Shown here: piece after piece, positions 1 to 64,000 of the stretch
How positions within the stretch are numbered: position 1 is the first letter of the stretch
Layout of the letters: each line of letters opens with the position of its first letter
DNA from: Lentisphaeria bacterium
GTDB taxonomy: Bacteria > Verrucomicrobiota > Lentisphaeria > Oligosphaerales > Oligosphaeraceae
DNA length: 64,000 bases
Direction: 5' to 3'
Assembly (NCBI GenBank): GCA_024405215.1
Contig: JAKSPB010000011.1
Location: 1-64,000 of the forward strand
Notes under the pieces: model-generated
Told to the model about the DNA's origin: nothing
Database searches by the model: none
What the model saw: only the letters and a program-made list of their open reading frames with translations
Position numbers and translations under genes: made by a program

Positions 1-265
1 GTTCATGCTCATGCTCATGCTCATGGTTGTGTTCATGTTCATGTTCATGTTCATGTTCTGGACAACCGCAGTGCACCCGGAAGGTATCCGCTGCCATCCC
101 ATGGCTGATGGTCTTCCCAAACTCCACGGACATTTCCGGAAGTTTCAAAGAATCCAGCGCCTGTTGGATTTTCGCAGGCGAAGCGCCGCATCCCACCAAG
201 GACGCCACCATCATATCTCCGGCAATGCCGGTTGCACATTCAAGATAAAGAAGTTTCTTGCCCAT
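1..265 (-). CDS. larC: LarC, nickel-pincer cofactor nickel-insertion protein, N-terminal part (runs off the left edge)
   Basis: LarC uses CTP to insert nickel into the pyridinium-3,5-bisthiocarboxylate mononucleotide that becomes the nickel-pincer cofactor of lactate racemase-type enzymes. The 88 visible residues start MGKKLLYLECATGIAGDM, the typical opening of this family (usually '...FSGISGDM'), and end in a His-Glu run at residues 71-88 like the metal-binding His-rich stretch known in LarC. The run is encoded by the hexamer repeats at the very start of the window. The start is 21 bases after the larB stop, so the two genes are probably co-transcribed. The C-terminal catalytic part is outside the window. 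Confidence 0.88.
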   Translation of the reverse strand, partial: MGKKLLYLECATGIAGDMMVASLVGCGASPAKIQQALDSLKLPEMSVEFGKTISHGMAADTFRVHCGCPEHEHEHEHEHNHEHEHEHE

Positions 266-286
266 TGCTCCTCTCTCCCATCCCAC

Positions 287-952
287 TCACCGCGGCCGCA
301 CAATCTGGAAAGCCATGTATCCCGCGCCGAAACCATTGTCAATGTTCACCACAGCCACGCCTTCCGCACAGGAATTCAGCATGGAAAGCAGCGCCGTCAA
401 TCCCTGGAAAGATGCACCATATCCCACGCTGGTCGGCACAGCGATGACCGGCGCACCGATCAGCCCGGCGACCACGCTGGGCAGTGCGCCTTCCATGCCC
501 GCGCAGCAAATCACCGCCTTCGCCTCGCGCAATTTCGGCAGCGCCGACACGACGCGATGCAACGCGGCAATGCCGATGTCGTAGAAACGCCCCACATGGC
601 ACCCCAGGAACTCCGCCGTCTTCGCCGCCTCCTCGGCGACTGGCGTGTCCGCAGTTCCCGCACAGCATACGGCCACAGGACCAAACACACTCCTAGGGCG
701 CTCCGTCCGTCCGGGAAGCAGAATCGTCCGGGACAAGGCATCGTACTGGATTTCCGGAAACTCCGCCTTCAAGACCTCCGCCTGGTCGGCAGAAGCGCGT
801 GTGCCGAAGGCGTCCTCGCCGGACGCATGGAACCGTCGGACAATCTCCAGAAGTTGCGAGTTGCTCTTCCCCTGGCAGAAGATGGTCTCCGGTGCGCCAC
901 GACGCTCTCGACGGTCAAAATCCAATTGCGCAAAATCGTTTTCCATAGTCAT
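287..952 (-). CDS. larB: LarB, pyridinium-3,5-biscarboxylic acid mononucleotide synthase
   Basis: LarB carboxylates and hydrolyses nicotinic acid adenine dinucleotide in the first step of nickel-pincer cofactor synthesis. The 221-residue protein has the AIR-carboxylase (PurE)-like C-terminal half of the family: 'VAVCCAGTADTPVAEEAA', 'AVICCAGMEGALPSVVAGL' and 'PVIAVPTSVGYGASFQGL'. The last ends in the conserved GYG segment, followed by 'VVNIDNGFGAGYMA'. ATG codons at 952 and 946 are both possible and neither has a clear ribosome binding site; 952 was chosen. It is followed closely by larC. LarE and the target enzyme are not in the window. A palindromic interspersed repeat lies just upstream. 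Confidence 0.92.
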   Translation of the reverse strand: MTMENDFAQLDFDRRERRGAPETIFCQGKSNSQLLEIVRRFHASGEDAFGTRASADQAEVLKAEFPEIQYDALSRTILLPGRTERPRSVFGPVAVCCAGTADTPVAEEAAKTAEFLGCHVGRFYDIGIAALHRVVSALPKLREAKAVICCAGMEGALPSVVAGLIGAPVIAVPTSVGYGASFQGLTALLSMLNSCAEGVAVVNIDNGFGAGYMAFQIVRPR

Positions 953-958
953 GAATTT

Positions 959-1015
959 AGAACCACGAATACACACGAATGAACACCAATTCCCTTCGTG
1001 TTCATTCGTAGTTCT
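959..1015. repeat. Interspersed palindrome of the ACGAATGAACAC family, copy 1
   Basis: A stem-loop built from 'ACGAATGAACAC' on the left (976-987) and its complement 'GTGTTCATTCGT' on the right (998-1009), flanked by AGAAC/GTTCT. It fills the space between the MurC-like stop and larB. Related copies are at 4879-4992 and 63940-63971. It appears non-coding. Confidence 0.75.
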
Positions 1016-1027
1016 GCATTTCGCATT

Positions 1028-2422
1028 CTATTTCGCCAGTTCCTGGCTCCAGCTACGCAGGGAGGCATCCCGTGCACCAATGACGAGCCATGCCTTGAAA
1101 CCGCCCTTCCGCAGGATCTCCTCGGCGCTCCGCCGGTCTGCAATGGCCGCCACGGGCAATCCGCGCTGTGCAAAACGCGCCGCCACCTCATCGGAAGTCG
1201 GGGAGAAATTCACCGTCCCGCCCGCGTAATAGACCGGGAGCATCATGAAGCGATCCGCCACCTCCAAAGCGCCGGCCAGCTGCTCGCCCAGAGTCTCCTC
1301 CATGAAGCGCAACGCACCGAATCCATGAGGCTGGAAGACGATTCCCAACGGCGATCCAAAGCGCTCGCGCCCCGTACGGATGGCAGCCGCGATCTTCTCC
1401 GGGTTGTGCGCGTAGTCATTGACGACCGCGACTGCCGCCCCTGGTGCGGAAACCACCTCGAAACGCTGCCGTACGCCACGGAAAGCGCCCATGGCGGATG
1501 CAATTTTCGCAGGTGCCTCCCGAGGCAGGGCCAGCCGAAGAATCTGATAGACGGCAGCGCCATTCCAAGCACTGTGCACACCAGACTGCGTGCTTGGGAT
1601 TTCCACGCCATCCACGCTCGTGAAACGCATTCCTGTCGGCAATGGCCGATAGCCGTTCGCCTGGCAATCGTAGGCCACCAACTTATCCGACACAGCCGTC
1701 CCCAGGGCAGGATTGCTTTCCGGATAGACAGCCGCCTGCCGGCAACGTTCCAGAAACGCCCGGAAGACTCGTTCCAGTTCTTCCGTGCCATAGTGGTCGT
1801 CACCCACATTCAGCACCAGTCCGAAGTCGGGCGAAAACTCGCTGATGGAATGATCGCTTTCATCGATTTCCGCCACGACGAACTCCACAGGCCGGCCCTC
1901 TCGCGCAGCATAGAAGTTCCCGGGATTCTCCGCCGTCTCGAACTCCGGCAGATAACCGCCGTTGATCAGCACCACGGAACGCCCAAGCGCCACCAGCGCG
2001 GAGCCGATCCATCCCGTGACCGACGTCTTGCCGCACGTTCCCGCCACGCCGATCAGCTTCCCGCCACACTGGCGGCACAGCCGCGAAAGCACGAACGCCC
2101 GATGAAAAACCGGCGTCTCGGGCGCAGCCAGCTGATCCGGATTGCCCGGCTCAATGGCCGTGGTGAAGACAAAGCCATCGGGGCGGAACTCCCGAGGACC
2201 AGAGCCGTCCTGGGGATAGAGGCGGATTCCCTGCGCACGCAAAGCATCGAAGAGCGCGGCGCGGGCGGGCTCCCCAATGCCGCGGTCGCTGCCTGCAACC
2301 TCGTAGCCCTGATGCTGCAGAAACTGCGCCAGACCGCTCATGCCGATGCCGCCAATGCCCACCAGAAACAGCCTGGCGGGAGCGGCCGGAAAATCATTGC
2401 TGAAAAGAATGGAATCGGACAT
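1028..2422 (-). CDS. Mur ligase family protein, MurC-like (UDP-N-acetylmuramate:alanine ligase type)
   Basis: MurC joins L-alanine to UDP-N-acetylmuramate in the cytoplasm, using ATP. The 464-residue protein has the MurC fold order: N-terminal 'FLVGIGGIGMSGLAQFL' (residues about 18-34), the ATP loop 'GVAGTCGKTSVTGWIG', the middle domain with 'VAEIDESDHSI' and a C-terminal domain with 'NDYAHNPEKIAAAI'. Length matches MurC (about 460-490). Odd points are Cys for the usual His in the GTHGKT loop and 'FQPHGFGALRF' where MurC normally has 'FQPHRYSRT'. It may be a diverged paralogue rather than the housekeeping enzyme, and it lies outside any cell-wall gene cluster. The start at 2422 gives the normal N-terminus; the upstream in-frame ATG would put coding into the palindromic element. 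Confidence 0.82.
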   Translation of the reverse strand: MSDSILFSNDFPAAPARLFLVGIGGIGMSGLAQFLQHQGYEVAGSDRGIGEPARAALFDALRAQGIRLYPQDGSGPREFRPDGFVFTTAIEPGNPDQLAAPETPVFHRAFVLSRLCRQCGGKLIGVAGTCGKTSVTGWIGSALVALGRSVVLINGGYLPEFETAENPGNFYAAREGRPVEFVVAEIDESDHSISEFSPDFGLVLNVGDDHYGTEELERVFRAFLERCRQAAVYPESNPALGTAVSDKLVAYDCQANGYRPLPTGMRFTSVDGVEIPSTQSGVHSAWNGAAVYQILRLALPREAPAKIASAMGAFRGVRQRFEVVSAPGAAVAVVNDYAHNPEKIAAAIRTGRERFGSPLGIVFQPHGFGALRFMEETLGEQLAGALEVADRFMMLPVYYAGGTVNFSPTSDEVAARFAQRGLPVAAIADRRSAEEILRKGGFKAWLVIGARDASLRSWSQELAK

Positions 2423-2440
2423 TGTGAAATCGTTATGAGT

Positions 2441-2594
2441 TTTTTGCAAAAGTCCATTCGAAGGCACTTTTCAGGGATTTCGGAGGCAGTCCGCTTCAAG
2501 TGCGACAAGGCGTAGCCCGTAACGACGCGAAGCACTTGGAGCAAAATGTCCCGAAAGAGCGAAAAGTGACCGAAGCGACTTTTGCAAAAGGCTC
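2441..2594. repeat. About 150-bp palindromic element (MITE-like or large hairpin)
   Basis: The two ends are inverted copies. The left end reads TTTTGCAAAAGTC, then TTCG and CACTTTTC. The right end reads GAAAAGTG, then CGAA and GACTTTTGCAAAAG. Pairing resumes towards the centre with CAAGTGC (about 2497-2503) and GCACTTG (about 2532-2538), so nearly the whole segment can fold. It lies between the exonuclease gene and the MurC-like gene and encodes nothing evident. The end motif CTTTTGCAAAAG recurs at 51479-51492. Confidence 0.7.
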
Positions 2595-2595
2595 G

Positions 2596-3189
2596 TCATG
2601 CTAATGAGGAAAATTGTTCTAGAGTAAGTTCGTGCCAGCCAGGCGCAGCCAGCACCGTTTCCAACAAGGTGGCGCAGGCCACGGCATCGTAGAATGCGTC
2701 ATGGGGCGCCAGCCCCGGACAGCGTTCCTGCTGAATCGCCCCCATGCCCAGTTTGGGAATCAAGTTCTCAAGCTTGAAATCCCGCTGAGCCGGATAGGCC
2801 TGCCGGGCGACGGCCAAGGTGTCGATCCAAGGACCGAAAGCCTGCATTGGGAACTCCTGCGCCAGAAGCGTCCGTTCCGTCGGCGCATGATGGGCGACCA
2901 ACGGACGGCCTGCCAGGAACTCGCGAAGCTGTGGCCAAAGTTCGGGCAAGGTCGGAGACTCATCCAAAATCTGGCGGAGCTGCGCCCAGCGTCCGGGCGT
3001 ATAGGGATTGAAGGCGTGGTCCCGGGAGACATGGAGATAGGAACAGAAGGAACGCGCCATGTCCACCTGCCCATGGGAAATCACCACCAGCCCAATCTGC
3101 CACGGGACATTGAGGACGCCAGGCGCACTCCCCGTGGTCTCGAAATCAATGGCCACGACTTCCAGTTGAGAAAGAGGAACGCCGTTCAT
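2596..3189 (-). CDS. DnaQ-like DEDDh 3'-5' exonuclease
   Basis: A 197-residue single-domain exonuclease of the DnaQ/RNase T superfamily, which removes nucleotides from 3' ends with two metal ions. Exo I is 'AIDFETTG' near residue 14, Exo II is the 'VAHHAPTERTLL' region, and Exo III is 'HDAFYDAVA' with the catalytic His and Asp five residues apart. Exo II is diverged from the common 'HNAxFD', with Glu in the Asp position. There is no polymerase or BRCT domain, so it is a stand-alone proofreader-like or repair nuclease. The ATG at 3189 overlaps the glycosyltransferase stop as ATGA, which suggests translational coupling; an in-frame ATG at 3195 is the alternative. Confidence 0.85.
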   Translation of the reverse strand: MNGVPLSQLEVVAIDFETTGSAPGVLNVPWQIGLVVISHGQVDMARSFCSYLHVSRDHAFNPYTPGRWAQLRQILDESPTLPELWPQLREFLAGRPLVAHHAPTERTLLAQEFPMQAFGPWIDTLAVARQAYPAQRDFKLENLIPKLGMGAIQQERCPGLAPHDAFYDAVACATLLETVLAAPGWHELTLEQFSSLA

Positions 3190-3863
3190 AGCCAACGCCC
3201 CATCAGAAGATCCGTCAGAATCTCAAAGGCGCCCCCCAGGCGCTGTCCCTTGCCAACGGAATATTCCGTATAGGCGATATGCGTCGGAATCTCCTTCCAG
3301 CGAAGCCCCGCACGGCGAATCTGCGAGAGAATCTCGCTGGCGTGGGCCATGCGGTCCTCCTTCAGGCAAATCGCCTCCAGCGCCTTCCGGGAAAGGACGC
3401 GAAAGCCGTTGTGCGCGTCAGTCAGCCACATCCCCGTAAGAACGCCATTCACCCAACGCGCACAACGCAGGAGACGCCGGCGACCGGCGGGGATTGCCAG
3501 CCAGTCCTCCTCCCGCAGAAAACGCGACCCCAGCACGACCTCGGCCTGCCCCGCTGACAGCATCTCCAAGGCCCGGGGAATCACCGCCGCGTCATGCTGA
3601 CCATCCGCATCGAAATGCACCACGGCAGCCGCGCCCTGGCGCAACGCATAGTCACCGCCCGTCTGCAAGGCCGCGCCCTGCCCGCGGTTGATGGGATGGC
3701 GCAGAATCACCACGGGCAAATCCGGTAGGAAAAGCGGTTCCGGCGACCCGTCGTCCACCAGCACGACACGATATCCGGCCGCCAGCAAAGGAGCGATACT
3801 TCTCCGAACCACGGCGGGGTCCTCGCGAAAACAAGGGACTACGATGAACACAGGGGAAATCAT
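3186..3863 (-). CDS. Family 2 glycosyltransferase, dolichyl-phosphate-mannose-synthase-like
   Basis: A 225-residue GT-A glycosyltransferase that probably transfers a sugar from a nucleotide donor to a lipid or glycan carrier. Visible motifs are 'VFIVVPCF' at the N-terminus, 'VVLVDDGS', 'NRGQGAALQTG' and the metal-binding 'VHFDADGQHD', followed by 'GSRF' and 'DAHNGFRVLSRKAL', as in DPM1/undecaprenyl-phosphate-type GT2 enzymes. There is no C-terminal membrane anchor, so it is likely soluble or peripheral. The start at 3863 (MISPVF) directly precedes the first beta strand; the upstream in-frame ATG at 3905 adds only unrelated residues. It overlaps the downstream exonuclease by four bases. Confidence 0.88.
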   Translation of the reverse strand: MISPVFIVVPCFREDPAVVRRSIAPLLAAGYRVVLVDDGSPEPLFLPDLPVVILRHPINRGQGAALQTGGDYALRQGAAAVVHFDADGQHDAAVIPRALEMLSAGQAEVVLGSRFLREEDWLAIPAGRRRLLRCARWVNGVLTGMWLTDAHNGFRVLSRKALEAICLKEDRMAHASEILSQIRRAGLRWKEIPTHIAYTEYSVGKGQRLGGAFEILTDLLMGRWL

Positions 3864-3960
3864 GCAAATAATGTAATTCCCGCCACGTTCTTCGGGAGAT
3901 TCCAATCTAAAAAAAGGAAATCATATTCTTAAGTCACCGTTATTGATTGACGACGCAGAC

Positions 3961-4021
3961 TTGTCCTGTGTCCGAGGCTTAGCCTCGGAAAAATGTCGAG
4001 TCTGGCCATGCAGGCAACTTA
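3961..4021. repeat. CCGAGGC/GCCTCGG hairpin repeat, copy A
   Basis: The core is a hairpin CCGAGGC-TTA-GCCTCGG (about 3972-3988), preceded by TGTCCTGTGT and followed by AAAAATGTCG and, further on, CATGCAGGCAACTT. Similar sequences occur at 51770-51822 (same strand) and 57221-57268 (opposite strand). It lies between the glycosyltransferase and the SGNH hydrolase. No coding content is seen. Confidence 0.65.
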
Positions 4022-4036
4022 AAGATATATCATTCC

Positions 4037-4789
4037 CTACTTTTCCTGCAAGACAGCGAGAATCATCTCCGCCAGCCGCTTCATTCCCAAATCGCCGGGG
4101 TGGCCCGCCACGCCTTGGTGTTCAAAAAGCCCGATGGCCTTGTTGGCATCGTCGTCTCCCAGTTTTCCAGCTTCGACGAAGCGTGCGCCGCACATATCGG
4201 CGGCCTCTTTCGTCAGGCGGGACTTGAGCGGATTGTTCCAGAACGGCGACCGGAAGACGATGACAGGCTTCTTCTCCGACTGCTGGAAAGCCTTCGCCAG
4301 TACGACCAGCTTGTCCCGATAGGCCTTCTCGTCTTCCGCATCGGCGAAGACGGGGACATTCTCCCCCAAGGCAATGACAACGTAGTCAGGCCCGAGGGCA
4401 ATGTCCTCCTTCAGATTTGCCTCCACGTCGTATTCCCGGTAGTTTCGTTCCAGAAGATAGAGATTGCGGACGCGGAAGACCGGCTTCTGCTTCCGGAAGG
4501 CCTCCATGCCAGCAATAACCAGATGGGCGTAGTCCTTTTCCGGCGCACTTGCCGCCATGCCCCAGCTGTTGTTCCAGCCAATCTGCGGCGCAGGTTCGTG
4601 AAGGGTAATGGAATTGCCGTAGATGAGAATCGTGAAATCGCCCTTGTCGGAACGCTTCGCCAGGAAAGACGCGGCGTTCTGGTTCATTTCCTCGGACTTC
4701 ATCTTGGCGGCATCGGAAAGAGGAGCCGTATTTTGAGCATTCAAGAGACTCATGATGGCAAACAGAAAGAAACAGAAAACTCTGGGCAT
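4037..4789 (-). CDS. Secreted SGNH/GDSL-fold hydrolase
   Basis: A 250-residue exported esterase-like protein. An N-terminal signal peptide (MPRVFCFFLFAIMSLLNAQ) is followed by the SGNH blocks: 'ILIYGNSIT' with the nucleophile Ser (block I), 'VVIALGEN' where the family usually has GxND (block III), and 'GHPGDLGM' with the catalytic His near the C-terminus (block V). Such enzymes often remove acetyl or other esters from glycans. The start at 4789 is chosen because it begins the signal peptide; the open frame upstream to 4900 looks non-coding. It stands alone between repeats; the substrate cannot be read from the sequence. Confidence 0.78.
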   Translation of the reverse strand: MPRVFCFFLFAIMSLLNAQNTAPLSDAAKMKSEEMNQNAASFLAKRSDKGDFTILIYGNSITLHEPAPQIGWNNSWGMAASAPEKDYAHLVIAGMEAFRKQKPVFRVRNLYLLERNYREYDVEANLKEDIALGPDYVVIALGENVPVFADAEDEKAYRDKLVVLAKAFQQSEKKPVIVFRSPFWNNPLKSRLTKEAADMCGARFVEAGKLGDDDANKAIGLFEHQGVAGHPGDLGMKRLAEMILAVLQEK

Positions 4790-4878
4790 AGAAAAAGCAC
4801 GCTGAACATCCGGCCAAAGATGTTCCGCGTGCCCTATTGTATTTCGCTGGAAGGTCCAGGGGGGGCAGAACGGAATTG

Positions 4879-4992
4879 CTGAACCACCAATGAACACCAA
4901 TCATCCATTTGTCCGTCCAGCCCGGCGACGCTGCCGAGGGGCAGCGTGCTTGGACGCCATTGGTGTTCCATTCGGGTTCATTCGTGGTTCAG
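4879..4992. repeat. Interspersed palindrome of the ACGAATGAACAC family, copy 2
   Basis: The 114-bp element starts CTGAACCACCAATGAACACC and ends with the near-complement GGGTTCATTCGTGGTTCAG. An inner stem pairs CGCTGCC with GGCAGCG around 4928-4944. It lies upstream of the SGNH hydrolase gene and may form a long hairpin. Coding is not evident. Confidence 0.75.
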
Positions 4993-5023
4993 GACATCCC
5001 TTCCGAACAGGTATTCAGGAAAA

Positions 5024-6115
5024 TCAGGCGTTGAACTCCGGAGCGCCGCGGAAGCCCTCGTGCTGCCAGATGGGCTTGTAGCCATTTTCGTTCAGATACT
5101 TCAGCCCCGTGGCAATGCGCTCGTAGTGGTCTGGACGGAAGTTGAAGTAGAAGGGCCAGAAATACTGCTCGTGGGTCAGCAGGTCGATGTATTCCGCGTT
5201 GGCAGGATCCTCCACGCTGCGCTTCAAGGTAGGAATCACCTGCTCCACCGGCGTATTGTTGAAGATGATGTCCACCCGGCTCAGGCAGATTCCGCTGGCG
5301 AAGTCCATCAGGGCGTCGTGCGTCTCCAAGTAGGCGCAGCGCTCCTTGTCCATCTCGTAGGAGATGTCATAGCGTTCGCCGCCCTTGATGAAGTAGCCGC
5401 TGAGCGTACGGGCGCCCTTCTTGTAAAGCAACGGGAAGAGTTCGGGCGGGAACTCGCACCAGTGGACGATGCTGGGGGGAATCCAGCACTTCTCGCCGGC
5501 GAAACGCAGGACTTCCTCGTGGATCTGCTCGAAGTCCTTCTCGAACTGCTCGGCCGTGGCATACTGATAGGGACGATCCGGGAACTCGTTATGGGCGTGC
5601 CAGGTCAGGCGCATCCACTCGGCATTCTCCTGGAACTGCTCCTTCCACTCCGGAGACATCATGGAAAGATTGAAGTCCTTCTCCGGGGTCTCGTAGAAGA
5701 GATTCAGCGTGAATTTCACGCCAAACTCGTCATGCAGTTTCTTCAGCTGCTTCAGATAGAGGTTGTCGTTGATGCACTTGGGCTTCTCCTGCATCAGGTT
5801 GCGCAGGAAGAAGACATTGTCGTCAATGGAAAAGCGGTATCTCTTGAAGGAGTTCTTGTCCCAAACCACCTCGATGGCATGGGTCACCTTGCCAGTCCCC
5901 GACTCCATCTCCGCCACAATGGGCGTACGGAACTGGGAAATGGCCACCGGCGCAGTGAAGAGCTCGCCATTGCGCACAGCCTCGACGCCATTGACTTTCA
6001 CCACAGCGCCCAGCTGCGCGGTCCCCTGGACCTGGATCATCAGTTTGCCGTCAGCCACCACGCCGTCACGGCAGGTCAGGACAGCACCATGAAAAGGAGA
6101 ACAAATTTTCAGCAT
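5024..6115 (-). CDS. Uncharacterised protein, possibly polysaccharide-deacetylase-like barrel
   Basis: A 363-residue protein without a signal peptide. The first 80 residues look like a small beta domain (transferable 'VQGTAQLGAVVKVNGVEAV' segment). The rest has 'RYRFSIDDNVFFLRNL', 'FTLNLFYETPEKDFNLSMM', 'LTWHAHNEFPDRPY' and 'SIVHWCEFPPEL'. The paired Asp and the two-His motif resemble metal ligands of a NodB-type deacetylase barrel. I recall uncharacterised Firmicutes and PVC proteins with this 'SIDDN' signature but no proven activity, so the enzyme class is inferred. The start at 6115 was chosen because the frame from 6160 adds residues unlike the rest. Nearby carbohydrate-related genes fit a glycan role. 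Confidence 0.6.
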   Translation of the reverse strand: MLKICSPFHGAVLTCRDGVVADGKLMIQVQGTAQLGAVVKVNGVEAVRNGELFTAPVAISQFRTPIVAEMESGTGKVTHAIEVVWDKNSFKRYRFSIDDNVFFLRNLMQEKPKCINDNLYLKQLKKLHDEFGVKFTLNLFYETPEKDFNLSMMSPEWKEQFQENAEWMRLTWHAHNEFPDRPYQYATAEQFEKDFEQIHEEVLRFAGEKCWIPPSIVHWCEFPPELFPLLYKKGARTLSGYFIKGGERYDISYEMDKERCAYLETHDALMDFASGICLSRVDIIFNNTPVEQVIPTLKRSVEDPANAEYIDLLTHEQYFWPFYFNFRPDHYERIATGLKYLNENGYKPIWQHEGFRGAPEFNA

Positions 6116-6267
6116 TGTTATTTCTCTGAGTCGTATGTTGGACAAACCCGAAACGGGCATTTTTCATAATGTATAGGCCCAAAAGAAAAAGACGGAGGGA
6201 AAAACAGGCAAAATGAGAATGGCGGAAAGCAAAACAAACAAAACTGTCAAAGCAAACGAAAGGAAAG

Positions 6268-6312
6268 ACGGAGAGCAAAACAAAGTCCTTCGGCGGGCAT
6301 CGCCGAGGGCAA
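6268..6312 (-). terminator. Possible terminator after the 1112-residue secreted protein
   Basis: The hairpin CCTTCGGCG/CGCCGAGG at about 6282-6305 lies just after the stop at 6338 in the minus-strand direction. It is followed on that strand by a T-rich stretch (ACTTTGTTTTGC). The U-tract is interrupted, so this is a weak call. Confidence 0.4.
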
Positions 6313-6337
6313 TATCCTCTTGCCGATCGCCCTGCAC

Positions 6338-9300
6338 CTACTTTCCGGCAGGCGGCTGAAAATACGCCCTGCCGACCTGCCAGGCGTCCGTGTATCGCCA
6401 GGCGTTCCCAAGGACCTCCTGCCGACTCTCTTCCGGCGTCTTCTCCTGCCAGACGGGGCCGCGGAAACGCATGCCGTCGGCACTTGTTGCAGGTTGCAAC
6501 ATCAATGTTCCCTCTGGCGTCTGTCGCGGTCTCACCCAGAAGCCCTCGCCTGCGGGAAGCACGCCGTCCGCGCGGAACCGATAGCCTTCCTCCCGGTTGC
6601 AGACGACAATCTCCATTGTTCCCAATAGCCTGCAAAGCGCGGCAACATCCGCCTCGGCAGGCAAAGATAGCAACTGCCATTCGCCTTCCACCAATTCCTC
6701 CCAGCAGCCTGCGACATACGCCTGCAGGCGCTCCGCACCACTCTTCGGGTCCAGAGGAGCCCGGGAGGAATCCAGCAACAGCGCTGCGGAGATTTCCACT
6801 GCAGGCGGTTCCACCACCGTCACCTGAATTGTCCAAGGCACGGAAACCAGTCCGTCAGAGACATGGACCGTCACCATCTGCGTTCCAAACTGCTCCCAGC
6901 CAGGGGACAGCTGAAGCGTTCCACGGTTTTCTGCCGAAGACACGGCACACCATTCCGGCGCAGGAGCGGCCAGAGAGTATTCCAGCGAATCCGGTGCAGG
7001 ATTGTCCAAGTCAACATCATGCGCCAGCAACGGCACCTGAAGCACCTCGCCGACCGGAAGCGTCACGGCCGTCGGCATGGCCGAATCCCATTCCGGCGGG
7101 TCGTTCACGTTCCTCACGGGAATTGACAGCGTTCTTGTAATTGCCTTGCAGCCATCCGAAAGACACACCCCGATCGTATCCTCGCCGCAGAAATCCTTCT
7201 CCGGCGTATAATAGAGCCGATAGACAAAGGAGGTCTGGTCCGGCGGCAGGAGATACGCCGTGCCGTGCCGGGGCGCTTCCGCGATGGTCACCACCGTGGC
7301 GTCATCATCGCCATCCGTCGTGGAAAGGCGCAGATTCGTATCCGTGGAATCCTCCAGCACTTCCGCCAACTGGGTGTTGATGATGACCGGCGCAAGGTTC
7401 TTCCAGGCATGATCCGTCCAAAGATAGAGATTGCACTGGCCGTTTTCCGCCAATTGCGTGCCTTCCATTTCCATATCGGCGTATGTGCTGAATGCCGCAT
7501 ACCGCCCGGAGCCACCGAGGGCGGCTTCCCTTGCGCCTTGGATTGCCTTGGGCATCAGGCAGACCGCCTCCGCGTCGCCACCTTCCTTCCAATCCAGAAC
7601 ATAGACGCGCGTCTTGTCTTTGTCGTCTTCCTTTGCCTCGAAAAGCACACGACGGCCATTGGAAGACAAAAGCACATTGGACGCATCTTTCGGGATGTTC
7701 TTCAATTCCGCATAGCCGCTCTTGTTGCAACGAATCTTCGCATAGCTGCCGTCTGCGGCATTCCGGAAGAGGAAATATTCGCCATTCTGCGTCATCCCGC
7801 ACAAAGCCGACACTCCCTCCCGCAGCGTGCGTATCGCCGCCTTCTCCCCTGACCGGACATGGAGCGCATTCCGGGAAACCCATGCCAGAACCATCCCGTC
7901 AACCGAGAGTCTCGGATTTTTCGCATCCGCCGCAATCTGTGTGAACGTCTCGCCACGATCGTCGGAATACAGCAATGCGCCATTCCGGATTACCGCCAGC
8001 CGGCCATTTCGCGAAAGCCCAGGTGCCTCCTCCGTTGAAACCCCGTCCGCCAGCAATACCTCTTCGTCGCGAAGAAGAGTGCCAGTTGCCTTCCGTACCC
8101 GATAGGTCACCCCGTCCAGGGAAACGACAAGATCGTCCGCCCCGACATCCGCCAGGTTCCGGGAATACCTTTCCGCAGTAAAATCACAGAGATAGCCATC
8201 CACGGAATTGCGCTTGTCATCGATGACCAGCAGCGGCGCATTCGTCAGCATGTCCACTGCATTCTCCGTCGGGAAATGCAGACTCCTGTAGAAAAAGTCC
8301 TCCGTTACCAGCTCCTTGGAAAGCCATGGCGTCATGCAGGAGAAATCGGAGACAAGCACCTCCATCTCCTCGACATCGCCATTGTCCAGGACAAAACGCA
8401 GTTTCCACTTGCCGCATTGCTCTTCCGTCTCTACCATCCAAGGCAAAGATTCCCCGGAGCAAGGGACATTGGGCGGAATTTCCTCCCCAGTCGCCTGGCA
8501 GAAGAATCTTCCGGGGAACTCCATGCCCCCTACGCAGTTCCATAAAATGGTATTTTCCGCAGAAGCCCCGTGCATTCTCAGTCCGAAATCAATGTCCTTG
8601 GAGGCGCAAGGCACCCGAAGATTCCGAGAGTCCAGCGCAATCCAGGCGTTGAAGCGTTCCCGCCAAAGTGTTCCTGCGTCATCCACCCACGCGCACCAGC
8701 ATCCACTCGGAGAAAGCACCGCTCCCTGGGAAGCACCGTTTTCTCCTTCCGATACGCGCTGTCGATTTTGCGAATGGCTGTCATAGCGCCATAGCGCACC
8801 ATTGGCCGAATAAACCAGGAAACGGCCATTGCCGGCAAGCCGCGGCTGGCTTCCGCCATCCGTTGTAACCGTCTGCGCCACAAAAACGCCGTCCCCGCGC
8901 AAACTTCCCAGGCGCAACTGCAACCCGCGCATGCCGTCCACAAAATGGAATGCCGCCACCGAGCCATCCGCCGAACAGGAAACCGCCTGGAGGTCCTTCA
9001 GATACTCTCCCGCATAGACGCCGAGTTCCGTCCGCTCGCCGAGATTTTCCAAATCAACGACTTCAGAAGAGTACGTGTCCACTCTGCACAACGTCACCGT
9101 ATGCTCAGCGTCTTCCCGCAGATAGTAGAGAATCCCGCAATCCGCGGAAACTGCCGGCAGCAATCCCGTATCGCCGGGCAACGACATCTCCTGCGTTGCG
9201 GTAAAGGACATCCCCTGAAGCCACCCCCATTGCACTTTGCCTTGCTGATACGCCAGCACGTATGCCATCCCCTCTTCCAAGGAACTGATAAAAATTTTCC

Positions 9301-9676
9301 TTCCCCCAAACTGCTTCGCCTTGAGGCCGCTCTCTCCCCGACAATGCAATTTGTCCTGATAGAGTTCTGTTCCGATTTGGTCCCGGCTAATGCACCAGAA
9401 GTATTTTCCGTCATGCGTCCCGCAAATGCTCTTCGCCTCCCAGGAGAAATTGAAGAAATTCGGCTCCGGCTCGCAGGCGAACAACAGTGTCTTCTCTCCA
9501 GAAGACGACGCAAGATATCCGGCCAGAAAAGGAGCCTCCTTCCCTTCCCCCGGCGCAATCATCGCCACACGGCCATCATCCAGGACTTGCTGCACAGAGA
9601 CAACACCTGTCGCCAAGCGGTCCGCAGCAGCCAGAATAGCGCAAAACGACAAAACAAAAAGGAAAATATGCTTCAT
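6338..9676 (-). CDS. Large secreted protein: beta-propeller-like repeats, cadherin-like domains and C-terminal 'GWxLL...GEGFW' module
   Basis: A 1112-residue exported protein. A signal peptide (MKHIFLFVLSFCAILAAA) is followed by about 750 residues with recurring patterns such as 'NGRFLVYSANGALWRYD', 'NGRLAVIRNGALLYSDD' and 'NGEYFLFRNAADGSY', typical of TolB/WD-like propeller blades. A region with 'VRNVNDPPEW' and 'DTIGVCLSDG' follows (about 830-1000), characteristic of tandem cadherin-like/Ig repeats. The last 130 residues carry 'WQLLSLP' and 'AGEGFWVRPR', a module shared in outline with the gene at 16804-17775. The start at 9676 is fixed by the signal peptide and an AAGGA site. It is probably cell-surface or secreted; function unknown. 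Confidence 0.8.
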   Translation of the reverse strand: MKHIFLFVLSFCAILAAADRLATGVVSVQQVLDDGRVAMIAPGEGKEAPFLAGYLASSSGEKTLLFACEPEPNFFNFSWEAKSICGTHDGKYFWCISRDQIGTELYQDKLHCRGESGLKAKQFGGRKIFISSLEEGMAYVLAYQQGKVQWGWLQGMSFTATQEMSLPGDTGLLPAVSADCGILYYLREDAEHTVTLCRVDTYSSEVVDLENLGERTELGVYAGEYLKDLQAVSCSADGSVAAFHFVDGMRGLQLRLGSLRGDGVFVAQTVTTDGGSQPRLAGNGRFLVYSANGALWRYDSHSQNRQRVSEGENGASQGAVLSPSGCWCAWVDDAGTLWRERFNAWIALDSRNLRVPCASKDIDFGLRMHGASAENTILWNCVGGMEFPGRFFCQATGEEIPPNVPCSGESLPWMVETEEQCGKWKLRFVLDNGDVEEMEVLVSDFSCMTPWLSKELVTEDFFYRSLHFPTENAVDMLTNAPLLVIDDKRNSVDGYLCDFTAERYSRNLADVGADDLVVSLDGVTYRVRKATGTLLRDEEVLLADGVSTEEAPGLSRNGRLAVIRNGALLYSDDRGETFTQIAADAKNPRLSVDGMVLAWVSRNALHVRSGEKAAIRTLREGVSALCGMTQNGEYFLFRNAADGSYAKIRCNKSGYAELKNIPKDASNVLLSSNGRRVLFEAKEDDKDKTRVYVLDWKEGGDAEAVCLMPKAIQGAREAALGGSGRYAAFSTYADMEMEGTQLAENGQCNLYLWTDHAWKNLAPVIINTQLAEVLEDSTDTNLRLSTTDGDDDATVVTIAEAPRHGTAYLLPPDQTSFVYRLYYTPEKDFCGEDTIGVCLSDGCKAITRTLSIPVRNVNDPPEWDSAMPTAVTLPVGEVLQVPLLAHDVDLDNPAPDSLEYSLAAPAPEWCAVSSAENRGTLQLSPGWEQFGTQMVTVHVSDGLVSVPWTIQVTVVEPPAVEISAALLLDSSRAPLDPKSGAERLQAYVAGCWEELVEGEWQLLSLPAEADVAALCRLLGTMEIVVCNREEGYRFRADGVLPAGEGFWVRPRQTPEGTLMLQPATSADGMRFRGPVWQEKTPEESRQEVLGNAWRYTDAWQVGRAYFQPPAGK

Positions 9677-9789
9677 GGAAAATCCTTGGGAACAAAGCCC
9701 CGGACAGTTTCCTGGGCTTCTAGCGTCCTGTGCGCGGCGTCTCCTCGCCGCGTCTTGTCCAGAGCTTCTTGAATTTCTAGATTTTCTAG

Positions 9790-9842
9790 AAAAAAAAGGG
9801 GCTGTTGCCAACTTCCACGGAAGTCATGCAACAGCCCTTTTT
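9790..9842 (-). terminator. Rho-independent terminator after the outer-membrane barrel gene
   Basis: A long stem AAGGGCTGTTGC...GCAACAGCCCTTT (about 9796-9840) contains an inner stem ACTTCC/GGAAGT. On the minus strand it is followed by eight T residues (plus-strand A-run about 9790-9797). It lies 22 bases beyond the stop of the barrel gene. Almost the same stem is used at 53402-53446. Confidence 0.85.
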
Positions 9843-9864
9843 CAACAGTCGTCCACAGAAAGGA

Positions 9865-10812
9865 CTAGAAGCGGTACTTCAGCTTCAGCTGGCCGCCAAA
9901 GCCATCCAGATTCTGCTTGACGAAACGGGTCTTCACCTGGCCGAAAGCCAGATCATAGCGGAGTTCGGCGGCAAGGCCAACGGCCTCTGTGAACCAGAAG
10001 TCCGCACCGGCGGCGGCATAGCAGCCCAGGGTCAGATCGGTGGAATCGTCATGACGATGAGAGGCGCCGGCGTATGCGCTGGAATTGAGATCCGTCAGGG
10101 TAAGCGTGGGACCGGCGGCGACAAAGACGCGAGCGCCATTGTCAAAGTTGCTTCCCAGGGAGAGCCCCAGATCCAGGACATAAAGATTCATGTCCATCTT
10201 CGCCTTGCCCATGGCATTGACAGCGGGAATCCGCTTTGCAGAGGCGTCCATCTTCAGGTTGTTTACGACAAAGCTGTTGCCAGCGTAAACATAGTAGTCG
10301 TATGTATCAAGCTTCGCGCCTTTGCCACCGAAGTGAGCTGCGGAATCCAGTTCAAAGGCCTGGAAGCCGATGACCAGATCCAGGTCAAGAGCATCCTTCA
10401 CCCAGACATTCTTGGAAAGTCCAATGGCAGGAGCCATCTTCTCGCCCTTGCCATAGGAACCTTTTCCGCTGGAAGAGGCGCCTTCGAAGGAACCGAAAGT
10501 CAGACGGTAGACACCGCCAGCCGTGCTATTGCGGCGGGCATTCAAAGCGGACTGAAGGTTCGCCTGGGTGGGTTCGACAAACTCGCCCCTGTCTTCGTCC
10601 AGAACATAGTCCGTGAAGCCCGGGGTCTTGGTACCGTGGAACCTGGGATTCTTGAAGTTGCGATAGGAAACACCCACGCTCACTGTCCAGTCGCTTTCAA
10701 AGGACTCTTCCTCGAAAGCGGGCTGGTCGTCCGTGCAAGCATTGCACGCCTCTTCGGCAAATGCACCAAGAGTCAGCAGCGCGGAGCAGAAAAGAAGGAA
10801 AAATTTCTTCAT
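9865..10812 (-). CDS. Outer-membrane beta-barrel protein
   Basis: A 315-residue exported protein with a clear signal peptide (MKKFFLLFCSALLTLGAFA). Alternating-residue strands such as 'WTVSVGVSYRNF', 'GGVYRLTFGSF', 'LDLDLVIGFQAFELD', 'ARVFVAAGPTLTLTDL' and 'CYAAAGADFWFTEAVGLAAELRYDLAFG' are followed by a C-terminal 'GGQLKLKYRF' ending in Phe, the signature of BAM-inserted barrels. This shows an outer membrane. The start is supported by a GAGGAG site. It sits in a run of exported proteins and has its own terminator. It is too small for a TonB receptor; it could be a porin-like or adhesin-type barrel. Confidence 0.82.
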   Translation of the reverse strand: MKKFFLLFCSALLTLGAFAEEACNACTDDQPAFEEESFESDWTVSVGVSYRNFKNPRFHGTKTPGFTDYVLDEDRGEFVEPTQANLQSALNARRNSTAGGVYRLTFGSFEGASSSGKGSYGKGEKMAPAIGLSKNVWVKDALDLDLVIGFQAFELDSAAHFGGKGAKLDTYDYYVYAGNSFVVNNLKMDASAKRIPAVNAMGKAKMDMNLYVLDLGLSLGSNFDNGARVFVAAGPTLTLTDLNSSAYAGASHRHDDSTDLTLGCYAAAGADFWFTEAVGLAAELRYDLAFGQVKTRFVKQNLDGFGGQLKLKYRF

Positions 10813-10916
10813 TGTTTTACTCTCCTCAAATTTTGTTGAATGAAAATCTTCCGCCTGGGCACCTCGGGAAAGAAGTGCCCAGGCTTCCGTTGGCGGCAGC
10901 GACGTTCCTCTGCCGC

Positions 10917-13900
10917 TTACTGAATCTGGTAGGCGATCCAGTCGCCAACCTGCTGGCCATTCTGGCTGAGACGCAGGACAACGTAGTCACCGGCGGCGGT
11001 ATCCACGCCGTCGATGGTCACGTTGATGCCATCGGCGGTGACTTCGCCCACGGCCTGGAAGCCGTTGTGCCATGCCATCTCCTCAATGGAGAAGTACTGG
11101 TAGTCGTACGCGACCTCCATGCCTTCCTCGAGGATGCCCTCGTAGGCGATGACGATGGTGTCACCCCTGCCTTCTGTCACTTTCGTCACGATGACCGTGC
11201 TGGTGGTCTTGGCCAGAGTGAAGTTCAGAGCATCGCTGGCCAGTTTCTTGCTGCCGGCAACGGCGGTCACCGTCCAGGAGTAGGTCTCAGGAACTTCGCT
11301 GATTGTCAGGTCGAAGGTGGCGTTGGTGGCGGAGATGTTGGACTTTTCAGCCACGACATAGCCGTAGGCATCGAAGATCTTCACCGTGTAGCTGTCGGCG
11401 GCAGCGGCGACGGGCCAGCTAAACTTCACGGCGCCGTTGGTCAGGACGGAACCATTGGCGGGCAGGAAGTCGCCTGCGCTCCACTTCAGTTCCTTTTCGC
11501 TGCTCTGGGGGACTTCCACCTTGACGACATCGGCCTGCTCGCCTTCGCCATTGGGGTTGAAGCCCTGGATGGAAACGACGTAGTTTCCTTCTTCCGTCAA
11601 CTGGAGTGCCAGACCTTCGATGTTGGGCAGGATCATGCCGTCCGCGTCAGCCTCGAAGTCCACAGGACCGATTTCCTTGACGACCTTTCCCTCGTTGTCT
11701 TTGACGGCAATGGTGTAGCTCTTGGCCATGGGGGCGGTGATGGCGGGCAGAGTGAACCAGCCGTTCTCGTCGGCGACCAGCTCGTCCTCTTCCGATCCAT
11801 CGGCAAGACCGGGCTCGTAGGGCAGACCATACTCGGTAACCACGATTTCCTTCTCTGCGCAGAGAATATCCGTAGTACCTTCATCCATGGTCCAGACGAA
11901 GACGGTGGCATTGACCGTGACGCCATCCACATATCCGGGATGACCGGCAGCGGCATAGTCGCCGGGATGCAGCTCGGTACGCTCGCCCTTGACAGTCAGG
12001 TCATAGACGGAACCATCGCTGGCCTCCAAGTGGAAGGTGTGGCCGTCGGCATGGCCTTCCGGATCCGCGCAATCGAAGGAGATGATGGGATACCAGGGAG
12101 TCGCGCCGACAAAGATGGTGACGGTGGCGGCATCGCTGGTCATGGCAGGAGTGCCATTGTCCGTGACCGTGAAGGTGACCTTGGCGCTCTTGCCGAAAGC
12201 CGCGTCTTCCTTGACGGTGTAGTTCAGCGTCACACACTGCGCGCTGTAAGCAGGAATCTCAACGGAAACGGAATCGGCTTCCAGAATCTGATCCGGGTCA
12301 TCAATGCTGACCAGGGCGGCTGCGGTGAGTTCCTGGCCTTCTTCGCTTGCGGGGCCCATGACGACATCGAAGTCAACGCTCATGTCGGCGCCCAGATCAT
12401 CAGGCTGGACATATTCGTCTTCGGCGAGGATCACAGGCTTGTCGTTGACCTCGTTGATCTGCAGGTAGACCTTGGCGGTATTGGTGGCGCCGGCTGCGGA
12501 TTCGTCGGTGACAGTGACCTCGAAGGAAGGCAATTCTTGCAGGGCGGCAGTGCTGAAATCGGCCGCGGGCTTGAAGGTAATGGCGCCGGTGGCGGCATCG
12601 ATGGCCAGGGTTCCGATCTCCTCGTCCAGTTCGGAGACTGCGTAGGTCAGGGAGTCAACGCCGTCCTCGGCATCCACATCGAGAGCCAGGGCATTGATGG
12701 AGACTTCGTCGGAATCCTCGTCCATCACCCAGGTGAACTCCAGATCATCCTCGGCGTCTTCCGCCTCCTGGTCGCCCAGTTTGGTGAAGTAAGGAGCGGT
12801 GTTGCCGATGGTCCAGATGCCCTCGCTGCTTCCTTCGGAAACAACGATATTTCCGTCGCCATAGGGCTCGGTGGTCGCAACTGCGGTTACCTTCACCATA
12901 TAGCCCTTCTTGATGACATTGTCGCCGGACAGAGTGTTACCGGTCTCGTTAAGGTCGATGTAGCTCGCGCCACCATCGATGCTGCAAGCCCAGGCGTAGG
13001 TATAGGAAACGGTGTCGCCGTCTTCGTCAATGGCGCCTGCGCCCTCGGCAATCAGAGAATCACCATGGAAGGCAAATTCGGGGAACCGGTTGACTACCGT
13101 GGGGGCGGAGGGCAGACAATCCTTGTCGACGACCACCACGGAATCCACCGCAGTGCCATAGGACTTGCTTTCGTCGTCAATGACCTTGAAAAGAATGCCG
13201 ATTTCATTGGCGGCATCGGGATGCTCGACAGTGCCATAGCCGGCGGTGGTAAACTCGACGGTGTAGGTCTTCCTGGTGGCGTCGCCTTCGGTGGCGATGA
13301 CCTCGGCAGTCAGGCCGGCCTCGGTCTCCACGGTCAGATCACCGACTGCGGCGGGGATGTTGCCGGCGGCCTTGTCGGTGGCGATGACCTCGGCGGTGAA
13401 TTTCACAGGCAGTCCGGCCTCGTCGACTTCAGGAATGTCGTCGGTGCTGAAAACGATGCTGGTGATTTCCGGAACGGGATTCTCGCAGTACAGAACCGTG
13501 ACCTCGATGGTCGCGGAATCAGCTTCGCCGTCGTTCACCTTGACGACGATGGTGTCGGCGACCTCGGAGGCCTCGGCATCCTTCACGGTGTAGGTCAGAA
13601 CATTGCCCTCGAAGGAGGCGGTGCCCTTGGAGGTGTCGTTGGAGACGACGATGAAGGTCAGGTCGTCATTGTCGGCGTCAGTGGCAGTGATGGTGGAAGT
13701 GCCGCTGGTGGCGACGCCCTTCTGGATGAAGATCTGGGAGGGGGAGGCCGCAGTGATGGCAGGAACGCTGTTGACGACCGTGATGAATTTGCCTTCTTCC
13801 TTCTCTTCCTCGAAGGAGTTCACGACTGCCATGGCCCAGAAGGAAGTGCCCTTCACCAGTTCGGGCTGTTTGGCCTGCTCCTGCTCATCAACCGTGAATT

Positions 13901-15302
13901 TCACGGAAGTCGTGACCACGTCCTCCTCATCCGGATCGACAGCCAGGATGTCGTAAGTCAATTCGGAGTCAGCCTTGACCTCCAGCTTGCTCAGCACCTG
14001 TCCCTTGTCCAGGACGTTGAAGGAAGTGATCTCGACGGAACGGTCGGTGTCGTTGATCGTGGCGACGATGTCCTTGTCGATGACAACCGGCTTGGGGCCG
14101 TCCTTGGTGATTTCGGTGAGGGTCAGGACGCCTTTGTAGGCCAGGGTGGCGGCGGGGTGCTTCACAGCCTCGTAGGAGACGACGTCGGTGGCGTTGGCAA
14201 AGTCGATGGAGAAAGAGCCCTGGCCTTCATCGACCAGGGCCAGGTTCAGGGTGATGGGGGCATAGCCGTCGGCGGAGAGGACCAGGGTGGCGGCGGAATC
14301 CATCTTGTCGCCGTCCACTTCGGTGGATTCCAGCAGATTCAGGGTCATGCTTGTGCCATCCTTGAAGGCGCCGCCTTCGAAGGTGATGATGTCGCACGTG
14401 GTGACATCGAACACGGGAGGATCATCCACGGGGTCGATGGCGATGGTGACCTCGCCGTCCGCAGTGGCGTCCACACCGGCCTTGGTGGATTTGGCGGTGA
14501 AGGAAATCACGGCCTCGCCGTTGAAGTCTTCTGCGGGCGTGAAGACGATCTTGCCGTTCTTGATGGCGACGGAACCGGCCTCCTCGCTGCCATTCTGCAT
14601 CTCCGCGGCGCTGAACATGACTTCGGCGCTGGGGGAGAGCTGCCTGCCGTCCCAGGTGGTGCACTCGAACTGATCGTCCGTGGCGGCGATGGCCAGGGGA
14701 TCGGCATCCTCATCCATCTCGTAGGAGCCGACGGTCTTGAAGTTGAAACCCTTCACCAGGGAGACCGCGGTGGGACCGGAGACGGCGACCTTGTTGGCGT
14801 AGTTGCCACCGGTCAGGGACTGGGCGGTATTGATCCTCACGAAGGAAGTGCCGAGATTGGCCTCGTCCACGGTATCCACGTTGTAATACACCGTGCCGAC
14901 GAAGGTTTTCGCCGTATTGGCGGCCATGGCTTCCTTGCCGACGCCGGCGTCGATCTTGATGTTCAGCTGGGCGGCAGTGAAGGTGGAAGGCTGCTTTCCG
15001 GCATCGTTCAGCAAAGCGCCATCTTCCCAGACAATGCTGTCCCAAGAGAGATTCGCGGGCTTTTCAATCAGGAAGTTGATGCCGCGCATGTTATTGTCAT
15101 CGGTGGTCAGATAAAGCTGGACGGCGGCCTTGGTGGAAACGCCGTCGATGTAATTGCCAGCCATGAACTCGCCGTTGACGATGGAGCCGGAAACCATGTC
15201 CAGCGACCAGTTGGCCTTTGCGGCCTGCGGGAAAACTGCGGCCGCGCAGAACAGCGCCGCCATCGCAATCTTCCGGAAGATTCCAGTAGAGTTGGAAGTC
15301 AT
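10917..15302 (-). CDS. Giant secreted protein with possible cohesin-like head and many cadherin/Ig-like repeats
   Basis: A 1461-residue exported protein with a signal peptide ending near 'FPQAAKA' (residue 29) and a strong AGGAG site. Residues about 30-190 ('STKAAVQLYLTTDDNNMRG', 'WEDGALLNDAG', 'KTFVGTVYYNVD') have the strand pattern and GALL-like turn seen in cohesin-type modules; this is a fold guess. The middle repeats 'FTPAEDFNGEAVISFTA', 'IDPVDDPPVF', 'INEVNDKPVI' and 'FKPAADFSTAALQ', typical of cadherin-like/VCBS-type tandem domains. The C-terminus has a fibronectin-like part ('GSVLTNGAVKFSWPVAAAADSYTVKIFD'). It is very acidic and Ca-binding is likely. The next gene upstream encodes dockerin-like modules, which fits a surface assembly. 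Confidence 0.78.
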   Translation of the reverse strand: MTSNSTGIFRKIAMAALFCAAAVFPQAAKANWSLDMVSGSIVNGEFMAGNYIDGVSTKAAVQLYLTTDDNNMRGINFLIEKPANLSWDSIVWEDGALLNDAGKQPSTFTAAQLNIKIDAGVGKEAMAANTAKTFVGTVYYNVDTVDEANLGTSFVRINTAQSLTGGNYANKVAVSGPTAVSLVKGFNFKTVGSYEMDEDADPLAIAATDDQFECTTWDGRQLSPSAEVMFSAAEMQNGSEEAGSVAIKNGKIVFTPAEDFNGEAVISFTAKSTKAGVDATADGEVTIAIDPVDDPPVFDVTTCDIITFEGGAFKDGTSMTLNLLESTEVDGDKMDSAATLVLSADGYAPITLNLALVDEGQGSFSIDFANATDVVSYEAVKHPAATLAYKGVLTLTEITKDGPKPVVIDKDIVATINDTDRSVEITSFNVLDKGQVLSKLEVKADSELTYDILAVDPDEEDVVTTSVKFTVDEQEQAKQPELVKGTSFWAMAVVNSFEEEKEEGKFITVVNSVPAITAASPSQIFIQKGVATSGTSTITATDADNDDLTFIVVSNDTSKGTASFEGNVLTYTVKDAEASEVADTIVVKVNDGEADSATIEVTVLYCENPVPEITSIVFSTDDIPEVDEAGLPVKFTAEVIATDKAAGNIPAAVGDLTVETEAGLTAEVIATEGDATRKTYTVEFTTAGYGTVEHPDAANEIGILFKVIDDESKSYGTAVDSVVVVDKDCLPSAPTVVNRFPEFAFHGDSLIAEGAGAIDEDGDTVSYTYAWACSIDGGASYIDLNETGNTLSGDNVIKKGYMVKVTAVATTEPYGDGNIVVSEGSSEGIWTIGNTAPYFTKLGDQEAEDAEDDLEFTWVMDEDSDEVSINALALDVDAEDGVDSLTYAVSELDEEIGTLAIDAATGAITFKPAADFSTAALQELPSFEVTVTDESAAGATNTAKVYLQINEVNDKPVILAEDEYVQPDDLGADMSVDFDVVMGPASEEGQELTAAALVSIDDPDQILEADSVSVEIPAYSAQCVTLNYTVKEDAAFGKSAKVTFTVTDNGTPAMTSDAATVTIFVGATPWYPIISFDCADPEGHADGHTFHLEASDGSVYDLTVKGERTELHPGDYAAAGHPGYVDGVTVNATVFVWTMDEGTTDILCAEKEIVVTEYGLPYEPGLADGSEEDELVADENGWFTLPAITAPMAKSYTIAVKDNEGKVVKEIGPVDFEADADGMILPNIEGLALQLTEEGNYVVSIQGFNPNGEGEQADVVKVEVPQSSEKELKWSAGDFLPANGSVLTNGAVKFSWPVAAAADSYTVKIFDAYGYVVAEKSNISATNATFDLTISEVPETYSWTVTAVAGSKKLASDALNFTLAKTTSTVIVTKVTEGRGDTIVIAYEGILEEGMEVAYDYQYFSIEEMAWHNGFQAVGEVTADGINVTIDGVDTAAGDYVVLRLSQNGQQVGDWIAYQIQ

Positions 15303-15348
15303 TTGTTTCTCCTAATGATTTGTTTTTCAGAATCAAAAAATGTATCGC

Positions 15349-16599
15349 CTAGGGAAGGAGGTTGCGGAGATTATCCAAGGCAGTCTGCAACTCCTCGGGC
15401 GTGGCGCCGAAGGTGAAGTCCGCCAGGCCATCCGCCGTGAACCACTCGTCCTCTGCGGTCGGGCAGCCGGCGCTCACGTAGTTGTAGAGGTACATGGCGT
15501 CGTTGTCGTCGACCTCGCCGTTGCCGTCGAAATCCAGGACTCCGGGATTTCCCTGCAAGGAGGCCAGGGCGGCCTCCAGATCAGCCTCTTCGGCGCCGAA
15601 GGTGAAGTCCGCCAGGCCATCCGCCGTGAACCACTCGTCCTCTGCGGTCGGGCAGCCGGCGCTCACGTAGTTGTAGAGGTACATGGCGTCGTTGTCGTCG
15701 ACCTCGCCGTTGCCGTCGAAATCAATGGTTCCGGTGGACTTGACGACCCAGTTGACAGAGGCGATGCGGACGTTGTTCACGCAGACGGTGGTGGAGATGG
15801 GCTTGTATGCCTTGGCCGTCGTGGCGGACAGCTCGAGCTTGTCCGTAGCGGAAGCGAAGTTGACAATCGCCGTATCGCCGGAATAGGCGATGTTCGTCGC
15901 GTCAAGACTCAGCAGCCAACCGGCTTCAGGAGCCACGACGCCGGAAGTGCCGTCGTTGGCGTAGTACTTCGCGCCGTCGTACAAATAGATCGGCCCGTCG
16001 CCGGTGGTCAGGAAGAGCGTGGCGGAGCTGGCGCTCCCCAGCTTCTCCACGGTGGCTTTGCCCGTGTAGAGATCCGTGGATGCGTCAGCCTCCAGATAGA
16101 CGGTCTGGCCGGAGGGATCCTGCGCGGGCACCACCGCGCGGGTGGCGGAACGAGTGGAGATGGTGTAGCTCTTGCCGGCCTTCAGGGAAAGATTCCCGGG
16201 CAGGGGCTTGGCCTCATCGACGCCCTCTTCCGCCACGTAGAGCGTGGCCTCGCCTTCGGCAAACTGGAAATACGCCGTGGCGTCAGTCGCCGCCGTCAGC
16301 ACCCACTTGTTGTCATCGCTGACGGTGCGAATATCCGTGCCCAGGCGGGAGAAGTCACCGGAGACCTTTGCCTCCGCGCCGAAGTTCTCGGAATTGGCCA
16401 GATAGACGTCCTTGACGCCGAACATAGCCGAGAAAGGCGGGAAGGCCTTCTGCTCCGCATTCGTCCCCTGGCCGAAAACCAGGGAAGGGTTGCCGGAAGC
16501 ACTGCCGACCATGACATTGACGGTAAACGCATTGGCGCCCCACACGGCGGAAGCCATGCAAACCGCAACTGCAATCAGTAGAGTTGTGCTTTTCTTCAT
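15349..16599 (-). CDS. Secreted protein with two identical C-terminal dockerin-like EF-hand modules
   Basis: A 416-residue exported protein with signal peptide MKKSTTLLIAVAVCMASAVWGA and an AGGAG site 11 bases before the start. Residues about 23-290 are an all-beta region of unknown family. Two 63-residue units follow; each holds an EF-hand calcium loop 'DFDGNGEVDDND' plus helix 'AMYLYNYV' and then 'AGCPTAEDEWFTADGLADF'. The two units are identical in protein and over 132 bases of DNA. The EF-hand plus helix matches the half-repeat of type I dockerins, although the spacing is longer than in the classical 60-residue domain. A binding partner might be the protein encoded immediately downstream. 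Confidence 0.8.
   Translation of the reverse strand: MKKSTTLLIAVAVCMASAVWGANAFTVNVMVGSASGNPSLVFGQGTNAEQKAFPPFSAMFGVKDVYLANSENFGAEAKVSGDFSRLGTDIRTVSDDNKWVLTAATDATAYFQFAEGEATLYVAEEGVDEAKPLPGNLSLKAGKSYTISTRSATRAVVPAQDPSGQTVYLEADASTDLYTGKATVEKLGSASSATLFLTTGDGPIYLYDGAKYYANDGTSGVVAPEAGWLLSLDATNIAYSGDTAIVNFASATDKLELSATTAKAYKPISTTVCVNNVRIASVNWVVKSTGTIDFDGNGEVDDNDAMYLYNYVSAGCPTAEDEWFTADGLADFTFGAEEADLEAALASLQGNPGVLDFDGNGEVDDNDAMYLYNYVSAGCPTAEDEWFTADGLADFTFGATPEELQTALDNLRNLLP
15403..15723. repeat. 132-bp perfect direct repeat encoding the dockerin-like module
   Basis: Bases 15403-15534 and 15592-15723 are identical, with an offset of 189 bases (63 codons). The 57 bases between them differ from the flanks. 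Perfect identity at synonymous sites shows recent duplication or gene conversion and could allow module loss or gain by recombination. Confidence 0.92.
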
Positions 16600-16803
16600 G
16601 TGTTTAGACTCCTAGAGAAGTCGATATGTCAGGGAATTAAAATCTCGAAAATCAACAAATATAGTTGCTTTGTAAAAAATTGCAGTTCCCGCCGCAAAAA
16701 AAGAACCTATTTTCCGGAAGGTCTTTCCGGGAAGTTTTTTCGCTTGTTTCAGGACTCTTCGGGCAGGCCGCCACCCGCATTTTGACGGGACACGGCCGCC
16801 AAT

Positions 16804-17775
16804 TCAGTGAAGGAGATACCCCTTTCCGAAGACCGGGGTCTCTTCCGCAGCCGGGAGGTAGCGGCTTGCCAGCGCGTTCCAAATCCAGTTTCCCCTCGGC
16901 ACTTTCACCGTCGGCGGGGCAAGCGCCTTCTTGTCTCCCTCGAACGCGCCTTGCAAACCCACGAAATTCCACTTTCCGGCAACGCCCTTCGCCATGACGG
17001 AAACATTGCCCGGGCGGCATAGGCCCTTCAAGGACACTTCCGCCTGTTCCCGACCGTCCCAATACAGCCAGAAGCCATTTCCGGAAAGCATTCCGTCCCA
17101 GGAGGAGACCCGTTCCCAAACGCCCTTTTCGGACACCTGGTAGAGCGGGACGTCCGCCAGAAGCATCCTGGAGTCGACTTCTCCCCCCCTGGTCTCATCG
17201 AAGGGAGTGGCAAGCAGATTCCATCCGGGGAACACCTCCGTCGTCACCGTCGCCTCGAAGAACTGCATTTCCGCCGTCAGGACGTAGTCGCCGGGAGCGA
17301 CCGTCAAGGCAACCACGCTTTTCACCGCGCTCCAGTCCGCGACCACCCTGCCCTCCGAGTCAAGCAGCTTCAGGGTCGCATTGTCAGGAAGCGCGCCATA
17401 CACGCGCGTCAGCGTGATGGGACAGTCCATTTGGTCCTGGGTGTAGATGCACAGCTTCCAGCTTTTCATAAAGGAGGAATTCTGGCGGATGCGGTAGCTT
17501 ATCAAGGAATAGTAGTTCACGCCATGCTGAATGGCCAGACGATCGTCCTGACCATCCGGGGACGGCGCCGGAAGGATTTTGCTGAAGTCGATATAGTCCG
17601 TGTCCCCCAAGGCCACATAGGCCTGCTGGTCCTCGTTCTTGAAAACGCCGTTCAATTCCCAGGCGACCACGAGATTGCCGGCGTCGTCAAGCCCTCCCGG
17701 CAACCCGTCAGCCAGGGAAAAGTTGACACACGCGCAAACGGCAAGCAAAAGAATGTTTCTATGCAGGAAATTCAT
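16804..17775 (-). CDS. Secreted protein with 'GWNLLATP...GNGFWLYW' C-terminal module
   Basis: A 323-residue exported protein with signal peptide MNFLHRNILLLAVCACVNFSLA. The first half is a beta domain ('YYSLISYRIRQNSSFMKSWKLCIY'). The second half holds the motif series 'GWNLLATPF', 'SGNGFWLYW', 'GKWNFVGLQ' and 'FGKGYLLH', a repeated module I associate with C-termini of exported proteins in Lentisphaerae/Verrucomicrobia-type genomes. It ends right after 'GKGYLLH', which could be a sorting signal. The start at 17775 is fixed by the signal peptide. It is the first gene of the minus-strand run of exported proteins; function unknown. Confidence 0.72.
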   Translation of the reverse strand: MNFLHRNILLLAVCACVNFSLADGLPGGLDDAGNLVVAWELNGVFKNEDQQAYVALGDTDYIDFSKILPAPSPDGQDDRLAIQHGVNYYSLISYRIRQNSSFMKSWKLCIYTQDQMDCPITLTRVYGALPDNATLKLLDSEGRVVADWSAVKSVVALTVAPGDYVLTAEMQFFEATVTTEVFPGWNLLATPFDETRGGEVDSRMLLADVPLYQVSEKGVWERVSSWDGMLSGNGFWLYWDGREQAEVSLKGLCRPGNVSVMAKGVAGKWNFVGLQGAFEGDKKALAPPTVKVPRGNWIWNALASRYLPAAEETPVFGKGYLLH

Positions 17776-18060
17776 AACCAATAAGACAAAGGAAAAAAAG
17801 GATCCGTTCCCGTTATTTTCCAGAATATGGCACAACTTGGAAAGTTTTTTTTGAGAACACCAAAAAAACTGAAGACGGAACACCATGCGCCACGGGAAAT
17901 GCAGGCATAGGACGTGCCAGGTGCATGGATCGCCCCCTTGCGGACGCCAGGTGGCGTACAGGAACCATTTCAGGCATTAGATTCTCGTAATTGTTTTTGG
18001 AAACGCTTCCTGCATGTCATCGTGCAGGAACGGAAGGGGACGCATCTTCATCAGACAGGC

Positions 18061-19638
18061 ATGGACAATAGAAAGGAACAGGAGAGAGACGAATTGCACC
18101 GCGCGATATGGAGCATCGCCGACGATCTGCGCGGAAGCGTGGACGGATGGGACTTCAAGGCATACGTGCTCGGCACCATGTTCTACCGCTTCCTCTCGGA
18201 AAATCTGGCGAACTACATCGACCGGGGAGAGTGGGAGGCCGGCGACAAGGGCTTCTCGTATGCGAAGGTCGCAGACGCAGACGCGGAATCCATCCGCGAA
18301 GAAATGGTGGACGCCAAGGGCTTCTTCATTTTGCCGTCGGACCTCTTCGTCAACGTGCAGGCCCAAGCCGCCTCGGACGAGAATCTGAACGAGACGCTGG
18401 AGCGCGTCTTCCGCCGCATCGAGGAATCCGCCAAGGGCAGCGAAAGCGAAGCCAACTTCACAGGGCTCTTCGACGACTTCGACGTGAACTCCAACAAGCT
18501 GGGCGCCAGCGTGGCAAAACGCAACGACACCCTGCGGAAGCTGCTGAACGGCGTGGCGAACATGGGCCTCGGCGACTACCGCTCCAACACCATCGACGCC
18601 TTCGGAGACGCCTACGAATACCTGATGGGCATGTACGCCTCCAACGCGGGCAAGAGCGGCGGCGAGTTCTTCACGCCGCAGGAGGTCTCGGAACTGCTGG
18701 CGCGGCTGGCCACCTACGGAAAGACGGAAGTCAACAAGATATACGATCCCGCCTGCGGAAGCGGCTCGCTGCTGCTGAAGGCGGCGCGGCTTCTCGGCAG
18801 CGGCAAGGTCCACCACGGCATCTACGGGCAGGAGATCAACATCACCACGTACAATCTCTGCCGCATCAACATGTTCCTCCACGACGTCGGCTACGAGAAC
18901 TTCGACATCGCCTGCGAGGACACCCTCCTCCATCCGCAGCATTGGGACGACGAGCCTTTCGAGGTCATCGTCTCCAATCCGCCCTATTCCATCAAATGGC
19001 CAGGAGACGACGACGCGACGCTCATCAACGACCCGCGCTTCGCCCCCGCAGGCGTCCTCGCCCCAAAGTCCAAGGCGGACATGGCCTTCATCATGCACTC
19101 CCTAGCCTGGCTGGCCGCCAACGGCACCGCAGCCATCGTCTGCTTCCCAGGCATCATGTACCGCGGCGGTGCGGAGCAGAAGATCCGGAAGTATCTCGTG
19201 GACAACAACTACGTGGAGGGCGTCATCCAGCTGCCCGACAACCTCTTCTTCGGGACCACCATCGCAACCTGCATCCTCGTCCTCAAGAAGAACCGCAAGG
19301 ACACCGCGGTCACCTTCCTGGACGCCTCCAAGGAGTGCGTGAAGGTCACGAACAACAACAAGCTCACCGACGACAACATCGCACGCATCGTCGCCGCCTT
19401 CGCCGGACGGCAGGACATCCCGCACGTGGTCAAGATGGCCTCATACGACCAAGTTGCCTCCGAGAACTACAACCTCTCCGTCTCCACCTACGTGGAACAG
19501 GAGGACACCCGCGAGAAGACCGACATCGACGCCCTCAACCTCCAGCTGGAGCACATCGTCGGCCACATCCACACCCTCCGCCAGGAGATCGACAAAATCG
19601 TCCACGAAATCACTTTCGTCGAGGAGAACGACCGATGA
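18061..19638 (+). CDS. hsdM: Type I restriction-modification DNA methyltransferase subunit HsdM
   Basis: A 525-residue N6-adenine methyltransferase subunit that methylates the target chosen by HsdS. The N-terminal HsdM helical domain ('[14 protein letters not shown]', '[16 protein letters not shown]') occupies about residues 8-150. The SAM-binding motif '[13 protein letters not shown]' is near residue 229 and the catalytic 'NPPY' near residue 306; '[15 protein letters not shown]' is also typical. Length matches the family (about 500-530). The start at 18061 gives the normal N-terminus; the longer frame from 17914 adds an unrelated leader. The stop overlaps the hsdS start as ATGA, so the two are coupled. 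The plus strand begins here after a 285-base divergent gap. Confidence 0.97.
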
Positions 19639-20840
19639 GCCATCTCGACGATCTCATCCGACAGCTCTGCCCAGACGGCGTACCATACAAGACTCTGGGG
19701 GAGGTTCTTCCACGTGTAAAAGGCACCCCGATAACTGCGGGAAAAATGAAGGAAATTGCTACACTTAACGGCGATATTCGCATCTTTGCGGGCGGAAAAA
19801 CTGTTATAGATACAGAACTTGAGAAAATTCCCAACGCCAACATCATTAACAAGCCTGCTATTCTTGTGCAGTCAAGAGGCGTTATAGACTTTATATATTA
19901 CGATAAGCCATTTACATTCAAGAATGAAATGTGGGCATATATCGGCGTAACTAATGTATCTCTAAAATTCATATATTATGTGCTTAAAAGCAATGTAGAT
20001 TTCTTCAGGAATGCGGCTTCCGGAATGGGTAGCCTTCCACAAATATCATTGCACGTCACAGAAGACTTCCGCATCCCCGTGCCGCCGTTGCCTGTGCAGG
20101 AGGAGATCGTGCGGATTCTGGACGCCTTCACCACGCTGGAGGCGGAGCTGGAGGCGGAGCTGGAGGCACGCCGTCGCCAGTACGAATACTATCTTAATTA
20201 TATACTCGATTTGTCCGTATTAACGCCACAGAAAATCATGTATGTTGGTGATTTGTTTGAGATAAAGAACGGTTTAAACAAAGAGAAGAGCGCCTTTGGG
20301 CATGGAACGCCCATTGTCAATTTTACAGATGTTTATAACAAGCGTTTCTTAACGGCTGCCATGCTACAGGGGAAAGTATCACTTACAGATTCAGAAATAG
20401 AGAGGTATAGAGTGCGCAAAGGCGATGTTTTTTTTACCAGAACCTCTGAGACCAAAGAAGATGTTGGCATGTCCAGTACTGTCATAGAGGATATTCCAAA
20501 CTGCACATTTAGCGGTTTTGTCCTTCGAGCAAGACCGTTGACTAATCTGCTTTTGCCAAAGTTCTGTTCCTATTACTTTTCAACCAAGCAAGTCAGAAAC
20601 AACATCGTACGCTATGCCTCTTTTACAACAAGGGCCACCACATGTGGTCCGAAGCTGGCAAAGATACCCGTGCCAATCATTCCTATAGAGGAGCAGTCCC
20701 GCATCGTAGGCATCCTTGACCGTTTTGACACGCTGTGCAACGACCTGTGCCAGGGGCTTCCGGCGGAGATCGCCGCCCGCCACAGGCAATACGAATACTA
20801 CCGTGACAGGCTTCTGTCCTTCAAGGAGGCGAAGGGCTGA
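19635..20840 (+). CDS. hsdS: Type I restriction-modification specificity subunit HsdS
   Basis: A 401-residue DNA-recognition subunit with two target recognition domains: TRD1 at about residues 15-150 and TRD2 at about 200-350. Each is followed by a conserved helical spacer, '[23 protein letters not shown]' and then '[22 protein letters not shown]', both ending in an 'RQYEYYxxxLLSF'-type segment. The TRDs are visibly richer in A+T than the spacers and hsdM/hsdR, as expected when TRDs are exchanged by recombination. The start overlaps the hsdM stop. No frameshift or homopolymer typical of phase-variable hsdS genes is seen. Confidence 0.95.
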
Positions 20841-20922
20841 AGCCGCTTCATTGCCCATGACCTCCTCACACGACACAGCCGAACGTCCCAAGGACGGAAA
20901 TCACGCCTCCACCGCCTCTCCC

Positions 20923-21036
20923 ATGCCGAAGAAGGAGACTTTGGAGGCAATCTCGGAGGAGGAACGCATTGCCCGTGATCCCAATGTCAAAGGCTACAGA
21001 GACATGAAGGAGCTGATCAATGCCTTGAACTCATGA
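20923..21036 (+). pseudogene. RelB/DinJ-type antitoxin remnant (C-terminal part)
   Basis: The frame 'KKETLEAISEEERIARDPNVKGYRDMKELINAL' matches the C-terminal toxin-binding part of RelB/DinJ antitoxins ('...ETLAALEEAERLxxDPNxKxYxDxxEL'). The ribbon-helix-helix DNA-binding half (about 45 residues) is missing; residues upstream in the same frame, from an ATG at 20857, are unrelated. The stop overlaps the next frame's start as ATGA, the normal arrangement of such pairs. This is a remnant inserted between hsdS and the AAA gene. Confidence 0.65.
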
Positions 21037-21155
21037 AATACGAGGTCAAGTTCACATCCCAGTTCAAGAAGGACTACAGACTTGCCCAGAGGAGGCACCT
21101 TGACATGGCAAAACGCCGTGTGTTTCTTCCTGCATTACATTATGTACCGTACTAA
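21033..21155 (+). pseudogene. YafQ/RelE-type mRNA interferase toxin, truncated
   Basis: It opens MKYEVKFTSQFKKDYRLAQRR, the hallmark N-terminus of YafQ toxins, which cleave mRNA at ribosomes. Homology stops near residue 25 and the frame ends at 40 residues, against about 90 for the family. The catalytic C-terminal half is absent. With the truncated antitoxin before it, this is a dead toxin-antitoxin pair left in the restriction locus. Confidence 0.72.
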
Positions 21156-21212
21156 TGACGCGGACGATGTATCTATGGCCCAGTTCCGCGCAGTCAAGCA
21201 GGAGGAAACACC

Positions 21213-22796
21213 ATGAAAGACCTCACGGCAAGCGTTTTCACATTCGAAGATCTCATCCTTGGCGACTACCTGTATGTGGACAAGACCGCCCATCTATGGG
21301 AACTCGTGAAGGGCCGCAAGGGCATCTACTTCCTCTCACGCCCGCGCCGCTTCGGTAAATCTCTGACGCTTTCCACTCTGGAGGCCATCTTCCAGGGGAA
21401 GCGCGAACTCTTCAAGGGGCTTGCCATCGACAGCAAGCCCTACGACTGGAAAAGATATCCCGTCATCCATCTGGATTTCGGAGACTGTGCCGTGCAAAAC
21501 GCGGGAGAATTGCGGGACTATCTCTATTTCAGCCTTTGCTCGTTGGCGCAGGCCATAGGCGTCCAGCCGTTCATGGACAAGTCACAGTTGGGCTTGTCCC
21601 TCACGAATCTGATCAATTCCATGGACAAGGGGGATGGGGTCGTGGTGCTGGTGGACGAATATGACAAGCCGCTACTGAACATGCTGGGGAAGCCGGAAGC
21701 CGCCAACGAGATGCTTCCCGTGATGAAGGGCTTCTACTCCGCCATCAAGAAATGCGAGCCCCACGAGCGCTTTGTCTTCGTGACGGGCGTCAGCAAGTTC
21801 TGCCATGTCTCCCTATTCTCCGACCTGAACAACCTGCAGGACATCTCCACGTCCAGCCGCTTCGCCACCATGCTTGGATACACGCAGAAGGAACTGGAGG
21901 CGAATTTCGACGACCGCCTGCCGCAGGCACAGGAGAAGCTGGCCATCTCGCAGGAAGAACTGTTGAGGCGCCTGAAGCTCTGGTACGACGGCTACCGCTT
22001 CGCGCCAGACGCGGAGACCGTCTATAATCCCGTATCCATCGCAAATTTCTTCATGAACGACGGCCTCTTCAGCAACTACTGGTTCTCCACGGGCACCGCC
22101 AGCTCTCTCTTCGCGTTGATGCGACGTGACGACGTGGGCCTACCTGATATCGTGGAGCATTCAGTCGCCGGCGACCTCTTCAATTCCTTCGACCTGGCGG
22201 AAGTGGATCTCCAGAAGCTCATGTACCAGACAGGCTACCTGACCATCGGAGAGACGGAGATTATTGGCGCCGGCACAGAAGAAATGGAGCAGCGATATCA
22301 TCTCCGCTTCCCTAACAAGGAGGTGCGCAGCTCCTTCAACGACCAGATCATGGATCACTTCGCGGGACTCAAGAGAGCCCAATCCAGCGACCTGACACGA
22401 CTGCTTGTGGCGGACATAAGAAGTGGTGACGTGAATGCCTTCATGGAGCGCCTGAGAGGGCTCTTCGCAAAGATTCCATACGACCTGCATGGCCGCAGAG
22501 AGCGGGACTACCAGACCATCCTCTACGTAGTCTTCCTGATGCTGGAAGTCTTCATCCAGGGCGAATACCACACCAACGAAGGACGCATTGATCTGGTGCT
22601 CTCCGTCGAAGAGTGGACATACGTCGTCGAACTGAAACTGAACAGGAGCGCGGAGAAGGCCATGGCGCAAATCTGGGACAGGGACTACGTCAGAGGCTTC
22701 CTTGGACAGAACAGGCGCATCATGGCAGTGGGCGTGAACTTCGACGAGACACGCGCCCAGATCGACAACTGGCTCGCCGAAGAGGTGACGGAATAG
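21213..22796 (+). CDS. AAA-ATPase-like protein with C-terminal PD-(D/E)XK nuclease domain (AAA-ATPase_like/PDDEXK_9 family)
   Basis: A 527-residue protein of a family common in gut anaerobes and of unproven function. The N-terminal ATPase has 'RPRRFGKSLTL' (Walker A-like, about residue 43) and 'VVLVDEYDKPLL' (Walker B, about 147). The C-terminus has the nuclease motif 'NEGRIDLVL...WTYVVELKL' (Asp and Glu-x-Lys, about 455-475). A good AGGAGG site precedes the start. It lies between hsdS and hsdR in the same direction, 21 bases before hsdR. It could add to the restriction locus or simply be a mobile passenger. Confidence 0.85.
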   Translation: MKDLTASVFTFEDLILGDYLYVDKTAHLWELVKGRKGIYFLSRPRRFGKSLTLSTLEAIFQGKRELFKGLAIDSKPYDWKRYPVIHLDFGDCAVQNAGELRDYLYFSLCSLAQAIGVQPFMDKSQLGLSLTNLINSMDKGDGVVVLVDEYDKPLLNMLGKPEAANEMLPVMKGFYSAIKKCEPHERFVFVTGVSKFCHVSLFSDLNNLQDISTSSRFATMLGYTQKELEANFDDRLPQAQEKLAISQEELLRRLKLWYDGYRFAPDAETVYNPVSIANFFMNDGLFSNYWFSTGTASSLFALMRRDDVGLPDIVEHSVAGDLFNSFDLAEVDLQKLMYQTGYLTIGETEIIGAGTEEMEQRYHLRFPNKEVRSSFNDQIMDHFAGLKRAQSSDLTRLLVADIRSGDVNAFMERLRGLFAKIPYDLHGRRERDYQTILYVVFLMLEVFIQGEYHTNEGRIDLVLSVEEWTYVVELKLNRSAEKAMAQIWDRDYVRGFLGQNRRIMAVGVNFDETRAQIDNWLAEEVTE

Positions 22797-22817
22797 CCTG
22801 CATCTGACTTTTGAAGC

Positions 22818-25800
22818 ATGCCCACCCCCTCATACAACGTAATCATGGAGCTGCCGGAGCAGACGGTGGTCACGGAGTATGTCCCGGAGGCGAACCGCTC
22901 CGACGCCTACCAGAGCGAAGCAGCGCTGGAGAAGGCCTTCATCGCGCAGCTGGTCGCACAGGGATACGACTATCTGCCCATCCACGGCGGCGACGATCTG
23001 GTGGCCAACCTGCGTACGCAGCTGGAGAGGCTGAACGGCATCGTCTTCTCCGAGGACGAATGGCGGCGCTTCTTCCGCGAGTGCATCGCCGTGGAAAACG
23101 AGGGCATCGTGGACAAGACACGCCGCATCCAGGAGGACTACGTGCAGGTCCTGAAGCGGGACGACGGGACATCCAAGAACATCACCCTTCTGGACCACAG
23201 GAACATCCACAACAACTCCCTGCAGGTCATCAACCAATATGCAGAGACTGGCGGCAACTACGACAACCGCTACGACGTGACGGTCCTCGTCAACGGGCTG
23301 CCGCTGGTGCACATCGAACTGAAGCGCCGCGGCGTGCCCCTCAAGGAGGCCTTCAACCAGATCGAACGCTACCAGCGGGACAGCTTCTGGGCGGGATGCG
23401 GCCTCTACGAATACGTGCAGATCTTCGTCATCTCCAACGGCACCCACACGAAATACTATTCCAACACCACGCGCTTCTCCTCCATCCAGCAGCGCGCCAA
23501 CGCGCGCAGGAAGGGCGCGAAGACCTCAAACTCCTTCGAGTTCACATCATTCTGGGCCGACGAGAAGAACCATGCCATCACCGACCTGGTGGATTTCACG
23601 CGGACATTCTTCTCGCGGCACACGCTGCTGGCCATCCTGACGCGATACTGCGTCTTCACCTCGGAGGAGCTGCTGCTTGTCATGCGCCCCTATCAGATCG
23701 CGGCCACGGAAAGGCTGCTGAACCGCGTGGAGGTGGCCGACAACTACAAGTGGCGCGGAAGCCTCCGCGGCGGCGGCTACATCTGGCACACCACGGGCAG
23801 CGGAAAGACGCTGACATCCTTCAAGAGCGCGCAGCTGGCGACCTCCCGCCTCGGCGTGGAGAAGGTGCTCTTCGTGGTGGACAGAAAGGACCTGGACTAC
23901 CAGACGATGAAGGAATACGACCGCTTCGAGAAAGGGGCCGCAAACGGCAACCGCAACACGGCCATCCTGCAACGGCAGCTTGAGGACAGGGACGCCAACG
24001 GCAATCCACACGAGTACCGCATCATTGTAACCACCATCCAGAAGCTGGATGTCTTCCTCGCCAAGAACGCCGACCATCCCATCTACCACAGGCACGTGGT
24101 GCTCATCTTCGACGAATGCCACCGCTCACACTTCGGCGACATGCACAGCCGAATCGTCAGGCGCTTCGACAACTACAACATCTTCGGCTTCACGGGGACG
24201 CCCATCTTCGCCGTCAACGCGGGAACCGGCGGCGATCCCAGGCTCCGCACAACGGAGCAGGCCTTCGGCGACAGGCTCCACACCTACACCATCATCGACG
24301 CCATCAACGACGGAAACGTGCTGCCATTCCGCATCGACTACGTGAACACGCTCCACCACAAGGACGGCCGCAAGGACTACGACGTGGAAGGCATCGACAC
24401 GGAGGAGGCGCTCATGGCACCCGAGCGCATATCGAACGTCGTGGCGTACGTCCTGGAGCACTTCGACCAGAAGACCATGCGCTCCAGCGGATTCTATTCC
24501 TTCAACAGGCTGCTCAACGTGGCGGAGGTGGCAGCGAACCAGAAGACGGAGGAGCTCCGGGCGAAGCAACGCCTCAACGGCTTCAACGCCATCCTCGCCA
24601 CGGCTTCCGTGCCGGCCGCCATACGCTACTACCGGGAGTTCCAGAGGCAGATGGCGGCGAAGCCGTCGCAGCGTCTGAAGGTGGCCATGATCTTCTCCTA
24701 CGCGCCCAACGAGGAGGAGGACGGCGGCGTCCTCGCGGAGGAGAACAGCGACGACACATCCATGCTGGACGCGTCCTCCCGGGACGCGCTGGAAGCCGCC
24801 ATCGCCGACTACAACGCCGCCTTCGGCACCGCCTACGACACCAGCGCCGCGAAGTTCCCGAACTACTACAAGGACCTTTCGCTGCGCATGAAGAACCGCG
24901 AGGTGGATCTGCTCATCGTGGTCAACATGTTCCTCACGGGATTCGACGCCACAACCCTGAATACGCTCTGGGTGGACAAGAACCTCAGGATGCACGGCCT
25001 GCTGCAGGCCTTCTCCCGGACCAACCGCATCCTCAACTCCGTCAAGTCCTTCGGAAACATCGTCTGCTTCCGCAATCTCCAGAAGGCCACCGAGGAGGCC
25101 ATCGCGCTCTTCGGAGACAAGAACGCCAGCGGGATCGTCCTCCTGCGCTCCTTCCGGGACTACTATGACGGCTACACCGACGACAATGGCGTCTATCAGA
25201 AGGGCTATGCGGAACGCATCAAGGAGCTCCTGGAGAAGTTCCCGCCGGACACGGAAATCGTCGGCGAGGAACGGAAGCGCGAGTTCGTGCGGCTCTTCGG
25301 GCAGCTCCTTCGCCTCAGGAACATCCTTACCTCCTTCGATGAGTTCGAGGGAATGCAGCTCCTCTCGGAATACGACTACCAGAACTACACGGGCCGCTAC
25401 AACGACCTCTATCTGGAGCTGCGCGGACATCAGGGCGGCAAGGAGAACATCAACGACGACCTGGTCTTCGAGATGGAGCTTGTCCGGCGCGACGAGGTGA
25501 ACATCGACTACATCCTCATGCTCGTGGAGAAGTATCACGACAACCACGGGAAGGACAAGGAGATCCGCGCATCCATCGACCGCGCCGTCGGCTCCAGCCT
25601 TGCGCTGCGCTCCAAGCGCGAGCTCATCGACGGTTTCATCGCCACCGTCAACGTCGCCGCAGGAGACACGCGGGACGCGTGGCGCGCGTACGTCAGGGAA
25701 CGTCTGGAAGCCGACACGGAAGCCCTCATCGCGGAGGAGCATCTCGCGCCCGCCGCCACGCGGGAGCTCCTCGCCAACGCCTTCCGCGAAGGAGAACTCC

Positions 25801-25940
25801 GGGGCACGGGCACAGGCATCGACGCCATCATGCCGCCCATGTCCCGCTTCGGAAGCGCCAACCGCGCCGCAAGGAAGAAGACGCTCGTGGAAAAGCTCAA
25901 GGCCTTCTTCGGCAAGTTCTTCGGCCTCGTGGAGGAGTAG
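22818..25940 (+). CDS. hsdR: Type I restriction endonuclease subunit HsdR
   Basis: A 1040-residue motor and nuclease subunit that translocates and cuts unmethylated DNA in complex with HsdM and HsdS. The N-terminal endonuclease motif 'PLVHIELKRRG' is near residue 162. SF2 helicase motif I 'TTGSGKTLT' is near 325, the DEAD-box-like 'FDECHRSHFG' near 431 and motif III 'GFTGTPIF' near 456; 'MFLTGFDATTL' follows in the second RecA domain. Length is normal (about 1000-1050). It ends the restriction locus. A fragment of a related hsdR lies 1.9 kb downstream. Confidence 0.96.
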   Translation: MPTPSYNVIMELPEQTVVTEYVPEANRSDAYQSEAALEKAFIAQLVAQGYDYLPIHGGDDLVANLRTQLERLNGIVFSEDEWRRFFRECIAVENEGIVDKTRRIQEDYVQVLKRDDGTSKNITLLDHRNIHNNSLQVINQYAETGGNYDNRYDVTVLVNGLPLVHIELKRRGVPLKEAFNQIERYQRDSFWAGCGLYEYVQIFVISNGTHTKYYSNTTRFSSIQQRANARRKGAKTSNSFEFTSFWADEKNHAITDLVDFTRTFFSRHTLLAILTRYCVFTSEELLLVMRPYQIAATERLLNRVEVADNYKWRGSLRGGGYIWHTTGSGKTLTSFKSAQLATSRLGVEKVLFVVDRKDLDYQTMKEYDRFEKGAANGNRNTAILQRQLEDRDANGNPHEYRIIVTTIQKLDVFLAKNADHPIYHRHVVLIFDECHRSHFGDMHSRIVRRFDNYNIFGFTGTPIFAVNAGTGGDPRLRTTEQAFGDRLHTYTIIDAINDGNVLPFRIDYVNTLHHKDGRKDYDVEGIDTEEALMAPERISNVVAYVLEHFDQKTMRSSGFYSFNRLLNVAEVAANQKTEELRAKQRLNGFNAILATASVPAAIRYYREFQRQMAAKPSQRLKVAMIFSYAPNEEEDGGVLAEENSDDTSMLDASSRDALEAAIADYNAAFGTAYDTSAAKFPNYYKDLSLRMKNREVDLLIVVNMFLTGFDATTLNTLWVDKNLRMHGLLQAFSRTNRILNSVKSFGNIVCFRNLQKATEEAIALFGDKNASGIVLLRSFRDYYDGYTDDNGVYQKGYAERIKELLEKFPPDTEIVGEERKREFVRLFGQLLRLRNILTSFDEFEGMQLLSEYDYQNYTGRYNDLYLELRGHQGGKENINDDLVFEMELVRRDEVNIDYILMLVEKYHDNHGKDKEIRASIDRAVGSSLALRSKRELIDGFIATVNVAAGDTRDAWRAYVRERLEADTEALIAEEHLAPAATRELLANAFREGELRGTGTGIDAIMPPMSRFGSANRAARKKTLVEKLKAFFGKFFGLVEE

Positions 25941-26064
25941 GCCGCCCAACGCCCATGGTGCGGTTGGGCATCATCGCGCACCGTTCCTGCGCAATGCCGG
26001 AAAAGAATGCCGCAAATGGGGGCACGCCCCGCAATCCTCTATCTGAATCCACTGAAGTAATTTC

Positions 26065-26649
26065 ATGCGCATGAAACTGCACTTCGCAATCATTTTCGCA
26101 TTATTCTCGGGACTCCTTTGGGCATCTCCGTTGAAGTTCCGCCCGGGGGTGACCGGCACCGCCCCCGTCCAAGAGAATATGATTTCCGACGGAGAATATG
26201 CACATGGCGTTGCCATAAGCGGTCTCGTCCCCGAGACCACCAAGGAGGGCGCCTTGCGCGAGGCGACCTTCTATCAGGCAGGTGGCGATGGTAAATTCCG
26301 AGACCACCAAGCGCGGTCAGCCATCGCCTTGATGTTCGCTTTCGACATCATGGATTCCTATCCAGGCTACGGACTGCCAGTCTTCGAGACCCTCGCACCA
26401 ACCCTCGACATCGTCCGAAACTTCGGCTATGGATGGACGGAATGCATGGCCGGCGCATTGGGGGACGACACACAATTCACCCTGGCTCTCGAAGGCCTGG
26501 AATTCTCCACTCCCGTCGTCTACGATGCGGTTTCCAACGAAAAACTCTCCAGCGGACAGCAGGCGACACTGCCCATCCCATGGCACGAATTCCGATCGTT
26601 GAAAGTCGTTGACGAAATGTTCCCTCCACAAAATTCCTTCCCTAATTGA
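26065..26649 (+). CDS. Secreted protein of unknown function
   Basis: A 194-residue exported protein with a signal peptide (MRMKLHFAIIFALFSGLLWA) and no domain I recognise. The mature part includes 'EYAHGVAISGLVPETTKEGAL' and 'MDSYPGYGLPVFETL'. Motifs such as 'GYGWTECMAGALGDDT' hint at a beta-rich small domain. No clear ribosome binding site is seen before the ATG. It is followed after 17 bases by a GH99-like gene on the same strand, so a shared role in glycan use is possible but unproven. Confidence 0.6.
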   Translation: MRMKLHFAIIFALFSGLLWASPLKFRPGVTGTAPVQENMISDGEYAHGVAISGLVPETTKEGALREATFYQAGGDGKFRDHQARSAIALMFAFDIMDSYPGYGLPVFETLAPTLDIVRNFGYGWTECMAGALGDDTQFTLALEGLEFSTPVVYDAVSNEKLSSGQQATLPIPWHEFRSLKVVDEMFPPQNSFPN

Positions 26650-26666
26650 CAATTTTTGAAACAAAA

Positions 26667-27701
26667 ATGAGCCTTGTCAAACGCGTGGGTGTCATCAATT
26701 GGGATTGCGCCCTTCCTTCCACTACATTCTTCGGCAGTTACGCCACGTGCTCCTTGGGCGAACCCCGCTTCCGCGACCGCACCCCCTACAATGCCATCGA
26801 CCTGGGCGATGGCAAAATCGACTTCCCCGAACGTACGCAGGAGTCCTATGACCGAGAAATGCAATACGCCATCGATGCTGGCATAGACTACTTCGCCTAC
26901 TGCTGGTATGACCGTGAACCCCACGAGGACCATGTCGACACCTCTGCGGCCAACACCGTGGACGCGCACGTCTGCGAACTGGTCGGCGCGCGCATGAAGC
27001 ACCTCCAGAGCCATCTGCGCAACAAACTCCATCTCTGCGCCATCCTCATCAACAGCCATCCCTACACCGACAAGGAACTGAAGGACCTGGCACAGACCAT
27101 GCAGCTGGAATGCTACGAAAAGATCGACGGCCGTCCCATGGTCTTCTTCTACGTCGCTCCCTGGGCAGATGTGCAGGAACGCCTGCGGAAATTCTGCAAG
27201 GAAGCGGGCACCCCCGAGCCCTTCTGCATTTTCATGACCTGGGAAGAACCGCCCGAGCCCGGCACAGACATCGACGCCCTCTCCGCATACGCGTTTGGCT
27301 TGCCTACAAAGACCTACGAAGACCTCGCCGATGGATGCCTCAAGGCAAACGCAGTCCGCGCCAGCGGCTCCTTCCCCTCCATCCCGCTCTTCACCATGGG
27401 CTGGGATCCCCAACCGCGCATCGACCATCCAGTCCCCTGGTGCGCCTACCCCACCGGAACCTACGCACCCAAGGCATCCCCCGCACAACTCCTGGCGGCA
27501 GCACAAAAGCTCAAAACTTGGATGAAGGAAAATCCCGGCGCCGCAAAACTAGGCCATGTCATGACTTTCGCCTGGAACGAATTCGAAGAAGGCGCTTGGA
27601 TCTGCCCGACCATGGACGCCCCCGATGCCCTGAATCTAGAACGCGTGAGCGCCTTCAAGCAAGTCACGGAGCTATGGAAAAACGGTTCTAATCCGTTTTA
27701 G
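26667..27701 (+). CDS. Glycoside-hydrolase-like TIM barrel protein (GH99/WbsX-like)
   Basis: A 344-residue cytoplasmic protein. It has the pattern of GH99-like/WbsX-type barrels: 'YDREMQYAIDAGIDYFAYCWYD' near the N-terminus, 'DGRPMVFFY' in the middle and 'VMTFAWNEFEEGAWICPT' near the C-terminus, where the family's Glu residues lie. This class contains endo-mannosidase-like enzymes and glycan-biosynthesis proteins. No signal peptide is seen. The ATG at 26667 is preferred; a TTG at 26646 would overlap the previous gene. The exact substrate is unknown. Confidence 0.68.
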   Translation: MSLVKRVGVINWDCALPSTTFFGSYATCSLGEPRFRDRTPYNAIDLGDGKIDFPERTQESYDREMQYAIDAGIDYFAYCWYDREPHEDHVDTSAANTVDAHVCELVGARMKHLQSHLRNKLHLCAILINSHPYTDKELKDLAQTMQLECYEKIDGRPMVFFYVAPWADVQERLRKFCKEAGTPEPFCIFMTWEEPPEPGTDIDALSAYAFGLPTKTYEDLADGCLKANAVRASGSFPSIPLFTMGWDPQPRIDHPVPWCAYPTGTYAPKASPAQLLAAAQKLKTWMKENPGAAKLGHVMTFAWNEFEEGAWICPTMDAPDALNLERVSAFKQVTELWKNGSNPF

Positions 27702-27816
27702 TGAAAAATACGAATAACCCGCCTTTCACGGCCCTGCCCCGCCTTGCCGCGGCACAGCCCACAGGAGGCGGTCTTCGCCTTTCACGGCATAAAACGCCCG
27801 TCCCTCCTGCCGCATC

Positions 27817-27950
27817 GCGTGCGGCTCTTCTGGCCGTTCCTTCGCATCAGGAACATCCTCATGTCCTTCGACGAGTTCGACGGCATGCAGCTCCTCTCGG
27901 AATACGCCTGCCAGAACTACGCAGGCCGCGAAAACGACCTCTATAAATAA
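27817..27950 (+). pseudogene. Fragment of a second type I restriction gene (hsdR remnant)
   Basis: The frame 'RIRNILMSFDEFDGMQLLSEYACQNYAGRENDLYK' matches the intact HsdR segment at 25309-25416 ('RLRNILTSFDEFEGMQLLSEYDYQNY...'). The DNA is clearly similar but with many differences, so this is not a recent copy of the neighbouring gene. Nothing else of an hsdR is visible around it. It points to an older or second restriction locus that has been lost. Confidence 0.8.
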
Positions 27951-28024
27951 AGAATGCCCCAAGCGGGGGGGGGATTCTATAAAGTATCGATTACAGGGGC
28001 CGTTGATTGATCCGCAGGCACGAT

Positions 28025-28510
28025 TTATTCTACTTCACCCTTTTGGCATAGCTTCAGCCACTTGCCGGCCGTCACGCGGGAGACCTTCAGGCCGAACTTC
28101 GCCTTCACCAGCTCCGCCACGGCGGCGTAGCTCCACCTCCGGTAAGCAAGCTGGCACTCTACCGGGCTGCGGTTCACGACGATCCGCCTCAGCTCTTCCA
28201 TCCGAGATTGGTCCAGCAACCTCTGCGGCTCGGCCGGTCCGCGGCGGCGCTCCCCCCGGAAGATCGAGTCGTCCCCAGCTCGGAACATCCTAAACCATCG
28301 CCCGACGGTCGCCGCCTGCACACCGAGACACCGGGCCACCTCGCTGATTTTCGCGCCTTTCTGGAAGAGCTCGTATGTTTGGCGCCGGACGGTCTCACGT
28401 ACCTTTTTCCCGCTCGACCTCAAATTAATCCGGCGCACAACCTTCGCGGTCCACACTGTTGTCTTGCCCTTAAGCTTCGTGCCTTTCGCATCCCTATCCA
28501 TCCTCCGCAT
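28025..28510 (-). CDS. Helix-turn-helix protein like the N-terminal half of IS630-family transposases
   Basis: A 161-residue basic protein. The segment 'AKISEVARCLGVQAATVGRWFRMFRAGDDSIF' is the paired-like helix-turn-helix of IS630/Tc1-type transposases. 'RRWSYAAVAELVKAKFGLKVSRVTAGKWLK' continues as their second winged helix. The DDE catalytic domain that should follow is missing: only non-coding sequence and the hsdR fragment follow the stop. It may be an orphan orfA of a broken insertion sequence or a recruited regulator. It begins six bases after the stop of the RTX protease gene, so it may be read through from it. An ATG at 28501 is equally possible. Confidence 0.65.
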   Translation of the reverse strand: MRRMDRDAKGTKLKGKTTVWTAKVVRRINLRSSGKKVRETVRRQTYELFQKGAKISEVARCLGVQAATVGRWFRMFRAGDDSIFRGERRRGPAEPQRLLDQSRMEELRRIVVNRSPVECQLAYRRWSYAAVAELVKAKFGLKVSRVTAGKWLKLCQKGEVE

Positions 28511-28515
28511 CCTTC

Positions 28516-30654
28516 TCACGCCAAGAACGCACCCATGTTTCGAAGTTCCGCATAAAGCGAACTGCCGTCGTCGCCGAATCTCAAAGACACTCCGTCCGAA
28601 CCTATGCCGCCGGACACCGCCACGCCCCCGCCGTCCGTCCGGAAGACCATGGCCTCCTCGTCCCACTCGCCCTGGACGTCCGCGGCAAACCAGAGGGTTA
28701 CTCTGCCACCGGCAATTTGGAAGACCTTGTCGTTCCCCCAGCCCCGTCCGAAGCACAGAATGTCATCGCCGCCCAGGCACTGGATCTGATCATCGCCTGC
28801 ACCGCCAACGAGGATGTCGTCCCCGCCGGTCCCCGCCAGCCGGTCGAAGCCGACATCTCCGAAAAGGCTGCAACCGTCGCCACCGCCCCAAAGCACATCG
28901 TCGCCGGAGCCTCCTCGGACAATGACCCCGTCTCCGCAGTCGAAGCGGAGGCTTGTCAGGTCCACCAGATCGTCCCCTGCGTTTGCGCGGATCTCGCGAA
29001 TGCCGGAGAGTCTGGCGCTCTCCGCACCTATGCCCCGGAAGGAGTCGGTATAGATGTCGTCGGCAAAGAAAGCGTCCCCCGACGCATCGTCGGTCAGATA
29101 GAGGATAGAGACGTCGTTGGAGGTGCGGAAGATGTCGCAGAAATGGTTCTTCCCCTCCATGGAGAGCTGTTCGCCCGTGATGCAATGCACGGCGGCGTAG
29201 TCCCGTCCCCACGAGCCGTCGGTCCGTGCGAAGAAGAGGTCGGCCAGGCCGTTGTCCGGCGCTTCAAGGAGCGCCGGCGCATCCTCCGCGGCCAGGACAG
29301 GCGCCACCTCGCGGGAGCGTTCCAGGGCGATGCCCGTGACGGACTCGGCGGAGAGGGCCAGTTCCTCCTGCGCGGCCAGGACATTCACCCCCGCAGCGGC
29401 CACATCCGCCGTGACCGTCCACTCGCCGGCCCGGCTGACGGTCACCAGGAAGCCCGCCTCCGGCTCCAGGGCGCCGTACACCTTTCGGGACCAATCCATG
29501 GTGGAGGCCGCCCCCCGGTCCGCTTCGTAGAGGGGATGGATGTCCACCAACAGCGTAAGAATGCCGAAGGCCTCCATCTGCGCCTTGGTGTACCACCCGG
29601 TGCCCGCCTCCATGCCGTACTTCTCGTCGTATTTTCGTGCGTCCTCGGCGCCCCAGCCGAAATTCACGTGCCAGCGGTCCGTCTCCTTCGCATGGCCGTC
29701 AATGACCACGGAGTGCATGAGGCCGCCGTCCAGCCCCGCCAGAACGGGCATTCCCGCGGCCACATCCTCCTGGATTTTCTCCCAGGGAACGGCGCCTTGG
29801 CAGGAAATGCGCTCGCATCCGAAGCCGGCGCGCTCCAGCAGAAACGCTTCGTTCCCCATGCGGGTGCCCGTCACGTCGTCCTCCACGGAGCTGTGCATGA
29901 CCAGCATCTCCAGGAGCTGCAGTGCGGAGATGGTGCCGTCGTCGTCCCAGTTGGCCTCGTCGAAGCGCGCGTCCGTGAGCAGCGCGTCGATCTCGTATTC
30001 GGAGATTCCACAACGTTCCTCCAGGTCCGCAGGCGCGACCCTGTACGAGGCGCTCGCCGCAGCCATGGTGAAATAGTCTTTCTCCGCATCCACGTGGAGG
30101 CTGATTCCGTAGCCCAGGGCGTCCCAATAGCGCAGAATCTGCCCCAGGGCCACGGGGGTGCAGCCCGTCCTGAGCCCATCAGGCACGAAGGCGTTGTAGC
30201 CGTAGCTGGAGAGGCCGTTCCCTCGCTGCGCCCAGAGGGTGTCCAGGAGGCAGTCGCCCGGCTCCGTCGCCCCCGGGAGGATCTCCACCGTACGGGTGAA
30301 GGAATTGTTCGACTCGTCGGACTCCGCCACCGCGTTGTAGACGTCGCAGACGATGGTGATTTCGTGGATTCCGGCGGAAAGGGCGTCCAGGCAGACGCCC
30401 TCCGCGAAGACGGCGCTGCGCCCGGGCAGCTCCTGTTCATACTCCAGGGCGTAGACCATGCGCCCGTCCACGCACACGGTTGCGGCGAAAGGCGTCGCCC
30501 CGCCTGTCCCGCCGTTGGCCACGGCAAAGGAAAGGTAGAGACAGTCGTCGGAGGAAAAGGGTCCCTCCTGCGCGCGGACATCCGGCGAGACGGAGAGGCA
30601 GACGCCGGCCGTCCAGCCGCTGCCGGTGTGGAGATAGAGATCGGGGAGCGCCAT
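28516..30654 (-). CDS. C10 (streptopain-like) cysteine protease with N-terminal adhesion-type domain and C-terminal RTX calcium repeats
   Basis: A 712-residue protein. Residues about 1-130 look like a CARDB-type beta domain ('LSFAVANGGTGGATPF', 'DESNNSFTRTV'). A C10 peptidase core follows: 'RTGCTPVALGQILRYWDALG' with the likely nucleophile Cys165, and 'LMHSVVIDGH' with the likely catalytic His314, then 'WHVNFGWG'. Residues about 585-650 are RTX nonapeptides ('GGSGDDVLWGGG', 'GTGGDDILVGGAGDDQI'). There is no N-terminal signal peptide, which fits type I secretion through a C-terminal signal. The start at 30654 was chosen because residues before it are unlike a protein. It is downstream of the giant surface protein and the acidic peptide. 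Confidence 0.82.
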   Translation of the reverse strand: MALPDLYLHTGSGWTAGVCLSVSPDVRAQEGPFSSDDCLYLSFAVANGGTGGATPFAATVCVDGRMVYALEYEQELPGRSAVFAEGVCLDALSAGIHEITIVCDVYNAVAESDESNNSFTRTVEILPGATEPGDCLLDTLWAQRGNGLSSYGYNAFVPDGLRTGCTPVALGQILRYWDALGYGISLHVDAEKDYFTMAAASASYRVAPADLEERCGISEYEIDALLTDARFDEANWDDDGTISALQLLEMLVMHSSVEDDVTGTRMGNEAFLLERAGFGCERISCQGAVPWEKIQEDVAAGMPVLAGLDGGLMHSVVIDGHAKETDRWHVNFGWGAEDARKYDEKYGMEAGTGWYTKAQMEAFGILTLLVDIHPLYEADRGAASTMDWSRKVYGALEPEAGFLVTVSRAGEWTVTADVAAAGVNVLAAQEELALSAESVTGIALERSREVAPVLAAEDAPALLEAPDNGLADLFFARTDGSWGRDYAAVHCITGEQLSMEGKNHFCDIFRTSNDVSILYLTDDASGDAFFADDIYTDSFRGIGAESARLSGIREIRANAGDDLVDLTSLRFDCGDGVIVRGGSGDDVLWGGGDGCSLFGDVGFDRLAGTGGDDILVGGAGDDQIQCLGGDDILCFGRGWGNDKVFQIAGGRVTLWFAADVQGEWDEEAMVFRTDGGGVAVSGGIGSDGVSLRFGDDGSSLYAELRNMGAFLA

Positions 30655-30761
30655 TGAAAAAGGTGGGCTGCGTCCCCGGAGCTGGTGCCCCGAGGGGACG
30701 GCATGCCCCAAAATGAAAGGGGTTAAAAATGATAAACGTTCTAAAAGCTCTGGATACTCTA

Positions 30762-30849
30762 AGGGTTCTAGAAGTTCTGATACTCTAGAACTTCTAGAAC
30801 CCTGGAAGTTAATGACGCCCCTAGAGGCTTCCGGGCCTCCAGGGGCGTC
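30762..30849 (-). terminator. Two strong hairpins between the acidic peptide and the RTX protease gene
   Basis: The hairpin GACGCCCC...GGGGCGTC (30814-30849, with an inner GAGGC/GCCTC stem) is followed, on the minus strand, by a perfect 17-bp inverted repeat AGGGTTCTAGAAGTTCT (30762-30778 against 30787-30803, 8-base loop). Neither is followed by a clear T-run. They may reduce read-through or stabilise the upstream mRNA rather than fully terminate it. Confidence 0.5.
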
Positions 30850-30866
30850 TCATGGTGCCTTTCCGG

Positions 30867-31070
30867 CTAGTTGTCGTCCAGGCTGAAGACGCCGTTCTCC
30901 TCCTCGTCGGAGTCGCCGGCAACGCCGAAGACCCAGTCGTCACCGGAGGTTTCCAGGTTCCCGTCCTCTCCCAAGGCGAGTTCCATCGTCTTCTCCCGAA
31001 GCACGGGTGCCTCGTATTCCAAGAGGAGCTTCATTTCCTCCATGATGATGGTGTCGTTGAGCTTTATCAT
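30867..31070 (-). CDS. Small acidic protein of unknown function, 67 residues
   Basis: It has a strong ribosome binding site (AAGGAG, 8 bases before the ATG) and begins 16 bases after the stop of the giant surface protein gene, so it is very likely translated from the same mRNA. The N-terminal half ('EEMKLLLEYEAPVLREKTM') is helical and amphipathic. The C-terminal half ('SGDDWVFGVAGDSDEEENG') is strongly acidic and Gly-rich and ends FSLDDN. It has no signal peptide, no Cys and no recognised domain. The 'YEAP' segment followed by a Gly/Ser-rich tail recalls small gut-bacterial peptides of unknown role. An inhibitor, chaperone or peptide precursor is possible. Confidence 0.7.
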   Translation of the reverse strand: MIKLNDTIIMEEMKLLLEYEAPVLREKTMELALGEDGNLETSGDDWVFGVAGDSDEEENGVFSLDDN

Positions 31071-31086
31071 TGTATTTCTCCTTGCA

Positions 31087-34000
31087 TTACTTGCCCAGTT
31101 TGACCATGACCGCTTTTCCACGGACCCGGCTTCCGTCGGGCGTGGTCCAGAAGGGCGTCGCCTTCAGTTCCTCCGTTCCTTTGAACATGGAGACGGAGAG
31201 GTCGCAGTAGAAGAGCATAGCGTCGGTGTCCGCCCCGAACGCCGCCTCGGCGGTAGTTCCGTCCACTGCACGGTAGCACACGGCGTAGACGGTCTCGGCG
31301 CGCGCGCCGGCCTCCAAGAAGAATCCACACTCCCCGGCAACCGTGTCGTCGCAGGCGGAGAGCAGGCGCAACCGCGCCAAACGCCCGCCGGTGGACAGCG
31401 GCTTCGCGTCAACTCCGAGAAGGCCCTCCGCGGGAACGAAGCGGGCATACACGTCAATGTCCTCCGTCACGCAGGAGAGGTCGGCGGGCTCTGTGCATTC
31501 CTCGTCCAGGAACCAGCCTGCGAAGAGCGAACCTTCAAGCGCGGGCGTTCCCGCATGGGCGCGGAAATCGCCTCCGCAGCCGCCAGTCAGCGTGTTCTCC
31601 AGTCCGTCCACGTGCAACGTCACCACGGCCTCCGCCTCGGCGGCGTCGTCCAGGGAGAAGGTGGACATGTGCAGCATGGGCAGGCGCTCGACGCCGAAGG
31701 TGCGCACGTCCGTCGTCTTGGATGCCTCATCCTCGGAATCGATGGAACCAATCTTGTTCTGATCGCCGAAGGAGAAGAGCTTTGCCTTGACGGCGGTGAC
31801 TTTAACGTTGTCCGTCGTGACAAGATAGGCGCGAAGCTCCACGTCACTGCCGTGCCAGGCAGCCGCTGTATCGTCGGAAAGTTCGTAGCAGGCGAGCGCG
31901 CCGCCTCCTTTTATGCCCATGTACTCGGTATTGAATGTCGCCGACTTCTTCGGAGCCGTCAGGATGACGTTGTCGAAGACCGTGTATTGTTCCGTGACAA
32001 GCGCTTCCTCGCCTGCCACGGAGAAGGCGAAACCGACGCTCGAATACGGCACAGTATTCTTTTCGTCCAGGAAATCGACGGGCACCATCAGGAAGGTGTG
32101 GTAGACCGCATTCATTCTGTAGTTCACAAGATACGGCACGCCGTAGCAGTTCGGAACCTCGCGGATGAAGATATCGAGGCCGCCGGCCGGCATCTTGTCC
32201 CATGCGATGTCGAGCGCCTTGCCGCATACGTCGTTGCGCAACGCAGTCTTCTCGCCGTCGGTCCACATCCCGCCGTAGAGGTAGTCGGAGGTGACGCCGC
32301 CGTAGACCCCGCCAATCGCCGTGGTCACGTCGAAGACCGTCCCGTCCAAGGCATCCGTCAAGGAGTTCCAGTACAAAGTATCGACCACATCCTCCTCGCC
32401 CGCCTTGTCCGTTCTGCAGTGGTGCACGCGGATTTCGTATTCGTTCCAGTTGGCCGTGTAGACGTACTCCTGGGGACTGTTGTCAGGGATGAAGAACATC
32501 TTGTTTGTGTCGTCAGTCAGGCCGGTGCCGCTCCAGCCCCTGAAGACGTAGCCTTCCCAGGTCGGATTCTTGATCTGCGGGCTGTCCTCCACCGTGTGGA
32601 CAGAGGGATTGTCAGGATGGTTCACCACCCCGTCGTTCAATTCGTAGATGACATTGAACCTTTCCGCCGTCCAGCGAGCATAGACCGTCTTGCTTTCAAA
32701 GGTCCCCTTGGGAATACTGGTGACGGCGGACTCGCCGGTAACGTGGACTTTGGTGTTGAACCAACCTTTGAACTCGTAGTAATCGCGACTTACATTCGGC
32801 AGTTCGAATTCGTCGTCTTCCACAGTGAAATGGTGCGGATTAACGTCGGAAAGGCCGTACGCTTTGTAGTTGCTGTTTTCGTCGTTCAAGTCGTACTCCA
32901 AGCAGTAGTCGATCAACTCCCAGTTGGCGTAGTAGGTCAGATTTCCCGTAGTGCCTTTTGCAATACTCTCAACCTTGTCACCCTTGACTTCTCCGGTCTC
33001 CTCGTCGTAACCGGTGTACCATCCCTCAAAGGTGGCGCCGTTGCGCTCGTCGCCTTCATTCAGGCTGATGCCGCCATCCTTAGTGCTCAGGATGGTATAT
33101 GAGGTCTGATTGCCGCCCCACTTTCCACCGCGAAGGTTTTTGTATTCGATCTTGTACTCCTCAATCTCCCAGTTGGCGGTGTAGCTGCGTTCGCCCGTGC
33201 TGCCCGCAGCGACAGTGACGGAGGGCCGGGGGGCGTCTTCAATCCCCGTGCCGCTCCAGCCAAGGAATTTATAGCCCGGGCGTTCCGGTTTAGGCAGGGT
33301 GTAGTCCTCCTCCATCTCCACAGTGTACTTGCTCATCGGCGTCACGTCGGAAGGCCAGTTGGCCTCCGGCCACTCGGCTGCGTTCAGATCGTACGCGATG
33401 GTATACTCGATGGGCGTGGCCTTGACGGTGGCAGCCAGGCCGTCCTCCATGACGGGCATGGTGAAGCCAGGATTCTGAACCGTAGCATTGAAGGGGAGGG
33501 ATCCGGCGGTGGCCGTCCAGCCGCTGCCGTTCGCCGTATCCCACTTGTAGCCATCCTTGAGAGCCACGGTCACCTTGACGTCATCACCGTAGAGAATCCG
33601 GTTGCTTTCAGGAGACACAGCGACAGACTCCACGCCAGTTCCGGCGGTCAGCGCGACGTCGTAGGCCTTGCGTTCGTAGTTGTAGGTAACCGACGCCGAG
33701 TTGTCGCCACGAATTGTGACCATCTTAGCGTCAGGTGTGATGAAGCCATCGTAGGCATTCCTGGGCGCCTCGACCTCGCTATCCGTCTCGCCGCCATACG
33801 TCACGGTCAAAGAATAAGGATACGAATCAGGATACGTGCCGTCCAAGGCCTGGCAGCGATGTATGACCGTGTAGGTGGACTGTCCGGCAGTCCACAAGGC
33901 GTACAGGGTGATTGTCGTCGCAGTGTCGGCGAGGTTCTTGATCGTCGCCTCATTCGCGATTTTTACCTGCGCGCCCAGGGAGTCCTTTGCCCAGACGCCA

Positions 34001-37000
34001 CTGAAGATGTAGCCTTTTCTTCTGAAGGCGTTGGAAGGCAGCCTCACGGACTCGTCATAGGAAACGGTCATGGGACTCATCTCGCCTTCGGTTGCTTCGT
34101 TGCCGTCGAAAACGATGGTGTACTGAATGGGCGTGCTCTTGGCGTAGAAGGTCTTGTCCCCCATGGAGCAAGCGGGAATGACATCGATTGGCTCGCCCTC
34201 GCACTCGGCATTGTCATACCAGCCGGCCACGTCGTAGCCAGTCTTTGTAACGAGTTTTAAGGAGATGTCACCGGAGTCAATGGTGTAGGAAGTCGGGTTG
34301 TCGTCGATATCCTCGGGACCAAGTTCCACGCCATCCAGGTAGTAGACGATGGCATAGGGTCTGGGCTCCCACAGTGCGGTGTATTTTTTCGTGGCATTCA
34401 GCTCCATGGCGTTGATGTCGGCGGAAGCAACGTGTCCCTCGGTGTCCTCATCTTTCCAGCCAAGGAAATCATAGCCTTCACGCACGGGGTCTGTCACCTC
34501 AAAAAATTTGCTGACTTTTTCGCCGTAGAGGCCCTTGTACACCGCGACGCGTTCATCTTCCCCGGTGCCATCGTTCCTGTCGACCGTAACCGTCAGAATC
34601 ACGCGCCACACGTGGGCGGACTGTTCCTGCATTTCCGAAAGGCCCGCCGCGTATACCAGGTTGCCGTCCTCGTCTATTTTGCCCTCGGGGTTGCTGCTGT
34701 TTTTCGTGTTGATGGAAGGAGTGGCACCGGCAACGGGTTCCTTGTCCTGCAAGCCGTAAACAGAGATACGCTTGTTGACAGAGCCGGAGGTCTTCAGGAT
34801 GCGCAGAGACTCGCAGCCCGTCATGACAGAACCGTAGTCCGCCTTGCTGTTGTCCACGAAGGCGCCGGAGACGTCCAGTTCCTCCAGGCCGGAGCAGCCG
34901 TAGAACATGTATCCAATGTTAGTCACGCCCGAGGTGCAGAAGTTGTGCAAGTCCAGCGTCTTCAGCGCCTGGCAGTCGTAGAACATGCAACTCGTGGTCC
35001 CTAGCACGCCGGTCGGCAGCGGCTCACCCCCAGGCCAGGTGATTTCCGTCAGATTCCGGCATTCTCTGAAAAGGGAGGAGACTGAAACGCACCTGCTCAT
35101 GTCCACACCGGAAAGGTCGATGCTGGTGCAATTTACGAAATCCCGGAACCACTCGGACATGTAAGAAGGCGAAACAGGATTTTCGCCATCGCTTTTAACG
35201 GAGTCGATGTCACCGGCGAAGTTCTTCCAGTCGGGGCGGCCACTGAGGTTGGGATTGAAGAAGCCGCTGTACGTGCCATTGGGGGGCAGGGCCTCCTTGC
35301 TGGCTCCGAAGCGCAGTACGCGATCGTCGTAGCTAAAGGTCCAGTACACGTTGCCCACAACGGGAAGTTTGAAGGTCAGGTTACCGTGGGCGCCACTCAC
35401 CACGGAGGAAAGGTCGTCGGAGGAGACCAGGTCATCCCCGTGGTCCTCCACCACCCAGTACTTCACAGGGCAGCCCACAAACTTCGTTTGCTTCCAACCG
35501 GAGCCGACTGTAATCTCCTTCAGCGCGGTGCACCCCGAGAAGATACTATCATTTGAAGAAATAGAGGCCGGAACTTGGGCACTGGGAAGGTAGATTGTCT
35601 CCAAATCCTCGCAACCCTTGAAGAGATTATTGCACTCGCCCCAGTTTCCATTTTTCGAAAAATTATCGAGCTTGATCTCCTTCAGGGAGGCACAGCCATA
35701 GAAGAGGCCTGAAATATAGAGGGCGTTTTGTCCGAAATTCTTGGGGAGCTCCAGGGTCGTCAGTTTCTCGCAATTATAAAAGAGGTAGTAAAGAGTATGT
35801 GTATCAACGAAATCCCAGTTGGAAATGTCAAGGTACACGAGGTTACTGCATTCGGCGAAGAGATAATTTGTACAATAGTTTGCAAATGATTTGTTGAATA
35901 AACTTCCTCCGCCTGGGTAAATTTTCTTGAAGTCCAGATAAGCAAAACTCTTGCATCCGTAGAACATATTGCGGATGTCCCAGAGTTTCCCCATTTCGTT
36001 CAGTTTCAGCCCCTTCAGGTCGGCATAGTCACCCTTTTGGAGGTCTTCGTTTTTGTCGTCGTTGAATTCTTTCAGACTGCTGCAATTGTAGTACAGGTAG
36101 CTGATGTTCACCGTTTGGGAGACGTTCAGCCCTCTGTATTTGACAGTCGTAAGAGCGGTACAGTCGTAGAACCACAACGCCATGTTGTAGGGCTGGACGA
36201 TATCGTCCCCCTCCGTCTCCCCCAGACCGCCGACCACCACGGACTTGATTTTACCACGAAGACTGTACCAAGGGATGTCAGCAGTTGTGGAGAAGAGGGA
36301 CTCCTGGGCGATGGAGCCGCTGCCCTCGTAACTCCCCAGTTGTTTCTCCAGGTTTGCCTCGACGGTACTCATGAAGAGGGTGTTTCCCTTGACCGCCCAA
36401 TAGATGGGCGGACCCGGAACAGCTGTGTAGGTGGCTTGCTCGCCGACAGGAATGTGTTCGTAGTCGTACTCCACACCATCCGAGTTCTTCCAGGTGTGGC
36501 AGGAAGCGTCCGTGAAGCCACCTTTCTTCCATCCGGCACCCACGGTAATTTCCTTAAGGGCACTCGTGGCCATGAACATACCTTTAGTGGTCGGCGTGGA
36601 CGAAGAAGTTGTCATGTTTCTGATGTCTAGGCTTTCCAGACTGTTGCAGCCGCTGAACATGAAACTGGCACTTGTCAATTTGGGAGTCGCGAAGTTCGAC
36701 AGGTCCAGGGAGGTCAGTGATGTACATAGAGAGAACATGCTGTACATACTTGTCACCTTTTCCGTGTTGAACTTCTCGAGGTTAACCGAGGTCATAGTGC
36801 TCCTGTCGAACATATTGCCCATGTCGGTAACCTCGGCCGTGTCGAAGCAGGAGAGGTCGAGGTGCCCGTCAAGAACAGTGTTTCTGGAAAACATGTTATT
36901 CATCGTTGTAGCGCAACTCGTATTGAAGACGGTCCCCCCCGCCTCGTTCTTGAGCGTGATTTTTGTCAGGGAACCATTAAAATAACAAAAGTAGGAAAAA

Positions 37001-37647
37001 TCTTCAACGCTGGATGTATTCAACGCACTCAGGTCCAAGGAGGTCAAGCCTGAGGAAGAAAACATGTGCCTCATATTCTTCACGTTTTGGGTGTTGTTCC
37101 ACTTGCTGAAATCCTTCGACCCGAGCGAGCTGACTGCATTATGGTCGAACATATATTCAGTGGTCTTCACCTTCCCCAGATCGAATTTTTCGCCCCAGCT
37201 ATATTCGGCCTCCACTCCAGCGTTACTTTGGAACATTTTCGCCATGCTGGTGACTTCGGAGGTATCCAATCCAGTCAGGTCAAAGGTGAGGCACTTGCTG
37301 GAGAAATTGTTGAACCAATTGGTGACGCTTGCCGGTTTCACATAACCCTTGGTTTCATCTCCCAAGACATGGACCGCCGCCACGGATTTCTTGTCATTGA
37401 TCCAAGGGGGCACACTATCCGTTCCAGCGATTTTCCATTCGTAGAGGGAGAAACCTTTTCCCTCGAAGGTAACCGTTTTCTGTTTGGAGATGAGGAGTAT
37501 GTTTTTGTTCCCGGGACTCACCACGTTCCAGTACACCGTGGTATCGACATCCGGCTGTGTATCAGCGGCCTGTACTACCAGTGGAAGCAGCCAGAGGGCT
37601 GCGAATAGCGCGAGCAGGACGGCCCGCGCGGAATGTTTTGACTTCAT
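31087..37647 (-). CDS. Giant surface protein: BspA-like leucine-rich (DUF285) repeats followed by InlB-type B repeats
   Basis: A 2186-residue exported protein. A signal peptide (about residues 1-28, ending LPLVVQAA) is followed by two long blocks of BspA/DUF285 repeats, with units like 'LDLSxFxTxxVTxMxxMFxxC', to about residue 1000. Then come about ten InlB B-repeat (Flg_new-like) units of the form 'Y.I.Y....GG......Y.........P...GY.F.GWS' to about residue 1740, and a 400-residue C-terminal region. BspA-type proteins are adhesins or host/mucin contact proteins. No LPXTG or other known anchor is visible. The start at 37647 has a GGAG nine bases upstream; ATG 37662 is the alternative. The leader carries hairpins and a CTGT repeat. 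Confidence 0.88.
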   Translation of the reverse strand: MKSKHSARAVLLALFAALWLLPLVVQAADTQPDVDTTVYWNVVSPGNKNILLISKQKTVTFEGKGFSLYEWKIAGTDSVPPWINDKKSVAAVHVLGDETKGYVKPASVTNWFNNFSSKCLTFDLTGLDTSEVTSMAKMFQSNAGVEAEYSWGEKFDLGKVKTTEYMFDHNAVSSLGSKDFSKWNNTQNVKNMRHMFSSSGLTSLDLSALNTSSVEDFSYFCYFNGSLTKITLKNEAGGTVFNTSCATTMNNMFSRNTVLDGHLDLSCFDTAEVTDMGNMFDRSTMTSVNLEKFNTEKVTSMYSMFSLCTSLTSLDLSNFATPKLTSASFMFSGCNSLESLDIRNMTTSSSTPTTKGMFMATSALKEITVGAGWKKGGFTDASCHTWKNSDGVEYDYEHIPVGEQATYTAVPGPPIYWAVKGNTLFMSTVEANLEKQLGSYEGSGSIAQESLFSTTADIPWYSLRGKIKSVVVGGLGETEGDDIVQPYNMALWFYDCTALTTVKYRGLNVSQTVNISYLYYNCSSLKEFNDDKNEDLQKGDYADLKGLKLNEMGKLWDIRNMFYGCKSFAYLDFKKIYPGGGSLFNKSFANYCTNYLFAECSNLVYLDISNWDFVDTHTLYYLFYNCEKLTTLELPKNFGQNALYISGLFYGCASLKEIKLDNFSKNGNWGECNNLFKGCEDLETIYLPSAQVPASISSNDSIFSGCTALKEITVGSGWKQTKFVGCPVKYWVVEDHGDDLVSSDDLSSVVSGAHGNLTFKLPVVGNVYWTFSYDDRVLRFGASKEALPPNGTYSGFFNPNLSGRPDWKNFAGDIDSVKSDGENPVSPSYMSEWFRDFVNCTSIDLSGVDMSRCVSVSSLFRECRNLTEITWPGGEPLPTGVLGTTSCMFYDCQALKTLDLHNFCTSGVTNIGYMFYGCSGLEELDVSGAFVDNSKADYGSVMTGCESLRILKTSGSVNKRISVYGLQDKEPVAGATPSINTKNSSNPEGKIDEDGNLVYAAGLSEMQEQSAHVWRVILTVTVDRNDGTGEDERVAVYKGLYGEKVSKFFEVTDPVREGYDFLGWKDEDTEGHVASADINAMELNATKKYTALWEPRPYAIVYYLDGVELGPEDIDDNPTSYTIDSGDISLKLVTKTGYDVAGWYDNAECEGEPIDVIPACSMGDKTFYAKSTPIQYTIVFDGNEATEGEMSPMTVSYDESVRLPSNAFRRKGYIFSGVWAKDSLGAQVKIANEATIKNLADTATTITLYALWTAGQSTYTVIHRCQALDGTYPDSYPYSLTVTYGGETDSEVEAPRNAYDGFITPDAKMVTIRGDNSASVTYNYERKAYDVALTAGTGVESVAVSPESNRILYGDDVKVTVALKDGYKWDTANGSGWTATAGSLPFNATVQNPGFTMPVMEDGLAATVKATPIEYTIAYDLNAAEWPEANWPSDVTPMSKYTVEMEEDYTLPKPERPGYKFLGWSGTGIEDAPRPSVTVAAGSTGERSYTANWEIEEYKIEYKNLRGGKWGGNQTSYTILSTKDGGISLNEGDERNGATFEGWYTGYDEETGEVKGDKVESIAKGTTGNLTYYANWELIDYCLEYDLNDENSNYKAYGLSDVNPHHFTVEDDEFELPNVSRDYYEFKGWFNTKVHVTGESAVTSIPKGTFESKTVYARWTAERFNVIYELNDGVVNHPDNPSVHTVEDSPQIKNPTWEGYVFRGWSGTGLTDDTNKMFFIPDNSPQEYVYTANWNEYEIRVHHCRTDKAGEEDVVDTLYWNSLTDALDGTVFDVTTAIGGVYGGVTSDYLYGGMWTDGEKTALRNDVCGKALDIAWDKMPAGGLDIFIREVPNCYGVPYLVNYRMNAVYHTFLMVPVDFLDEKNTVPYSSVGFAFSVAGEEALVTEQYTVFDNVILTAPKKSATFNTEYMGIKGGGALACYELSDDTAAAWHGSDVELRAYLVTTDNVKVTAVKAKLFSFGDQNKIGSIDSEDEASKTTDVRTFGVERLPMLHMSTFSLDDAAEAEAVVTLHVDGLENTLTGGCGGDFRAHAGTPALEGSLFAGWFLDEECTEPADLSCVTEDIDVYARFVPAEGLLGVDAKPLSTGGRLARLRLLSACDDTVAGECGFFLEAGARAETVYAVCYRAVDGTTAEAAFGADTDAMLFYCDLSVSMFKGTEELKATPFWTTPDGSRVRGKAVMVKLGK

Positions 37648-37710
37648 GTTTTTGAACTCCATTGTCTGTTGTTTAATGTTGTTGATTTGAATTACCATTA
37701 CAATTCCGGG

Positions 37711-37768
37711 AACAAAAAAGGTCCGTCCAGGCAGTCGCGGAAAGAGGTGCGACCGTCTGGACGGGCCT
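37711..37768 (-). terminator. Terminator-like hairpin in the leader of the giant surface protein gene (proximal)
   Basis: A 20-bp stem, AGGTCCGTCCAGGCAGTCGC (37719-37738) with its near-complement at 37749-37768, is followed on the minus strand by TTTTTTGTT. This is a textbook intrinsic terminator reading towards the giant gene, whose start codon is only about 65 bases further on. Confidence 0.8.
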
Positions 37769-37791
37769 AAAGGGAAACAAAGGAAAATGCA

Positions 37792-37833
37792 AAAAGGCCT
37801 TCCGGTGGAAATTCGCCACCCGAAGGCCTTGCA
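37792..37833 (-). terminator. Terminator-like hairpin in the leader of the giant surface protein gene (distal)
   Basis: The stem AAGGCCTTC-GGTGG (about 37795-37809) pairs with CCACC-GAAGGCCTT (about 37817-37831) and is followed by TTTTT on the minus strand. It lies 25 bases before the next hairpin, giving two terminators in tandem. Confidence 0.75.
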
Positions 37834-37904
37834 AAGAAAATTTAAAAACAGTACCCCTAGCTTCTAGCTTCCCCTGGGTAGAAGACGAATTGGCACAGAC
37901 AATG

Positions 37905-38416
<512 letters not shown>

Positions 38417-38457
38417 CACGAAAAAAGCCCTTAACTCTCTCGAATCAAGGGCTTTGA
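38417..38457 (-). terminator. Terminator after tRNA-Thr
   Basis: The hairpin AAAGCCCTT...AAGGGCTTT (about 38423-38454) is followed on the minus strand by six Ts. It lies a few bases beyond the 3' end of tRNA-Thr. Confidence 0.85.
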
Positions 38458-38461
38458 AAAC

Positions 38462-38538
38462 TGGAGCCAGGAACGGGACTCGAACCCACGACCGCCTGAT
38501 TACAAATCAAGTGCTCTACCAACTGAGCTAGCCTGGCT
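38462..38538 (-). tRNA. tRNA-Thr (anticodon TGT)
   Basis: The minus strand folds as a full cloverleaf. The acceptor pairs AGCCAGG with CCTGGCT, the D-arm is GCTC/GAGC, and the anticodon stem CTTGA/TCAGG closes the loop TTTGTAA with anticodon TGT. The T-arm carries GTTCGAGT, and the 3' CCA is encoded. It lies between rpsS and the gene-free region. Confidence 0.96.
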
Positions 38539-38602
38539 TTTGGGATTTCACATAATCTATACCTTCAAATGCAATTCGCATGGAAATTCCGGTCTGAAAC
38601 AC

Positions 38603-38643
38603 AAAAAAAACCCGCCACCAAGTTTCCTTGACGACGGGTTTTC
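38603..38643 (-). terminator. Terminator directly after rpsS
   Basis: The stem AAAACCCG.../...CGGGTTTT (about 38607-38641) is followed by eight Ts on the minus strand. It is placed about 17 bases after the rpsS stop and ends the ribosomal protein operon there. Confidence 0.87.
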
Positions 38644-38659
38644 TGTCTAGACGACCAGT

Positions 38660-38929
38660 TTACTTACCGGAGATCTGACCGTGACCACGGAAGAGACGGG
38701 TCGCGGCGAACTCGCCGAAGCGATGACCGATCATGTTTTCGGTGACGAAGACGTTGACAAAGGTCTTGCCGTTGTGCACGGCGAAGGTCATGCCGACGAA
38801 TTCGGGCAAGATCATGGAGCGACGGCTCCAAGTCTTGATGGCGTCTTTCTTGCCACTCTTGGCGAGAGCCTCCGTCTTCTTCAGGAGGGAATCGTCAACA
38901 AAAGGTCCTTTCTTGATGCTTCTGGACAT
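38660..38929 (-). CDS. rpsS: 30S ribosomal protein S19
   Basis: S19 sits in the head of the 30S subunit with S13. The 89-residue sequence starts [18 protein letters not shown] and has '[43 protein letters not shown]', as expected over its full length. The start overlaps the rplB stop by one base (TAATG). It is the last gene of the operon: a terminator follows instead of rplV and rpsC. Confidence 0.99.
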
Positions 38930-39759
38930 TACTTCTTCCTCCGGGAGACAATGAAGTGATCAGACTGCTTGTTGGGCTTGCGGGTCTTGAAGCCCTTGGA
39001 GAGCTGGGCCCAAGGAGACTGGGGATGGCCACCACCGTCTGCCTTGCCTTCACCACCACCCATGGGGGAGTCGACAGGGTTCTGCGCGACACCACGGACG
39101 TGGGGGCGGAAGCCGAGATAGCGGGCCTTGCCGGCCTTGCCAAGCTTGATATCGGCGTGCTCGACGTTGCCGACCTGACCGATGGTGGCGCGGCACTTGA
39201 CGTTGATCAGGCGGACCTCGCCGGAGGGCAGGCGGACCTGCGCGTAGCCGTTCTCCTTGGCGCGGAGGATGGCGTACTGACCGGCGGAACGAGCCAGCTG
39301 GGCACCCTTGCCGGGAACCATCTCGATGCAGTGGATGTTGATGCCTTCGGGAATGTTCTCGATGGCCATGTTGTTGCCGGGACGGAACTCGGCGGTGGCG
39401 CCGCTCATGAGAACGTCACCCTGCTTCACGCCCACGGGGGCCAGGATGTAGCGCTTCTCACCGTCTGCATAGTGCAGAAGGGCGATGCGGCTGGTACGAT
39501 TGGGATCGTACTCGATTTCGGCGACCTTCGCGGGCACGCCGTCCTTGTCGTAACGCTTGAAGTCAATGATGCGGTAGCAGCGCTTCACGGCACCGCCGCG
39601 GAAGCGGACGGTCATGCGGCCGTAGTTGTTGCGGCCACCGGTGGAGTGCTTACCAACGGTCAGGGACTTTTCGGAAGTGCGGCGGGTGAGTTCGCTGAAG
39701 TCACTCACGACCATGCCACGACGACCGGGGCTCGTAGGCTTGTATGCTTTGATTCCCAT
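38929..39759 (-). CDS. rplB: 50S ribosomal protein L2
   Basis: L2 is a 23S rRNA-binding protein near the peptidyl transferase centre. The 276-residue protein begins [21 protein letters not shown] and contains '[20 protein letters not shown]' and the highly conserved '[17 protein letters not shown]' near the C-terminus with the essential His region. An AGGAG site fixes the start at 39759; the longer frame to 39837 runs back over rplW. It overlaps rpsS by one base. Confidence 0.99.
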
Positions 39760-39785
39760 TTCGAGATTTCTCCTGTGCGAGTGAC

Positions 39786-40079
39786 TTACAGCAGCTCGAT
39801 CTTGCCCTCTGAGAGGGTAACCACGGCCTTCTTCCAATCGGGGCGCTTGCCCATCTTCGCGGTACGCATCCGCTTGGACTTGCCCAGATAGTTCATGGTG
39901 TTGACGGCGGAGACCTTCACTTCGGGGAAGATGGCCTCCACTGCGGCCTTGATCTGAACCTTGTTGCTGGCGGGATTGACCTTGAACAGATACTTGTTGT
40001 ATTTGTCGGTCAGGTTCGTGCCGCGCTCAGTGATGAGCACGGTGTAAACCACATCATAGGGATTGAAGGTTTTTTCCAT
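39786..40079 (-). CDS. rplW: 50S ribosomal protein L23
   Basis: L23 lies at the polypeptide exit tunnel and docks trigger factor and SRP. The 97-residue protein has the family segment '[39 protein letters not shown]' and ends with the conserved '[13 protein letters not shown]'-like region ('[19 protein letters not shown]'). The start at 40079 is set by AAGGAG eight bases upstream; a GTG at 40088 is in frame but lacks a site. It lies between rplD and rplB as usual. Confidence 0.98.
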
Positions 40080-40091
40080 CGTGTTCACTCC

Positions 40092-40721
40092 TTATGCGAG
40101 GCGCTCGCCCAGTTTCGCCAGGGCTGCCTTGGTGATGACGATCTTCTTGAAGAGCAGCATCAGGTAGGTGTTGACGCTGGTGGCCTTCAGGACCAGGACC
40201 TGCTGGAGGTTCCGGGCGGCCAGATCGACGTTGTCAGTGTATTCGTCCACCAGGACCAGGGCGTCGCTGCCGGCGTTGATGGACTTCAGGAATGCGGTCA
40301 TCTCCTTGGTCTTCGGGGTCGCGAATTCCAGGGAATCCACCACGATCACATCGCCCTCGGCCAGACGGTCGCTGAAAGCACGGCGCAGAGCCAGCTGCAG
40401 GACCTTCTTGTTGACGGACTTGGAATAGTCGCGGGGGACAGGGCCGAATGCCACGGCACCGCCACGCCAGATGGGGCTGCTCTTGCCACCACTGCGGGCG
40501 CGGCCATTGCCCTTCTGCCGCCAGGGCTTCGCCTGGGAACGGCTGCTCAGGTTGGCACGGTTCTTGGTGCAGGCGGTACCGCTGCGCTGGGCTGCCAGGA
40601 AGGCCACCACGGCGTCCTTCACGGCCTGTTCGCCCTTGTCGCTGACCAGCCAGCTCTCCTCGATGACGGCGGTGGCGCCAGTGTCTGCGCCCTGCTGATT
40701 CAGGATATTGAGGTTAGACAT
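40092..40721 (-). CDS. rplD: 50S ribosomal protein L4
   Basis: L4 lines the exit tunnel and in some bacteria represses its own operon. The 209-residue protein shows 'RANLSSRSQAKPWRQKGNGRARSGGKSSPIWRGGAVAFGP', the tunnel loop of L4, followed by 'PRDYSKSVNKKVLQLALRRAFSDR'. ATG 40721 is preferred because GGGAGG lies nine bases before it; ATG 40730 is in frame. It sits between rplC and rplW. The loop reads 'KPWRQKGNGRARSG', with the usual tunnel residues. Confidence 0.98.
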   Translation of the reverse strand: MSNLNILNQQGADTGATAVIEESWLVSDKGEQAVKDAVVAFLAAQRSGTACTKNRANLSSRSQAKPWRQKGNGRARSGGKSSPIWRGGAVAFGPVPRDYSKSVNKKVLQLALRRAFSDRLAEGDVIVVDSLEFATPKTKEMTAFLKSINAGSDALVLVDEYTDNVDLAARNLQQVLVLKATSVNTYLMLLFKKIVITKAALAKLGERLA

Positions 40722-40739
40722 GATTGGCATCCTCCCAGA

Positions 40740-41375
40740 TTATTTCTTCACGGCGCTGCGGACGAACACCAGACCGCCATTGGCGCCGGGGATGGCTCCC
40801 TTGACGAACACCAGGTGCTCTTCGGGGCGGACGTCGATGACCTTCAGGTTCTGCACGGTGCGAGTAACATCGCCCATGTGACCAGGCATCGGATGGCCCT
40901 TCATGACCTTGCCGGGCTTTTCGCACATACCGATGGAACCGGTACGGCGGGTCCAGGCGCCACCGTGGGTTTCACGACCACCAGCGAAATGCCAGCGGTG
41001 GACGACACCCTGGAAGCCACGGCCCTTGGTGGTGCCGGTGACGTCCACGAACTCGTCCTTGGCAAAGACATCCACGTCCAGGACGTCGCCCGCCTTCTGG
41101 CTGGGATCCGCGTCCAGGCGGATTTCCTTGATGAATTCCGGGGGATTGGCTTCCAAGCCGGCGGGCTTCACGTTTCCGAGGACGGCCTTGGAGACGTTCT
41201 TGACCTTGCGGGTGCCAAATCCGAGCTGCAGAGCGCTATAGCCGTCCTTGGCGACGGTCTTGGCGCTGATGACGGTGCAGGGACCGCAGTTGATGACAGT
41301 GACGGGGATGAGGACACCCTCCGCAGTGTACACCTGCGACATGCCGAGCTTCTTGCCGATGAGACCTTTCTTCAT
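40740..41375 (-). CDS. rplC: 50S ribosomal protein L3
   Basis: L3 helps shape the peptidyl transferase centre. The 211-residue sequence begins MKKGLIGKKLGMSQVYTAEG and contains 'GTTKGRGFQGVVHRWHFAGGRETHGG' and 'SIGMCEKPGKVMKGHPMPGHMG', the family signature, with 'CEKPGKVMKG' diverging slightly from the common 'xxxPGRVxKG'. The methylated Gln of the enterobacterial protein is not examined. An AAGGAG site precedes the start. It follows rpsJ in the standard order. Confidence 0.98.
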   Translation of the reverse strand: MKKGLIGKKLGMSQVYTAEGVLIPVTVINCGPCTVISAKTVAKDGYSALQLGFGTRKVKNVSKAVLGNVKPAGLEANPPEFIKEIRLDADPSQKAGDVLDVDVFAKDEFVDVTGTTKGRGFQGVVHRWHFAGGRETHGGAWTRRTGSIGMCEKPGKVMKGHPMPGHMGDVTRTVQNLKVIDVRPEEHLVFVKGAIPGANGGLVFVRSAVKK

Positions 41376-41393
41376 AGTATCTGTCTCCTTGGC

Positions 41394-41705
41394 TTAGAGT
41401 TTGATGACGATGTCAACGCCGGCAGGCAGGGAGAGCTTCTTGAGCTCATCGACTGTGCGGGCGGAAGGATTGATGATATCGAGAACGCGCTTGTGGGTGC
41501 GGATCTCGAACTGCTCCATGGACTTCTTGTTCACGTGCGGGGAACGGTTGACGGTGAACCGCTCGATTTTGGTGGGCAGGGGGATGGGTCCTGCGATCTG
41601 CGCGCCGGTGCGCTTGACGGTACCGACGATGTCCGCGGTGGACTGGTCCAGGATCGAATTCTCGAAAGCCTGGAGCCGGATGCGGATGGTTTGCTTGTTA
41701 GCCAT
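41394..41705 (-). CDS. rpsJ: 30S ribosomal protein S10
   Basis: S10 is in the 30S head and, as NusE, joins antitermination complexes. The 103-residue protein has the standard '[23 protein letters not shown]', '[39 protein letters not shown]' and '[16 protein letters not shown]' segments. It follows fusA directly, with 13 bases between, so the tuf gene usually found here is missing. Confidence 0.99.
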
Positions 41706-41718
41706 GTCCTTTTCCTGG

Positions 41719-43776
41719 TTATTTGCCTTGATCTGGCCGGACTTCCAATGCCGCGGGCTCGGCGGTGAAGAGCGCCCGTCCCCCGGTCAGGGACCGCAGG
41801 GAAGTTGCATAGGAAATCATTTCAGCCACGGGGACCAAAGCGACTGCGCGAGAGCCTCCGCCCGGCAGAGCATCCACCTGCTGGACCCTTGCGCGCCTGG
41901 CGTTCAGGTCATTGAGGATGGCGCCGATCTGCTCGGCGGGGGAACTCACATCAAGCCGCATCACAGGTTCCAGCACGACCTCCCCGGCGTTGGCGAAAGC
42001 CTCGTCCAACGCCAGACGGGTGGCGGTTAAGAACACCGGTTCGGAAGTGTCGGGAGATTGGCTCGACACCTCCTGGACTGTAATGCGCGTGTTCGTCAGC
42101 GGATAGCCCAGATGGTTTTCTCCGTCGACGAATTCGGTTACTGCCTGTTGGATTGCCTTGCAGCAATCCTCGGGCACTTTCGTGGAATTCCGAAAAGGGA
42201 ATTCCACTACTGCACCGCTGTTTTGAGACAACGGCTCAAAGGCGATTTCGACCTGCGCCTGGATGGCCAGCGTCGGCGAGAGCTGTCTTCGAAACTCCCG
42301 CGAAAGACTCGTGGCATTCGCCACCGTCGCCCGGTATGCCACCAGAGGGCTTCCGGCGCGCGTGGAGACGCCGTATTCCGAGCGGAGGCGTTCCCTGACG
42401 ACCTGCAGATGCAGTTCGCCAAGTCCCGAGATGGTGCATTGGCCATCTTGCGGGCCGCTCTTCCAGCGAAGGGTGGGATCCTCTTCCGCCAACGCGGCCA
42501 GGGCCGGATGCATCTTCCCGCGGTCCTCGGCGGAAAGTCCTTCCAGGACCAGCGAGAGCACCGGTTCCGGAAAGCGCATCTTCGCCAGACGGAAGAGAGG
42601 GCCGCCCTGCTCCACCAGCGTATCGCCGGCACGGAAGGCAGGAAGCGGGCTCTCCGCCGTAGCTGCCAGAGCGACGACTTCACCGGCAGAGGCCTCGTTG
42701 ATCTCCTCGGCATCGGCGGCGTGGAGACGCCAGACTTGTCCGATCCTCCAGGTGATCTCGCGATTCGCATCCACGAGGACCATTCCGGCGCGGACCGTGC
42801 CGCTGTAGAGACGGACCGTGGCGTAGTCGCCTGGCCAGGGAGAACGAACGGTCTTGACGACGGACATCACCGCGTAGGGCTGTCCGTCGGGCGAAGCCAG
42901 CTTCGTCTCGGAAATCGAAAAACACTTTTTTCCCGCAGAAGACGCCATCCGTTCCGCCGGGCTGGGCAGGTAGTCCGACACGGCATCCAGCAGCGTCCGG
43001 ACCCCCCAGCCGCTCTTGGCGGAACCGCAGAAAACCGGAACCACCGCATTCGCCAGGGTCGCCCGTCGAATGGCGGCGATGATCTTCTTCTCTTCGGGGA
43101 AGGAATCCGAGAGGTAGCACTCCAGCATGGCGTCGTCCCTCTCGGCCAAAATCTCAAGAATCCTGCGGCGTCCTTCCTGGAGTGCTCCGGAAATCTCGTC
43201 GGCAGACGCGCCGGCTCCGATTTCTCCGAATTCTCCTTTCACCAGGTCCAGGATGCCGAGAAGCATCCGTTCTCCGGAGTAGAGAGGGACCGCAAGGGGA
43301 ATGGGCCTGGACTCCCCGAAGAGTTCGCCCATCTGGGCAAGCACTCCGGCAAAATCCGCGCCTTCCCGATCCAGCTTGTTCACGAAGGCCAGTCCTGGCA
43401 ACCCGTAGTTCCGGGCCCGTCGCCAGACCATTTCGGACTGTGCCTGGACACCTCTGACGGCGCAGAAAACCGCGACCGCCGCGTCCATCACGCGAAGGGA
43501 TCTCTCCACTTCCGCCGTGAAGTCGATATGCCCCGGGGTATCCAGCAGCGTAAGCTGCCGCCCATGCCAGTTGCAGGTCACTGCCGCGCTGACGATGGAG
43601 ATTCCCCGCTCCCGCTCCTGCAGGAGGTAGTCGCTGACCGTGGTCCCTTCCTCCACGGCGCCGCACACGCGGAGTTGTCCGGTTTCCAGGAGGATTCTCT
43701 CGGTCAGCGTTGTCTTCCCGGCATCGATATGGGCGATGATACCGAAATTGCGGATGGAGTCATCGCGGCACGACAT
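41719..43776 (-). CDS. fusA: Elongation factor G, divergent form
   Basis: EF-G translocates tRNA and mRNA on the ribosome with GTP. The 685-residue protein has G1 '[15 protein letters not shown]', G3 '[20 protein letters not shown]' and G4 'NKLD', then EF-G domains II-V ending near '[21 protein letters not shown]'. Many normally invariant stretches differ: '[17 protein letters not shown]' for 'DWMEQEQERGITITSAA', and '[13 protein letters not shown]' for 'VFDAVGGVQPQSE'. Its place between rpsG and rpsJ marks it as the str-operon EF-G. Such divergence recalls the specialised EF-G pairs described in Spirochaetes and Planctomycetes. The start at 43776 gives the standard N-terminus; the frame from 43824 adds foreign residues. 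Confidence 0.93.
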
Positions 43777-43885
43777 AGGAAAACCGACGACAGGAAAGCC
43801 GCCGTTCTGCCGTCGTCTGGACAAAACGGTTTACGCACCAACGGCTCGGAAGACTTTCCTTGCCATCGGTGCGCAGGCGTGAAAC

Positions 43886-44353
43886 TTAGCGGAAGTGCGC
43901 GAAGGCCTTGTTGGCGTTGGCCATCTTGTGCACATCGTCACGCTTTCTGATGGTGCTGCCGGTGTTGTTGAAGGCATCCAGCAGTTCGGCGGCCAGGGCG
44001 TTGCAGGTATCCATGCCCTTGCGGCTGCGTGCGTAGGTCACCAGCCAGCGCATGGCCAGGGCGACCTGGCGAGCGGCAGGGACTTCAAGGGGCACCTGGT
44101 AGGTGGCGCCGCCCACGCGGCGGCTCTTGACCTCCAGGCGGGGCTTGGCGTTCTCCAGGGCGGCCAGGAACAGATCCAGGGGCTCCACGTCGGCCTTCTT
44201 CTCCTTGAGGATGTCGAAAGCACCGTAGACGATGTTCTGGGCAATGGACTTCTTGCCGCACAGCATGATGGTGTTGATCAGCCGGGCGACCAGTTCGTTA
44301 TTGTAGCGCACATCCGGAATCAGAGCGCGCTTGACAGCCTGACGTCTTCTCAT
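43886..44353 (-). CDS. rpsG: 30S ribosomal protein S7
   Basis: S7 nucleates 30S head assembly and represses its own operon in enterobacteria. The 155-residue protein starts MRRRQAVKRALIPDVRYNNELVARLINTIMLCGKKSIAQNIVYGAF, contains 'ALENAKPRLEVKSRRVGGATYQVPLEV' and ends 'KMANANKAFAHFR'. A normal full-length protein. It follows rpsL by 29 bases and precedes fusA by about 110 bases, where the open frame upstream of fusA gives no extra gene. Confidence 0.99.
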   Translation of the reverse strand: MRRRQAVKRALIPDVRYNNELVARLINTIMLCGKKSIAQNIVYGAFDILKEKKADVEPLDLFLAALENAKPRLEVKSRRVGGATYQVPLEVPAARQVALAMRWLVTYARSRKGMDTCNALAAELLDAFNNTGSTIRKRDDVHKMANANKAFAHFR

Positions 44354-44382
44354 TGTATCTTACCTTCTCCGTGTTCCTGAAA

Positions 44383-44778
44383 CTACTTCTTCTTGGCGTC
44401 GGCACCAGCCTTCGGGCGCTTCACACCATACTTGGAACGGCCACGGCGGCGCTTGTCGACACCCAGGGTATCCAGCTTGCCGCGGACCACGTGGTAACGA
44501 ACACCAGGCAGGTCACGGACACGGCCGCCGCGCACCAGCACGACGCTGTGCTCCTGCAGGTTGTGGCCTTCGCCGCCGATGTAGGCGGTGACTTCCTGAC
44601 CATTGGTCAGGCGGACACGGCAGACCTTGCGCAGAGCGGAATTCGGCTTCTTGGGGGTACGGACGGTAACCAGCATGCAGACGCCACGGCGCTGCGGGCA
44701 CTGGTCCAGGGCACGGACACGGCTCTTCGTCGGCTTGACGGAGCGGCCTTTACGGATCAACTGATTAATTGTGGGCAT
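44383..44778 (-). CDS. rpsL: 30S ribosomal protein S12
   Basis: S12 sits at the decoding centre. The 131-residue protein has '[12 protein letters not shown]', '[23 protein letters not shown]', '[35 protein letters not shown]' and '[13 protein letters not shown]'. The lysines linked to streptomycin resistance (in KKPNSALRK and RVKDLPG-type loops) read as Lys42 in 'PKKPNS' and Arg in 'GRVRDLPG', the second differing from the enterobacterial Lys. It starts the str/S10 operon. Confidence 0.99.
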
Positions 44779-44931
44779 TCAGAATTTTCCTGAGTGTATT
44801 GGGGGACAAAAAAGCAGACAAAAAATGCATTCGCTTAATATAAGCCTATTTCTGGCCATTACAAGTTCTTCCCTGTTTTTTCCTGTTCCGCCCCCTCCGG
44901 TCCACAGGGATAGCCCCCTTTTCTTTAAAAA

Positions 44932-44968
44932 AAAAGACTCCGGCATCTCGTGATCCCGGAGTCTTTGG
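44932..44968 (-). terminator. Terminator after the 67-residue Lys-rich protein
   Basis: The stem AAAGACTCCGG/CCGGAGTCTTT is followed by nine Ts on the minus strand (plus-strand A-run about 44926-44934). It lies between the small gene and the leader of rpsL. Confidence 0.87.
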
Positions 44969-44983
44969 CCAACGCGCGGAAGA

Positions 44984-45187
44984 CTACTTCTTCTTGCAGC
45001 AGCACTTCTTGGCAGGAGCCTTGGCGGCGTACTTTTCGGCATCGGCCTTGCTGACGAAACGGGTCAGGCTGCGGCCATCAGCGGTAACGGCCTTGAAGGC
45101 AGAGCGTCCATTGTCGAAAGTCACCAGTTCAGTCACTTCGGCTTCGATGGACTTGCGGGTCTTGACATCCCAGAATTTCGCTTTCAT
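44984..45187 (-). CDS. Small basic protein ending in Lys-Cys-Cys-Cys-Lys
   Basis: A 67-residue protein, MKAKFWDVKTRKSIEAEVTE followed by a 'GRSAFKAVTADGRSLTRFVSKADAEKYAAK' segment, with a C-terminal cluster KKCCCKKK. A GAGGAA site precedes the ATG at 45187 and a strong terminator follows, so it is a single-gene unit with good translation signals. The first 50 residues look like a small beta-type nucleic-acid- or chromatin-binding fold; the triple Cys might bind metal or be redox active. I do not recognise a characterised family. The upstream frame to 45265 is not needed. Confidence 0.75.
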   Translation of the reverse strand: MKAKFWDVKTRKSIEAEVTELVTFDNGRSAFKAVTADGRSLTRFVSKADAEKYAAKAPAKKCCCKKK

Positions 45188-45484
45188 CGAGAATTCCTCA
45201 TTCTTAATGGCATTGTTGCAACAAATCCAGACCGCCAGAAATGACGACTGGAACCGGAAAGACATGCCAACAATCTGGCACTCGTCATAAACGTATTACA
45301 TAACTTCCATTTTTTCAAGCATTTTATGATTTTTTTTCGTTTTTTTTTTGTTTTTTGGGGAATTTTCACGTTTTTTCCCCTTCATGCCCCTCATGTCGTT
45401 GATTTCACGATGACTTTTCGCCACATTTCGCAAAGGGATGACAAACGGGACTAAATTATGGGCCTTTCCCGTTTTCTTGTCTTT
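45188..45484. other. Divergent intergenic region with a poly-T tract
   Basis: About 300 bases between the small basic protein (minus) and uvrA (plus). It has a T-rich block (about 45325-45356, runs of 8, 10 and 6 T) flanked by A-rich and G-rich patches. It must hold promoters for both genes, but no clean sigma-70-type pair was found. No RNA gene was recognised. Confidence 0.45.
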
Positions 45485-45498
45485 AGTACGCGCGTACT
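45485..45498. promoter_or_regulatory. Perfect 14-bp palindrome AGTACGCGCGTACT before uvrA
   Basis: The palindrome ends ten bases before the uvrA ATG and is a full inverted repeat with no loop. Its place overlapping the likely uvrA leader fits an operator, for example for a LexA-type repressor, but it is not a known LexA box and the identity of the binder is unknown. Confidence 0.5.
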
Positions 45499-45508
45499 GT
45501 ATTTTCCC

Positions 45509-48349
45509 ATGGACTCCATCGTCATCCAAGGCGCCTGCCAGCACAACCTGAAGAACCTGAATCTCGCCATCCCCCGCAACAAGCTGGTGGTAGTGACTGG
45601 TCCCAGCGGCAGCGGAAAATCCTCGCTGGCCTTCGACACGCTCTATGCGGAAGGTCAGCGCCGATATGTGGAAAGTCTCTCCGCCTACGCACGGCAATTC
45701 CTGGACCGCCTTGCCAAACCGCAGGTGGAGCATATCGACGGACTCTCCCCGGCCATCGCCATCGAGCAGCGCGTGGCCAGTTCCTCCCCCCGCTCCATCG
45801 TGGCCACGACGACGGAAATCTACGACTACCTCCGCCTGCTCTATGCCCATCTGGGGACTCCGCATTGTCCCAAATGCGGCAAGGAAATCTCCTCCATGAG
45901 CGCGGAAAGCATCTGTGAACTGTTGCAGAAGCGCCCAGGCGGACGGAAGCTGATGCTCCTGGCGCCATACGTTCGCGGCAAGAAAGGCGAGCACGCGGAG
46001 ATTCTGGAGCAGATGCGACGGGACGGCTTTGTCCGCGCCCGGATCGACGGGAAAATCACCTCCCTGGACGGCGAAATCAAACTGGGCAAGACCCTCCGCC
46101 ATACGATAGAGGCGGTGGTGGACCGACTGGTGACCGGCAGTATGGACCATGGGCGCCTGAACGACTCCGTGGAACTGGCGCTGAAAAAAGGCAGTGGCGT
46201 AATCTGCGTCCTCACGGAAGATCCGGAAGCGGCCGACGGCTGGCAGGAGGAGCTGGTCAGCGAAAATCTCGGCTGTCCGGACTGCGGCATCTCCTACGGC
46301 GAACTGCTACCGCGGAATTTCTCCTTCAACTCCCCCTTCGGCGCCTGTCCCGGTTGCGATGGGCTGGGAAGGCACCTCACATTCGCGCCGGAAATGGTCG
46401 TGCCAGACCCCACGCTCTCCATCCATAGGGGCGCAATCCCCCTCTGGCGCCGCGGTCCGCGCTACGTGATCATGCTCTACAACCACTATCTACGCTGCCT
46501 GGCCGCACAGTTCAACTTCTCCCTGACCATGCCCTGGCAGAAGCTCCCCGAGGAAATCCGGAAGATGCTCCTTTACGGTTCAGGCGAAACGGTCTGCACC
46601 TTCGACTACTGGGAGCGCGGCAAGATGCACGAATGGCGCAAGCCCTTCGAGGGCATCATCCCCAATCTGGAACGGCGCCTGAAGGAGACGGAGAACGACG
46701 ACCTCCGCGCACGTCTGGAAGAAGCCTCCATCTACGAAGAGTGCACCGTTTGCCATGGCGCCCGCCTGAAGCCGGAATACCTGGCCGTCACCCTGGGCGG
46801 ACTGAACATCAGCCAATTCTGCGCACTCTCCATTGACAGCGCGCTGGAATTCCTGGACGGACTCGCCCTCACCGACCATCAGCTAAAAATCGGAGGAGAA
46901 CTCCTGAAGGAGATCCGCAACCGCCTGGGTTTCCTAAAGCAGGTCGGCCTGAACTACCTTACCCTGAACCGGGAAAGCGGCACCCTCTCCGGCGGCGAAT
47001 CCCAACGCATCCGGCTAGCCAGCCAAATCGGCTCCGGACTGGTCGGAGTCCTCTATATCCTTGACGAACCCTCCATCGGGCTCCACCAGCGGGACAACGA
47101 CCGGCTGCTGGACAGCCTGAAGCACCTTCGGGACCTGGGCAACAGCGTCATCGTCGTGGAACACGACCTGGACACCATGCGGGCAGCGGACTACCTCGTC
47201 GACCTGGGCCCCGGGGCCGGCGAAGCCGGCGGCCATCTGGTCGCGGCAGGAACTCCGGCAGAAGTCGCCGCCACGGCCGGCAGCATCACCGGCGAATACA
47301 TCTCCGGCAAGCGCGAAATCCCCGTCCCCGCCGTCCGTCAGAAAGGCAACGGCAGTTTCCTCACCGTCAAAGGCGCCACGGAGCACAACCTGAAGAAGCT
47401 GAACGTGAAGATCCCCCTGGGGCTCTTCTGCTGCGTCACCGGCGTCTCCGGCTCCGGGAAGTCCACGCTGATCAACCACGTGCTCCGTCCCGCCATCAAC
47501 AAGCACCTCGGCATCAAGGACGATGCGCCGGGCGCCTGCCAGAAGATCGAAGGCCTGGAGAACGTGGAGAAGCTGATCGTCATCGACCAGAGCCCCATCG
47601 GCAAGACGCCGCGCTCAAACCCAGCCACCTACACGGGCCTCTTCGACCTGATCCGGGAGGTCTTCGCCATGACCAACGACGCCAAGCTCCGCGGATACAC
47701 GCCCGGTCGTTTCTCCTTCAACGTCAAGGGCGGACGCTGCGAGGAATGCCACGGCGACGGCATCAAGAAAATCGAGATGCAATTCCTGCCGGATGTCTAT
47801 GTCCCCTGCGAACAGTGCCATGGCCAGCGCTACAACTCCGAAACGTTGAACGTTCGTTTCAAGGGGCGCAACATCGCCGAGATTTTGGAGATGTCGGTCT
47901 CCGAGGCCTGCACCTTCTTCGATTCACAGCCACGCATCCTGCGAAAGCTGGAAACGCTCCGGGACGTCGGCCTGGGATACATCCGGCTGGGGCAGCCCGC
48001 CACCACTCTCTCCGGCGGCGAAGCCCAGCGCGTCAAACTGGCCACGGAACTCTCCAAGAAGGCCCAAGGACACACCCTCTACCTGCTGGACGAACCCACC
48101 ACCGGGCTGCACCTCTCCGACATCGCGCAGCTCCTAAAGGTCCTGGAATCCCTCCGCGACCAGGGGAGCTCCATCATCGTCATCGAACACAACCTGGACG
48201 TCATCAAGACAGCGGACTGGATCCTGGACCTGGGTCCGGAAGGCGGCGACCAGGGCGGAACCCTCATCGCCAGCGGCACTCCCGAAGAGGTCGCGCGCTG
48301 TCCGAAGTCCTACACGGGACAGTACCTGAAGAAAATGCTCAAGGCATAG
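45509..48349 (+). CDS. uvrA: UvrA, excinuclease ABC subunit A
   Basis: UvrA is the damage-recognition ATPase of nucleotide excision repair, a dimer that loads UvrB. The 946-residue protein has two ABC modules with 'GPSGSGKSSLAFDTLYAEGQRRYVESLSAYARQFL' (Walker A near residue 31) and 'GVSGSGKSTLINHVL' (near 643). The signatures 'LSGGESQRIRLAS' and 'LSGGEAQRVKLATEL' and zinc-finger cysteines (for example 'CPKCG', 'CTVCHGARLKPEYL', 'CEECHGDGIKKIEMQFLPDVYVPCEQCHGQRYN') complete it. Full length. The start at 45509 gives the standard MDSIVIQGA... N-terminus. A 14-bp palindrome lies just upstream. Confidence 0.98.
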   Translation: MDSIVIQGACQHNLKNLNLAIPRNKLVVVTGPSGSGKSSLAFDTLYAEGQRRYVESLSAYARQFLDRLAKPQVEHIDGLSPAIAIEQRVASSSPRSIVATTTEIYDYLRLLYAHLGTPHCPKCGKEISSMSAESICELLQKRPGGRKLMLLAPYVRGKKGEHAEILEQMRRDGFVRARIDGKITSLDGEIKLGKTLRHTIEAVVDRLVTGSMDHGRLNDSVELALKKGSGVICVLTEDPEAADGWQEELVSENLGCPDCGISYGELLPRNFSFNSPFGACPGCDGLGRHLTFAPEMVVPDPTLSIHRGAIPLWRRGPRYVIMLYNHYLRCLAAQFNFSLTMPWQKLPEEIRKMLLYGSGETVCTFDYWERGKMHEWRKPFEGIIPNLERRLKETENDDLRARLEEASIYEECTVCHGARLKPEYLAVTLGGLNISQFCALSIDSALEFLDGLALTDHQLKIGGELLKEIRNRLGFLKQVGLNYLTLNRESGTLSGGESQRIRLASQIGSGLVGVLYILDEPSIGLHQRDNDRLLDSLKHLRDLGNSVIVVEHDLDTMRAADYLVDLGPGAGEAGGHLVAAGTPAEVAATAGSITGEYISGKREIPVPAVRQKGNGSFLTVKGATEHNLKKLNVKIPLGLFCCVTGVSGSGKSTLINHVLRPAINKHLGIKDDAPGACQKIEGLENVEKLIVIDQSPIGKTPRSNPATYTGLFDLIREVFAMTNDAKLRGYTPGRFSFNVKGGRCEECHGDGIKKIEMQFLPDVYVPCEQCHGQRYNSETLNVRFKGRNIAEILEMSVSEACTFFDSQPRILRKLETLRDVGLGYIRLGQPATTLSGGEAQRVKLATELSKKAQGHTLYLLDEPTTGLHLSDIAQLLKVLESLRDQGSSIIVIEHNLDVIKTADWILDLGPEGGDQGGTLIASGTPEEVARCPKSYTGQYLKKMLKA

Positions 48350-48401
48350 CCAGGCGCCCTCCCCCCATTTCCATCAACCTCATCGTACATCCCAAAGCAT
48401 C

Positions 48402-50006
48402 ATGTCCTTCGAAAGCGAAATCAAACGCCGGCGCACCTTCGCCATCATTTCCCACCCCGACGCGGGCAAGACCACCCTCACGGAAAAGCTGCTGCTCTAC
48501 GGCGGCGCCCTGCAGGCAGCAGGCTCCGTCCGCGCCAAGAAGAACCAGAAGAACACCACCAGCGACTGGATGGACCTGGAACGGGAGCGCGGAATCTCCA
48601 TCTCCTCCACCGTGCTGCAGTTCGAGTACCGCGGATACTTCATCAACCTGCTGGACACTCCCGGACACCGCGACTTCTCCGAAGACACCTACCGCGTCCT
48701 CACCGCCGTGGACTCCGTCATCATGGTCATCGACGCAGGCAAAGGCATCGAGGAGCGCACCCGGAAGCTCTTCGAGATCTGCAAGCTCCGCGGCATCCCC
48801 ATCTTCACCTTCATGAACAAGATGGACCGCCCGGCCCTCAATCCGCTGGAACTGCTGGACGACATCGAGAAGACCCTGGGACTGGCCGTCTTCCCCGTGA
48901 CCTGGCCCCTGGGCGACGGCCCCGACTTCAAGGGCGTCTACGACCGCCTAAGCCACGAGTTGCACCTCTTCACCAGCCAGGGGCACGGCGCGGCCAAGGC
49001 CATCTCCAAGACCACGGGCCCAGACGATCCGCAGCTGGCGGAACTCCTGCCGCCGAACATGCTGAAAGAATGGCGCGACCAGATCGACCTCCTCTCCCTG
49101 GCCGGCGAGGAATTCGACGACGAACTGGTACAATCCGGCCAGATGACCCCCATCTTCTTCGGATCCGGAATCAACAACTTCGGCGTGCAACTGCTGCTGG
49201 ACTACTTCGTGGACCACGGAATGCCGCCCCTGCCCCGAAAGTCCTCCCAGGGCGAAATCGCCCCCACCCGCGAAGAATTCTCCGGATTCATCTTCAAGAT
49301 CCAGGCCAACATGGACCCCAACCACCGGGACTCCATGTCCTTCGTCCGCGTCTGCTCCGGTCAGTTCGTCAAAGACATGACCGTCCCCAATCCCCGCGGC
49401 GGACGCCCGTTGCGCCTCTCCTATCCGCAGCGGATGTTCGGCCAGGAGCGCGACTCCATCGAGAGCGCCTACCCCGGCGACATCGTGGGACTGGTCAGCC
49501 ATGGCAGTTTCCGCATCGGCGACACCCTCTCCACCATCCCCGGACTGATCTACAATGAAATTCCCCGCTTTGCGCCGGAGGTCTTCTGCCTCCTCCGCAA
49601 CACCGCGCCATCCAAGTACAAGCAGTTCAGCGAGGGGCTGGAGCAACTGCTGAACGAGGGCGCCATCCAGGTCTACCACCTGCAGAGCGACCTCAACCGC
49701 GCTCCGCTTCTGGGCGCCGTGGGACAACTCCAGTTCGAGGTGGTCAAGCACCGTCTCGAAACGGAATACAACGCCGAAGTCCGCCTGGAAGAGACCCCCT
49801 ATACGCAAATCCGATGGTTCGCGCACGGCGAAGACGCGGAATCCTTCAAGGGAACCTACCTGGGAAGCAATGTCCGCATGGGACTGGACCACGAGGACCT
49901 GCCCGTGCTGCTCTTCCCCGATGCCTGGGCAGTCAGCTACTTCCAGGAGAAAAATCCGGAAGTCGAACTGCTCACCCACTCCCCCATGCAGCGAGACACC
50001 ATATAG
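48402..50006 (+). CDS. prfC: Peptide chain release factor 3
   Basis: RF3 is a GTPase that recycles RF1/RF2 after termination. The 534-residue protein carries G1 '[32 protein letters not shown]', '[23 protein letters not shown]', 'LLDTPGHRDFSEDTYRVLTAVDSVIMVIDAGKGIE' and 'NKMDRP', and the RF3-specific C-terminal part ('RWFAHGEDAESFK'). Full length (about 530). It follows uvrA by about 50 bases, likely on the same mRNA or from its own promoter in that gap. Confidence 0.98.
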   Translation: MSFESEIKRRRTFAIISHPDAGKTTLTEKLLLYGGALQAAGSVRAKKNQKNTTSDWMDLERERGISISSTVLQFEYRGYFINLLDTPGHRDFSEDTYRVLTAVDSVIMVIDAGKGIEERTRKLFEICKLRGIPIFTFMNKMDRPALNPLELLDDIEKTLGLAVFPVTWPLGDGPDFKGVYDRLSHELHLFTSQGHGAAKAISKTTGPDDPQLAELLPPNMLKEWRDQIDLLSLAGEEFDDELVQSGQMTPIFFGSGINNFGVQLLLDYFVDHGMPPLPRKSSQGEIAPTREEFSGFIFKIQANMDPNHRDSMSFVRVCSGQFVKDMTVPNPRGGRPLRLSYPQRMFGQERDSIESAYPGDIVGLVSHGSFRIGDTLSTIPGLIYNEIPRFAPEVFCLLRNTAPSKYKQFSEGLEQLLNEGAIQVYHLQSDLNRAPLLGAVGQLQFEVVKHRLETEYNAEVRLEETPYTQIRWFAHGEDAESFKGTYLGSNVRMGLDHEDLPVLLFPDAWAVSYFQEKNPEVELLTHSPMQRDTI

Positions 50007-50065
50007 TCTCTCCCGGGCCAGCTCCCCTTCTCTAGGCGAAGCGATTCCAGGGACGGGGAGCGAAT

Positions 50066-51448
50066 TCAGCCTCCCTGCCCCTTGTCTGCCCTCCGCGCAA
50101 GTTCCTCGCAGACGGCAGGCAGGGAAGCCAGTGCATAAAGCGGAAGATTCGCCAGAAGGAATTTGAACTCCTCTCCATCCATGGGGCCCGACGGGATCGT
50201 ATCTGTCCAATCAACTCGATAGTCTATCATGGAAGACCGCACTGCCATGGGAATGCGATTCTTACGGCAGAAATACATCAGACTCCTGGCACGTAGATTC
50301 GTCTCCGCCTTCACTTCCAACGGCATGACACCAGTGCCATATTGAAATACAAAGTCCACCTCGTTGCTTGGCCCTGCCCAATAGAAAGGCAGGAAATCCG
50401 TCTCCGCAAGCAACTGCTGCTGGACATACTGTTCCGTCAGGGCTCCCTTGAACTCCGTGAAAATCCGATTGCCCTCAAGAAGCACCCGCGGATCCAAATT
50501 GGCCTGTGCGCCAAGCAACCCCACATCCAGGAAAAACAATTTGAAGATATCCTCCTCCACGTAGGCGGAAAGCGGAAGAGATGGTTTGGAAATTCGTCTT
50601 ACACGATAAAGAAAACCAGCATTGCAAAGCCATTCTATCGCCTCGGAAAAATCTGTCTTCCGGGCTTTTTTCTGCACTTGCGACAAAAAGAACTTCTTGT
50701 TTTCCTTTGCCAGCTGCACCGGCACGGAATCCCAAATCATGCGGATGCTGGGAATAATTTCGCCGGGGGTGTGCTTGCCGAAATCATTTTCGTAATTGCG
50801 CAGCAACTCCCTTTGCAAAGCACGGACTTGCCCAAAATCACGCCGTTGCGAAAATGCCTCAACCGCTTCAGGCATCCCGCCGACGACATAGTAATAGCGA
50901 AGATACTCAATCAAAGTATCCTTGAACAAGGCTATCGTCTGCCAGTCATGCGAACGTAGAAGTTGTGCAAAACGCTCCTGTCCCATCGCCTCCAGAAATT
51001 CAAGATAGCTCAAGGGATGCAAAACCAGCGTATTCACCTTGCCCACAGGGAAACTGGTCTTCTCCAAAGAGGCAACGCCCAGATAGGAGCCCGCCGCCGC
51101 AATGTGATATTGCGGCGCCTCCTCGCAAAAATACTTTAGGCAGCCTACTGCCCTGGGAGCCTCCTGAATTTCATCAAAAATCAGCAAGGTCTTGCCTGGC
51201 ACGATGGGCTTTCCGCAAGCCAGTTGCAATGCCGTCAAAATGCGTTTGACGGAATAGTCTCCATCGAAAATATGCCGAAGCATTTCATTGCGATCAAAAT
51301 TGACATAGGCGGTATTCTCAAAATTCTGCCGCCCGAACTCTTTCAGAAGCCAGGTCTTTCCGACCTGCCTGGCTCCCTGAAACAGCAAAGGCTTCCTGGA
51401 AAGAGAGTCCTTCCAAGAAACCAAATCTTTCATGGCACTCCGATTCAT
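50066..51448 (-). CDS. AAA ATPase with C-terminal DUF4143 domain
   Basis: A 460-residue protein of the AAA_14/DUF4143 family, widespread and of unknown role, often next to mobile or defence genes. The N-terminal ATPase has Walker A 'QGARQVGKTWLL' (about residue 24) and Walker B 'LLIFDEIQEAP'; 'AAAGSYLGVA' follows as sensor region. The C-terminal half contains 'EWLCNAGFLYRVRRI', 'FFLDVGLLGAQANL', 'GALTEQYVQQQLL' and the nuclease-like 'NEVDFVFQYGTGVMPLEVKAE'. A strong AGGAGG site fixes the start. Upstream lie a palindrome and the YPVKSV repeat ORF on the same strand. Confidence 0.88.
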   Translation of the reverse strand: MNRSAMKDLVSWKDSLSRKPLLFQGARQVGKTWLLKEFGRQNFENTAYVNFDRNEMLRHIFDGDYSVKRILTALQLACGKPIVPGKTLLIFDEIQEAPRAVGCLKYFCEEAPQYHIAAAGSYLGVASLEKTSFPVGKVNTLVLHPLSYLEFLEAMGQERFAQLLRSHDWQTIALFKDTLIEYLRYYYVVGGMPEAVEAFSQRRDFGQVRALQRELLRNYENDFGKHTPGEIIPSIRMIWDSVPVQLAKENKKFFLSQVQKKARKTDFSEAIEWLCNAGFLYRVRRISKPSLPLSAYVEEDIFKLFFLDVGLLGAQANLDPRVLLEGNRIFTEFKGALTEQYVQQQLLAETDFLPFYWAGPSNEVDFVFQYGTGVMPLEVKAETNLRARSLMYFCRKNRIPMAVRSSMIDYRVDWTDTIPSGPMDGEEFKFLLANLPLYALASLPAVCEELARRADKGQGG

Positions 51449-51476
51449 TATGATTCCTCCTGGAGGATATAACCAA

Positions 51477-51494
51477 AGGCTTTTGCAAAAGCCT
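51477..51494. promoter_or_regulatory. Perfect 18-bp palindrome AGGCTTTTGCAAAAGCCT
   Basis: It lies 29 bases upstream of the AAA/DUF4143 start, a good position for an operator. It contains the same CTTTTGCAAAAG motif that ends the 2441-2594 element, so it may instead be the stub of such an element. Confidence 0.45.
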
Positions 51495-51552
51495 CAACCC
51501 ATCTTTTCGTCATCATTGCATAACATCGCAAGCATCAATATTTAATATACCT

Positions 51553-51699
51553 TCAAATAACACTTTTTACAGGATAAAAACGACTATTTTCAACACTTTT
51601 TACAGGATAAATTCTCCACATTCGCACACTTTTCACTGGATAATTCCGGCAAAACCGAACACTTTTCACAGGATAAGGCGTTCTTTTTCGGGAAACCAT
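51553..51699 (-). CDS. Possible small cationic repeat protein with four YPVKSV units
   Basis: A 48-residue frame beginning MVSRKRTP and then four units with an exact 11-residue (33-base) period: YPVKSVRFCRN, YPVKSVRMWRI, YPVKSVENSRF and YPVKSVI. The DNA copies start at 51561, 51594, 51627 and 51660. The three sites that vary inside the hexapeptide core are all third codon positions (CCT/CCA, GTG/GTA, GTT/GTG), which hints at selection on the peptide, though three sites are few. There is no clear ribosome binding site. Alternatively the array is non-coding, like iterons or operator repeats. It precedes the DUF4143 ATPase gene by about 100 bases on the same strand. Confidence 0.45.
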   Translation of the reverse strand: MVSRKRTPYPVKSVRFCRNYPVKSVRMWRIYPVKSVENSRFYPVKSVI

Positions 51700-51709
51700 G
51701 ATACTTAAC

Positions 51710-51822
51710 GGCGGGGGCTTTGTCCCGCCCCCGAGGAGCAAGCACTGACGGCGGGGGCTTTCCTGCCCCCTAGGCGCACGCCTCGGGAAAATGTCGCTCC
51801 GAAACATACAGGCAATTTTACT
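51710..51822. repeat. GC-rich hairpins and repeat of the CCGAGGC family, copy B
   Basis: Two near-identical segments CGGCGGGGGCTTT (51710 and 51749) each fold with a nearby GCCCCC. They are followed by TAGGCGCACGCCTCGG (the CCGAGGC-type hairpin), then AAAATGTCG and CATACAGGCAA, which matches copy A at 3961-4021. It lies just downstream of tlyA in its reading direction and may end its transcript. No gene is seen here. Confidence 0.55.
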
Positions 51823-51824
51823 TT

Positions 51825-52559
51825 TCAGCCCCGAAAGGCCGCCAGGTACTCCTGGTTGCCGTTGGGACCGAGGATGGGGGACGGCACGGCGCCTAGAGGC
51901 GTCCAATGCAATACCTCCTTGGCAAATCGCTGGATCTTCTCCACGCAATGCCTCCGGACCGTCTCATCCCGAACGACGCCCTGTGAGCCAACGGCCTCCC
52001 TGCCCGCCTCGAACTGTGGCTTGACCAGCACCACGATCCACGCGCCCGGCTTCAGCAGCGGCGCGCACGGCGGCAAGACCAGCGTCAGGGAAATAAAGGA
52101 GACATCGCCCACCAGCAGATCCAGCTTGTCCGGCACCAGCGCGCCACTCAAGTCGCGGGCATTCACGCCCTCCAGGGAAACAACCCTCGGATCGCTGCGC
52201 AGTTTCTCATGAAGCTGGTCGTGTCCTACATCTACCGCGTAGACCTTGGAGGCGCCATGCTGCAACAGCACGTCCGTAAAGCCCCCCGTGGATGCGCCCA
52301 AGTCCAACGCCACCGCCCCCTCCATGGGCGGATGGAAGGCGGCAATGCCGCCCAGGAGTTTCTCCGCTCCGCGGGAAACATACCGGGGAGGCGCATTCAG
52401 AACCAGCGCCGTGGACGAATCCAGCTGCTGGCCGCATTTCCGCAGAAGCGTCCCGTCCGACAGCGTGATCTGGCCATTTTCAATGAGCCGTTGCGCCAAC
52501 GCCCTGGACGCGCACAGCCCCTGCTGCACCGCCAATTGATCTGCCCGAACTTTTGCCAT
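51825..52559 (-). CDS. tlyA: TlyA family 2'-O-methyltransferase / hemolysin-like protein
   Basis: TlyA-type proteins methylate ribosomal RNA 2'-O-ribose; the hemolysin label is historical. The 244-residue protein has an N-terminal S4 RNA-binding domain (residues about 4-64, 'RADQLAVQQGLCASRALAQRLI'). An FtsJ-like methyltransferase follows with the SAM motif 'ALDLGASTGGFTDVLLQHGA', 'KLDLLVGDVSFISLTLVLP' and 'IVVLVKPQFEAGRE'. It ends at the usual position. It precedes a repeat region and follows the amidohydrolase by 11 bases, so the two are probably co-transcribed. Confidence 0.92.
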   Translation of the reverse strand: MAKVRADQLAVQQGLCASRALAQRLIENGQITLSDGTLLRKCGQQLDSSTALVLNAPPRYVSRGAEKLLGGIAAFHPPMEGAVALDLGASTGGFTDVLLQHGASKVYAVDVGHDQLHEKLRSDPRVVSLEGVNARDLSGALVPDKLDLLVGDVSFISLTLVLPPCAPLLKPGAWIVVLVKPQFEAGREAVGSQGVVRDETVRRHCVEKIQRFAKEVLHWTPLGAVPSPILGPNGNQEYLAAFRG

Positions 52560-52570
52560 GATTTCCTCGC

Positions 52571-53392
52571 CTAGTCGTCCAATGGCTTCCGTCCTTCGGT
52601 AAGATTCAAGACATTGGCATTGGTCATCAACTGGTCTATTTCGGTGTCGGTGAGTCTCAGACGCCGCTGTAGGAGCTCAATCTCGTGATTGCAGTCGCCC
52701 AGCGGATAATCGGAGCCGAAGAAGAAGCGCTCCCGGGGGAAGGCCTTGAAAATCTGCTCCAGCAACTCCTGGGGAATGGCGAAGAGCGCACTGGACGTAT
52801 CCATGTAGATTTCCACCCCCTCGTAAGCCTTCACGACATGCTCCCAATGGCGATATCCGCCGAAATGCGCGGCGACGAGCTGCAATTTGGGATACTTGCG
52901 CTTGATGGCGGCAATCTTGTAGGGACAGGATGGATTGACTTCCGGGGGGAAGCGGTCCCCCACATGGGAGAGGACGACAAAGCGTCCCTCGCAGGCCGCA
53001 TAGACCCGGTCCATGCGGGGGTCGTCCAACCGGAAGCCCTGGAAATCGGGATGGAGCTTGATGCCGCGAATGCCGTTGTCCCAGAGATAGGCAAGCATCT
53101 CCTCGATCTTTTCGTAATCGGGATGAATGGTCCCGAAAGGAATGGCGCCGGGGAAATTGACCTGCGTCACCGCATAATGGTTTGCGGGTTCCACCTGCTC
53201 CTTCCTGGTGGCGGCGGAAAGCACCGTGGCATATTGGATGTGCGCCTGACGCAGCCGTGGCTCCAGATCCTCCCAGAGCGCAGTGCCCGACGCCTTCATC
53301 TGATAGTAGTCCTGCAACTGCTCGCACACCTTCGACGCGATTTTCGGATGGAAGGCATGGCAGTGGATATCGATACGAGGCAAAGACGACAT
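52571..53392 (-). CDS. Amidohydrolase-family metal-dependent hydrolase
   Basis: A 273-residue TIM-barrel protein of the Amidohydro_2 type. The metal-binding HxH is in 'RIDIHCHAFHP' at the N-terminus. 'GIKLHPDFQGF', 'LVAAHFGGYRHWEHV' and 'FFFGSDYPLGD' supply the further His and the catalytic Asp of this fold. Related proteins act as decarboxylases or lactone/amide hydrolases; the substrate is not identifiable. It has no signal peptide. The start at 53392 has no clear ribosome binding site. It follows the terminator of the oxidoreductase operon. Confidence 0.85.
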   Translation of the reverse strand: MSSLPRIDIHCHAFHPKIASKVCEQLQDYYQMKASGTALWEDLEPRLRQAHIQYATVLSAATRKEQVEPANHYAVTQVNFPGAIPFGTIHPDYEKIEEMLAYLWDNGIRGIKLHPDFQGFRLDDPRMDRVYAACEGRFVVLSHVGDRFPPEVNPSCPYKIAAIKRKYPKLQLVAAHFGGYRHWEHVVKAYEGVEIYMDTSSALFAIPQELLEQIFKAFPRERFFFGSDYPLGDCNHEIELLQRRLRLTDTEIDQLMTNANVLNLTEGRKPLDD

Positions 53393-53401
53393 GGAATTAC
53401 A

Positions 53402-53446
53402 AAGAAAAAGGGCTGCTGCAAAGCGAAAAAGTTTTGCAACAGCCCC
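53402..53446 (-). terminator. Terminator of the 2-oxoacid oxidoreductase operon
   Basis: The stem GGGCTG-TGCAAA.../...TTTTGCAACAGCCC is followed on the minus strand by a T-rich stretch. The stem sequence resembles the terminator at 9790-9842. It lies just after the fused KorB-KorC stop. Confidence 0.75.
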
Positions 53447-53467
53447 GGTTCAGCATTCAGATTTCAG

Positions 53468-54883
53468 CTATTTCGCGTTCTTCTCGGCCCATTCGCGAAC
53501 GAAGTCCAGGAGCTTCTCGTTGGCGGGAATCAGCTGGGGCTTCTTCGCGAAGCTGTTGGCCAGAGCGTTGCGGAAAGCCACGTCGGGCAGACGGGTCACG
53601 CCCAGGGCCGCGATCAGACCGAACATGACCGTGTTGGCGCCCTTCGGGTTGCCGCCTTCTTCCGCCAGCTGCTGCGCGGGAACGGCGATGCCCTTGATGC
53701 CCGCGGGCATCTCCACCTCGCCCATGATGGCATCGTAGATGATCACGCCGCCGGGCTTCACGTCGTTCTTGAACTTCTCCAAGGAGGGACGGTTCATGGC
53801 GACCAGCAGGTCGGGACGATAGATGACGGGGGAACCGATGGCATGGGTGGCCAGCGTCACGGAGCAATTGGAGGTGCCGCCACGCTGTTCGGGACCGTAG
53901 GAGGGATACCAGGAGACGTTGCGGCCCACGGAAAGGCCAGCCTGGGCGATCATGGTGCCAAGGGAGAGAACGCCCTGACCGCCGAATCCGGCGATCTTCA
54001 CCTGGACGTCAGGCAGCTCTTCCTGGGCCGGAACCTCGGCGGAACCCTTGCCGGCGCCGAAGACCTTGTCCAGAGCTTCCTTGCTGAAGTCGGAAACCGG
54101 ACGGACCACCTCGGTGGCCTCGGTGTTGTCGCGAAGCTTGCCCAGGGGGAACTCCTTGGTCATGACCTCGTTGATCCACTTGTTGGTGTCCACGGCGGAC
54201 ATCTTCAGGTTGGTGGGACAGGCGGAAAGGACCTCGATGAAAGTATAGCCCTTGCCTTCCTTCTGGATCTGAAGTGCCTTGCGGATGGCGGTACGGGCCT
54301 GGCGGATGTGGGCGGGATCGGTCAGGGCGACGCGTTCGATGTACACGGGGGCCTTCAGGTTGTTGATCAGCTCGCACATGTGGACCGGGTAGCCCTGGCT
54401 CATGGGATCGCGGCCATTGGGGCAGGTCACGGTCTTCTCGCCCACCAGCGTAGTGGGGGCCATCTGGCCGCCCGTCATGCCGTAGACGGTGTTGTTCACG
54501 AAGAAGACGGCGATCTTCTCGCCGCGGTTGGCCGCCTGGAGGGTTTCGTTTAGGCCGATGGACGCCAGGTCGCCATCGCCCTGGTAGGAGATGACCACTT
54601 GATTCGTGGCGCGGGAGACGCCCGTGGCCACAGCAGGCGCACGACCGTGGGCGACCTGGATGTTGCCGCAGTCGAAGTAGTAGTATGCGAAGACCGCGCA
54701 GCCCACGGGGCTGATCATGACCGCCTTGTCCTGGAGCTCCAGGTCATGAAGCGCCTCGCCGATGAGCTTGGTCAACACGCCGTGCCCGCAGCCGGGGCAG
54801 TAGTGCGTGGCAGTCTGAGCGGCTCCGCCCTTGCGGGGGAAACTCTTGTACAATCCGGTGGATTCGATGATTTTTTCGGACAT
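53468..54883 (-). CDS. 2-oxoacid:ferredoxin oxidoreductase, fused beta (TPP) and gamma subunits
   Basis: This fuses two subunits that are usually separate. Residues 1-280 form the thiamine-diphosphate beta subunit: '[19 protein letters not shown]' and '[33 protein letters not shown]', the TPP-binding GDG motif. Residues about 290-471 form the gamma subunit: '[23 protein letters not shown]', '[16 protein letters not shown]'. The enzyme oxidises a 2-oxo acid, such as 2-oxoglutarate or a branched-chain 2-oxo acid, with coenzyme A and reduces ferredoxin. It lies 12 bases after the alpha subunit gene, and the operon has its own ferredoxin. Fusion is odd but known for such enzymes; which substrate is used cannot be told. 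Confidence 0.9.
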
Positions 54884-54895
54884 TGCAGTTCCTCC

Positions 54896-55933
54896 TTAAA
54901 GCGCGGCCATGATCTGATCGATGTGAAGCAGATTGCCGCCGAGACGGTAGACCAGGTCCACCGGGCAGGCGCAGTCCACAGCCAGCTTGATGTCGGCCTG
55001 CATCTGGCCGTTGCTCATCTCCACGGAGACAAAGCGCTTCACATTGCCCTGGGAAAGTTCCTTCAGACGGCCCTTCGGGAAGGGGAAGAGGGTCTTCGGA
55101 CGAAACAGGCCGACCTTCTTGCCGGCCTCGCGGGCCATGTCCACCGCGCTGCGGGCGATGCGGCTGCAAATGCCGTAGGCGACCAGGACGGTATCCGCGT
55201 CCTCGGTCTTGTATTCGTCCCACTTGGCCTCGGTGGCCTCGATCTTCGCGTACTTGTCCTGCAGGAAGTAGTTGAACTTCTCCAGCTGGTCGAAATCCAG
55301 GAAGATGCTGGTGACCAGGTTGGAACGGGTCTCCGGAGTGGCGGCGACGGCCCAGTTGGCGTCGATCTTGGGCTCGATGGCCTTATCGGGAAGGGTCAGG
55401 CTCTCCATCATCTGGCCGAGAGTGCCGTCCGCAAGGACGAAAACCGGCGTGCGCCACTTGAAGGCCAGCTCGAAGGCTTCCATGGTGAAGTCGCACATTT
55501 CCTGGACGCAGTTGGGAGCCAGGACGATGGCCTTGTAGTTGCCATGGCCGCCGCCCTTGACCACCTGGTTGTAGTCGCCCTGCTCAGGACCGATGTTGCC
55601 CAGGCCGGGGCCCGCGCGCATGATGTCCACCAGGACCACGGGAAGCTGCGCGCCTGCGCAGTAGGAGATGCCCTCGCTCATCAGGGAGATGCCGGGGCCG
55701 CTGGAGGCGGTGAAGACACGATGGCCAGTGGAAGCGGCGCCGTAGCACATGTTGATGGACGCCTCTTCGGACTCGGCCTGCAGGAACTTGCGTCCCAGCA
55801 TGGGGAAATACTTGGAGGCCTCCTGGAGGACCTCGCTGGCGGGCGTGATGGGATAGCCGAAGTAGCAGTCTGCCCCTGCATAGAGGGCGCCGATGACGAC
55901 GGCGGTATTACCTTTCACCAATTTGGTAGCCAT
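54896..55933 (-). CDS. 2-oxoacid:ferredoxin oxidoreductase, alpha subunit (KorA/VorB type)
   Basis: A 345-residue alpha subunit. It starts '[40 protein letters not shown]', the typical alpha-subunit opening with the YPITPxSE motif. It also has '[41 protein letters not shown]' and '[28 protein letters not shown]', characteristic of VorB/KorA. It lies between the small ferredoxin gene and the fused beta-gamma gene. The likely job is anaerobic oxidation of branched-chain 2-oxo acids or 2-oxoglutarate. Confidence 0.92.
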
Positions 55934-55951
55934 GTATGCACTCTCCTTCGG

Positions 55952-56185
55952 TTAGCCCCGCTGGGGGATGTGGATCTGGATGGCGTTGGGTTCGGGGCAG
56001 GAGTAGAAGCAGCTCGCGCAGCCTACGCAACCTTCGCCGACATACTCCGCGGCAAAATAACCGCGTTCATTCAACGTCTTGCCGATCACCAGGCACTGCT
56101 TGGGGCAGGCCACGACGCATCTGGAGCAGGATTTGCACTCCAACGGAACGATCACCGGGTAGGGTTTGTTTTTGTCGATTTCCAT
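55952..56185 (-). CDS. Two-[4Fe-4S] ferredoxin (delta subunit of the oxidoreductase)
   Basis: A 77-residue protein with two [4Fe-4S] motifs, 'CKSCSRCVVACP' (about residues 18-29) and 'CVGCASCFYSCPEP' (about 53-66). It accepts electrons from the oxidoreductase subunits that follow. The start at 56185 begins the standard short N-terminus and has a GGAG-like site; the upstream open frame is not coding. It begins the operon. Confidence 0.94.
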   Translation of the reverse strand: MEIDKNKPYPVIVPLECKSCSRCVVACPKQCLVIGKTLNERGYFAAEYVGEGCVGCASCFYSCPEPNAIQIHIPQRG

Positions 56186-56471
56186 AAGGTCGTCTCCGAT
56201 AACAAAAAAAGCCGCATTCTGCGACATCGTAGAAAATTGCGCATAATATAGCAATCTTCCTCCCTACTGGCGGACAATCGGGAAAAGAAAAACTTTTCCA
56301 ATTCCTCCCCATCCAAGTTGCTGTTCAAAAAAAAATGATTAAATTCTCTCTATCTTCGTCTGGCGTCCTTCCTTGCCAACGAGATACTTTTCCGGGAACG
56401 CCCAGCGTCCTCTAGTTTTCTTGAAAACTGCTTCCACAAATAACATCCACGCAAACACAAAGGAGTAAAAA

Positions 56472-57164
56472 ATGAAAAAAGCATTCCTCGCTGAACTCAT
56501 CGGCACCTTCTGGCTGGTCCTGGGCGGCTGTGGAGCCGCCGTTCTGGCTGGATCAAAGATTGGCTATCTCGGCATCTCCCTGGCCTTCGGTCTGACCGTT
56601 CTGACCATGGCCTTCGCCATTGGCCACGTCTCCGGCTGCCATTTGAACCCCGCCGTCTCCCTCGGCCTCTGGGCCGCCGGTCGTTTTGAAACCGCAAAAC
56701 TCGTTCCCTACATCATCGCCCAGCTCATCGGCGCCATCCTGGCCTCCGGATGCATCTACCTGATCCAGAAAGGCGCGGCTGCCCCTCTCGGCTTCGCCGC
56801 CAACGGCTTCGGCAAGCTTTCTCCTGAAGGATACAGCTTCTGCGCGGCCATGGTGACGGAAATCGTCCTGACTTTCATCTTCCTGGTCGTCATCTGCGGT
56901 GCCACCAGCGCCAAAGCCCCCCAGGGACTGGCTCCCGTCGCCATCGGCCTTTGCCTGACGCTGATCCACTTGGTCGGCATCCCCGTCACCAACCTCTCCG
57001 TCAACCCCGCCCGCAGCACGGGTCCCGCCCTGCTCCAGGCCATCGCCGGAGGCGACGGCGCCGCCCTGTGCCAGTTGTGGTTCTTCTGGGTCATGCCTAT
57101 CGCGGGTGCAATCCTGGCCGGCCTTTGCGCGCGCTATCTCTTCTGCGAGTGCAAGGAAAAGTAG
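56472..57164 (+). CDS. aqpZ: Aquaporin Z-type water channel
   Basis: A 230-residue six-helix membrane channel. Both NPA boxes are present: '[10 protein letters not shown]' (about residue 58) and '[13 protein letters not shown]' (about residue 178). The Arg after the second NPA and the small residues around the selectivity filter favour a water-selective AqpZ rather than a glycerol channel. An AAGGAG site lies seven bases before the ATG. It has no partner gene, and a terminator follows at 57315-57360. Confidence 0.96.
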
Positions 57165-57220
57165 TTTTCCCTGCACAGCCGAAGGTGGGAATTACCTCTT
57201 GCGCTTCCTGTGCCCTCAGG

Positions 57221-57268
57221 TTTGACACTTTTCCGAGGCCTGCGCCTCGGACGCAGGACAAACTACGG
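57221..57268. repeat. CCGAGGC/GCCTCGG hairpin repeat, copy C (opposite strand)
   Basis: The reverse complement reads TGTCCTGCGTCCGAGGCGCAGGCCTCGGAAAAGTGTC, matching copy A (TGTCCTGTGTCCGAGGC...GCCTCGGAAAAATGTCG). It is between the aquaporin gene and its terminator. Confidence 0.6.
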
Positions 57269-57314
57269 ACATAAATCCCCAACGGCTACTTGAACATATT
57301 GTTCCCATAAAATA

Positions 57315-57360
57315 GGGGCTGCCGCCATATCTCGCCCGAGACGCGGCAGCCCCCTTTTTA
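57315..57360 (+). terminator. Terminator after the aquaporin gene
   Basis: The perfect stem GGGGCTGCCGC (57315-57325) pairs with GCGGCAGCCCC (57343-57353), followed by CTTTTTA. It may act in both directions. Confidence 0.9.
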
Positions 57361-57625
57361 TGGATGCCCGCGCAGAAGCCCGTCACTTCGGGAAAAAACT
57401 CGTGAAATAGAGTTCCTTGATTCCTGCGTCATTCCCAATAAGCAAATGAAACCCGCCTGGCCCCAGGGGCCGTTGTCGCGTACGAACACACTGCCGGAAA
57501 TGGTGATTCCCACAGGATTTGCATGGAGTTTTCCTTTTTCGGGGCGGACAGGACGGACGGGACGGGCACCTCGGAATTACGGATATATTATGCGCATTCA
57601 CTTCACCCCGTGTCCAGGAGAACCC

Positions 57626-59245
57626 ATGTCCGCCTTTGTTCAGGAAAACCGCATCGTCTGCTATCTAGCCCCCACCCGTATCGTCTGGCAATCCAAAGGC
57701 GCCGTCGGCGCCAGGCGCCTGATGGACGTCGCCGGCGAGACCGCCACCATCTGGCGCAAACCCGGTCTCCAGCTCCCCCCCGGCGGCTCCGTGATCCTGG
57801 AATACGACACGGAACTGCCGTTGCAGGGCATCCGCATCTCCCGTGGCTACGACACGACCCCGCCCCGTCCCGTGCAGGTGCGCGTCCGTCTAGGCGAGTC
57901 GGTCTCGGAAGTCATGAACGATCCGAACAACGACCACTCCATGCACGACATCGCCATGCCCGTCTCCGCCATGGGCATCAGCCGCGTGGGCAACACGGGC
58001 TTCCGCTTCCTGAACCTGACGAACCTGGATTCCGAGGCCACGCTGAATCTGCGGGAATGCTCCGCCGAGGTCTGGGTCCATCCCGCCAAGCGCATCGGAT
58101 ACTTCGAGTGCAACGACCAACGCCTGAACGACATCTTCAACGCCTGCGTCGCCACCCTGACGAAGTGCATCTCGCCCCTGCTTCTGGACGGCACCAAGCG
58201 GGACCGGCTGGTCTGGATGGGAGATCTCTACAACGAAATCCGCGCCTGCGGCGTCCTCTTCCCAAAGCACAGCGCCATTCCCGAAAGCCTGAACTTCCTC
58301 AGCGAAGAGGCGCTGGTCAACAAGTATTTCAACGGAATCCCTTCCTACACCGCCTATTGGTTCCTGGGACAGCGGGAATACTACCGTTTCTTCGCCGACG
58401 CAAAGTATCTCCAGAAGCAACACAAGAACTTCCTCTTCTTTGCGGAACTCCTGCTGAAAAGCTACGAGAAAAATCCCGAGGAAATCATGAAAGGCACCAT
58501 CGTGGACTGGGGGATGCCGGAGCGCACTCCGGCCAACAGCTACGGCCCGCTCTTCCTGGCAGGCGTCCAGGCGTGCCAGGACCTGGCGACCATGCTGGGC
58601 GAAGACGCGGTTGCCCAGCGTTGCCAGAAGGTGGAGAATGACCTGAAGGCCCGCTTCGACCTCTCCCTCTGCCCCAAGTCCGCAGCCGCCTGGGCCGCCC
58701 TCACCGGACTGGCCACCGCCAGGGAAGTCTACGACAAGGTCCTTTCCCAAGAGCCCACGAAATACCTCTCCACCTTCCATTTCGAAAATTTCCTGCGCGT
58801 CTATACCGCAGCAGGCGAAACGAAGAAGGGCCTGGACCTCCTGCGGAAATACTACGGCGGGATGCTGAAACTTGGCGCCACCACCATCTGGGAACAGTAC
58901 GACTTGGACTGGGCGCCCGGGGCCACGCCCATCGACCAGCCTCCCAAGCCCGGCCGTCCCGACATCCATCGCGACTGCGGCAGCGGATGCTTCACGGGCT
59001 ACAGGAACAGCCTCTGCCATGGCTGGGGCGCCTCCCCCATCGCCTGGATGATGGAAAACCTGGCCGGAATCACCCCCATCGGCGACGGCTACAGCCGCGG
59101 CGTCCGCGTGGCGCCCAATCTCTGCGGCCTGGACTACGTGGCGGCCATCTGCCCCACCCCCGCCGGTCCCGTGACGCTTCTGGCGCGGAGGGGGGAGCCA
59201 ATCATCGTAGAAGCCCCCAAGGGCATGAAAGTCAAGAAGAGCTGA
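57626..59245 (+). CDS. GH78-type alpha-L-rhamnosidase
   Basis: A 539-residue cytoplasmic protein (no signal peptide) of the GH78/Bac_rhamnosid six-hairpin type, cleaving terminal L-rhamnose from glycans or oligosaccharides. An N-terminal beta domain ('QLPPGGSVILEYDTELPLQGIRI') precedes the catalytic barrel, marked by 'LLLDGTKRDRLVWMGDLYNEIRAC' with the acidic catalytic loop, 'IPSYTAYWFLGQREYYRFF', 'GTIVDWGMP' and 'FTGYRNSLCHGWGASPIAWMMENL'. Shorter than classic two-domain enzymes, which is normal for this branch. ATG 57626 follows AGGAG by six bases; ATG 57590 is in frame but lacks a site. It stands alone before tRNA-Cys. Confidence 0.87.
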   Translation: MSAFVQENRIVCYLAPTRIVWQSKGAVGARRLMDVAGETATIWRKPGLQLPPGGSVILEYDTELPLQGIRISRGYDTTPPRPVQVRVRLGESVSEVMNDPNNDHSMHDIAMPVSAMGISRVGNTGFRFLNLTNLDSEATLNLRECSAEVWVHPAKRIGYFECNDQRLNDIFNACVATLTKCISPLLLDGTKRDRLVWMGDLYNEIRACGVLFPKHSAIPESLNFLSEEALVNKYFNGIPSYTAYWFLGQREYYRFFADAKYLQKQHKNFLFFAELLLKSYEKNPEEIMKGTIVDWGMPERTPANSYGPLFLAGVQACQDLATMLGEDAVAQRCQKVENDLKARFDLSLCPKSAAAWAALTGLATAREVYDKVLSQEPTKYLSTFHFENFLRVYTAAGETKKGLDLLRKYYGGMLKLGATTIWEQYDLDWAPGATPIDQPPKPGRPDIHRDCGSGCFTGYRNSLCHGWGASPIAWMMENLAGITPIGDGYSRGVRVAPNLCGLDYVAAICPTPAGPVTLLARRGEPIIVEAPKGMKVKKS

Positions 59246-59303
59246 TTCCACGCCATTTTCTCCCGTATCGCAGGATTTTTCCCGTAAAAATCTCCAAGCG
59301 CGT

Positions 59304-59331
59304 TTGCAAAACGGAAAAGGACGCTTATGTT
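59304..59331 (+). promoter_or_regulatory. Promoter of tRNA-Cys
   Basis: TTGCAA at 59304-59309, then 16 bases, then TATGTT at 59326-59331. The last part, ACGCTTATGTTAAG, resembles that of the tRNA-Val promoter. It ends 14 bases before the tRNA. Confidence 0.65.
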
Positions 59332-59345
59332 AAGCGCACTTTCAA

Positions 59346-59420
59346 GGCGCGATAGCCAAGTGGTAAGGCGAAGGTCTGCAAAACCTTTATTCATCGGTCC
59401 GAATCCGATTCGCGCCTCCA
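59346..59420 (+). tRNA. tRNA-Cys (anticodon GCA)
   Basis: Acceptor GGCGCGA pairs with TCGCGCC, D-arm GCC/GGC, anticodon stem AAGGT/ACCTT with loop CTGCAAA and anticodon GCA, T-arm with GTCCGAAT. The 3' CCA is encoded. Confidence 0.95.
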
Positions 59421-59573
59421 GATTTTCATCTCGAGTGCGGCTCGTCGCAATAGCCGGCTGTGTTCAGGTCACTGATTTCACGGCCGGCTGTTTTATGTCA
59501 GGCACCTGCCGACTCGTATTCTTTGTTCTACCTGTAAATCCTCCCGTTCGCGGAGTATTCCTCTTCCCCAAGC

Positions 59574-59936
59574 ATGGCAAAAAAACGTTTCACCTACACC
59601 GACGATTTCGATGAGGACGAAGAGCTCTTATTAGACCGCAAGGCAAAGCGAAAGAGGGAACGCGAGCTGGAACGCCAGCGTCAGGAGGAAGAGCAGGAGC
59701 CACAAAGCCCGGCGGACGATACGATGGTCCGCATGGTGGCCGCGTGCCAGGCAAACCAGTGGCGCGAAGCCGCCGTGATCTGCCTGAATGCCATGGAACG
59801 CTTTCAGCAAGAAGGTCATCCGGAACAGGCAGAGGGGATCGCGGCGGCGTTCCAGAAAATCGACCGCTCCCTGCGCCGGCAGATGATTGCCGCTTTTATC
59901 AAGGAATCCGCAAAACTGTTGTCGACTAAGGAGTAA
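59574..59936 (+). CDS. Uncharacterised charged protein
   Basis: A 120-residue protein. The first 45 residues are very charged ('RKRERELERQRQEEEQEPQ') and likely helical or disordered. Residues about 50-110 hold helices with 'MVRMVAACQANQWREAAVICLNAMERF' that look like a tetratricopeptide-type helical pair. No characterised family was recognised. It is followed after seven bases by a coiled-coil gene on the same strand, so the two are likely partners. Confidence 0.7.
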   Translation: MAKKRFTYTDDFDEDEELLLDRKAKRKRERELERQRQEEEQEPQSPADDTMVRMVAACQANQWREAAVICLNAMERFQQEGHPEQAEGIAAAFQKIDRSLRRQMIAAFIKESAKLLSTKE

Positions 59937-59943
59937 CTCCTGA

Positions 59944-61323
59944 ATGCTGGGAAACAACGAGAAAATCGAGGGAGTCAGCGTCCCTGAACTCTTTTCCGCC
60001 ATGCTCAACGAACTGCCGTGGCGCACGCTGAATCAGTACATCACCAACAACGCACAGCTGCTGAAGGTCTGCACTTTCGGCGGCCATCGCGTGGACCCGC
60101 AACAGCGCCCCCGCCTGACCAAGCAGCTCATCAACGAGGCGGTGAAGACCGAGTATTCCGAAAGCACCTGCAATGCCCTGTTCGCCGCCTGGTATCCCGT
60201 CCACACGGAACTCCATGAGACGCTGGAGACCTACTTCAAGTCCGACGAATACAAGACCTATCGCAGCGAGCACAAGCTTTCCGAAGAGGACTACGTCCTG
60301 TCCGACGAGAAGTTCAATGCCTTCTTCAAAGCCTCCGAACTGAAGGCTTGGAAGATCCTCCTGCTCTTCTCCCCGTTGAAATTCTCCCATCCGCAGGCCG
60401 ACCAGATTCTGAATCATCAGGCTGATTCCGCAGAGCTGCAGGACAAGATCGCCGACCTGGAGGCACGTCTCGCAGAAGCCGAGAAGAAGGCCGCCAACGC
60501 CACTGCCGATGCGGAAAAGGCACGTGCACAATTCCAGAGCGCCGACAACGACCTGCGTCAGTTGAAACAGCAACAGCGGACCTTGAAGTCCGACCTGGAT
60601 GCCGCCAACCAGAAGCTCCAATCCTCCTCCGCCGAGAACAAGCGTCTGACCGCCATGCTCTCCAGCCAATCCGAGGAGCTCTCCAAGAAAGCCGCCAATG
60701 CAACTGAGAATGCCGAGCGCGTCAGCGCCCGCCTCCAGGCCGAGCTTTCCCGTTTGCAGAGTGATCTCAATGGCTGGCAGAACAAATACCAGGAGCAACT
60801 TCTGGCCAACCGCCAAATCCAGAGCGACTCCGCCAGCACCGCGCAGCGCGCCGACAAGGCCAACGCGGAGCGTGACGCCGCCCTCCGGAAACTGGGCGAA
60901 TCCCAGAAGTTCGTGGATCTTCTTCTCTCCCGTATCGAGTGGGCGAAACTGGGTTCCCAGCTGAAGCTCTCCCCCACTCTCCGCAAGAACTTCAACAGCA
61001 TGCTGAAGCGCCTGAACTACGAAGAAGACCTCTCCCTCACCATCGAAGGCACCCTGCCCGAGTTCTGGACCAAGCTAGTCACCGACGAGACCGCCCTCAT
61101 CCAGAAGATCGCCAACTCCAACACGCTGGAAGTCAGCAAGGGCGACATGGAAGGCTTCTGGAACGAAGTCAAGGATGCCTTCACGGAAGTCCAGACCTCT
61201 TTGGAAGCCCGTGTCTTCATGATGGGATTCCTCCACGAGCTGCTCTTCGCCATCTACAGCCCCGAGCAACTGGCTACTCCTACCATTCCGACGACGACAA
61301 AAGCAAAAAAAACTGCTGAATAA
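59944..61323 (+). CDS. Coiled-coil protein of unknown function
   Basis: A 459-residue protein. The first 150 residues are a globular helical domain ('LPWRTLNQYITNNAQLLKVCTFGGHRVDPQQRPRLTKQLINEAVK'). Residues about 160-320 are a long coiled coil ('LEARLAEAEKKAANATADAEKARAQFQ'), and the last 130 residues are again globular ('LLSRIEWAKLGSQLKLSPTLRKNFNSMLKRLNYEEDLSL'). An AAGGAG site lies ten bases before the start. No known domain. It is the second gene of the pair after the charged protein and before tRNA-Val. A structural or partition-type role is possible. Confidence 0.75.
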   Translation: MLGNNEKIEGVSVPELFSAMLNELPWRTLNQYITNNAQLLKVCTFGGHRVDPQQRPRLTKQLINEAVKTEYSESTCNALFAAWYPVHTELHETLETYFKSDEYKTYRSEHKLSEEDYVLSDEKFNAFFKASELKAWKILLLFSPLKFSHPQADQILNHQADSAELQDKIADLEARLAEAEKKAANATADAEKARAQFQSADNDLRQLKQQQRTLKSDLDAANQKLQSSSAENKRLTAMLSSQSEELSKKAANATENAERVSARLQAELSRLQSDLNGWQNKYQEQLLANRQIQSDSASTAQRADKANAERDAALRKLGESQKFVDLLLSRIEWAKLGSQLKLSPTLRKNFNSMLKRLNYEEDLSLTIEGTLPEFWTKLVTDETALIQKIANSNTLEVSKGDMEGFWNEVKDAFTEVQTSLEARVFMMGFLHELLFAIYSPEQLATPTIPTTTKAKKTAE

Positions 61324-61336
61324 CTTCACAGGCGAC

Positions 61337-61364
61337 TTGCAATATCCGTTTTCACGCTTATAGT
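61337..61364 (+). promoter_or_regulatory. Promoter of tRNA-Val
   Basis: TTGCAA at 61337-61342, 16 bases, then TATAGT at 61359-61364. It shares the ACGCTTAT-TAAG surround with the tRNA-Cys promoter. The tRNA starts 18 bases downstream. Confidence 0.75.
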
Positions 61365-61381
61365 AAGTCCGCTTTCCGAAA

Positions 61382-61459
61382 TGTGCGATTAGCTCAGTTG
61401 GTTAGAGCGCTACCCTGACACGGTAGAGGTCGCTGGTCCGAGTCCTGCATCGCACACCA
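61382..61459 (+). tRNA. tRNA-Val (anticodon GAC)
   Basis: Acceptor TGTGCGA pairs with TCGCACA, D-arm GCTC/GAGC, anticodon stem CTACC/GGTAG with loop CTGACAC and anticodon GAC, and the T-arm carries GTCCGAGT. CCA is encoded. Confidence 0.95.
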
Positions 61460-61464
61460 TTTTC

Positions 61465-61496
61465 AAGCCGCCTAGGTTTCACCTGGCGGCTTTTTT
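61465..61496 (+). terminator. Terminator after tRNA-Val
   Basis: Stem AAGCCGCC/GGCGGCTT with an inner AGGT/ACCT pair, followed by TTTTTT. Confidence 0.9.
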
Positions 61497-61527
61497 GTTG
61501 TCGGACCTGTCGCCCCAAAAAGAATTC

Positions 61528-62775
61528 ATGATGAAAAAGCGTCATATTTTTCTCTTGCTTGCCGTCACCCTGCTGTATTTCTTCGTGAACTTCCAGCGCA
61601 CCGCGGTTCCCGGGACCATCTTCAATGAACTCCAGAGCGACCTGAATGTCAACGCAGGCTACGTCACCGCCCTGGGTTCCTCCTTCATGTACATCTACGC
61701 GTTCTGCCAGCTTCTGACGGGCCTGGTGGTTAAACGCTATGGCGGTTTCCGCACCATTCTCATTGGCGGTTTTTTCTTCTCCTTGGGGAGCGTTCTCTTC
61801 CCCTTTAGCCATGCACTCTGGCAGATGTATGTCCTGCGCGCCTTCGCGGGACTAGGCGCCAGCGTCGTCTACTTGAGCATGATTGACGAACTCTCACGCC
61901 TCTATCCCCAGCAATTCACTAAACTCTTCGGGCTTTTCACGTGCACAGGCTACGTCGGCAGCATCGCCGCAGGCACGCCATTTGTCTCCGCCCTGCACTA
62001 TTTCCCATGGCGGACTCTACTAGCCGGCATCGGTCTGACCATCGGAGCACTCTATCTTGCCTTTTCCGGAACCTCACTGACTTGCCAGCACCCGGAAATC
62101 AAGAAAAACAGCGGTTCACTCAAGCCCATTCTGGACTTCTTCCGCAACCCGCTGAACTTGAAACTGGCGGCATTCTCCAGCACCAACTGGGGACTCTACT
62201 ACACGCTCCTCACCGTCATCGGCAAGAAATACCTGGAAGACTACTGCCAGATGTCCGTCTCCGCAGCCACCGCCATCATCACCATCATGGGTGCACTTTC
62301 TGCCGGCCACAACTGCTTCGTGGGCTTCCTGGCCCCTCGTCTACACAACCGCCGCCTGCCCTTCTATCGATGCGCCTCCACAACCGCGCTGCTCTGCTAC
62401 ATCCTGATGACCGTGGCACTGGTTTTCCATTTCCGGCACCCGCTCCTGGCCGTTCTTTTCCTGGCGACCACGCCAACTGCAAGCATCTCTCCCGTTCAGG
62501 TCGCCTATACCCGCGAAATCAATCCCACCAGTAACAGCGCCCCCGCAGTCGCGACACTCAATTTCCTCTCCTATCTTTTTGTGGCGCTCTTCAGCAATCT
62601 GTGCGGGGTGATGCTCGACGCCTTCGCCCCCTCCCTTGTCGAAGGCATCAAGGTCTACGGGCGAAATTCCTATCTGCTCTTCTTCCTATTCGCCACACTG
62701 GTCTCCACCATCGGCTTCATCTCCATCAGACGCCTGCCGGAATCCAATGGCAAGAATATCTATGGAACGAAGTAA
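61528..62775 (+). CDS. Major facilitator superfamily transporter
   Basis: A 415-residue protein with about 12 membrane helices in the MFS pattern: 'FQRTAVPGTIFNELQSDLNVNAGYVTALGSSFMYIYAFCQLLTG' (helices 1-2), 'RYGGFRTILIGGFFFSLGSVLFPFS', and in the second half 'FFRNPLNLKLAAFSSTNWGLYYTLLTVIGKKYLEDYCQM'. It shows the common 'sugar-phosphate/organic anion' type of N-terminal half; the substrate is not evident. The start at 61528 begins the first helix; ATG 61531 is equal. No operon partner. Confidence 0.88.
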   Translation: MMKKRHIFLLLAVTLLYFFVNFQRTAVPGTIFNELQSDLNVNAGYVTALGSSFMYIYAFCQLLTGLVVKRYGGFRTILIGGFFFSLGSVLFPFSHALWQMYVLRAFAGLGASVVYLSMIDELSRLYPQQFTKLFGLFTCTGYVGSIAAGTPFVSALHYFPWRTLLAGIGLTIGALYLAFSGTSLTCQHPEIKKNSGSLKPILDFFRNPLNLKLAAFSSTNWGLYYTLLTVIGKKYLEDYCQMSVSAATAIITIMGALSAGHNCFVGFLAPRLHNRRLPFYRCASTTALLCYILMTVALVFHFRHPLLAVLFLATTPTASISPVQVAYTREINPTSNSAPAVATLNFLSYLFVALFSNLCGVMLDAFAPSLVEGIKVYGRNSYLLFFLFATLVSTIGFISIRRLPESNGKNIYGTK

Positions 62776-62780
62776 TTCAG

Positions 62781-62816
62781 GTAATTGCAAAAATCGTTTG
62801 CGACTTTTGCAATTAC
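62781..62816. terminator. Hairpin between convergent genes
   Basis: A 16-bp inverted repeat GTAATTGCAAAAATCG / CGACTTTTGCAATTAC with a four-base loop and one mismatch. It lies between the convergent MFS and Mrr-like genes and could limit read-through from both sides; no T-run follows. The TTGCAAAA core recalls the ends of the 2441-2594 element. Confidence 0.5.
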
Positions 62817-62850
62817 ACGCTGATTTCTGGAAACGCTTGAACGATGACAG

Positions 62851-63549
62851 CTACCTTTCCTTCCGTCCCGCCCGAATCTTCCGCAAAATCTCCCGATGAT
62901 ACTGCGGATAGAAGAAATTCGCGGCGACAGCCTCCCGGACTCTCCAAAAGAATCGGTCGCCGTTCTGAAAACGCATCGCCATCCGATCATATCCAGGCGT
63001 GAAGGGCAGCAGGAAACGCCCCGCGTCCGCCGTGATCCGCTGGGCTTTGACTGACGGATAGCGCTGATACGCAACGCGCGACTGCACCAGAAGTCCCAGG
63101 TGCCTTGCCAAGACACGTGCTTCAGGCAAGACCTCGCCGCACGTCATCAGCACACCCCGGACATCCGTCCGGCACATATCCAACTTTGCCCCAAACTTCT
63201 CCCAGCGGAAACGTTCCACAGCCCCATGAAGCCGAGATATCACATCCGAGTCCACAGGCTTCTGCCAACGCTTGCACTGGACGAGACGGATTTTTCGCGG
63301 CGCACACGCCACCAAATCAATGCCACCGTCCCGAAGACCGTCCCGTAATCCACGATACTCTATGGAATACCCGTGGGAGGCAAACAAATAGCCGATATAC
63401 CGTTCATATTGCACCCCGTAGTCGCGTTTAGCCTCCTCCCCTGAACGACGCTCTAGCGACGGTAGCTTCCCATACCGCAAATACCAGTTGAGTTTGTACT
63501 CCAACGCCGCGATGTCATCTTCGGGGACCTCGCCATATTCTGTGCGCAT
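62851..63549 (-). CDS. Mrr-like restriction endonuclease
   Basis: A 232-residue protein with the Mrr_cat PD-(D/E)XK core: 'YERYIGYLFASHGY', 'GGIDLVACAPRKIRLVQCKRW' with the catalytic Asp and Gln-x-Lys, and 'GVLMTCGEV'. Such enzymes cut methylated or other modified DNA. The ATG at 63549 is preferred because GAGGAG lies nine bases before it and the start then falls after the stop of the upstream frame; an ATG at 63651 would overlap that frame by 47 bases. No partner gene. Its neighbour is an Rpn-type remnant. Confidence 0.8.
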   Translation of the reverse strand: MRTEYGEVPEDDIAALEYKLNWYLRYGKLPSLERRSGEEAKRDYGVQYERYIGYLFASHGYSIEYRGLRDGLRDGGIDLVACAPRKIRLVQCKRWQKPVDSDVISRLHGAVERFRWEKFGAKLDMCRTDVRGVLMTCGEVLPEARVLARHLGLLVQSRVAYQRYPSVKAQRITADAGRFLLPFTPGYDRMAMRFQNGDRFFWRVREAVAANFFYPQYHREILRKIRAGRKER

Positions 63550-63604
63550 ATCATCCCACTCCTCAACTGAAATTCTTCCTATCGTCGCCGGAAGAAGCTC
63601 CGCT

Positions 63605-63880
63605 TCAATGCAAATACGCTTCGGCCTCCGGTGCCGAAAGCGCATAGACATCCATCAGGATTGTCTTGATCTCCCCCATGGTCTGTCTCGCCTGCTTCAA
63701 GGCGGACACGGTCCTTTCCACACCCCTGACATGCTCCTCAGCCTTGCCCTCGGCCTTGCCCTCGGCTTTGCCCGCATTGAACGCCCTTTCCTTGATCTTA
63801 TCCAATCCCTTGCACATGTTCTTCTCCTCCTGTTTCTTTACCATGGGAAAATCAGATCCCGTGACCGCATTGATCACCAT
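63605..63880 (-). pseudogene. C-terminal remnant of an Rpn-type PD-(D/E)XK transposase/nuclease
   Basis: The 91 residues 'VINAVTGSDFPMVK' and 'NMCKGLDKIKERAFNAGKAEGKAEGKAEEHVRGVERTV' match the C-terminal tail of Rpn/YhgA-like recombination-promoting nucleases, which end in similar charged helical repeats. The N-terminal nuclease core (about 200 residues) is missing, and an interspersed palindrome lies in its place (63940-63971). The repeat 'GKAEGKAEGKAE' comes from a short DNA tandem at about 63737-63772. It was probably cut by rearrangement. Confidence 0.6.
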
Positions 63881-63939
63881 ACACGCCTCTTCCCCCAGGG
63901 ACGAAAAGTTCCGGCAACGATTCAGAAGAAATGCTTTGA

Positions 63940-63971
63940 ACCACGAATACACACCAATGAACACGAATGGC
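63940..63971. repeat. Interspersed ACGAATGAACAC repeat, copy 3 (partial)
   Basis: It reads GAACCACGAATACACACC followed by AATGAACACGAATGG, matching copy 1 at 959-1015. The last 30 bases of the window show nothing further. Confidence 0.7.
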
Positions 63972-64000
63972 GTCCCGGCTGTCGGTCCTGCAGAAACATC

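What the first reader, a model, noticed from the sequence alone, without database searches (positions are those of the whole stretch)
10917..16599. Neighbouring cohesin-like and dockerin-like secreted proteins: possible surface complex
A 416-residue exported protein ends in two identical EF-hand modules (DFDGNGEVDDND plus helix), and the next gene encodes a 1461-residue exported protein whose first 160 residues look cohesin-like. Neighbouring scaffold and dockerin proteins are the plan of a cellulosome. Modules of this kind from PVC-group gut bacteria are poorly studied, and the spacing here differs from the classical dockerin. Seen: EF-hand motifs, signal peptides, adjacency. Inferred: cohesin-like fold and interaction.
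Basis: partly seen in the sequence, partly recalled or inferred. Interest (0 to 1): 0.72.

Follow-up and report, generated by a model that had tools for sequence, protein, structure and literature searches.

The report
Cohesin–dockerin gene pair without enzymes
Two neighbouring genes of a bacterium of the Lentisphaerota encode an unusually long dockerin and a divergent cohesin on a long surface stalk, next to an outer-membrane barrel; the pair is conserved across the bacterium's order and looks like a calcium-dependent clip for a surface structure, not a cellulose-digesting cellulosome.

Summary
The 416-aa protein (P2, 15349-16599) has two EF-hand/dockerin half-repeats sharing 132 identical nt (Pfam Dockerin_1 above cut-off). 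The 1461-aa neighbour (P1, 10917-15302) starts with a ~155-aa domain and continues with Ig/cadherin repeats. No Pfam model sees that N-domain, but an AlphaFold2 model of its counterpart in a relative has pLDDT around 90 and its 12 best PDB matches are all cohesins. A P1 homologue (30% identical over 1020 aa) has a Pfam-recognised cohesin in the same slot. P2 is followed by P1 in all 19 loci with sequence downstream (gaps 23-94 bp), usually then by an outer-membrane beta-barrel and a large beta-rich secreted protein. The P1 family was found only in this order (26 of 198 class genomes).

The cellulosome reading is not supported: no catalytic domain was found in the operon, and this genome has one dockerin protein and one cohesin of this type. 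Binding is inferred: a single-chain model had both domains confident but not their relative placement (pTM 0.50). Best reading: a dedicated, non-enzymatic cohesin-dockerin clip, presumably Ca2+-dependent, of an outer-membrane surface assembly, with a double-length dockerin. New variant of a known kind.

The parts
16804..17886 (-). G1: 360-aa exported beta protein with a C-terminal 'GWNL ... G.G(Y/F)W' module; upstream neighbour, detected only in the closest relatives; probably a separate transcript (terminator-like stem at 16697-16680)
   Evidence: no Pfam hit
15349..16599 (-). P2: 416-aa exported protein: signal peptide, N-terminal beta domain, C-terminal double dockerin module
15544..15732 (-). 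P2 dockerin half-repeat 1 (residues 290-352): Ca loop DFDGNGEVDDND (15688-15723) plus helices
   Evidence: Pfam Dockerin_1; 132-nt exact repeat; helices in the homologue's model
15352..15543 (-). P2 dockerin half-repeat 2 (residues 353-416): Ca loop DFDGNGEVDDND (15499-15534) plus helices
   Evidence: Pfam Dockerin_1
10917..15302 (-). P1: 1461-aa exported protein: signal peptide, cohesin-type domain, then Ig/cadherin-like repeats (Big_9, Cadherin_5)
14748..15212 (-). P1N: divergent cohesin-type domain (about residues 31-185)
   Evidence: homologue modelled at pLDDT around 90 and matched to cohesins; profile link of the window group to that homologue's group P=1.2e-4; Pfam cohesin in the same slot of homologue L100
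9865..10812 (-). 315-aa outer-membrane beta-barrel protein (OMP_b-brl / Opacity-like, below the Pfam cut-offs; its homologue in L100 is above the OMP_b-brl cut-off)
6338..9676 (-). G5: large exported beta-rich protein with Big_9/cadherin repeats and a 'GEGFWVRP' C-terminal module (the listed ORF starts at 9811; the Met of the signal peptide is at 9676)

Best explanation
P2 and P1 are the two halves of a dedicated, non-enzymatic cohesin-dockerin clip. P2 carries at its C-terminus an elongated, twofold-repeated, calcium-loop dockerin; P1 carries at its N-terminus a divergent cohesin on a stalk of Ig/cadherin-like domains. Both are exported. In the proposed mechanism, Ca2+ folds the P2 dockerin, which docks on the flat face of the P1 cohesin. 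The P1 stalk, the outer-membrane beta-barrel and the large beta-rich protein encoded downstream form or anchor a surface assembly (adhesive fibre or coat). Shown here: genes, domains, cohesin fold of the family, operon conservation, no recognisable enzyme domain. Inferred: the P2-P1 contact, calcium dependence, anchoring by the barrel, adhesion or coat function.
For: Dockerin_1 above cut-off in P2. AF2 model of relative L062: dockerin part and N-domain each around 90 pLDDT; the best 12 PDB matches of the model are all cohesins, E down to 1.9e-6, target TM up to 0.76. P1 homologue L100: 30% identity over 1020 aa (E=8e-67) with a Pfam Cohesin in the N-terminal slot, 31.0 bits against a cut-off of 24.1. 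L097 and L101 N-domains match a cohesin profile at P=2.6e-6 and 5e-7. A further order member, G029, has a Pfam cohesin and the P1 C-terminal family in one 1835-aa ORF. P2-P1 same-strand adjacency in 19 of 19 loci, usually followed by the barrel and G5. Of the family genomes (this one included) with a P2 match, all but three (G000, G024, G026) show no Pfam-detectable cohesin at E<=1e-3, which leaves P1N as the obvious partner. One of each type in this genome, two pairs in Oligosphaera ethanolica.
Against: No confident relative placement of the two domains (pTM 0.50). The window's own N-domain was modelled only without an alignment, at pLDDT 37.7, which is uninformative; its fold rests on homology to L062's domain at 17% identity. 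Direct profile comparison of the window group with cohesins is not significant. No solved dockerin is among the best 50 rows of the fold search. Operon neighbours need not touch. A classical cohesin-like module exists elsewhere in this genome (C12) and could be an alternative partner.
Confidence: 0.62

Rival explanations
1. P2's dockerin binds another cohesin (for example the classical one in the giant C10-peptidase protein on contig C12), and P1N binds a different ligand; the operon holds parts of one surface structure that do not touch through these modules.
For: C12 encodes a cohesin-like module (20.8 bits, below the cut-off) and a classical dockerin in one protein.
Against: That protein carries its own classical dockerin with 33-residue spacing, unlike P2's. 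Most relatives with P2 have no Pfam cohesin at all. P2 is followed by P1 wherever sequence is available.
Confidence: 0.15
2. The cohesin fold of P1N is only an adhesive tip or spacer, and the EF-hand repeats of P2 only a calcium-stabilised helical domain; there is no cohesin-dockerin pairing.
For: The fold search also lists other beta-sandwich adhesins (CLIPPER domain 9ifr, pilin CppA 5xcb). P2 modules are twice the usual dockerin length and about half of the family has lost the ligands of loop 2. No interface predicted with confidence.
Against: Cohesins outrank all other folds. Pfam names both kinds of module within the family, and the two genes are fixed neighbours.
Confidence: 0.18
3. A cellulosome-like multi-enzyme system in which P1 is a scaffoldin and P2 one of several dockerin-bearing cargo proteins.
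For: Scaffold/dockerin neighbourhood. A relative (G001, UBA1724) has a 1094-aa protein with two P1N-type modules and a P1-like ORF that ends in a P2-type dockerin, so chains could be built.
Against: No catalytic or carbohydrate-binding domain in the operon. One cohesin in P1. One P2-type dockerin protein and one P1N in this genome.
Confidence: 0.05

Closest known systems
Cellulosomal type I/II/III cohesin-dockerin pairs (e.g. C. thermocellum CipA 1ohz; C. acetobutylicum CaCohA2-CaDoc0917 6kgf)
   Same: Cohesin jelly roll of the family (best fold matches); calcium loops D.D.[ND]G....D with Asp at position 12; Pfam Dockerin_1
   Different: Loops 63 instead of about 33 residues apart, about 64-residue halves with extra helices; loop 2 degenerate in about half the family; no enzymes, no multi-cohesin scaffoldin, no CBM; P1N below Pfam detection
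Noncellulosomal cohesin/dockerin proteins (Peer et al. 2009, cited in PMC9012536) and the cohesin/dockerin adhesins of ANME archaea and Seep-SRB/HotSeep-1 partners (PMC9012536, PMC10553843)
   Same: Cohesin and dockerin proteins, in HotSeep-1 adjacent, alongside Ig/cadherin-type domains and outside cellulose degradation; proposed adhesion role
   Different: Here a fixed operon with an outer-membrane barrel, single-module partners and an elongated dockerin; Lentisphaerota
Scaffoldin-containing PVC bacterium Limihaloglobus (PMC11557425) and cellulosome-like system of Ca. Stygibacter (PMC8542988)
   Same: Cohesins/dockerins outside Bacillota; PVC superphylum in the first case
   Different: Listed as scaffoldin-containing, and Stygibacter pairs a tandem-cohesin scaffoldin with dockerin enzymes; this operon has neither several cohesins in one protein nor enzymes

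Membership tests
Dockerin (PF00404) - P2 C-terminus | Two F-hand calcium loops with Asp at 1, 3 and 12, each followed by a helix, in tandem | tested here: met
   Pfam Dockerin_1 29.3 bits > 22.9, two stretches; DFDGNGEVDDND twice; helices after each loop in the homologue's model
Dockerin (PF00404) - P2 C-terminus | Compact module of about 60-70 residues with loops about 33 apart | tested here: not met
   Loops 63 residues apart, module about 127 residues; same-genome classical dockerin has 33
Dockerin (PF00404) - P2 C-terminus | Ca2+-dependent high-affinity binding to a cohesin | not testable with these tools
   Needs a binding assay; single-chain model gave pTM 0.50
Cohesin (PF00963) - P1 N-terminus | Pfam/HMM recognition | tested here: not met
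   No hit for the window domain or 13 relatives in A2; hit at 31.0 bits for homologue L100 in the same slot
Cohesin (PF00963) - P1 N-terminus | Jelly-roll beta-sandwich of cohesin topology | tested here: met
   For the family through relative L062, not for the window sequence itself: model around 90 pLDDT, top 12 PDB hits all cohesins; the window's own single-sequence model failed
Cohesin (PF00963) - P1 N-terminus | Dockerin binding | not testable with these tools
   Inferred from the conserved gene pair only
Cellulosome | Scaffoldin with several cohesins plus many dockerin-bearing plant-polysaccharide enzymes | tested here: not met
   One P1N-type cohesin, one P2-type dockerin protein, no CAZyme domain in the operon; the two other dockerin proteins are peptidase-like
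Outer-membrane beta-barrel (OMP_b-brl / Opacity) | Pfam above cut-off | tested here: inconclusive
   Window protein 24.7 bits, below 28.7; L100 homologue 32.5 bits, above

The most novel reading that the evidence does not exclude
A new class of cohesin-dockerin pair: an elongated (about 127-residue) duplicated dockerin dedicated to one divergent cohesin, encoded as a fixed operon with an outer-membrane barrel and a beta-rich giant, building a non-enzymatic calcium-switched surface fibre or coat specific to an order of Lentisphaerota.
Probability: 0.4. Interest if true: 0.7.

Novelty: new variant of a known kind. Interest (0 to 1): 0.55.

Why it matters
Cohesin-dockerin pairs are among the strongest non-covalent protein contacts known and are used as building parts. 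A one-to-one, enzyme-free, operon-encoded pair with a double-length dockerin would extend the family's structural range, would suggest how little-studied Lentisphaerota build a surface assembly, and comes with an isolate to test it in (Oligosphaera ethanolica DSM 24202 has two copies of the pair).

Tried and rejected
Single-sequence AlphaFold2 of the window N-domain: pLDDT 37.7, uninformative (it should have been sent with an alignment). PDB sequence searches with the domain or its profile: nothing. Profile-profile comparison of the domain family with PVC and CipA cohesins: not significant for the window group (P=0.073), weak for a combined profile (P=0.016). Full-length hmmscan of L100's P1 missed the cohesin that the isolated domain shows clearly (against 81), so absence of a Pfam hit in whole giant proteins is not evidence of absence. 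Diphtheria-toxin rows in the fold search are spurious (target TM below 0.2, rmsd 16-19). Cellulosome rejected (no enzymes, single pair).

Full report
What is there. P2 (15349-16599, 416 aa) has a signal peptide, an N-terminal beta region with no Pfam name, and a C-terminal module of two half-repeats, each with the loop DFDGNGEVDDND. Pfam Dockerin_1 hits it twice, above the cut-off. The two halves share 132 consecutive identical nucleotides, so the copy is recent or kept uniform. The loops are 63 residues apart; the ordinary dockerin on contig C12 of the same genome spaces them by 33 (sequence). P1 (10917-15302, 1461 aa) has a signal peptide, a domain of about 155 residues with no Pfam hit, and Ig/cadherin-like repeats (Big_9 4.6e-14, Cadherin_5).

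Is the N-domain a cohesin? By sequence alone the window domain is invisible. Three lines link it to cohesins. (1) Structure of a homologue: in relative L062 (JAFPYX010000025, goat abomasum MAG) P2 and P1 happen to be in the same frame, so a read-through of the natural sequence (TAG, TAA read as residues) gave one chain with the dockerin end and the P1 N-domain. With a 22-row alignment (A6) AlphaFold2 gave mean pLDDT 82, about 90 in both domains, below 50 in the linker, pTM 0.50. The 12 best Foldseek matches in the PDB are all cohesins (best E 1.9e-6; target TM up to 0.76). (2) Homology to the window: the window-type group of N-domains matches the L062-type group, P=1.2e-4 over 143 columns, and the latter matches the third group at 1.4e-5. 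(3) Same slot: P1 homologue L100 (30% identity over 1020 aa, E=8e-67) has at its N-terminus a domain that Pfam calls Cohesin, 31.0 bits against a cut-off of 24.1 (also found by the genome scan). In L097 and L101 the slot domain matches a cohesin profile at P=2.6e-6 and 5e-7. The fold is thus well supported for the family and inferred for the window sequence.

Conservation. P2 relatives were found in 20 of 60 related genomes and by profile in 21 of 48 of the order. The public records are MAGs, mostly Lentisphaerota and many from rumen, and the isolate Oligosphaera ethanolica DSM 24202, which has two pairs. In all 19 loci in which sequence follows P2, P1 follows on the same strand after 23-94 bp (window, L040, L042, L043, L045, L046, L050, L051, L055, L056, L058, L059, L094, L096, L097, L098, L100, L101, and G011 across its two contigs, for which the gap could not be measured). 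The remaining P2 genes end at contig ends. In most loci P1 is followed by a beta-barrel and G5; in L045 and L094 no barrel was detected. The C-terminal P1 family occurs in 26 of 198 genomes of the class, all of this order. In relative G001 a P1-like ORF ends in a P2-type dockerin and another protein has two P1N modules, so the two modules can be attached to other proteins of the system.

Mechanism. Best reading: Ca2+ folds the P2 dockerin, which clips onto the P1 cohesin; the Ig/cadherin stalk, the barrel and G5 make or anchor a surface structure. The clip contact is inferred from module identity, fixed adjacency, and the absence of other Pfam-detectable cohesins in all but three family genomes with P2. 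The model gave no confident relative placement (pTM 0.50), which neither supports nor excludes binding. In about half of the relatives loop 2 has lost its calcium ligands while the following helix 'A...YN(F/Y)' stays; those are the members of P1N group B, as expected for co-inherited partners, though shared descent alone explains this.

Comparison. It looks like a cohesin-dockerin pair and is best filed as a divergent cohesin plus an elongated dockerin. It is not a cellulosome. Closest in spirit are the noncellulosomal cohesin/dockerin proteins and the cohesin/dockerin adhesins of methane-oxidising consortia (PMC9012536, PMC10553843). A survey of cellulosome-displaying bacteria mentions one PVC member, Limihaloglobus (PMC11557425), and the two Lentisphaerae bins of a camel rumen study had no annotated cohesin or dockerin (PMC6071333 Table 1). 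That these exact operons have not been described is my reading of five literature searches in an open-access library, not a proof.

Noticed in passing
genome contig C12, L047:3342-18929 and onward: A 5195-aa exported C10-peptidase-like giant carries a cohesin-like module (21 bits) and, about 270 residues on, a classical dockerin; a second cohesin-like start follows, apparently interrupted by a frame change.
   Followed up: partly
genome contig C76, L048:2510-5248: A 912-aa exported peptidase-like protein (HELMH motif) has a classical dockerin at its N-terminus.
   Followed up: no
window 15403-15545 and 15592-15734: 143-nt direct repeat, 97% identical with 132 consecutive identical nt: recent duplication or conversion of the dockerin half.
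   Followed up: yes
L041:15194-18478 (UBA1724): 1094-aa exported protein with two P1N-type domains and a C-terminal 'PGWNML...YWFYL' module, directly upstream of another P1-like gene.
   Followed up: partly
L043:6545-10984 (= L062): P1 of this goat MAG is split into two ORFs by a frame break or stop.
   Followed up: no
window 31087-37698 and 28516-30711: A 2203-aa BspA-type LRR/DUF285/Flg_new giant and a C10 peptidase with CARDB and RTX-like repeats: the genome is rich in giant surface proteins.
   Followed up: no
window 17914-25940: Type I restriction-modification genes (modification and specificity subunits, HsdR) directly upstream on the other strand.
   Followed up: no
window 6338-9676, 16804-17886, and many relatives: A recurrent C-terminal module 'GWNL....P ... 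G.GYW.Y' ends many exported proteins of these genomes; no Pfam name found; might be a sorting or attachment module.
   Followed up: no
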